Below, one piece after another: positions 1-26,252 of a stretch of DNA of 26,252 nt. The stretch is from a virus. Below the pieces are notes generated by a model. That model saw nothing but the letters and a program-made list of their open reading frames with translations. It was not told where the DNA came from and made no database searches. Location of the stretch: positions 1-26,252 of the IMG/VR virus record IMGVR_UViG_3300027286_000010, one strand, 5' to 3'. Position numbers and translations under genes: made by a program. Positions within the stretch are counted from its first letter, which is position 1. Each line of letters begins with the position of its first letter.

Positions 1-620
1 CTGTGGGGGGTGGTCGGTTATCAAGGATGCCTAGAGTGTAGGGACTCTGGATTATCAAGGTTGCCTACATTGAGCGGTGATCGCACCGTTCGCTCCATGT
101 GAGATTGTTCTTTACCGACTAGCGCCAAAACTACGGGGATGGCGTGTGCGGATACCTACGGGTTGATGCGGTCGCATGGTAAGGGGCTTTTGATGGAAAC
201 CCGTTCATTAAAAATTTATATTGGAATCTCCCATGGTGGCGCATGGGATGGGTGCGAAATAGTCGAGGACACCCTGACGCATTGAATTGATGCGGGCTAG
301 GCTCTATTGTGTGAGCAAGCGGTACGGCGGTACATGAGTTACGGGAATTAGCTTGGGGGCAGAAGTGCCTTAGCGAAAATCGTATGTTGATTGTGACCTA
401 CCCGGAAAGCGTACACAAATAACCTAGACCACCGTGATTCTTACGCAACCCGATATGGCGGTGCAAGACCGTATGTTGGAGAAAGGCCCACTGAAAATGA
501 GCAATACAGTGGCGAGTAACTATCACTCTAAGGGTATGTTGAGGTATCCATACGCACCAAGAACAGAAAGCGTAGCGCCCACATTGTGGGCTTCAGTGTG
601 TAGTCAACCGACTATACATC
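1..620 (+). ncRNA. Candidate large structured noncoding RNA
   Basis: No ORF here has a convincing start or protein character, but local stems occur throughout. Examples: 31-37 with 44-50 (7 bp); 75-79 with 84-88, extended by 72-74 with 93-95; 230-235 with 242-247 (6 bp); 278-283 with 289-294; 358-361 with 366-369 (GAAG loop, inside an outer stem 351-353/372-374); 430-434 with 459-463; 488-493 with 507-512; 534-538 with 549-553; 577-582 with 586-591; and 597-605 with 610-618 (9 bp, AACC loop). Giant phage RNAs such as GOLLD and ROOL have this size, location and ornate hairpin-rich look, but I cannot assign a family from memory. The 5' end may lie outside the window. Strand is inferred from the downstream plus-strand gene. 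Confidence 0.5.
514..533 (+). other. Hairpin resembling 23S rRNA helix 69 plus CUAAGG
   Basis: The stretch GAGTAACTATCACTCTAAGG folds as a GAG/CTC stem with a 9-nt loop UAACUAUCA, followed by CUAAGG. From memory, the E. coli 23S helix 69 loop is UAACUAUAA and is also followed, after its closing stem, by CUAAGG. The loop differs at one position. A second hairpin follows at 534-553. Whether this is mimicry, distant relationship or chance cannot be decided by eye. Confidence 0.4.
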
Positions 621-647
621 CAAGCCTATTCAACTCAAGGAAATATC

Positions 648-1142
648 ATGCAAGTCGCACAATTCACTCCCGCAATGGTCAACGTGTTCGGCAAAACCAA
701 GACTGAACGTCAACTGTCTGTAGTCCAAGACGCCTCACCCTACACCAAGATGGCGCTCGCCAATGCCAAGGGCAAAATGGGTCAAGCCGCCCGCAATGGT
801 ATCGCCAACGGTGGTGTTCAAGCAATTGCCAAGCAAGCCGCTTTCCCATCATGCAACTACAAACCCGCTGGCGAGTACTTTGCCGCCCAATTGGGTGAGC
901 CAATTGTTATCTCCAATCGTGCTGGCTTCGAGTCTTTGCCTGACCAATTCGAGGCTCGCATCATGAAGGCCAAGCTGTCCAAGAATGGCGGCTATGTCAC
1001 CGACAAAAAGACTGGCGCACTCAAAGCAGGTGCAACACTGGCCAAGTTGATGGAACTCAAGGCAGTCGCCACTGAGATGGTCGCATCTGCCAAGGAATTC
1101 ACGGCTGATGCCAAGGCACAGCAAGCCGCAATCGCCGCTTAA
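648..1142 (+). CDS. Hypothetical protein, Ala/Lys-rich (164 aa)
   Basis: The start ATG is preceded by AAGGAAATATC, a good ribosome binding site. The protein is basic and alanine-rich. The C-terminal third (about residues 110-164) is rich in Ala, Lys and Glu and probably helical; the N-terminal half contains a Lys/Gly/Ala segment (KMALANAKGKMGQAARNGIA). I see no catalytic motif, signal peptide or membrane segment and do not recognise the family. It is isolated, between the structured noncoding region upstream and the repeat-rich gap downstream, and its stop codon nearly touches the first copy of the 14-bp palindrome. A role in binding nucleic acid at one of these elements is possible but is only inference from position and charge. 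Confidence 0.85.
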   Translation: MQVAQFTPAMVNVFGKTKTERQLSVVQDASPYTKMALANAKGKMGQAARNGIANGGVQAIAKQAAFPSCNYKPAGEYFAAQLGEPIVISNRAGFESLPDQFEARIMKAKLSKNGGYVTDKKTGALKAGATLAKLMELKAVATEMVASAKEFTADAKAQQAAIAA

Positions 1143-1191
1143 TGTGTGTATACACACGTCATCCCATGCAAGGTGTGTATACACACCTTGC

Positions 1192-1406
1192 AATTATCCA
1201 ACTATCCAAGGCAGCTTTTGGCTTGGATAATTAGGTTTCTCTTTAAAATCAATGGGTTAGACGTGCAATTAGACAATTAGACAATTATCCAAGATTTTAG
1301 GATGCACATGACGATGCGTGTGTCTGTTCGTGCATGAAGCGCCAAGCGCCACACAATCATGACGACCCCTAAAATTCCTGACCCCCTTTTTCCACCTTGG
1401 ATAATT
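1192..1406. repeat. TTGGATAATT repeats, both orientations
   Basis: The decamer TTGGATAATT occurs at 1223-1232 and 1397-1406, and its complement AATTATCCAA at 1192-1201 and 1283-1292. Partial copies lie at 1203-1210 and 1516-1523. The pair around 1203-1229 forms a perfect 8-bp inverted repeat. Confidence 0.85.
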
Positions 1407-1505
1407 CGACTAGGGTAAACCCTTAGTACACCCCGCAAGCCCAGTGTTTATGCGGGTTTCAAGCCATCGCCTAATTAGACAAGCCCCATAAATTTTGTCT
1501 AATTA
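1267..1505. repeat. AATTAGAC repeats, tandem and inverted
   Basis: AATTAGAC occurs in tandem at 1267-1274 and 1275-1282, directly followed by AATTATCC, so an 8-bp unit is repeated about three times in phase. Another copy lies at 1473-1480 and an inverted copy at 1497-1504. The last two are part of a perfect 11-bp inverted repeat (1472-1482/1495-1505). Confidence 0.8.
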
Positions 1506-1598
1506 CCCCCTCAATCTTGGATAGGTGTGTATACACACCTCATGGCCTAGCGCATCCAACACACCAAACGTGTGTATACACACATCATGGAGACCACT

Positions 1599-1769
1599 AT
1601 GTCCCGACACTATTTCATCATCGAGTCCACTGAACGTGTGTATACACACGTAGACGAGCCAACAGATGAGCCGTTCATTTTCGAGGCAACCATGGACACC
1701 AATCCCTTAGACATGGACGACCCCGAGTTCGCATACCGAGAATACTTGGCCGAGCGCTTTGCACGATAA
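1599..1769 (+). CDS. Small acidic hypothetical protein (56 aa)
   Basis: The chosen ATG has GGAG six bases upstream. An upstream in-frame GTG at 1572 lies inside a palindrome copy and is unlikely. The protein is acidic, with many Asp and Glu residues and an aromatic C-terminus (FAYREYLAERFAR). A palindrome copy at 1636-1649 lies inside the gene and encodes VYTH, so the repeat was accommodated within coding sequence. No family is recognised. Confidence 0.65.
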   Translation: MSRHYFIIESTERVYTHVDEPTDEPFIFEATMDTNPLDMDDPEFAYREYLAERFAR

Positions 1770-1799
1770 CGTGTGTATACACACATACAAGGACACATC

Positions 1800-1883
1800 A
1801 TGGACGTCATCGACCTGCTCATCATCCTGTACGTAGCGGCTGGCATCGCTGGCTGGGTGTACGTAGCAACCTCAAGGAAATAA
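1800..1883 (+). CDS. Single-pass membrane micropeptide (27 aa)
   Basis: The ORF begins at ATG 1800, preceded by ACAAGGACACATC. Almost the whole peptide is hydrophobic (LLIILYVAAGIAGWVYVA), ending in a short basic tail (TSRK), consistent with one transmembrane helix with the basic end in the cytoplasm. A palindrome copy lies 16 bases upstream of the start. The next gene starts two bases after the stop. Function is unknown. Confidence 0.55.
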   Translation: MDVIDLLIILYVAAGIAGWVYVATSRK

Positions 1884-1885
1884 AC

Positions 1886-2077
1886 ATGGCACCACTCACC
1901 ATTCGCATCGAACTGCGCGACCAATACGGCAAGCAAGTTGCACATCCAGTGTGCGACACGGCCAAGACCTTTGCAGACATTGCTGGCACTAAGGTGCTGA
2001 CAGACATGACCCTCCTACGCATCGCAGGACTTGGGTACACGATCATTACCACCCAACGAGAATGGAGAAAGCCATGA
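1886..2077 (+). CDS. Hypothetical protein (63 aa)
   Basis: The start ATG is preceded by AAGGAAATAAAC. The protein has alternating hydrophobic residues near the N-terminus (LTIRIELRDQYG) and mixed secondary structure after that, with no membrane segment and no recognised motif. Its stop overlaps a possible 25-residue ORF at 2074. It belongs to the run of very small early genes after the repeat region. Confidence 0.7.
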   Translation: MAPLTIRIELRDQYGKQVAHPVCDTAKTFADIAGTKVLTDMTLLRIAGLGYTIITTQREWRKP

Positions 2078-2151
2078 ACCTACTGACCAAGATATTTGCA
2101 CGACCACTACGCCCATGCCCAAGAGCAACTACATCCTCATCACCGACATGA
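2074..2151 (+). CDS. Possible very short peptide (25 aa)
   Basis: An ATG at 2074 overlaps the previous stop codon (ATGA) and follows AATGGAGAAAGCC, a usable ribosome binding site. The product would be basic and rich in Arg, Pro and Ser. Support is only the start context and the overlap style of neighbouring genes. Confidence 0.3.
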   Translation: MNLLTKIFARPLRPCPRATTSSSPT

Positions 2152-2194
2152 CCCTGCTCAAGGGTCTCAACTCATCACACAAAGGAGGACTCCG

Positions 2195-2320
2195 ATGACC
2201 AAACACACATCCCATGGCTCAGTGCCATCCGTATGGCAGGACGACGGCTTCGGCACACTGCACCGCATCAACTTTCAGCAACTCATTGCCCGAATCGAAT
2301 CGGGATGGAGGGAACTATGA
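2195..2320 (+). CDS. Hypothetical small protein (41 aa)
   Basis: The ATG is preceded by a strong AAAGGAGG at good spacing, which fixes this start over longer in-frame extensions. The peptide ends in a helix-like segment (FQQLIARIESGWREL). Its stop overlaps the next start as ATGA, suggesting translational coupling. No family is recognised. Confidence 0.6.
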   Translation: MTKHTSHGSVPSVWQDDGFGTLHRINFQQLIARIESGWREL

Positions 2321-2406
2321 TTACCCATCGAGCCGCACGAATCGCCGTGCTGGTATTCCTCATCGGTGTCCTGCTCATGGACTTACTGGTATGGAGGCCC
2401 GGATGA
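2317..2406 (+). CDS. Single-pass membrane peptide (29 aa)
   Basis: The start ATG overlaps the previous stop (ATGA) and follows GGAGGGAACT. After a short basic N-terminus (MITHRAARIA) there is a hydrophobic stretch (VLVFLIGVLLMDLLVW) fitting one transmembrane helix. The stop overlaps the next start at 2403. This is the second membrane micropeptide in this cluster. Confidence 0.55.
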   Translation: MITHRAARIAVLVFLIGVLLMDLLVWRPG

Positions 2407-2642
2407 GATGGGATGACTCATTCACAGGTGGCCACGAATGCTACAAGTGGTATGACCTGCTTGCTGGCGAGGGCACAGACACAGACGAACTGCTGGGTTA
2501 CGTCAGAGAGAACTTGGTAGACCGCACGTTCATCGCACAAATCAATGACCGAATGCAACCGACTGCAAAGTTCAGCAACCTAGAGGACGCCAAGAATCAT
2601 GTCATTGCCTACTACGTAGTGCAGAAACTGGAGGGCGCATGA
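2403..2642 (+). CDS. Hypothetical protein (79 aa), small repeated domain family
   Basis: ATG 2403 has GGAGG five bases upstream and overlaps the previous stop; ATG 2391 is a less likely start. The C-terminal half (FIAQINDR, then KFSNLEDAKNHVIAYYV) has the same outline as C-terminal parts of the genes at 2639, 4025 and perhaps 7194: an aromatic residue and a short beta-strand, a variable loop, then a helix with an Ala/Val pattern. I suspect one small alpha/beta domain family of unknown function. Confidence 0.7.
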   Translation: MRWDDSFTGGHECYKWYDLLAGEGTDTDELLGYVRENLVDRTFIAQINDRMQPTAKFSNLEDAKNHVIAYYVVQKLEGA

Positions 2643-2911
2643 GATTCATATGGGAAAACGGCGAGGTATACCTGCGATGCACCATCACACCCAAGGTACG
2701 CATCAAGACACGAGAGTGGGGAGGTACGCCCAACCCATACTGGGTCGATGCCGTTGGGTATATCAAGGTCCATGCAGACTCGTATGAGGCCAACATCTAC
2801 GGCACTGTGTCACCCGTGGCACCTAAGCTATTCGCTCACTTGGAGCAAGCCAAGGCATACGTAGAGGAGCAATCCCTCATTGGCCTTGCAGTAAACAAAC
2901 TGACCATGTAA
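2639..2911 (+). CDS. Hypothetical protein (90 aa), small repeated domain family
   Basis: The start overlaps the previous stop (ATGA) after CTGGAGGGCGC. The N-terminal half is strand-rich and aromatic (FIWENGEVYLRCTI). The segment YEANIYGTV, followed by LFAHLEQAKAYVEE, matches the layout seen in the genes at 2403 and 4025. It could be a phage accessory domain that copies itself around the early region. No catalytic motif is visible. Confidence 0.7.
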   Translation: MRFIWENGEVYLRCTITPKVRIKTREWGGTPNPYWVDAVGYIKVHADSYEANIYGTVSPVAPKLFAHLEQAKAYVEEQSLIGLAVNKLTM

Positions 2912-2958
2912 GCACCACGACAGCTTACAGCCACACAATCACGTACACATTCAGGCTA

Positions 2959-2986
2959 CCCTGACGTTCATGCGTCACGCTCAGGG
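2959..2986 (+). promoter_or_regulatory. Leader inverted repeats before the ATPase gene
   Basis: The 118-bp gap 2912-3029 holds CCCTGA (2959-2964) paired with TCAGGG (2981-2986) and, mutually exclusive with part of it, TGACG (2962-2966) paired with CGTCA (2973-2977). No T-run follows, so it is not an intrinsic terminator. I see no good promoter in the gap. The leader could be structured in the mRNA. Confidence 0.35.
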
Positions 2987-3029
2987 GCAGGCATCCAGAC
3001 GCACACATCCTCAACACATAGGAATCATC

Positions 3030-4028
3030 ATGCGATACAGCAACATCAAAACATCCGTGCTCTCTCAGTTCAGCGTAGACGGTGGCAACGCCGTTGTCCC
3101 CTTCATCCTCGGTGCGCCGGGCGGTGGCAAGTCAGCCTGTGCTCGTGACGTCGTCAACTCGTTAGGCATCGAGAACGTGGTCGAGTTCACTGCGTCCCTG
3201 CGTGACCCTGTTGACGTGCTCGGTGTGCCTGACAACACTGGCGAGTACACACGCTGGGTTCCACCCCAAGAGTTCTACCAACTGCGCCAAGGTGTCGGTC
3301 GGTCAGCACTCATTCTAGAGGAACTGTCGGACGCACCTGTCCCCATGCAGAACGCACTGTGCGGTGTTATCTACGACCGTCGTGCTGGCAACCTCAAGCT
3401 GTCTGACGAGTTGTTCATCATCGCAACGGGGAACAGGACAGAGGATAAATCCGGTGCCAACCGCATCACATCCAAGCTGGCCAATCGTACACGACGCTTC
3501 GACTTCCAAGAGAACATCGACGACTGGACTGAGTGGGCGCTCGACAATGACATTGACCCTGTGTTGATTCAGTTCCTGCGCTTCCGTCCCGGTCTGCTGT
3601 CTGACTTCGATGCCAATCGCTTCGCCAACCCTACGCCTCGTGCATGGGAGCGTGTCAACCTCATCCCTGACAGCCTTGACTCTGGCCTGTTCTTCGACAA
3701 CTGCGCTGGTGAGGTAGGCGAGGGCGCTGCTGCTGAGTTCACTGGCTTCCGTCGCATCTACATGTCGCTGCCTGACGTCGACTCCATCCTGCTCGACCCT
3801 GCTGGCGCTGACGTGCCGCAAGACCCTGCGACTCTGTACGCACTGACCGGTGCTCTGGCTCGTAAGTCCACCAAGGACAACTTCGACCGTGTATCCAAGT
3901 ACCTGTCACGTATGTCCCCTGAGTTCAACGTCATGGCGACCAAGGACGCGATCAAGCTGCAGCCTAGCATCAGGCACAGCCGTGCCTTCGTCGAGTGGGC
4001 CAGCAAGAACGCAGAAGTCCTGATGTGA
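3030..4028 (+). CDS. MoxR/CobS-like AAA+ ATPase (332 aa)
   Basis: This is a AAA+ ATPase of the MoxR/CobS-like type. Walker A is GAPGGGKS (residues 28-35), Walker B is LILEEL (94-99) with two acidic residues, sensor 1 is ATGN (Asn135), and an arginine-rich segment ANRTRRF follows at 151-157. MoxR proteins use ATP to remodel partner complexes together with VWA-domain proteins; the gene at 5977 encodes such a partner. I chose ATG 3030, with AGGA seven bases before it, over ATG 2970, whose extra 20 residues are low-complexity and lie over the leader inverted repeat. The substrate is unknown. Metal-chelatase-like activity is possible by analogy with CobS but nothing here shows cobalamin synthesis. 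Confidence 0.9.
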   Translation: MRYSNIKTSVLSQFSVDGGNAVVPFILGAPGGGKSACARDVVNSLGIENVVEFTASLRDPVDVLGVPDNTGEYTRWVPPQEFYQLRQGVGRSALILEELSDAPVPMQNALCGVIYDRRAGNLKLSDELFIIATGNRTEDKSGANRITSKLANRTRRFDFQENIDDWTEWALDNDIDPVLIQFLRFRPGLLSDFDANRFANPTPRAWERVNLIPDSLDSGLFFDNCAGEVGEGAAAEFTGFRRIYMSLPDVDSILLDPAGADVPQDPATLYALTGALARKSTKDNFDRVSKYLSRMSPEFNVMATKDAIKLQPSIRHSRAFVEWASKNAEVLM

Positions 4029-4330
4029 ACTACAGCCGCGTGTACACCAACTACCGCTGGGAGCCGGTCAATGTCCGCAAGGGCGACCGGTACCACTACA
4101 AGCGCGACGTGATGTGGCCAGACACGCCATGGCGAACGGTTGAACCACAAGTCATCGCCACTGTCATCTACGACGACAAACACACGTCGCCGCACTGGGG
4201 CAAGTGGCGTGCCAACATCCATCCGCTTAGCCCTGCGCTCAACGACCTGCGCCTGTCTGACATACCCAAGTTCAGCAGCAAGGACGACGCGATGGCTTGG
4301 GTCACAGCAATGGTGAGGCTAAGCGTATAA
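4025..4330 (+). CDS. Hypothetical protein (about 101 aa), small repeated domain family
   Basis: GTG 4025 overlaps the ATPase stop codon and is the best start by position. An in-frame GTG at 3995 is longer and neither has a strong ribosome binding site. The protein is rich in Trp and Tyr. Its C-terminal half (WRANIHPLSP, then KFSSKDDAMAWVTAMV) resembles the genes at 2403 and 2639. It lies inside the ATPase-VWA module but its role there is unknown. Confidence 0.65.
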   Translation: MNYSRVYTNYRWEPVNVRKGDRYHYKRDVMWPDTPWRTVEPQVIATVIYDDKHTSPHWGKWRANIHPLSPALNDLRLSDIPKFSSKDDAMAWVTAMVRLSV

Positions 4331-4364
4331 AGATCACCAAACACATTTAACACAAGGAGTAAAC

Positions 4365-5237
4365 ATGACACACACCAAACTATCTGACAAGGCAGTCCTC
4401 GTCAAGCTGACACTTCGACGTGCAGCACTCACCAAGCGCGACCATGGACTTACAGCAACCTTACAACAGCAGGAGAATGACACCAGCCTCACTGTGCTGA
4501 CCAAGTTGTTCAAGAACAAGGACTCAGCCATCAACCAAATCATGGCCAAGTACGGCGAGGTATACGCCTACCACAAGAAGCACACGCTGCCTTACGTTGA
4601 CGCTGGCCCACGCATCCTGCCGAACGACATGTACATGGAGTACACACAGGAGATGAAGCACCGCATCGCTCAGGTGGACAACCTGCTCGACACTTACATG
4701 CCAATGTATGACCAGCTAGTGACTGATGACGTCATGTACCGCAACTCTGGCCATGCAGCAGGACGGGCCAACGCTTCCGAGTACCCCAGTGCAGAGCAGT
4801 TCAGGACTTCCATGTCAGCCGAGCTCAGGTTCCAGCCCATGGCAGATGCGACACACTTCCTGTTCGACCTGTCGGATGATGACTTGGCAGCGTTCAAACG
4901 TGCCGAGGAAGAAGCCTCAGCCGCTGTCAACGTGGACACCATACAGCGCATGCTCAAGCCCATCGCATCGCTTGTGACCAAGCTCGCCGAGTATCAAGGT
5001 GCCAAGGGTGAGCGCTTCCACAACAGCCTCATCGACAACGTCATCGACGGATGCAAGCTGGCACGCAAGCTGGCGATCAACCCCACGCAAGAGTTGCTTG
5101 ACGAAATCACTTCACTGGAGGAATCAGCACAGGGTTACTTGGCAGACGTCGAGATGATTAAGGGTTCACCTAACAAGCGTAGTGAAGCCAAGCGCAAGCT
5201 GGAGGAAGTAGCTGCACGCATGGGAGCGTTCGCATGA
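4365..5237 (+). CDS. Helical protein, possibly DUF3150-like (290 aa)
   Basis: A clear AAGGAG precedes the start. The protein is almost entirely helix-forming and charged. It has no enzyme motif or membrane segment, and has likely coiled-coil stretches near the N-terminus (KLTLRRAALTKRDHG) and at the C-terminus (RSEAKRKLEEVAARMG). A helical protein of about 300 residues next to a CobS/MoxR-like ATPase and a VWA protein matches the arrangement I know from SXT/R391-type elements, where the middle gene is DUF3150. I infer that relationship mainly from context and overall character. It may be an adaptor or structural partner of the ATPase-VWA complex. Its stop overlaps the next start as ATGA. Confidence 0.7.
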   Translation: MTHTKLSDKAVLVKLTLRRAALTKRDHGLTATLQQQENDTSLTVLTKLFKNKDSAINQIMAKYGEVYAYHKKHTLPYVDAGPRILPNDMYMEYTQEMKHRIAQVDNLLDTYMPMYDQLVTDDVMYRNSGHAAGRANASEYPSAEQFRTSMSAELRFQPMADATHFLFDLSDDDLAAFKRAEEEASAAVNVDTIQRMLKPIASLVTKLAEYQGAKGERFHNSLIDNVIDGCKLARKLAINPTQELLDEITSLEESAQGYLADVEMIKGSPNKRSEAKRKLEEVAARMGAFA

Positions 5238-5431
5238 CCTTCACTGAACTCGAGTACGTGCTGATGCTCGCAGTGGCTGTACTGCTGTGGCGTAGCGCAG
5301 TCATGAGGACATGGGCGCAGAGCGAGGAGTATCGCGCTAACAAGTACGCCCGTTGGATGGAGGATGTGTACAAAAAGAAAGGGAAGATTGTGCAACGAGA
5401 TGATGGATATTACTTCGAGGAGATCAAATGA
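5234..5431 (+). CDS. Small membrane-anchored protein (65 aa)
   Basis: The start overlaps the upstream stop (ATGA). Residues about 6-20 (LEYVLMLAVAVLLWR) form one probable transmembrane helix, followed by a charged, Lys/Tyr-rich cytoplasmic-type tail. It lies between the large helical protein and the VWA-like protein, so it could anchor that module to the membrane, but this is inferred from position only. Confidence 0.65.
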   Translation: MTFTELEYVLMLAVAVLLWRSAVMRTWAQSEEYRANKYARWMEDVYKKKGKIVQRDDGYYFEEIK

Positions 5432-5967
5432 GAAAGCCAATTGGAAATAACGAACGTGGGCGTATCACTGGTATGCCCGGTACAAAGACAACTGTGACGC
5501 TGTACCCACAGACACTAGGTGTAAGGATGCGTAACAGCATCATTCGCATGATTGAGAACCGCACCATCGAAGGCGGCTGGGCTTCCAAGTCACGCCAGAT
5601 AGCACAGTCTCTGTCCGAGACGCATGGGCTTCAGATAGGTATCAACAACTGGAATGGTATTCGTATCATAGGTATGTCATCCGAGGTAGCACCCCGTGTG
5701 CGCGAAGCTGTTGTAGCGGACTGGACTGCATGGCTATTGGAGCAACCGACTTACCGCAATGGATACTACAGGAGTCTGCACGACGGTGCGTTGGAGTACA
5801 TAGACAACCTTGACCAGAACTTCTACGTAACCATGCACGACAAAGTCTCAATCCGTAAGGTTATAGAAATCTTGGCGGAGCAAACTCCGCAGAAGTTGAA
5901 AGACAAATCGAAGCAAGTAGCCGACATGCTCAGAGGCACTGAGCCAATACACATCATCACTTTCTAA
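5428..5967 (+). CDS. Hypothetical protein (179 aa)
   Basis: The start overlaps the previous stop (ATGA) and follows GAGGAGATCAA. The protein is soluble with mixed helices and strands. Basic residues cluster in the first 65 positions (GTKTTVTLYPQTLGVRMRN; WASKSRQIAQSL). The middle is Trp/Tyr-rich, and the C-terminus has a helical Lys-rich part (KLKDKSKQVADML). No family is recognised. It directly precedes the VWA-like gene by nine bases and is probably co-translated with it. Confidence 0.75.
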   Translation: MRKPIGNNERGRITGMPGTKTTVTLYPQTLGVRMRNSIIRMIENRTIEGGWASKSRQIAQSLSETHGLQIGINNWNGIRIIGMSSEVAPRVREAVVADWTAWLLEQPTYRNGYYRSLHDGALEYIDNLDQNFYVTMHDKVSIRKVIEILAEQTPQKLKDKSKQVADMLRGTEPIHIITF

Positions 5968-5976
5968 GGAGTAATC

Positions 5977-7083
5977 ATGGCAGTTACCACACTCGACCGG
6001 GCCAAGGTGTCCATCGTGACACAGCATCCCTTCTTTGCATCCATCCTCATGAAGCGCAAGCTAATCGAGGACAACACAATCCCCACTGCTGCTGTCGACC
6101 AGCGTGGCCAGATTTACTACAACAAGTCATTCGTTGAGAAGCTGTCTGTTGACGAGCTTGTGTTCTTGCTGTGCCATGAGGTTGGCCATGTCATCGGTCA
6201 GCATGCACTGCGCCGTGGTGCTCGCAACGCCAAGAAGTGGAACATCGCTGGTGACGCATGGATTAACGACATGCTCAAGGACGCTGGCATCGGCCATCAA
6301 ATCGAGGGCTGTGTCAATATGCCCGGCTCCAAAGACGAGACAGTCGACGTCATCTACAACAAGCTGCCCGACCAACCTGACGGTCACGGCCCCGGCGGTA
6401 CTGGTGACGACTTGATTGAGCGTGGCTCACCACTCACTACAGAGGAGGCTGACCGCATCGACGCTGAGACTCGCGTAGAGATTGCCCAAGCTGCCCAAGC
6501 TGCCAAGGCTCAGGGCAAGATGCCCGGTGCTCTGGCCAAGATCGTTGCTGACCTCATCGACGTACGCACACCATGGCACGACATTCTCGAGCGCTACATG
6601 ACCACCTTCACCCGTGGTGACTATACATGGTCGCGTCCTAACCGCCGCTTCGTTGACTGCTACCTTCCATCGACCGGCAAGTCCCCTGAGATGGGCGAGG
6701 TTGTCATCCAAGTTGACGTGTCAGGTTCTATCTCCAAGTCCGAGCTCGACCACTACAACGGCCACTTACAGCGCATCGTGTCTATGTGCAACCCCACCCG
6801 TGTTCATGTCTTGTATGTCGACACTTCGGTAGCCAAGCACGAGGTGTTCGAGCAGGGCGAGGAGGTGGCGCTCACGTTCTACTGTGGCGGCGGCACTGAC
6901 ATGGAAGAGGGCTTCAACTACATCGCCAAGGAAGGTATCAAGCCCGAGGTGTTCGTGTGCCTGACCGACGGTTACACAGACTTCAACACAGCCAACGAGC
7001 CAGAGTATCCAGTCGTCTGGTGTATCTCTAGTGACATCAAAGCCCCTTACGGCGACAATATCCACTTTACCTTGGAGCAATGA
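5977..7083 (+). CDS. VWA-like protein with metallopeptidase-like N-terminus (368 aa)
   Basis: TAAGGAGTAATC precedes the start. The N-terminal domain carries HEVGH (67-71), the zinc-binding HExxH of metallopeptidases, with further His residues at 76 and 107. The C-terminal domain has a MIDAS-type metal site DVSGS (247-251), GGGTD (304-308) and LTDG (329-332), as in von Willebrand factor A domains. A proline/glycine-rich linker (about 131-145) and a helical Ala-rich segment (165-190) separate them. This architecture matches the putative metallopeptidase plus VWA-like (DUF2201-type) family. Such proteins typically pair with MoxR-like ATPases, here the gene at 3030. Peptidase activity is not proven. 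Confidence 0.85.
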   Translation: MAVTTLDRAKVSIVTQHPFFASILMKRKLIEDNTIPTAAVDQRGQIYYNKSFVEKLSVDELVFLLCHEVGHVIGQHALRRGARNAKKWNIAGDAWINDMLKDAGIGHQIEGCVNMPGSKDETVDVIYNKLPDQPDGHGPGGTGDDLIERGSPLTTEEADRIDAETRVEIAQAAQAAKAQGKMPGALAKIVADLIDVRTPWHDILERYMTTFTRGDYTWSRPNRRFVDCYLPSTGKSPEMGEVVIQVDVSGSISKSELDHYNGHLQRIVSMCNPTRVHVLYVDTSVAKHEVFEQGEEVALTFYCGGGTDMEEGFNYIAKEGIKPEVFVCLTDGYTDFNTANEPEYPVVWCISSDIKAPYGDNIHFTLEQ

Positions 7084-7084
7084 A

Positions 7085-7249
7085 ATGGCAACATCAATCG
7101 ACAACGCAATCGACAATCTGACTAAGCAATACGACGCTGTTCTACGTGCATGCTACGAAGCACTGGCAGCTGACGTACCACAGGCAACACGTGATGCTCT
7201 CCGAGAATCAATCTCTGACCACCTCGACTCATCCGATACAGAAGAGTGA
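7085..7249 (+). CDS. Small acidic hypothetical protein (54 aa)
   Basis: The ATG lies two bases after the upstream stop, with TTGGAG at suitable spacing. The protein is helical and acidic (ISDHLDSSDTEE at the end). Its 3' end overlaps the following gene in another frame. No family is recognised. Confidence 0.6.
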   Translation: MATSIDNAIDNLTKQYDAVLRACYEALAADVPQATRDALRESISDHLDSSDTEE

Positions 7250-7436
7250 ACGCTTCCGCGTAGAGCGGAGCAACACCGTTGGCGTGCAGGTAGTGCGCAA
7301 CCAGCAAGGCTGGCACGTCAACGTATCAATTAACAAGGTGCCCCATACACACTATGGGCCCTTCAAAGAACCAATAACGCTCACAGAAGCACTGGTCTAC
7401 GTCTCAACACTAATCAAACTTGAAGAAGGAAACTGA
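7194..7436 (+). CDS. Hypothetical protein (about 80 aa), start uncertain
   Basis: The frame is open from 7146 (GTG) to 7436; ATG 7194 is the only in-frame ATG with reasonable length. All starts overlap the previous gene and none has a clear ribosome binding site. The convincing part is residues from FRVERSNTVG onward: strands (GVQVVRNQQGWHVNVSINK), a loop, and a final helix (LTEALVYVSTLIKL), like the small repeated domain in the genes at 2403, 2639 and 4025, or the later 12774/13082 pair. Confidence 0.5.
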   Translation: MLSENQSLTTSTHPIQKSERFRVERSNTVGVQVVRNQQGWHVNVSINKVPHTHYGPFKEPITLTEALVYVSTLIKLEEGN

Positions 7437-7437
7437 C

Positions 7438-8109
7438 ATGGCAACCGTATACATCACCAAGGAGCTTATCGCTCGCGTTCAGCAAGTCATCGACAAGATG
7501 CGCAGAGCTGAGCGAGCCAGTGACTTACCCAACATAGACAAGAACTACAGCGTCAACGCCAGCCAGCTGTACAACATCGGATGCTGGGGTGCTGCAGATG
7601 TACACCTCAAAGACCTCATCCCGAAAGATTGGATGCAGGAGGTGACCGACGCCGACGTGGCTGTGCGCGGCACACTGGAAGACGGCAGCAACATCAAGAC
7701 CAGCATTCGGTTTAGTGGCATGACCACGGCGTTCCAGCGACCATCCAAGGACTACTGGAACAAGTCAAGTTCAGAGTTCTCGATTGAACAACTACGCGCT
7801 TTACCAGAAGACATGCTTGGCCGTAGAGAGTTGCTCGAGCGCTGGGATGATGCTGTGTTGGAGTTCGCGATCAACGCACGATGGAAGAAAATCAGCAGTG
7901 ACATCTCTGAGTTCCTCAAGAAGTGCAAGTCACTCAACGAGGCAGTCAAGCTCTTCCCCAACGTGACCATGTACATCGACCGCGAAGACATGGAGCGTCT
8001 CAATCGCAAAATCGAGCGTGTATCTCAACGCAAGGCTATCGTTGAGTCATATGACACTGACGGCCTTACAGCAGCAGCAATTGCAGCCAAACTCGCGGAG
8101 GCATCATGA
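7438..8109 (+). CDS. Hypothetical phage protein (223 aa), possibly Nmad5-like
   Basis: GAAGGAAACTGAC precedes ATG 7438; a TTG at 7420 is less likely. The N-terminus starts with a strand and a helix (VYITKELIARVQQVIDKM). The C-terminal segment FLKKCKSLNEAVKLFP followed by an aromatic/Asp stretch recalls the helix-plus-LxxxFP/WP ending of proteins called Nmad5 (putative nucleotide-modification associated). That resemblance is weak and from memory. The tail is Ala-rich (LTAAAIAAKLAEAS). Translationally coupled to the next gene by ATGA. Confidence 0.75.
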   Translation: MATVYITKELIARVQQVIDKMRRAERASDLPNIDKNYSVNASQLYNIGCWGAADVHLKDLIPKDWMQEVTDADVAVRGTLEDGSNIKTSIRFSGMTTAFQRPSKDYWNKSSSEFSIEQLRALPEDMLGRRELLERWDDAVLEFAINARWKKISSDISEFLKKCKSLNEAVKLFPNVTMYIDREDMERLNRKIERVSQRKAIVESYDTDGLTAAAIAAKLAEAS

Positions 8110-8291
8110 AGAAGACATTACCAACCATTCCTGTCGGTCACCCCGACTACAAGTGGACCTCTGGCGCTGACGTACAAGCTACGTGGCGTCGCTTCGGATG
8201 GACACCACCATTCGGCAACAAGTTCGAGCCCATTCCACCAAAGGAACCGGAGGTCGTGCAAGCAACGCGTAAGTATTGGAGAGTCAAATGA
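8106..8291 (+). CDS. Small Pro/Trp-rich protein (61 aa)
   Basis: GGAGGCATC precedes the start, which overlaps the previous stop. The protein is rich in Pro, Trp and Lys with little hydrophobic core. The segment ADVQATWRRFGWTPP is common in small phage proteins of unknown role. Coupled to the next ORF by ATGA. Confidence 0.6.
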   Translation: MKKTLPTIPVGHPDYKWTSGADVQATWRRFGWTPPFGNKFEPIPPKEPEVVQATRKYWRVK

Positions 8292-8383
8292 CGTGGCCTT
8301 TCCCTGCGTTCCCAAATCCCAAAGATAACAACAAGAAGGTTCCTAAGTTCAACCCAGACAACCATGAGGACGCACCACTATGA
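8288..8383 (+). CDS. Very small hypothetical protein (31 aa)
   Basis: ATG 8288 overlaps the previous stop and follows TTGGAGAGTCAA. The peptide is polar and proline-rich (FPAFPNPKDNNKKVPKFNP). Its stop overlaps the next start at 8380. Both boundaries fit the ATGA pattern, which is the main support. Confidence 0.45.
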   Translation: MTWPFPAFPNPKDNNKKVPKFNPDNHEDAPL

Positions 8384-9027
8384 CACCTCTCGATAGATTC
8401 AATGCGCTGACCAAGCGACAGCGCGACGAGGTACTGGACAAGCATCGTCTCTGGAACGTAGAGCACACCGAATGGTGGGGCGTTGTGTATGACGACTTCA
8501 AGCATGACATGAGCGCCATTGGCATTGAGGTAGATCGCATGTACTTCAGCGGCTTCTCATCGCAGGGTGACGGTGCATGCTTCGATGGCCGTGTGTTTTC
8601 ATGGGAGGACTTCCTCAAGTCTATGGGGTATGAAGACCCAGCACTCATAGGTCTGGCTGAACAATCTTGGCTCTTTCGTGTGCAACATCGCGGCCACTAC
8701 TACCACGAGAACTGTACGACGTTCTACTCTGACATGGCGAGCCCTGATGACTACAGCGAATCAGAGATGGATGAGTTCGTGTACGCCCACAGCCCCTACA
8801 ACACAGACATTCAGAACGCAGCGTTCGTGGCTATCTTGCAGGGATATGACTACGGCTCGTTGGAAGACGAGTTCACCGAAGCCTTCAAGGGTCACATGCG
8901 TGACCTGTACAGCCGACTCGAGATCGAGTACGACGACCTTACATCTGACGAGTCCGTGTTGGCCTCATTAGATGCCAACGACATGCTTACCGAAATCATT
9001 GACGAACTGGAGAACGAATATGCCTGA
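8380..9027 (+). CDS. Phage SQGDGA-motif protein (215 aa)
   Basis: The protein contains WWGVVYDDFKHDMSAIGIEV followed by FSGFSSQGDGACFDG (about residues 57-71), the hallmark of a common phage and plasmid family sometimes labelled antitoxin of a toxin-antitoxin stability system. That label is not experimentally grounded as far as I know. The protein is very acidic, especially the C-terminal 60 residues (DDLTSDESV; ELENEYA), raising the possibility of DNA mimicry. The usual N-terminal half of the family is present. No toxin gene is adjacent. Start overlaps the previous stop by ATGA. Confidence 0.8.
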   Translation: MTPLDRFNALTKRQRDEVLDKHRLWNVEHTEWWGVVYDDFKHDMSAIGIEVDRMYFSGFSSQGDGACFDGRVFSWEDFLKSMGYEDPALIGLAEQSWLFRVQHRGHYYHENCTTFYSDMASPDDYSESEMDEFVYAHSPYNTDIQNAAFVAILQGYDYGSLEDEFTEAFKGHMRDLYSRLEIEYDDLTSDESVLASLDANDMLTEIIDELENEYA

Positions 9028-9487
9028 CTTGAAATCTGAACTGAAGAAACTCGAAGCCCTGCGATTTGATGACGAGGGCACAACCACACAGGAAGTAGCC
9101 ATGCAAGAACCACAGAGCCTAGGTGTATCCGAGACTGTCTTCAACGTCATCAGAGATAACCCCGGATGCAATCGAAATAGACTCATTGCCTTGGCTGATA
9201 CTGCTGGTGTGTCTAAGAGTTCATCATCGTCGCTGCTCAATCAGTTTCTAAAGCGTGGGCTCGTCCGTACTGTGGACTCCGCTGGCGGGATGACGTACTT
9301 TGCCATTGGTCATAAATACGTGCGAGGGTACATAAAGCAGAACAAGAAAGCTGCTAAAGTTGCGATCCCGAAAGCTGCCAAGCCAGCACCACAACAAGAC
9401 TCAAGCGTGCAAGACTTACTCAACACCATGTCCATCGTCAAGGCCCGTGCGCTGTACGATGAGCTCAAGAAAATCTTTGGCGGCTAA
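9020..9487 (+). CDS. Winged-helix DNA-binding protein, MarR-like (155 aa)
   Basis: ATG 9020 has GGAGA seven bases upstream; a longer in-frame start at 8972 would overlap the previous gene by 56 bases. Residues about 36-100 fit a winged helix: VFNVIRDNPGCNRNRLIALA, a recognition helix rich in Ser (SKSSSSSLLNQFLKRGLV), and a wing (TVDSAGGMTYFAIG). A Lys/Ala/Pro linker follows and a short C-terminal helix. It is a plausible phage transcription regulator, and a candidate ligand for the palindromes at 1144-1784, though nothing links them directly. Confidence 0.7.
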   Translation: MPDLKSELKKLEALRFDDEGTTTQEVAMQEPQSLGVSETVFNVIRDNPGCNRNRLIALADTAGVSKSSSSSLLNQFLKRGLVRTVDSAGGMTYFAIGHKYVRGYIKQNKKAAKVAIPKAAKPAPQQDSSVQDLLNTMSIVKARALYDELKKIFGG

Positions 9488-9488
9488 T

Positions 9489-9791
9489 ATGTACTTGCGA
9501 TCAATCGAGAACCCAGTACACACTTCGGGGCACATTGTTGACTATGTGCTCTTGCAAAAAGCGTTCGACGACATGAACCGTAACTTCAACGAGATTAGTA
9601 TGACTTCGCACAGTCAAGCTATACGCAACGCTGAGCTTCAGACTATCAACAAGCACCTCATGCAACTCCTCAATTGGATTGCAACAACCAATCCACAAAT
9701 CCTCGATGAATTCCAGACCACCGCGACTGCCTTCGACAAACTCATTCCGAGAGACGACGGAGCAGGCGCTTACGCGAGCCCACAGGCTTAA
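9489..9791 (+). CDS. Hypothetical helical protein (100 aa)
   Basis: ATG 9489 follows the previous stop by one base; the Shine-Dalgarno is weak (TTGGCGG). Residues 18-75 are mainly helical with many Asn and Gln (LLQKAFDDMNRNFNEISM; NKHLMQLLNWIATTN). No motif or membrane segment is seen. Its 3' end overlaps a possible zinc-ribbon protein in another frame. Confidence 0.6.
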   Translation: MYLRSIENPVHTSGHIVDYVLLQKAFDDMNRNFNEISMTSHSQAIRNAELQTINKHLMQLLNWIATTNPQILDEFQTTATAFDKLIPRDDGAGAYASPQA

Positions 9792-9897
9792 GAAATGCGA
9801 CACGTGCGGCAAAAACTCAGAACCCTTGAGCGGCGTAGAGATGCGCAGCAAGTGGTATTGCGCAAGATGCTGGACCAGCTACGCCAACAGAAAGTGA
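9706..9897 (+). CDS. Possible zinc-ribbon protein, start uncertain
   Basis: The C-terminal 35 residues have CDTCG and CARC separated by about 20 residues, a convincing four-cysteine zinc ribbon, and end in SYANRK. The only ATGs in frame (9679, 9706) overlap the previous gene by more than 80 bases and give an Arg/Pro/Ser-rich N-terminus. The real start may be a rare codon closer to LTRAHRLKKC. The ribbon frame itself is well supported. Confidence 0.5.
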   Translation: MNSRPPRLPSTNSFRETTEQALTRAHRLKKCDTCGKNSEPLSGVEMRSKWYCARCWTSYANRK

Positions 9898-9900
9898 CTC

Positions 9901-10374
9901 ATGCGCAAGCGTAGCAAGTACAAACCAAAACACGTACTACTTAATCCCGTGGGATTTGTGCTGGAGAGCATATCCCCAGTCAACAGCCACACAGCGTTCA
10001 TGCTTGACCTCAAGATCAAGAACCATGGCGCGTTGGAGACACTGACCAAGGGCAAAGCCAAGCATGCTGACATTGACGTACTTATCTCTATGGTGAACAT
10101 GACTGAGGCGTTTGCGCGTCTCGGCTTCGGCAAAGACTACAGCGACGTTGTTCGTGATGGCTTGCAAGCCCTGCGTGATGTAGGTAAGCGCGGAGCAGTC
10201 TCGGGTAGCTTTGTCCTTAAGGCCCATGAGATGAACGCACTGAACACCGTGATGGAGTTGCACGATGCACAGATGGACGTCGTGACCCTCAAAGATATGG
10301 ACGCAGCCATTGCCCTCGTGCGTGAGGAGTACAGGCTCAAGAAGATGACACCTATATTGGAGAAACAGAAATGA
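9901..10374 (+). CDS. Conserved phage hypothetical protein (157 aa)
   Basis: It starts MRKRSKYKPKHVLLNPVGFV, an N-terminus I recognise from conserved small proteins in phages of Burkholderiales-like hosts, function unknown. The rest is helical. A middle segment (KGKAKHADIDVLISMVNMTEAFARLGFG) and a long helix toward the C-terminus (AHEMNALNTVMELHDAQM) are visible. No enzyme motif. The basic N-terminus suggests nucleic-acid contact. Stop overlaps the next start (ATGA). Confidence 0.8.
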   Translation: MRKRSKYKPKHVLLNPVGFVLESISPVNSHTAFMLDLKIKNHGALETLTKGKAKHADIDVLISMVNMTEAFARLGFGKDYSDVVRDGLQALRDVGKRGAVSGSFVLKAHEMNALNTVMELHDAQMDVVTLKDMDAAIALVREEYRLKKMTPILEKQK

Positions 10375-10748
10375 CCAAGATATGCGATGAATGCGAGACA
10401 GTGTCCCACTGCTCAGAACATGGCTGCATCCCGAAGCAGCAAGCCCTCGACAAGAAGGCACATAACGCCAGAGAGTTGGGGCTGGACTATGAGCCAGCAC
10501 AGCAGGAGCCTGTTGGTACATACCAAGAAATCATGCGAACAATGATTGCGCTTAGGACGGGCACAGTCGTGCAGCAACAGGCATATGAACTCATGAAAGA
10601 CAAGCAACTCTACACATCCCCACCAGCACAGCGCACATGGGTTGGGCTGACGGAAGAGGAGATTATTAGATGCACCCCAACTTGGGGAGGAACGGTAGAA
10701 GATGTTGCCATCGCCATCGAAGCCAAACTCAAGGAGAAGAACACATGA
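10371..10748 (+). CDS. Cys-rich N-terminus plus repeated C-terminal domain (125 aa)
   Basis: GGAGAAACAGAA precedes the start, which overlaps the previous stop. The N-terminus has CDEC, CSEHGC with His (CDECETVSHCSEHGC), a possible metal site. The C-terminal 35 residues (RTWVGLTEEEI through AIEAKLKEKNT) recur almost unchanged in the gene at 11127 and are common in phage hypothetical proteins. The C-terminus is coded by a nearly identical DNA repeat in the two genes. Function unknown. Confidence 0.75.
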   Translation: MTKICDECETVSHCSEHGCIPKQQALDKKAHNARELGLDYEPAQQEPVGTYQEIMRTMIALRTGTVVQQQAYELMKDKQLYTSPPAQRTWVGLTEEEIIRCTPTWGGTVEDVAIAIEAKLKEKNT

Positions 10749-10972
10749 CTAAACTAACGCCCGTGGCAATCACTGACCACCACAAAGAACAAGCCGCAGC
10801 GATCTTGCACGAGGCACTAGACGAGAACCCTGACACGGTGATTGTGCTGTGCTTTTGGAAAGACCGAGGGCAGTTCAAGATCAAGACGTCCACCATCCCT
10901 GACCGGCTCATGCTTATCGGGGCGCTGGAAGAAGCCAAGAACAAAATCATCACGGACGGGTACGCAGCATGA
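10745..10972 (+). CDS. Hypothetical protein (75 aa)
   Basis: CAAGGAGAAGAACAC precedes ATG 10745, inside the 38-bp repeat. The protein has a helix with His (DHHKEQAAAILHEALDE), a strand (TVIVLCFWK), a short strand (QFKIKTS) and a final helix (LMLIGALEEAKNKII), a small alpha/beta fold. No family named. Stop overlaps the next start at 10969. Confidence 0.7.
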   Translation: MTKLTPVAITDHHKEQAAAILHEALDENPDTVIVLCFWKDRGQFKIKTSTIPDRLMLIGALEEAKNKIITDGYAA

Positions 10973-11130
10973 GCGCAAAACGAGAATATCTATGGGCTGT
11001 TTTTAAAACAACACCGCAGAGCCCCAAACTAGTAGAAGCTGCGCTGATTTTTTACCACGCAGAAGTGCCTGTTGAGCAAGCGCGAGAGTATCTGGCAACG
11101 CTTGCTACCAAAATTAAGGAGACCGCATGA
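10969..11130 (+). CDS. Small hypothetical protein (53 aa)
   Basis: ATG 10969 overlaps the previous stop (ATGA), with no strong ribosome binding site, suggesting reinitiation. The peptide is basic and helical (EYLWAVFKTTPQSPKLVEAA). Its stop overlaps the next start at 11127. Support comes from both ATGA junctions. Confidence 0.5.
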   Translation: MSAKREYLWAVFKTTPQSPKLVEAALIFYHAEVPVEQAREYLATLATKIKETA

Positions 11131-11387
11131 CAGCAGAACAAGAAAAAGCCCTGCGAGATTATTTGCAAGAGTCGATTGTCCCGTTGATTGAACAGGTGCT
11201 TGTTAAGAAGTTGGGGCAAGCAATGTCGTTTGCGGCAGAGCAACTCGTGCAACCAAAACGCACATGGGTTGGGCTGACGGACAAAGAAATTGATGACGTT
11301 TTGGGTAGCGACATTCAAGACGAACCAAGCGGATTGTTAGAGTTTGTCCGCGCCATCGAAGCCAAACTCAAGGAGAAGAACACATGA
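11127..11387 (+). CDS. Hypothetical protein with repeated C-terminal domain (86 aa)
   Basis: AAGGAGACCGC precedes the start. The N-terminal 40 residues are helical (EQEKALRDYLQESIVPLIEQ); the C-terminal part (RTWVGLTDKEI to AIEAKLKEKNT) is the same module as in the gene at 10371, preserved at the DNA level. The N-terminal halves are unrelated, so the C-terminal module was shuffled onto two different fronts. Confidence 0.75.
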   Translation: MTAEQEKALRDYLQESIVPLIEQVLVKKLGQAMSFAAEQLVQPKRTWVGLTDKEIDDVLGSDIQDEPSGLLEFVRAIEAKLKEKNT

Positions 11388-11593
11388 CCAAAGAAGACAT
11401 CATTCAAATTGCGCGTGAGGCTGGCATACGCGATTGCACCTGCAACGGAACGCTTGGATGCCTTGAACGCTTTGCCGAGCTTATCCGTGCTGACGAGCGT
11501 GAGGCGTGTGCAAAGGTGTGTGATGCGTGGCAAGAATGGGGCGCAGATGGTGCGCTACTTGCCAAAGCCATCCGAGCAAGGAGCAACACATGA
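11384..11593 (+). CDS. Conserved small phage protein (69 aa)
   Basis: AAGGAGAAGAACAC precedes the start. The pattern MTKEDIIQIAREAG, then LERFAELIRADEREACAKVC and a final AIRARS, is a frequent small phage family in beta- and gammaproteobacterial phages, of unknown function. Four Cys residues (two in CTCNG, one each later) could bind metal, but spacing is not a classic zinc site. Stop overlaps the next start (ATGA). Confidence 0.75.
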   Translation: MTKEDIIQIAREAGIRDCTCNGTLGCLERFAELIRADEREACAKVCDAWQEWGADGALLAKAIRARSNT

Positions 11594-11700
11594 GAGAACT
11601 AGACCCCGATACGTGGCTGATGCTGGGCATCACATGGGTCCACGGACTGCTGTGTGGCTATGCCATATGGCGTGAAGACAAACGAAAGGAGGACGAATGA
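11590..11700 (+). CDS. Small membrane protein (36 aa)
   Basis: CAAGGAGCAACAC precedes ATG 11590, which overlaps the previous stop. The segment WLMLGITWVHGLLCGYAIW is hydrophobic enough for one transmembrane helix, flanked by an acidic N-terminus and a charged tail (REDKRKEDE). Stop overlaps the next start at 11697. Confidence 0.55.
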   Translation: MRELDPDTWLMLGITWVHGLLCGYAIWREDKRKEDE

Positions 11701-11762
11701 AAATCGCATGGACTTTCATCATTGTGATGCTGACACTGCTGACCATAAGGAGTTGTGTATGA
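11697..11762 (+). CDS. Membrane micropeptide (21 aa)
   Basis: AAAGGAGGACGA precedes ATG 11697 and the start overlaps the previous stop (ATGA). The peptide is one hydrophobic helix after MKIAW (FIIVMLTLLTI) ending in RSCV; with its Lys and terminal Cys it could also resemble a lipoprotein-like leader, but there is no cleavage site with downstream sequence. Its stop overlaps the next start. Confidence 0.45.
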   Translation: MKIAWTFIIVMLTLLTIRSCV

Positions 11763-12100
11763 ACATCGTGCAGATGGTGACGGTATTCAAAACCCTGATG
11801 CAAGGGCCAGCCAGCCGACTTGATCTGTCAGAGCGCACTGGAGTGCCGCCGAAGACTGTGGGCAAGCTGCTTACCGAACTCAAGGCTCAGAAGATGATCT
11901 ACGTCATCGACTACACCAACGAATCTGATGGCCGCAACCGGGTCAAGCTGTACACGTTCGGTGACGGCGAGGACGCACAGCCCAAGAGCTCACAGCCGCA
12001 GGAAGTGCGTAGCCGCAGGAGCTACGCTAAAAAGGTGCGGGCTATAAAAGATGCAAAGATCAAGACAACATTCGTAGGAGGTGTGTCGCTATGGCAATGA
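11759..12100 (+). CDS. Winged-helix DNA-binding protein (113 aa)
   Basis: AAGGAGTTGT precedes ATG 11759. Residues 1-60 form a helix-turn-helix: MVTVFKTLMQGPASRLDLSE, then a recognition helix (VPPKTVGKLLTELKAQKM), then a wing (IYVIDY... RVKLYTFG). The C-terminal 40 residues are strongly basic (RSRRSYAKKVRAIKDAKIK), which would add nonspecific DNA contact. It is likely a phage transcription or replication accessory factor; the ligand site is unknown. Confidence 0.7.
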   Translation: MNIVQMVTVFKTLMQGPASRLDLSERTGVPPKTVGKLLTELKAQKMIYVIDYTNESDGRNRVKLYTFGDGEDAQPKSSQPQEVRSRRSYAKKVRAIKDAKIKTTFVGGVSLWQ

Positions 12101-12306
12101 CCGACTGCAAACTTACGCACGACCGCTTTGCTGTGGTCGATGTCAACAACCACTGGCGTGATGCCAAAGAGTATCCGCCACCACGGAGTGCAAAGATGCT
12201 CATGATCGACAAGAAGCTGGGCGTTGCAGTCCTTGGCTCGTGGAGAGATGCCGATGGCTGGACACACTGGGCACCACTGCCTACGTTCAAGCGAGACGAT
12301 GTATGA
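12091..12306 (+). CDS. DUF551-like small protein (71 aa)
   Basis: TAGGAGGTGTGTCGCT precedes ATG 12091; the gene overlaps the previous one by ten bases. The pattern HWRDAKEYPPPRSAKMLMID, then VAVLGSWRDADGWTHWAPLP, matches the DUF551 outline ending in HWxPLP, common in phages and prophages. Function of the family is unknown to me. Confidence 0.7.
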   Translation: MAMTDCKLTHDRFAVVDVNNHWRDAKEYPPPRSAKMLMIDKKLGVAVLGSWRDADGWTHWAPLPTFKRDDV

Positions 12307-12572
12307 GTGAATCTGCCCGCAGACGAGTTATGCACACGCATGCCATCCGGGCGCTGTTGCTGGCGACTGACGATGGCCTTACTACTGGTGAGCTGGCCAA
12401 GTCGCTTGGCGTAACCTCGTCATATGTGAACGGCATTCTCACAGATACGTACGGCTTTTACATCGACAGATATGCCACGTTACCCAGTAAAACTCTCGCA
12501 CCTGTGTGGGCGTGCGTAGTGGTTCCACCTAATTGCCCCCGACCAACCCAAAAGGAGAAAGACGATGAGTAA
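12303..12572 (+). CDS. Helix-turn-helix protein (89 aa)
   Basis: ATG 12303 overlaps the previous stop. Residues about 14-50 read as a helix-turn-helix: AIRALLLATDDGLTTGELAK followed by SLGVTSSYVNGILTDTYGFY. The remainder is Pro/Cys-rich and ends in basic and acidic residues (PTQKEKDDE). It is the third small DNA-binding-type protein in this region. The ligand is unknown. Confidence 0.6.
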   Translation: MSESARRRVMHTHAIRALLLATDDGLTTGELAKSLGVTSSYVNGILTDTYGFYIDRYATLPSKTLAPVWACVVVPPNCPRPTQKEKDDE

Positions 12573-12789
12573 CGCACTAGACGTGCAAGTTGACGGCAGT
12601 CACTACAAGGACATGGCCATTCAACCAGCAGAGTTTATACACGCCAACAACATTGGCTACATGGAGGGCAACGTCATCAAGTACGTGTCCAGATGGAAAA
12701 AGAAGAACGGCATCAAAGACTTGGAGAAAGCCAAGCACTACGTCGAACTACTAATTGAATTGGAGATTCGCGCATGCTCAAAGAACTGA
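12565..12789 (+). CDS. DUF3310 family protein (74 aa)
   Basis: AAAGGAGAAAGACG precedes ATG 12565. The protein has the DUF3310 signature nearly end to end: HYKDMAIQPAEFIHANNIGY, then EGNVIKYVSRWKKKNGIKDL, then EKAKHYVELLIELE. The family is widespread in phages, of about this length, and sometimes labelled nucleotide kinase without good evidence. Overlaps the next gene by 16 bases. Confidence 0.9.
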   Translation: MSNALDVQVDGSHYKDMAIQPAEFIHANNIGYMEGNVIKYVSRWKKKNGIKDLEKAKHYVELLIELEIRACSKN

Positions 12790-13082
12790 TGCACGCCATG
12801 ATTGGCCACAGCGCACAAAACGCAGCGCAAGGTGTACTGACCACCTCTGGCTTGGGTGCGTCCATGCAGAATTCAATCCTCGGGCACTCAGTCCAAGCTA
12901 GGCTAACCCGGAGCAAAAAAATCTTCAGTGGCAACATTGAAGTGCAGCAAGTGGCCAACGGCTATGTAGTCAACATCGGCACCAAGGAAGGCTACGAGTA
13001 CGAGACGCACATCGCGCAGACAATTACTGAAGTCAACGAGATCATTGCAGCAGCGATGGTCGCATTCCAACTGGAGAAATAA
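12774..13082 (+). CDS. Hypothetical protein (102 aa), paralogous to next gene
   Basis: TTGGAGATTCGC precedes ATG 12774. A polar Ala/Gln/Ser-rich N-terminus is followed by strands (NIEVQQVANGYVVNIGTKEG) and a final helix (ITEVNEIIAAAMVAFQLEK). The next gene has the same layout from the strand segment onward (IRATNGYIIKAS ... ALEK), so I read them as diverged tandem paralogs. Similar small proteins occur in T4-like and other phages; function unknown. Confidence 0.7.
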   Translation: MLKELMHAMIGHSAQNAAQGVLTTSGLGASMQNSILGHSVQARLTRSKKIFSGNIEVQQVANGYVVNIGTKEGYEYETHIAQTITEVNEIIAAAMVAFQLEK

Positions 13083-13351
13083 TGAGCATCAAACAATGGC
13101 TGCGTAACTGGCTTATGTCATCCGACGCGATAGTTGCAAAAGAGGGTATAGGCGGCAGACTGTCTGAGGAAGACTCCATGCTGAGCTTTGCGGTTATCAG
13201 AGCCACCAACGGCTACATAATCAAGGCATCGCAGTACAAGCCACAGCAGCGCGGCCCTGACTGGCAGCACCAACTCTACATCGTCAAGGACGACGAGAAA
13301 ATCCCGGACGTCATCGCCCGTATCATGGCAATAAACGCATTGGAGAAATAA
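13082..13351 (+). CDS. Hypothetical protein (89 aa), paralogous to previous gene
   Basis: The start is joined to the previous stop as TAATG after CTGGAGAAA. N-terminal residues are amphipathic (IKQWLRNWLMSSD). Then strands FAVIRATNGYIIKASQYK and LYIVKDDEKI, and a helix VIARIMAINALEK. The strand-loop-strand-helix outline parallels the gene at 12774. A family of this size with N-terminal Trp-rich helix is frequent in phages, role unknown. Confidence 0.7.
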   Translation: MSIKQWLRNWLMSSDAIVAKEGIGGRLSEEDSMLSFAVIRATNGYIIKASQYKPQQRGPDWQHQLYIVKDDEKIPDVIARIMAINALEK

Positions 13352-13791
13352 TGAGCGTAGATCAAATTGAACTGTGGCACAGACGTGCCAGACCCCAGCC
13401 AACCGAAGAAGACTTCAGCATCCAGCTGGGTTGCCACTTTGAAGAGATCGTAGAGATGATCGACACCCTTGACTTCAGCTCTGATGGTGTGGAGTACGAG
13501 GTTCGCTCGACCAGAGTAGCCCTCAACGCATTGGCACGCATGCTCAAGAGCGGCGAGCTGGCTGCAACCATTAACGACCGCAAGGAGTTCCTCGACTCGC
13601 TGGCAGATCAAGTCGTTACAGCCATTGGTGCTGGCTACTGTGCTGGCATGAAGACTGCTGATGCTGTGGCCGCTGTGAACCGTAGCAACTACAGCAAGTT
13701 CGACAAGAACGGCTACCCCATCTTCAACGAGAACGGCAAGATAGCCAAAGGCCCGGACTATGCACCACCCAACCTTGAGGGCATGTACTGA
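13351..13791 (+). CDS. MazG-like NTP pyrophosphohydrolase (146 aa)
   Basis: The start forms TAATG with the previous stop after TTGGAGAAA. The protein fits the all-alpha NTP pyrophosphohydrolase (PRA-PH/MazG-like) group. The metal-binding helix carries FEEIVEM (30-36), and a second acidic helix EFLDSLADQ (79-87). The C-terminal signature AVNRSNYSKFDKNGYPIFNE (108-127) and the following KGPDY are typical of phage members acting on dNTPs or related nucleotides. Likely role: hydrolysing noncanonical or excess NTPs during replication. It directly precedes the DNA polymerase gene (TGATG junction). Confidence 0.8.
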   Translation: MSVDQIELWHRRARPQPTEEDFSIQLGCHFEEIVEMIDTLDFSSDGVEYEVRSTRVALNALARMLKSGELAATINDRKEFLDSLADQVVTAIGAGYCAGMKTADAVAAVNRSNYSKFDKNGYPIFNENGKIAKGPDYAPPNLEGMY

Positions 13792-15746
13792 TGACACCCG
13801 TATACATTGACTTTGAAAGTTTCTGGAGCACGACTCACACGCTGAGTCGTATGTCCCCCACTGAGTACGTACAGCATCCAGACACTGAGATCATCTCGGT
13901 GGCTATTCGTGAGGGCGATGAGCCTACATACGTGCTGTTCGGTGAGGACAAGATCAGAAGACACATGCAGGACATGGACTGGAGCGACAAGATCGCAATT
14001 GGTCACAACATGTCTGGCTTCGATGCGATGATCCTTGCATGGCGGCTCGGCATCAACCCGAAGATGTACGGCTGCACTGCTGCCATGGCACGTTCCAAAT
14101 ACAGCAAGACAGGCGCATCCGTTGGCGGCAAGTTCCTCACTGGCGTGTCGCTCAAGAAGCTGGCCGCTGAGTTGAAGGTCGGTGCCAAGCTAGACCTCGA
14201 AGCCACGAACACCAAGGGCAAGCACCTGTGTGACTTCAGCCCTGATGAGCTAGCTCAGATGGAAGAGTACAACAAGGTGGACACTGACCTGTGCGCTGCG
14301 TTGTTCAAGAAGCTGGCCAAGGGTTTCCCCAAGGCAGAGCTGATGCACATCGACATGACTACACGCATGCTTGTGGAGCCTAAGTTCCAACTCGACTACG
14401 CCATGGTTAACAAGGCGCTGGAAGATGTGAAGGCTGAGAAGGCCAAGTCACTCAACGATCTATACGACTTGCTGTTTACGCAAGCTGAGTCAGTGGCCCG
14501 TAAGCTGGAGGGTGACCCCACAGACCCCGAAGAATATGTACGCATGACCATGGCAAGCGCCGCCAAGTTCGGTGAGTTGCTTACGTCTCGCGGTGTCGAA
14601 GTTCCCATGAAGCAGTCGCCCACCAACCCGGCCAAGATGACACCTGCACTGGCCAAGACTGACGATGCGTTCATCGCACTGCAAGACCACGAAGACCCGA
14701 TCATCGCTGCTGCTGCCCGTGTGCGCCTTGAGGTCAAGTCCACCCTGCTGGAGACTAGGCTGCAAGCGTTCATCAAGGCCGCTGACGCATGCGGCGGTCG
14801 CCTACCCGTGCCGCTCAAGTACGCTGGTGCAGACACCACTGGTCGCTGGTCTGGTGAGCAGTACAACATGCAGAACCTGCCGCGCATCAACCCCAAGAAG
14901 CCCAAGGCATCCGACGCCCTGCGTAACTCACTGCGTGCCCCCAAGGGTCACAAGATCGTAGTAGCTGACTTGTCCGGCATCGAGTTGCGGGTCAACCACT
15001 TCCTGTGGAAGGTCAAGCAGTCCATGGACTTGTATCAAGCTGACGTTGAGGCTGACCTGTACAAATCGTTTGCTGCTGCACGCTACGGCATCGACGAGAG
15101 CGAGGTCACCAAAGATCAGCGACAGCTGGCCAAGATCGCTCAGTTGGGTCTGGGCTTCGGTGCTGGTGCGCCTACGTTCCGCAAGGTGGCCAAGCTCATG
15201 GGCGGTCTTGACTTGTCAGAAGCTGAGTCCCTTGAAGTTGTGACTGCATGGCGTGACACGTACCATGACATCGTCAAAGGCTGGAAGTCGTTTCAGTCTA
15301 GTCTGCCAAGCATTCAGCAGGGTATCGAGACAGCCATCGACCCGTGGGGCCTGTGCGTTACCGAGAAGCACGCTGTGCGGCTGCCGTCCGGTCGCAAGAT
15401 TCACTACCCCGGCCTGACCAAAGAGTCGGACAACGGCAAGACCGAATGGTGGTACGGCAGTGGCCGCTCACGAGCTCGCATCTACGCTGGAAAAGGCGTT
15501 GAGAACTTGGTGCAAGCCCTTGCCCGTGATGTGATTGCGGAGCATGCGCTGACGATGTTCAAGCGTACGAAGTTCCGTCCGTCGCTGGCTGTCCATGACG
15601 AGTTGGTTTACATCGTTCCTGAGACTGTGGCTCAAGATGTGCTCGACGAATTGCAGGGCATCATGCGCAAAGGTGTGTCGTGGTGGCCTGAGCTAATCAC
15701 ATGGTCTGAGGGTGATCTGGGTGACACGTACGGTGCAGTGAAATAA
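13791..15746 (+). CDS. Family A DNA polymerase with 3'-5' exonuclease (651 aa)
   Basis: Replicative-type phage DNA polymerase. The N-terminal proofreading exonuclease has YIDFES (Asp7, Glu9), GHNMSGFD (71-78) and YNKVD (160-164). The polymerase part has TGRWS (350-354), QNLPR (361-365), motif A DLSGIELR (393-400), the O-helix with Arg444 and Lys448, and motif C HDE (602-604). Aligned by eye with E. coli Pol I, the position equal to Phe762 is Leu452 and that equal to Tyr766 is Phe456. No 5'-3' exonuclease domain is present. The TGATG overlap couples it to the MazG-like gene. It would act with the primase-helicase at 20638 and the SSB-like protein at 19286. Confidence 0.97.
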   Translation: MTPVYIDFESFWSTTHTLSRMSPTEYVQHPDTEIISVAIREGDEPTYVLFGEDKIRRHMQDMDWSDKIAIGHNMSGFDAMILAWRLGINPKMYGCTAAMARSKYSKTGASVGGKFLTGVSLKKLAAELKVGAKLDLEATNTKGKHLCDFSPDELAQMEEYNKVDTDLCAALFKKLAKGFPKAELMHIDMTTRMLVEPKFQLDYAMVNKALEDVKAEKAKSLNDLYDLLFTQAESVARKLEGDPTDPEEYVRMTMASAAKFGELLTSRGVEVPMKQSPTNPAKMTPALAKTDDAFIALQDHEDPIIAAAARVRLEVKSTLLETRLQAFIKAADACGGRLPVPLKYAGADTTGRWSGEQYNMQNLPRINPKKPKASDALRNSLRAPKGHKIVVADLSGIELRVNHFLWKVKQSMDLYQADVEADLYKSFAAARYGIDESEVTKDQRQLAKIAQLGLGFGAGAPTFRKVAKLMGGLDLSEAESLEVVTAWRDTYHDIVKGWKSFQSSLPSIQQGIETAIDPWGLCVTEKHAVRLPSGRKIHYPGLTKESDNGKTEWWYGSGRSRARIYAGKGVENLVQALARDVIAEHALTMFKRTKFRPSLAVHDELVYIVPETVAQDVLDELQGIMRKGVSWWPELITWSEGDLGDTYGAVK

Positions 15747-15749
15747 TTG

Positions 15750-15777
15750 TTGACAGCACTCACCATGCTGCTACGAT
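15750..15777 (+). promoter_or_regulatory. Probable sigma70-type promoter
   Basis: TTGACA (15750-15755) is a perfect -35 element; TACGAT (15772-15777) is a reasonable -10 with a 16-bp spacer. It lies in the only sizeable gap between the polymerase and the nuclease gene and would transcribe the downstream nuclease, helicase and SSB-like genes. Confidence 0.65.
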
Positions 15778-15795
15778 ATAGTTTCAGAACACAAA

Positions 15796-15824
15796 GCCCC
15801 AACCGTCAAATGACGCATTGGGGC
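15796..15824 (+). promoter_or_regulatory. Leader hairpin downstream of the promoter
   Basis: GCCCCAA (15796-15802) pairs with TTGGGGC (15818-15824), and inside it CGTC (15804-15807) pairs with GACG (15812-15815) around an AAAT loop. No T-run follows, so it is not a typical intrinsic terminator. It starts just after the expected transcription start, fitting a structured 5' leader, an mRNA stabiliser or an operator. Confidence 0.55.
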
Positions 15825-15843
15825 ATCACCGCATTGGAATGAC

Positions 15844-16500
15844 ATGACAAACCCAGCATGGACGTATTCGCAACTGGATACGTTCGAGACCTGCCCAAGG
15901 AAGTTCTACCACCTCAAGGTCAAGCGCGACATCGTTGAGCCGCCTACGGTACACACCGAGTGGGGTACAAGGGTACACACTGCCTTTGAGGATTTCATCA
16001 AGGACGGCGTCATGCTGCCGGATGGCATGGACCAGTGGCAGAAGCTGGCGTTCAAACTCGCTGCCCTGCCGGGCCAGAAGTTGTGCGAAAAGGAATACGC
16101 CCTCGACCGCAACTTCCAACCCACCGCATGGAAGGGCGCATGGACTCGTGGCATCGCTGACTTGGTTGTCATACACGGCAAGAACGCTGTGGTAGCGGAC
16201 TACAAGACCGGCAAGCGCAAGCCCACCGAGCAGCTAGACCTGTACGCCAACTACGTGTTCGCTCACCACCCCGAGGTCAACAAAGTTACCACGGGTTTCA
16301 TCTGGCTCAAGGAAAAGAAGATCGACTGGAAGCCTGTGGAGCGCAAGGAAGTGCCCATCATCTGGCAGGGGTTCGTGCCCCGTGTGGCCAAGCTGGAGTC
16401 TGCATACGAGCGAGACAAGTGGCCAGCCAAAACGTCAGGGCTGTGTAAGGCGTGGTGCCCAGTATTGAGCTGTGAATTCAACGGGAGGAAGAATGGCTAA
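15844..16500 (+). CDS. PD-(D/E)XK nuclease, Cas4/RecB-like (218 aa)
   Basis: RecB/Cas4-type nuclease. The N-terminus has YSQLDTFETCPRKF (8-21), typical of the superfamily. His45 lies in WGTRVHTAFE, the catalytic core is GIADLVV (103-109, Asp106) and VADYKTGK (117-124, Asp119, Lys121), followed by QLDLYA (130-135). Cys17 with Cys201, Cys205 and Cys210 could bind an iron-sulfur cluster, as in Cas4 and AddB. No CRISPR array or other cas gene is in the window, so a role in phage recombination or DNA end processing is more likely than adaptation. It is the first gene after the promoter at 15750 and overlaps the next gene by eight bases. Confidence 0.85.
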   Translation: MTNPAWTYSQLDTFETCPRKFYHLKVKRDIVEPPTVHTEWGTRVHTAFEDFIKDGVMLPDGMDQWQKLAFKLAALPGQKLCEKEYALDRNFQPTAWKGAWTRGIADLVVIHGKNAVVADYKTGKRKPTEQLDLYANYVFAHHPEVNKVTTGFIWLKEKKIDWKPVERKEVPIIWQGFVPRVAKLESAYERDKWPAKTSGLCKAWCPVLSCEFNGRKNG

Positions 16501-16837
16501 AACCCCAGAGGGCGTTGTCAAAGACGCTTGCAAGAAGTTTCTCAAAGAGCGCGGCGCATGGTTCTTTATGCCCGTGTCCAACGGCATGGGACAGGTTGGC
16601 ATTCCTGACATCATCATTTGCTACCGTGGACTGTTCGTGGCCATTGAGACCAAGGCTCCGGGTAAGCGTAACCAGACAACAGCCAACCAAGATCGAGTCA
16701 TTGAGGCCATACAAAAAGCTGAAGGATTTGCTTGGGTAGTGGACAATCCTGATGACATGAAAACCCTGTTCAATTCAATTGACGTCTACTTAAAAATGGA
16801 GAGACCAAATGACCAAGTCAACCGCCCGCAAACTTGA
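16493..16837 (+). CDS. VRR-NUC domain nuclease (114 aa)
   Basis: GGGAGGAAGA precedes ATG 16493. It is a stand-alone VRR-NUC domain: GIPDIIIC (36-43, Asp39), FVAIETKAPGKR (48-59, Glu52 and Lys54), NQDRVIEAI (65-73) and AEGFAWVVDN (76-85). Such nucleases are about this size in phages, related to Holliday-junction-type and FAN1 nucleases, and often sit next to SNF2-like helicases, as here. Likely a structure-specific nuclease in phage recombination. Confidence 0.9.
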   Translation: MAKTPEGVVKDACKKFLKERGAWFFMPVSNGMGQVGIPDIIICYRGLFVAIETKAPGKRNQTTANQDRVIEAIQKAEGFAWVVDNPDDMKTLFNSIDVYLKMERPNDQVNRPQT

Positions 16838-17075
16838 ATACCAAAAAGCCTACAACGCTCGCCCTGAAGAAGTGGCCAAGCGTGTGAAGAACAACGCTGC
16901 ACGGCGCGAAGCTATCAAAGATGGCAAGGCCAAGGTAGGCGATGGTAAGGACGTAGCCCACAAGAAGTCACTGGAGAACGGTGGCGGCAACCACAAGGGC
17001 AACGTAACTGTGCAAGACCGAACAACCAACCGTGGATGGAGGAAGGGCAGTGGCAGTTACAACCCCGATAAGTGA
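16809..17075 (+). CDS. HNH-like phage protein (88 aa)
   Basis: GGAGAGACCAA precedes ATG 16809, overlapping the previous gene by 29 bases. It has a basic helical N-terminus (EYQKAYNARPEEVAKRVKNN), then GDGKDVAHKKSLENGG (65% through) and a C-terminal NRGWRKGSGSY. I recognise the phage type with GDGKDVDHKKxLxxGG, NxxV and NRxWR, an HNH-like fold. Here the usual Asp before His in the DH pair is Ala, so activity is uncertain. Confidence 0.7.
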   Translation: MTKSTARKLEYQKAYNARPEEVAKRVKNNAARREAIKDGKAKVGDGKDVAHKKSLENGGGNHKGNVTVQDRTTNRGWRKGSGSYNPDK

Positions 17076-17310
17076 ACGTGGCGGCGAATGGCGACGACCA
17101 GCGCCACGCTCAATTGTTCCTCCGGAAATGTGGTTTGGTCGCAGAGTTCCAGACGGTGTATCCGCCATCTCGATGATGCGCGACTACCTCAGTGACCAGC
17201 TCATGGTTCGCTGGCGCGTCAAGGGAGACCCTGACATCCATGAGATGCCATTTGAACAAACCGACGAAGGAGTCACAGCAGCTCTGGCTGCAATGAAACT
17301 CACATGCTGA
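17050..17310 (+). CDS. Hypothetical protein (86 aa), GTG start
   Basis: GTG 17050 follows GGAGGAAGGGCA, an excellent ribosome binding site inside the end of the preceding gene; GTG 17032 is less good. The protein has a Pro/Arg/Trp-rich N-terminus (ISERGGEWRRPAPRSIVPPE), then a helix and strands (LMVRWRVKG). The frame runs into the helicase gene by seven bases. No family recognised. Confidence 0.65.
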   Translation: MAVTTPISERGGEWRRPAPRSIVPPEMWFGRRVPDGVSAISMMRDYLSDQLMVRWRVKGDPDIHEMPFEQTDEGVTAALAAMKLTC

Positions 17311-18875
17311 TACACAAAGATAAAAAAGCAGTCGTACTCAAGCTTCGCAACCCGACAAGAGTAACGACTGTCATACCAACCTCAGTGTTGGTCGAACACA
17401 AAGGCGCGACACTGGTAGCAGTGCCACACAGACCCGATGAAACTCGGGTGCTGCGTAACTTGGGCTTCGAGGTTCCTGACCCCATGCCCATGCACTATGA
17501 CTGGCCCAAGGTCAGTGGTAGGCACAGTCCGTTCTCCGCTCAACTGGAGACGGCTTCATTTCTGTCCATGAACAGCCGTGCGTTCTGCCTCAACGGCATG
17601 GGCACTGGCAAGACCAACAGCGCACTGTGGGCGTACGACTACCTGCGTCGTACCAAGACAGTCAAGAAGATGCTCGTTGTGTGTCCACTGTCTACCATGG
17701 AGCGTACGTGGGCTGACTCGGTGTTCCAGACGTTCCCGCACTTAGACTGCGTGGTACTGCATGGCTCACGGGACAGACGCAACAAGCTGCTCAAGCAAGA
17801 CGTGCATGTCTACGTCATCAACATCGACGGGCTGGCTACCATCAAAGACGAGCTGGCCAAGCGCCCTGACATTGACCTGATCGTAGTAGACGAACTTGCG
17901 TTGGCACGTAACTCTGGCACTGACCGCTGGAAGATTCTGAACACCATCTGCAACAAGCAGTCCACACGCCGTGTGTGGGGCATGACGGGGTCTCCGACTC
18001 CCAACGCTCCTACCGACGCATGGGCGCAATGCAAGCTGGTGACACCTGATAACTCCAGCGTACCCAAGTACTTCAGTGCGTTCCGTGACCGCGTTATGCG
18101 GCAGATCACACCGTTCAAGTGGGCAGCTAGGCAGGACGCCAACGACGCCGTGTATCAGATGATGCAGCCAGCTATCCGATTCTCGCTGGATGACTGCGTT
18201 GACTTACCCGAGCAGACGTTCATCACCCGTGATGTGGCCCTCACCAAGGAGCAGGATAAGGCGTACAAGGACATGATGAACAAGCTGGCTACCGAGTACT
18301 CTGGTGGGCAGATTCTGGCTGTCAATGAGGCTGTGAAGGCCAACAAGTTAATCCAGATCGCATGTGGTGTCGCGTACGGGACAGGGGGCGAAGAAGTCGT
18401 CATCCCATCCAAGCCTCGCATGGACGTCCTCAAGGAAATTATCGAGGAGTCAGAGGGCAAGGTCATCGTGTTCGTGCCACTGACAGGCGCTCTGGAAAGC
18501 GTGGCGTCAGAACTGCGTAAGGACTGGGCGGTAGAAACGGTGCATGGCGGAACTAGCAAGTCCGAGCGCGACAGAATTTTTGGTGAGTTTCAACGTGGCC
18601 TTGACCCTCGTGTGTTGGTAGCTAACGCATCGACCATGAGCCATGGACTGACACTGACGGCAGCAACCACCATCGTGTGGTACGCCCCGGTTCACTCGAA
18701 TGAAACTTACGAACAGGCTTGTGCTCGCGTAAGGCGACCGGGCCAGACAAGAACCACAGTGATCGTTCACATTGCAGGTACGGATGTTGAGCGGCGTGTG
18801 TATAAGAGACTGCAAGACAAACAGTCTATGCAGGGTGTGTTACTCGACATGATGAAAGAGCGGATAGACCAATGA
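17304..18875 (+). CDS. SNF2/DEAD-like superfamily 2 helicase (523 aa)
   Basis: A superfamily 2 ATPase of the SNF2-like type. Q80 is in the Q-motif region, Walker A is GMGTGKT (98-104), motif Ia region LVVCPLS (124-130), motif II VVDELA (194-199; DELA instead of DEAH), motif III MTGSPTPN (227-234), motif V VLVANASTMSHGLTLT (437-452), and motif VI QACARVRRPGQ (471-481). The first 70 residues are a strand-rich extension. Such phage helicases remodel replication or recombination intermediates. Neighbouring VRR-NUC and SSB-like genes support a recombination or fork-repair role. Starts at ATG 17304 and ends with ATGA into the next gene. Confidence 0.93.
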   Translation: MLIHKDKKAVVLKLRNPTRVTTVIPTSVLVEHKGATLVAVPHRPDETRVLRNLGFEVPDPMPMHYDWPKVSGRHSPFSAQLETASFLSMNSRAFCLNGMGTGKTNSALWAYDYLRRTKTVKKMLVVCPLSTMERTWADSVFQTFPHLDCVVLHGSRDRRNKLLKQDVHVYVINIDGLATIKDELAKRPDIDLIVVDELALARNSGTDRWKILNTICNKQSTRRVWGMTGSPTPNAPTDAWAQCKLVTPDNSSVPKYFSAFRDRVMRQITPFKWAARQDANDAVYQMMQPAIRFSLDDCVDLPEQTFITRDVALTKEQDKAYKDMMNKLATEYSGGQILAVNEAVKANKLIQIACGVAYGTGGEEVVIPSKPRMDVLKEIIEESEGKVIVFVPLTGALESVASELRKDWAVETVHGGTSKSERDRIFGEFQRGLDPRVLVANASTMSHGLTLTAATTIVWYAPVHSNETYEQACARVRRPGQTRTTVIVHIAGTDVERRVYKRLQDKQSMQGVLLDMMKERIDQ

Positions 18876-19258
18876 AATTATCGGAAGCAGTCACGCTGTA
18901 CATACAGCTACGTGACAAGAAAGCGCAAATGAAGTCTGACTTCGACGCTTCGGTTGCCCCCATCAATGACAAGATGGAAAAGCTCGAAGCCAAGCTGTTG
19001 GACGTATTCAACAAGACCGGCATGGACTCAGTGAAGACTGAGTTTGGTACGGCTTACACCGCTGTGCGTACAACCGCCAGCGTTGCAGATCGTGAAGCCT
19101 TCATGGAGTTTGTGAAGGCCAACGAAGAGTGGAGCTTGATCGAGGTGCGGGCTGCAAAGACCGCCATTGAACAGTTCCGCGACAACAACGACAACGAGTT
19201 ACCACCGGGCATAAATATTCGCTCAGAGCGCGTTGTCAACATCCGCCGTTCGGCATAA
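18872..19258 (+). CDS. Coiled-coil phage protein (128 aa)
   Basis: ATG 18872 overlaps the helicase stop. The first 50 residues form a charged coiled coil (LYIQLRDKKAQMKSDFDASV; INDKMEKLEAKLLDVFNKTG), followed by a small alpha/beta part (VKTEFGTAYTAVRTTASVADREAF) and a conserved-looking C-terminus (PPGINIRSERVVNIRRS). Proteins with this order occur beside phage helicase/SSB genes; function unknown. Confidence 0.75.
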   Translation: MKLSEAVTLYIQLRDKKAQMKSDFDASVAPINDKMEKLEAKLLDVFNKTGMDSVKTEFGTAYTAVRTTASVADREAFMEFVKANEEWSLIEVRAAKTAIEQFRDNNDNELPPGINIRSERVVNIRRSA

Positions 19259-19285
19259 ACTCCTGTTCCCTCAACCGAGAAAATT

Positions 19286-20224
19286 ATGAACATCATTCCA
19301 TTCGACTCTGGCAGCAACCTGCCCTCTTTCCTCAAAAAAGTTGACATCGCTGCGCTCAACTCCGACCTGACAGCTCACGCTGGTGGCGGCTTTCCAGTCA
19401 TCTCCATCAAGGGCAAAGTGTTTGCAGTTGTCCGCGACGGCGAGCGCGAAATCCAGATGAACCCCAAAGACCCAGACAGCGCTGCTACCAGCCTGAACGT
19501 GGTGTTGCTTAAAGCCAACAAGGGCACCAGCAAGGTGTTCTACATCAAGGGCTACGACAAGGACAGCGAAGGTCAGAAGCCTGATTGCTACTCCAACGAT
19601 GGTGTTGAGCCAGCGGCTGACGCGCAGAACAAGCAAGCTAAGAAGTGCGCTACCTGCCCACACAACCAGTGGGGCTCGCGTGTCTCCGAGAAGGGTGCTA
19701 CCAAGGGCAAGGCTTGCTCCGACGCCGTCCGTCTGGCCGTGGCTCCTGCTGGTCAGATCAACGACGCCATGCTACTGCGTGTGCCACCTGCATCTATCAA
19801 AGCACTGGGCGAGTACGGTCAGATGTTGTCAAAGCGCGGCTATGCCTACAACATGGTTTTCACCAAGATTGGCTTCGACTTGCAAGCTGAGTCTCCCAAG
19901 CTGACCTTCACCGCTGTCGGTTCTCTGGACGATGATGGTTATGCCCAAGTCCAAGAGATCGCTGCGTCTGACGTGGTGTCCAACATCCTCGGCTCGTCCA
20001 TTGCTGCTGCAGTTGCTGCTGAAGCCCCTGCTGCCGCTGAGGAAGAGGAAGCCCCTGCTCCAGTGGCTAAACCCAAGGCCAAGCCTGTAGTGGAAGCGCC
20101 TGCTGAGGAAGAAGCCCCTGCACCTGTGGCCAAGCCCAAAGCTGCTGCCAAGCCAGCTCCTAAGCCAGCCGTTGTTGAAGACGACATGGACCTCGACCTC
20201 GACGGTATCAGCTTCGACGACTGA
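19286..20224 (+). CDS. Probable single-stranded DNA-binding protein (312 aa)
   Basis: I infer an SSB-type protein. The N-terminal 230 residues have strand-rich segments (FPVISIKGKVFAVVRDGERE; LNVVLLKANKGTSKVFYIKG) and four cysteines (101, 121, 124, 144) that could bind zinc, like the zinc site of T4 gp32. Residues 240-297 are a low-complexity Ala/Pro/Glu/Lys linker with two copies of APAPVAKPKA. The end is acidic (DDMDLDLDGISFDD), the type of tail SSB proteins use to recruit partners. The gene sits between helicase and primase. I cannot show OB-fold identity by eye. The Shine-Dalgarno is weak. Confidence 0.7.
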   Translation: MNIIPFDSGSNLPSFLKKVDIAALNSDLTAHAGGGFPVISIKGKVFAVVRDGEREIQMNPKDPDSAATSLNVVLLKANKGTSKVFYIKGYDKDSEGQKPDCYSNDGVEPAADAQNKQAKKCATCPHNQWGSRVSEKGATKGKACSDAVRLAVAPAGQINDAMLLRVPPASIKALGEYGQMLSKRGYAYNMVFTKIGFDLQAESPKLTFTAVGSLDDDGYAQVQEIAASDVVSNILGSSIAAAVAAEAPAAAEEEEAPAPVAKPKAKPVVEAPAEEEAPAPVAKPKAAAKPAPKPAVVEDDMDLDLDGISFDD

Positions 20225-20256
20225 TTTCGTGGGGGAAAGCAAATGCTGCGGTGACG

Positions 20257-20273
20257 CATGGCCCATAGCCATG
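20257..20273 (+). promoter_or_regulatory. Hairpin in leader of the 20333 gene
   Basis: CATGGC (20257-20262) pairs with GCCATG (20268-20273) around a 5-nt loop. It lies in the 108-bp gap after the SSB-like gene. No T-run follows. I see no convincing promoter here. Confidence 0.35.
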
Positions 20274-20332
20274 AAGGTTGCAGTACAGTTAGTACCCCAC
20301 ACCCCCAACGCAACATTAACCTAGGAAAAATC

Positions 20333-20548
20333 ATGAACTACCAAATCAAACTCGACATGAACATGGACGCCAACTCCCTCAACACCCTGCTTGGTGCATT
20401 GGGTAGCGGCCCACATAACTTCGTGCGTCCCATCATTGACAACATCTTGGCTCAGGCCAAGGAGCAGGAAGAAGCCGCACGCAACGCAGCTCCTACGGAC
20501 GTTGAAGCAATCCCACAAGACGACGTTTCCGCTGGCGGCACAGACTAA
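20333..20548 (+). CDS. Small acidic hypothetical protein (71 aa)
   Basis: AGGAAAAATC precedes ATG 20333; the longer frame from 20258 overlaps the hairpin. The protein has a strand start (YQIKLDMNMDANSLNTLLGA), a short helix (RPIIDNILAQAKEQEEAARN) and an acidic C-terminus (EAIPQDDVSAGGTD). It ends just before the terminator at 20567. Function unknown. Confidence 0.7.
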   Translation: MNYQIKLDMNMDANSLNTLLGALGSGPHNFVRPIIDNILAQAKEQEEAARNAAPTDVEAIPQDDVSAGGTD

Positions 20549-20566
20549 AAAGGGGTAATCTCTTGG

Positions 20567-20588
20567 AGCCCGCTCTGGCGGGCTTTTT
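20567..20588 (+). terminator. Intrinsic terminator
   Basis: AGCCCGC (20567-20573) pairs with GCGGGCT (20578-20584) around TCTG, followed directly by TTTT and a second T-run at 20591-20596. It ends the unit that includes the SSB-like gene. Confidence 0.85.
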
Positions 20589-20637
20589 CCTTTTTTGGAG
20601 TAGTCATGCGTTGCAAAAATACAACAAGGGGTGCTGT

Positions 20638-23600
20638 ATGAACACCCTAGAGTTCCTCAAATCAATACTGCCGGAGTTCGGCATTCATTACCTTGCCCTG
20701 TTCAAAGAGGGCTACAAATTCCCGGCTCACAAGGTCTACACCGACCTCGAGACAATGGCCGAAGCCATCGAAGGTATGGCTGGCAGCAAACAGTTGTCGG
20801 TGTACCACGCGTGTGCGTCCTATCAAAAAGCCGTGATCGAGTTGGACGAGCTCGACGTCAAAGGCAACCCCAAGCGCAAGTACCGCATCCCGGAGAACTG
20901 GGACAAGGCCAAGGCGTTCTGGGTGGACGTTGACTGCGGCCAAGAGAAGTTTGACAAGGGGCAGGGCTACCTGACCAAGAAAGACGCTTGCGTGGCCATG
21001 GCCAAGTTCGCCAAGGAAGTTGGTATCCCGCGCCCCATGCTGGTGGATTCCGGCAACGGTGTGCATGCCTACTGGCCGCTGACCCATGAGATCGGCCACG
21101 AGCTGTGGCGCAAGGTGGCTACAGTTCTCAAGGCTACGCTGGCCCACGCCAAGGTCATTGCTGACCCAACACGTACGGCTGACTTCAGCTCCATCCTGCG
21201 CCCAGTGGGTTCGACCAACCGCAAGAACGGCGAGGCCAAGACAGTAAAGCTGCTGGCTGACTGTGAAGCTGTTGACCCCAAAGAATTTGCGGTAACGCTG
21301 TTTGCGTTCGCCAAGGCCAACGGCGTCAAGCCCGTCAAAGAGACGCCCAAGAAACAGTATCAGCCGACTGATCTTAATTCTGACCTGACCGCCCACCTAA
21401 CGCAGTACCCTGAAGTTCCAGTTGATTCAGCCGTCATGGCAGACAAGTGCCAGCAAGCCGGGAAGATGCGCGACACCATGGGTGATGTGGAGTATGAGGT
21501 CTGGCGTCGTGTCATCGGATTGCTGACATTCTGTGAGGGTGGTCGTGAGACTGCCGAAGCGTGGACGTCCAAGCGTGAAGCTACTGGCCATGACAGCCTT
21601 GACTGGGACATCAAGTACGACTCGTGGAACGCTGGCCCCACCACCTGCGAATCGTTTCAAGCATGCAACCCTGACGGCTGCAACGGCTGCGCGTTCAAGG
21701 GCAAGGTCACTACACCGCTCCAGCTTGGCCGAGTAATCCCCGAGCCCGAGGCGACGGTCGAAGAGACTGTTACCGAGGAAGGTGTTGGAGAGCAAGCGAC
21801 CATACCCGCACTGCCTCGCGGCTACCAGTGGGACGCCGGGCTGCTGAGTCGACTCATCCCTGACAAGGAAGGCGTGCTGCAGATTTTCCCGTTCTGTGAG
21901 AACCTGTTCTATCCAACGACTCGTATCCGTGGTGAAGACGGCACGTTCCGTTATGGCATCCGGCTGCACCTACCCGACAAGCGCATCCGCGACTTTGAGA
22001 TTTCAGGTGAGTCCGTGGCGTCACCAACGGATTTGCTGAGGGCTATGGCCCGATACGAGCTCACGAAGAGCAACCACAAAAACGCTGGAGAGCACATGGC
22101 AGCATATCTGCTGGACCAACTGCAGTCCTTAAAGCGCAGCATCACAGAGACCAACACCATGACGGCCTTTGGCTGGAAGGATGACTACAAGTCGTTCCTG
22201 ATCGGGGAGACCCTGTTCAACCAAGACGGCACCGAGCGCAAAGTGCTGGTCGGCGGCAATGCCAAGGAGCGTGCCAACGCATTCAAGAACGGTCGCGGCA
22301 GCTTGGAAGGCTACGCCGAGGCCATGAACTTCATGTACAACAGGCCAGAGGCCGTTCACTGGCAATACACCGTATGCGCTGGCTGGGGCTCACTGGTATC
22401 ACACCACTGCGAAGACCTGTACAAGGGCTTGATTCTGGCTCTGCAAGGCGGCAAGTCTGGTCGCGGCAAGACCACTGCATGTCACGCTGCGCTGGCTGCG
22501 TTCGGCAACCCTGAGAAGATGACGCTCAACTCCAAGGAAGGCTTCACCACCAATGCGCTGTGGGCTACGCTGGGCGTATACAACAATATCCCCGTGCTGG
22601 CTGACGAGCTGACCAACATGGAAGCTGGCGTCTTCAGTGATGTGGCCTACGGCGTATCCAACGGCCAAGAGAAGGTTCGTCTCACATCCAAGGGCGGCGG
22701 CGTGGTGTTCGCCAAGTCATCCGAGTGGCGGCTGAACGTGTATGTGACTGGTAACCGTGACTTCTACGGACTGCTGGCTGCTAACCAAGCCAACTCACAG
22801 GCCGAGGCCGTGCGTCTGATTCAGCTCAACGTGGACCGCTACGACCCGCTGATGCTTGTAGATCGTGCAGAGTACCCAGACACCGAAGAGGGTGAGGACG
22901 CATGGAGATCAGCGTCTGCCATGGTAGCCGCTGAGAACATCAAGAAGATGACTGCCAACTCCGGCCATGCAGGTGCTGCCATGGTCAAGTACATTCTGGC
23001 CAACGAAGCTGAGGTCTACCGCGACATGCAGACCATGCTGGGCAAGTTCACTGAGGTGCTGTCCAACCCCAAGTTCCGTTTCTACCGAGCACACAGCGCA
23101 TGCACCATCGTGATTGCGAAGATCGCCAAGAAGCTTGGCATTGTGGACTTCGACATCCGTGAGCTGTACAAGTTCACTGTCAGTCTGCTGCGTGACCTGT
23201 CTGAGTCGGTCGAAGAGAACAACACCGTGTCGTCTGAGGATGCGTTCCAACGCATGGTCGGCATGTTGAGCCAGCGCATCATCGTCACAACAGAGTGCCG
23301 CGACAGCCGTGATGGTCGTGGGCCTGAGACCCCACGCAACCGAGTCAATGGGCCAATCGCCGGGCGCTACATCCTAGGAACCGCCAACAGCAAAGAGCTG
23401 GCCGGGCGTCTGATAATGTCTCAAAAGGAAGTGCGCGAATGGTGTATGGCTCACCGCATGGACTACCATTCAATGGTGGCCAGCATCAAGGAAGCCGGTG
23501 CTTTGGTGTCTCAAGGTGAGAAGTTTGTCATCACCCGTGGAACTGACTGCACGTCGCAGCAGACCCGCTGCATTGTCATAGACACACGCCGCCTGAATGC

Positions 23601-23670
23601 AGATTCGGCTACACCAGTATTGACATTGGTGACTAGCCAGTTTGACGGTGACGTCGCCAACGATGTATGA
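20638..23670 (+). CDS. Primase-helicase, AEP-like plus DUF927-type (1010 aa)
   Basis: AAGGGGTGCTGT precedes ATG 20638; the longer frame from 20563 crosses the terminator. N-terminal AEP-like primase: FWVDVD (94-99, Asp97 and Asp99) and SGNGVHAYWPL (138-148, His143), with a further segment RTADFSSILRPVGSTNRKNG (179-198). Cysteines at 337, 343, 348 and 351 form a likely zinc site. The C-terminal DUF927-type helicase has Walker A GGKSGRGKTT (604-613), Walker B VLADE (653-657) and TGNRD (704-708). Such fused primase-helicases start and drive phage replication forks. The C-terminal 300 residues are unassigned. The gene stands alone between two terminators, so it may have its own promoter, which I cannot identify. 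Confidence 0.93.
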   Translation: MNTLEFLKSILPEFGIHYLALFKEGYKFPAHKVYTDLETMAEAIEGMAGSKQLSVYHACASYQKAVIELDELDVKGNPKRKYRIPENWDKAKAFWVDVDCGQEKFDKGQGYLTKKDACVAMAKFAKEVGIPRPMLVDSGNGVHAYWPLTHEIGHELWRKVATVLKATLAHAKVIADPTRTADFSSILRPVGSTNRKNGEAKTVKLLADCEAVDPKEFAVTLFAFAKANGVKPVKETPKKQYQPTDLNSDLTAHLTQYPEVPVDSAVMADKCQQAGKMRDTMGDVEYEVWRRVIGLLTFCEGGRETAEAWTSKREATGHDSLDWDIKYDSWNAGPTTCESFQACNPDGCNGCAFKGKVTTPLQLGRVIPEPEATVEETVTEEGVGEQATIPALPRGYQWDAGLLSRLIPDKEGVLQIFPFCENLFYPTTRIRGEDGTFRYGIRLHLPDKRIRDFEISGESVASPTDLLRAMARYELTKSNHKNAGEHMAAYLLDQLQSLKRSITETNTMTAFGWKDDYKSFLIGETLFNQDGTERKVLVGGNAKERANAFKNGRGSLEGYAEAMNFMYNRPEAVHWQYTVCAGWGSLVSHHCEDLYKGLILALQGGKSGRGKTTACHAALAAFGNPEKMTLNSKEGFTTNALWATLGVYNNIPVLADELTNMEAGVFSDVAYGVSNGQEKVRLTSKGGGVVFAKSSEWRLNVYVTGNRDFYGLLAANQANSQAEAVRLIQLNVDRYDPLMLVDRAEYPDTEEGEDAWRSASAMVAAENIKKMTANSGHAGAAMVKYILANEAEVYRDMQTMLGKFTEVLSNPKFRFYRAHSACTIVIAKIAKKLGIVDFDIRELYKFTVSLLRDLSESVEENNTVSSEDAFQRMVGMLSQRIIVTTECRDSRDGRGPETPRNRVNGPIAGRYILGTANSKELAGRLIMSQKEVREWCMAHRMDYHSMVASIKEAGALVSQGEKFVITRGTDCTSQQTRCIVIDTRRLNADSATPVLTLVTSQFDGDVANDV

Positions 23671-23718
23671 TTCCCCCGCTGATTGTCATGTCAGCTCCTT
23701 AGTGTTGAGGAACCTTAG

Positions 23719-23749
23719 CCCCCGAGTCGAAAGGCCCGGGGGTTTTTTT
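23719..23749 (+). terminator. Intrinsic terminator at convergent junction
   Basis: CCCCCG (23719-23724) pairs with CGGGGG (23737-23742), followed by seven Ts (23743-23749). It ends plus-strand transcription after the primase-helicase gene. No matching T-run serves the minus strand. Confidence 0.88.
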
Positions 23750-23750
23750 A

Positions 23751-23888
23751 TCACTTGCCTTTGGCCAGACACTTGCCAGCAGCTTTGCATTTGGCAGGAC
23801 TCTTGCAGCCGGGGCATGGCTTGAAGGGTGCAGCTTTCTTGCCAGCTTTTGCGGGGGCCTTGGCCATCATCATTTTTCCGTACATCAT
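23751..23888 (-). CDS. Small Lys/Met/Cys-rich protein (45 aa)
   Basis: Read leftward, AAGGAGAACCACC precedes the start. It begins MMYGKMMMAKAPAKAGKKAA and continues with four cysteines (CPGC, then two more spaced CK...KC). Such Lys/Ala-rich peptides of unknown function occur in late regions of aquatic phages; possible roles are DNA condensation or a minor virion component. It is the last gene of the minus-strand cluster and stops next to the plus-strand terminator. Confidence 0.65.
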   Translation of the reverse strand: MMYGKMMMAKAPAKAGKKAAPFKPCPGCKSPAKCKAAGKCLAKGK

Positions 23889-23899
23889 GGTGGTTCTCC

Positions 23900-24049
23900 T
23901 TATTTCATCTTCGAGGTGGACTTCTTACCCTCGTACTTCTTTTCCATGGCGGCATAGGCTTTCTTGCCGCCTGCCATCTTCTTCTCTTTGGCTTCCATCA
24001 TCTTGGACTCGCCTTTGCCGAACGGGTTCGGCTTCTTTGCTTTCATCAT
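23900..24049 (-). CDS. Small Lys/Met-rich protein (49 aa)
   Basis: CTGGAGAATCCC precedes the start on the minus strand. It begins MMKAKKPNPFGKGESK and is Lys-, Met- and Glu-rich, probably a single charged helix (MMEAKEKKMAGGKKAYAAME). It has the same MM-start, basic style as its neighbour at 23751, suggesting a related small family, but no clear homology. Function unknown. Confidence 0.65.
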   Translation of the reverse strand: MMKAKKPNPFGKGESKMMEAKEKKMAGGKKAYAAMEKKYEGKKSTSKMK

Positions 24050-24067
24050 GGGATTCTCCAGTTGGGG

Positions 24068-24301
24068 TTAACGGTGCTTCGCGGTTTTTGCAGCTATCTT
24101 TTTGGGTTGCGCTACAAACTGTTTCCCCGCAGCTTTGCCAGCGCGTTTCGCACGCGTTGTTGCAGCATACTCAGCAGGGCTAAGGCTTTTGATTGCAGAC
24201 TCAGGTAGATACCTTTCGCCCGTGTCAGATGATCGTTTTCCACTTTTGGTTCTCCAGTTCTGGTCAGTCCAGTCTTTGAGGGATTTTTGAGGGGCTTTCA
24301 A
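24068..24301 (-). CDS. DUF5872-like small protein (77 aa), TTG start
   Basis: On the minus strand a TTG at 24301-24299 overlaps the previous stop (TTGA), giving LKAPQKSLKDWTDQNWRTKS and GKRSSDTGERYLP (about 21-33), then SPAEYAATTRAKRAGKAAGK and a basic tail QPKKIAAKTAKHR. I recognise the SLKxWxxxxWxTxSGKRSxDTGERYLP pattern as a DUF5872-like family common in marine and freshwater phages. The in-frame ATG at 24367 would overlap its neighbour by 70 bases and is unlikely. Function unknown, structural region. Confidence 0.7.
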   Translation of the reverse strand: MKAPQKSLKDWTDQNWRTKSGKRSSDTGERYLPESAIKSLSPAEYAATTRAKRAGKAAGKQFVAQPKKIAAKTAKHR

Positions 24302-24486
24302 TCTCTGTACCCCCCGCCAGCGGCCTTGTACTTCTTGGCCACAAGCTGCGCCTTGCGAGCGCTCCACTGTCCTGCACCAGTGCCTTGTGTGGCAGCGGCC
24401 TTGACCTGTGACACGATCCGCTTGCGCAGCTCGGGCTTGGTGTAGTTGCCAGCGGCGTTCACCGTGGACTTAGATTTGGTTGCCAT
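24298..24486 (-). CDS. Small conserved phage protein (62 aa)
   Basis: Read leftward from ATG 24486; the longer start 24504 overlaps the upstream gene more. The sequence STVNAAGNYTKPELRKRIVS, then AGQWSARKAQLVAKKYKAAG and GGYRD, matches a small basic family often found in the virion region of aquatic phages. It is strongly basic and may bind DNA. It overlaps the next gene's start by four bases. Confidence 0.75.
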   Translation of the reverse strand: MATKSKSTVNAAGNYTKPELRKRIVSQVKAAATQGTGAGQWSARKAQLVAKKYKAAGGGYRD

Positions 24487-24487
24487 G

Positions 24488-24742
24488 TCAGCACTTCCAT
24501 GCACGCAACGATTTGTTGATGCGGCTGTTGGGGTCTTTGGCAGTCTTGGCGCTGGTCAGCTTCTCCTTCATGCCTTCCATACGGGCACAGAACGAGTCAC
24601 GTCGTGGGCCACCCTCTGGCTGAGGAGCCTTGAGCCCCGGCTTGCCGGGATTCGCCTTGTTGTAGGACGCACGCCCCTTGGCGTTGAGCCCGCCCTTTTC
24701 GGACTTGCCCTCTTTGCGCTGCCATGCAGGTGTCTTGGCCAT
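24488..24742 (-). CDS. DUF6321-like protein (84 aa)
   Basis: GAGGAGTAACC precedes the minus-strand start. WQRKEGKSEKGGLNAKGRAS, then PQPEGGPRRDSFCARMEGMK and TSAKTAKDPNSRINKSLRAW are the DUF6321 signature almost complete, ending KC. The family is frequent in phages, usually in late regions; role unknown. It is basic and may be a minor virion or DNA-binding protein. Confidence 0.88.
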   Translation of the reverse strand: MAKTPAWQRKEGKSEKGGLNAKGRASYNKANPGKPGLKAPQPEGGPRRDSFCARMEGMKEKLTSAKTAKDPNSRINKSLRAWKC

Positions 24743-24751
24743 GGTTACTCC

Positions 24752-26252
24752 TCAATTTTCAGCTATGGATTCTGCCAGTTTGCGCTGACCTTCGCGATAC
24801 TGTACACCACCAACGGTGCGCTGCTCACGAGCCTTCTGCTCCTGCGGTGCTTTCAGCAGTGCTGACACTGGCTGCGACTGCAAGCCGTTACGCTGGCGAG
24901 TCTGCTGGAGTTTCGTCCATGCAGCACGGGCTTCAGCCATGCCTTGAGTGTCTTTTTCACGGACAGCCTTGGCGTAGTCGTTCTTGATGCGCTTGGTACG
25001 ATCATTGAAGTTCTCAGTGATGTCACGCATGCGGTTCTGGCGCTCGTAGGTCACAGCTTGCTTCACAGCTGGCACACCCAATCCAGTCAGCACTGTGTCG
25101 ATTGCGCCGATTTCGCTGTCTGGCAAAACCACATCACCGTTGCGGCGAGTCATACCTTCGGCAGCTTGACGGCCAGCCTTGAGTGCGTCGGACACACCCT
25201 TGGGCATGACACGCTCAACACCCTTGTAGTAGTCACCGTCGAGAATCAGGCCGAGGCCATCAATAATGCGAGACGACATGCCCAGAGCAGCACCGCCCAT
25301 CAATGTACCGAACGCCTCGGCGCGGCCTGCGTTGGTGCTCAAGTCAGCATCACTGAATGGCATGATGGACAGCATGTTGCCAGCGCCAATCTTGCCGGAC
25401 AAGTCCATGCCCACAACAGTAGGAGCACCGCGCATAATCATGTCAGCCCACTCTGGGCCAAGCGCCTTGCGCATCTCAGCGGTCAGGTCGTATGGCTCGT
25501 CTTCGTCGCCGAAGGCGCTCAGGATTGCAGAGATGGCAGCATAGCCGGGCAAGCCCATCATGCCAGCAAACACCGCAGTGTGGCCAAGTGAGTAGCCCAG
25601 AGTCTTCAAGGCAGCAGCACGCTCGTCTGGCTTGGTGAACGCGTCACGAATCAGCTTGGTGTAGAACGCGATCTGAATCAGTTGGAACTTGCGGAACTGC
25701 AAAGCCACCTTACCCCACTGGGTGTTAAACACACGAGGAGCGTTGAAGGCTGTGTAGTCACCGTGGGTTTCAGTCAGGATGTCAGCAGCGTACTGGGTTG
25801 CCTTGGCAGCATCTTTGGTACGAGCAAACTCTAAGCGGTACGCGGCAATGGCAGTAGACAAGCGGTTGGTAGCTTCCACCTTCTGGACAGCCATACGCAT
25901 GCCCTTGTTCAGGCGCTGCGCGAACTGACTAATTTTGCCGTCGGCATCTACCTTATACTCGTTGATCTCAGTGGCCAGACCAATGTCGATCTTGCCTTGG
26001 TTGACCAAGTCGTTGATAGCTTTGCGTACATCAGCAGGCACCTTGGAGAAGTCAAACTGCTGGTCGAACAGCTTCACGTCCTTGAACAGTGGGCCCAGCT
26101 CGGTGTACGCCTTGGCCAACTCAGAAGCAGCCTTGGTGTAGTCGTGACGACCTGCCATGGCAGGCAGCGACATCATGAACGGCTGTGTCAAGTTCTGCAG
26201 GTAGTACGCAGGGCTGGAAGCCAAGAAGAACTTGGATGCCATGTTGGTCAAG
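24752..26252 (-). CDS. C-terminal part of PLxRFG-type giant protein (partial)
   Basis: This minus-strand frame runs off the right edge; only the C-terminal 499 residues or so are seen. I recognise the end of phage PLxRFG-type polyvalent proteins: WGKVALQFRKFQLIQIAFYT, then ALKTLGYSLGHTAVFAGMMG and LPGYAAISAILSAFGDED, and VVGMDLSGKIGAGNMLS. The middle hydrophobic part may insert in a membrane. Such proteins are thousands of residues long in phages, carry enzymatic domains upstream, and are thought to be injected with the DNA. N-terminal domains cannot be seen here. The last 120 residues are basic and helical (RDITENFNDRTKRIKNDYAK). Confidence 0.85.
   Translation of the reverse strand, partial: LTNMASKFFLASSPAYYLQNLTQPFMMSLPAMAGRHDYTKAASELAKAYTELGPLFKDVKLFDQQFDFSKVPADVRKAINDLVNQGKIDIGLATEINEYKVDADGKISQFAQRLNKGMRMAVQKVEATNRLSTAIAAYRLEFARTKDAAKATQYAADILTETHGDYTAFNAPRVFNTQWGKVALQFRKFQLIQIAFYTKLIRDAFTKPDERAAALKTLGYSLGHTAVFAGMMGLPGYAAISAILSAFGDEDEPYDLTAEMRKALGPEWADMIMRGAPTVVGMDLSGKIGAGNMLSIMPFSDADLSTNAGRAEAFGTLMGGAALGMSSRIIDGLGLILDGDYYKGVERVMPKGVSDALKAGRQAAEGMTRRNGDVVLPDSEIGAIDTVLTGLGVPAVKQAVTYERQNRMRDITENFNDRTKRIKNDYAKAVREKDTQGMAEARAAWTKLQQTRQRNGLQSQPVSALLKAPQEQKAREQRTVGGVQYREGQRKLAESIAEN

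Follow-up and report, generated by a model that had tools for sequence, protein, structure and literature searches.

HK022 put RNAs, ~70 nt long with two hairpins, are cis antitermination leaders, as is the EAR element, and GOLLD forms a 14-mer nanocage. Few phage RNAs of the size and complexity of the one described here are known, and their functions are open. GOLLD and ROOL are phage or prophage RNAs, often found near tRNAs (PMC12286853). The RNA analysed here, ahead of a phage operon in a 26,252-nt stretch of viral DNA (IMG/VR record IMGVR_UViG_3300027286_000010; the window), resembles GOLLD (RF02032) as a large, multi-domain, pseudoknotted phage RNA with unequally conserved regions, and ROOL as a large, complex phage RNA with pseudoknots and a function that is unknown (PMC12286853). 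Unlike GOLLD, it lacks a covariance model match at E ≤ 10, has no tRNA nearby, lies upstream of the first early gene, and is conserved at both ends and swapped in the middle; unlike ROOL, it has no Rfam match and lies outside any tRNA island. With the HK022 put RNAs and the EAR element it would share the character of a structured cis leader heading a phage or long operon, although it is about ten times larger than the put RNAs and is likened to them by description, not by sequence.

Searches with Rfam 15 at gathering and permissive thresholds gave no match in the leader. A cmscan of window positions 1–1700 and eight loci at E ≤ 5, and of five more loci at E ≤ 1, returned no GOLLD, ROOL, OLE, HEARO or raiA, and a direct GOLLD search was empty at E ≤ 10 in all 12 records; the Rfam matches seen in the relatives' records belong to different loci or lie beyond the homologous leaders. 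Neither a tRNA nor a tmRNA was found in the 26-kb window, so that the locus shares the phage location of GOLLD but not its frequent proximity to tRNAs. The first-pass annotation had offered the GOLLD/ROOL class or a new class. The large phage RNA, possibly of a new class, stands; membership of GOLLD, ROOL, OLE or HEARO is not supported, none of them being found by cmscan in the window or in 13 relatives, and the GOLLD/ROOL label is unsupported because Rfam 15 gave no match and GOLLD was excluded in 12 records. We found no description of this RNA in the open-access literature. The large-RNA class appears new, being absent from the Rfam library searched; its function is putative.

The region shows no sign of coding. 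Each of the six frames of positions 1–647 contains 7–12 stop codons, 43 of the 56 indels between relatives in this region are not multiples of 3, and no reading frame is conserved, in agreement with the first-pass annotation, which had seen no convincing gene. The GC skew of the region, +0.21, is the highest among all 500-base bins of the contig. Conserved sequence in relatives, comprising a G-rich tract and a presumed promoter, runs ~75 nt beyond window position 1, and the 5′ end of the RNA therefore lies outside the window, as had been suspected. The 3′ end falls at ~618–622, 26–30 nt ahead of the ATG at 648. The features, all on the + strand, are as follows.

1–622, +: large structured RNA (leader), 5′ end upstream of the window; homologous region in relatives, covariation.
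1–12, +: 3′ end of the conserved G-rich tract (ggcggggtggggg..ttggggggCCTGTGGGGGGTG in relatives); 43-sequence alignment.
16–69, +: twin motif, two copies of GnUAUCAAGGnUGCC around the hairpin 31–37/44–50; identity covariation, pairing in helices 3–4.
72–91, +: hairpin GAGCGGTG/CACCGTTC (helix 5), 100% paired in six relatives with compensatory changes.
170–274, +: domain with a conserved CATTAAAAATTTATATTGGAATC strand (helices 11–15), module switch point at ~272.
279–447, +: central long-range domain of extended irregular helices (16–23), closed by 279–280/446–447.
450–479, +: hairpin with a loop around GCAAGAC (helix 24), 98.6% paired.
488–512, +: P_a hairpin CCACTG/CAGTGG, helix 1 of the 3′ domain (28-relative alignment).
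514–540, +: H-type pseudoknot, 514–517 with 525–528 and 518–524 with 533–540 (one bulge); covariation.
551–574, +: P_d stem TACGC/GCGTA with conserved loop ACCAAGAACAGAAA, helix 4 of the 3′ domain; a pair at E = 0.03.
577–591, +: P_e hairpin GCCCAC/GTGGGC, a terminator-like stem without a U-run; from sequence.
597–618, +: P_f hairpin of 9 bp, final helix ahead of the gene; from sequence.
637–641, +: ribosome-binding site AAGGA of the first early gene; from sequence, conserved in leaders.
648–1142, +: first early gene, 164 aa; open reading frame without a Pfam or PHROG match.

Relatives were first gathered with the 164-aa protein as query, giving 23 IMG/VR loci, nearly all of which carry a homologous noncoding region upstream, and the set was widened by scanning for the pattern of the best-conserved 3′ motif and by a search with the neighbouring terminase. 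The TerL lineage comprises roughly 128 contigs, of which 80 were retrieved. The conserved 5′ domain was present in 44 of the 45 terminase loci having at least 1.9 kb upstream, the remaining one giving a weak match. The location of the RNA is constant, between the first early gene and divergent terminase genes, which lie on the opposite strand on its other side. Leader length, from the start of the 5′ domain to the start codon, ranges from 379 to 694 nt. The leaders are mosaic, some relatives aligning to the window only up to ~272 and others only after ~146; owing to this exchange of modules, a single full-length alignment of all relatives was unreliable.

Folding and covariation were assessed on several sets. 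The minimum free energy of the region stands at z = −3.77 against dinucleotide shuffles, none of 20 being equally good, and over 29 leaders the mean z is −2.1 on the + strand versus −0.86 on the reverse complement; G-U cells number 21 versus 10 A-C cells. The RNA signal favours the + strand. For six full-length relatives, 69–82% identical to the window, the RNAalifold consensus comprises 164 pairs, and these are 94.6% paired as compared with 35–39% when partners are slid, a percentage that is favoured because the structure was drawn from the alignment on which it was scored. Compensatory changes occur in 54 of the 164 pairs, about 22 of them in the helices of the central domain, and the count of compensatory cells, 91 versus 29.5 in shuffles, is not accounted for by the shared alignment alone.

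The 3′ domain, which combines a hairpin, an H-type pseudoknot and a stem with a conserved 14-nt loop (core ACCAAGAACAG), could be followed through 28 diverse relatives. It is 89.4% paired, as compared with 67.4% in shuffles and 27–39% with slid partners, and has 123 compensatory cells versus 37 in shuffles. The two pseudoknot helices, 98% and 94% paired with many compensatory cells, include the top covarying pairs. Under a tree-based null written for this analysis on the model of R-scape, proposed pairs rank first, second, third, fifth and sixth among 12,403 column pairs, three of these at E ≤ 0.03. Compensatory base-pair changes are thus above controls, and the region is a structured, noncoding RNA under selection for pairing. 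Covariation among homologues and a reading frame shared by them were the tests that the first-pass annotation had named; covariation in the stems is strong and no frame is conserved. Its 7-bp stem at 31–50 is present as 31–37/44–50 and its 9-bp stem at 597–618 as 597–605/610–618 (TGTGTAGTC/GACTATACA). The structured noncoding region that it observed is real, and was understated: folding, covariation and constant position bear out a phage RNA that is large and structured and lies in front of a phage operon.

At the 5′ end of the RNA the two ~16-nt copies of the twin motif flank a hairpin. Their sequence varies among phages (UUAUCAAGG.UGCC, GUAGCGGCC.GACC and others) and their type agrees within a phage: the best column pair between the copies has the same base in both in 42 of 43 leaders, and identity covariation between them reaches E = 0.000 in the 43-sequence alignment. 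The two main types could stem from recombination that replaced the motif as one block; in several minor types the copies match as well. This agreement suggests a common partner or mutual pairing. Positions 16–69 of the window and the 43 relatives together show at least five types, with concerted copies. A self-pairing model for the repeats failed to hold in all sequences.

In every relative 20–50 nt separate the final helix of the RNA from the start codon of the first early gene, and a ribosome-binding site lies in that gap. The RNA lies on the same strand as this gene and directly upstream of it, and no intrinsic terminator was recognised between the two or on the + strand as far as ~19 kb. 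Promoter scans revealed no consensus promoter, and no consensus sigma-70 promoter was detected upstream in locus L007. Directly downstream of the RNA lie at least four unrelated-looking protein groups; one of these is phrog_1448, with hypothetical-protein relatives encoded by many autographivirus-like genomes. For the window's own first gene product neither family nor fold could be recognised: Pfam and PHROG gave no match, nor did the PDB for its predicted structure (pLDDT 78). The type of the 3′ domain and that of the first gene are loosely linked.

That the RNA ends so close to the start codon, with no terminator and with four or more gene groups downstream, leads us to read it as a structured 5′ leader; since it always keeps the same place and strand and no terminator follows it, the simplest account is a leader cotranscribed with the gene. 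We see an even chance that positions 1–622 are most of a ~690-nt multi-domain + strand RNA that leads the early operon at its 5′ end and acts in cis. Transcription would start ~50–60 nt upstream of the window, cross the RNA region and continue into the operon; as it is made, the RNA would fold into the twin-motif hairpin, the large central domain and the pseudoknot/loop domain, and would most likely bind, in cis, the RNA polymerase of the host or a protein of phage or host. The outcome could be full transcription of the long early operon (processive antitermination) or timed translation. The antitermination part is a guess, because intrinsic terminators that would call for readthrough are few in the long operon. 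One distant locus (L090) matches the 3′ domain at 40.8 bits and, with its extra features, is probably a relative of the RNA; there a promoter-like sequence with repeated operators immediately precedes the domain and an intrinsic terminator follows it, an arrangement that argues mildly for transcriptional control.

The size and module mosaicism of the RNA exceed what known cis antitermination RNAs need, and a processed trans-acting RNA is a strong rival because known cis elements are far smaller than this one. It would be a free-standing RNA in the manner of GOLLD or ROOL, for example a scaffold for an RNP or a homo-oligomer, with processing or termination near P_e/P_f, and its place ahead of a gene would be incidental. 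We regard this as a real possibility, with the weight of probability nevertheless lying elsewhere. Its size and complexity resemble those of GOLLD and ROOL, it persists while the first gene swaps, P_e resembles a terminator stem (AAGCCC..GGGCUU) in many relatives, and the symmetric twin motif could serve dimerisation; yet P_e lacks a U-run, in every relative P_f, spacer and ribosome-binding site follow directly, and, in contrast to GOLLD and ROOL, no tRNA lies nearby. Most likely the RNA affects early transcription or translation in cis, the processed trans-acting RNA being the main rival.

We consider it unlikely that the RNA is a ColE1-like replication primer, formed through an R-loop at the G-rich tract. 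The tract, of about five G-runs just upstream of the RNA, is kept in nearly all of the 43 leaders (for example L002 2315–2360), and noncoding DNA rich in palindromes follows the first gene, but a primer has no need of an elaborate 3′ fold ending at a ribosome-binding site. The tract is very G-rich and is also a possible G-quadruplex or R-loop site. Still less probable is a metabolite riboswitch or a ribosomal-protein-type autoregulatory leader of the first gene: the RNA is directly upstream of the ribosome-binding site, but the same RNA precedes at least four first-gene groups, and 3′ domain and gene type are loosely linked. Least probable, and already disfavoured, is a DNA-level packaging or origin site with inverted repeats, which would suit a position between terminase and early genes and the palindromic operators on the flanks, but not covariation in pseudoknots and long-range helices, nor the excess of G-U over A-C and the better folding of the + strand than the − strand relative to shuffles.

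Beyond the cis leader, a more speculative reading, which we hold doubtful as a whole, is that a new class of giant phage RNA, assembled from exchangeable modules, leads the early transcript and, as infection begins, commandeers the RNA polymerase of the host (or builds an RNA or RNP assembly); its type-matched twin motif would bind a symmetric partner, a different one from phage to phage. The RNA occupies an unusual place, as leader of an early operon, and is near-universal in its lineage of uncultured phages. An alignment and a covariance model of it are ready. Through this RNA the role of giant phage RNAs becomes testable by a synthetic leader in a laboratory reporter, and the phage is not needed.

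Searches for the lineage elsewhere gave little. A blastn against 50,697 phage records found no match; among GenBank phages TerL found only distant TerL (<60%) and the first gene of the window no match, and hence no cultured phage of the lineage was found. TerL found nothing in GTDB genomes, and a GTDB pattern scan gave 16 matches, about the number expected by chance, of which only a Delftia type was noncoding and phage-like. In 300 genomes from the order to which the Delftia MAG belongs, the covariance model gave three weak matches (two Delftia-type, one chance-like). We do not claim the Delftia-type leaders as homologues, because they share little beyond the search string. These prophage leaders (L088 437–518, L095 12030–12111, L194 456–537 and L203 1501–1582) carry UGAGG..CACCAAGAACAG and have a strong terminator behind. 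Rfam finds Burkholderiales-2 RNA (RF02917) in L088 and L095, on the opposite strand, and the Rfam strand may be wrong; RF02917 is absent from the window family, to which the search string is the only link. Prophage-type leaders at L042 ~4940–5030 and L053 7770–7853, behind operator-bearing promoter-like sequences, have a similar loop motif and are candidate homologues. Leaders before a MEKAQ-type first gene (L126, L130, L132, L135, L138, L139, L147, L165 and L167) differ in their 3′ domain, which forms a pseudoknot of its own (GAGCGCC..GGGCGCT with CCGGG/CCCGG).

The noncoding DNA after the first gene (1142–1570) contains the inverted repeats TTATCCAAG/CTTGGATAA and TTAGACAA/TTGTCTAA, similar in L006, and is origin-like. 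Between 1144 and 1784 the palindrome GTGTGTATACACAC occurs in six exact copies in 640 bp and nowhere else in the window. When one mismatch is tolerated, its 10-base core has seven sites as compared with 0.67 expected. The copies resemble a cluster of operators or stoperators, and in relatives comparable sites lie on the upstream flank of the RNA. The sole strong + strand intrinsic terminator found within 640–20600 is at 20565–20586, and an open reading frame on the − strand (24752–26248), running to the contig end, is similar to a DarB-like antirestriction protein (phrog_10089).
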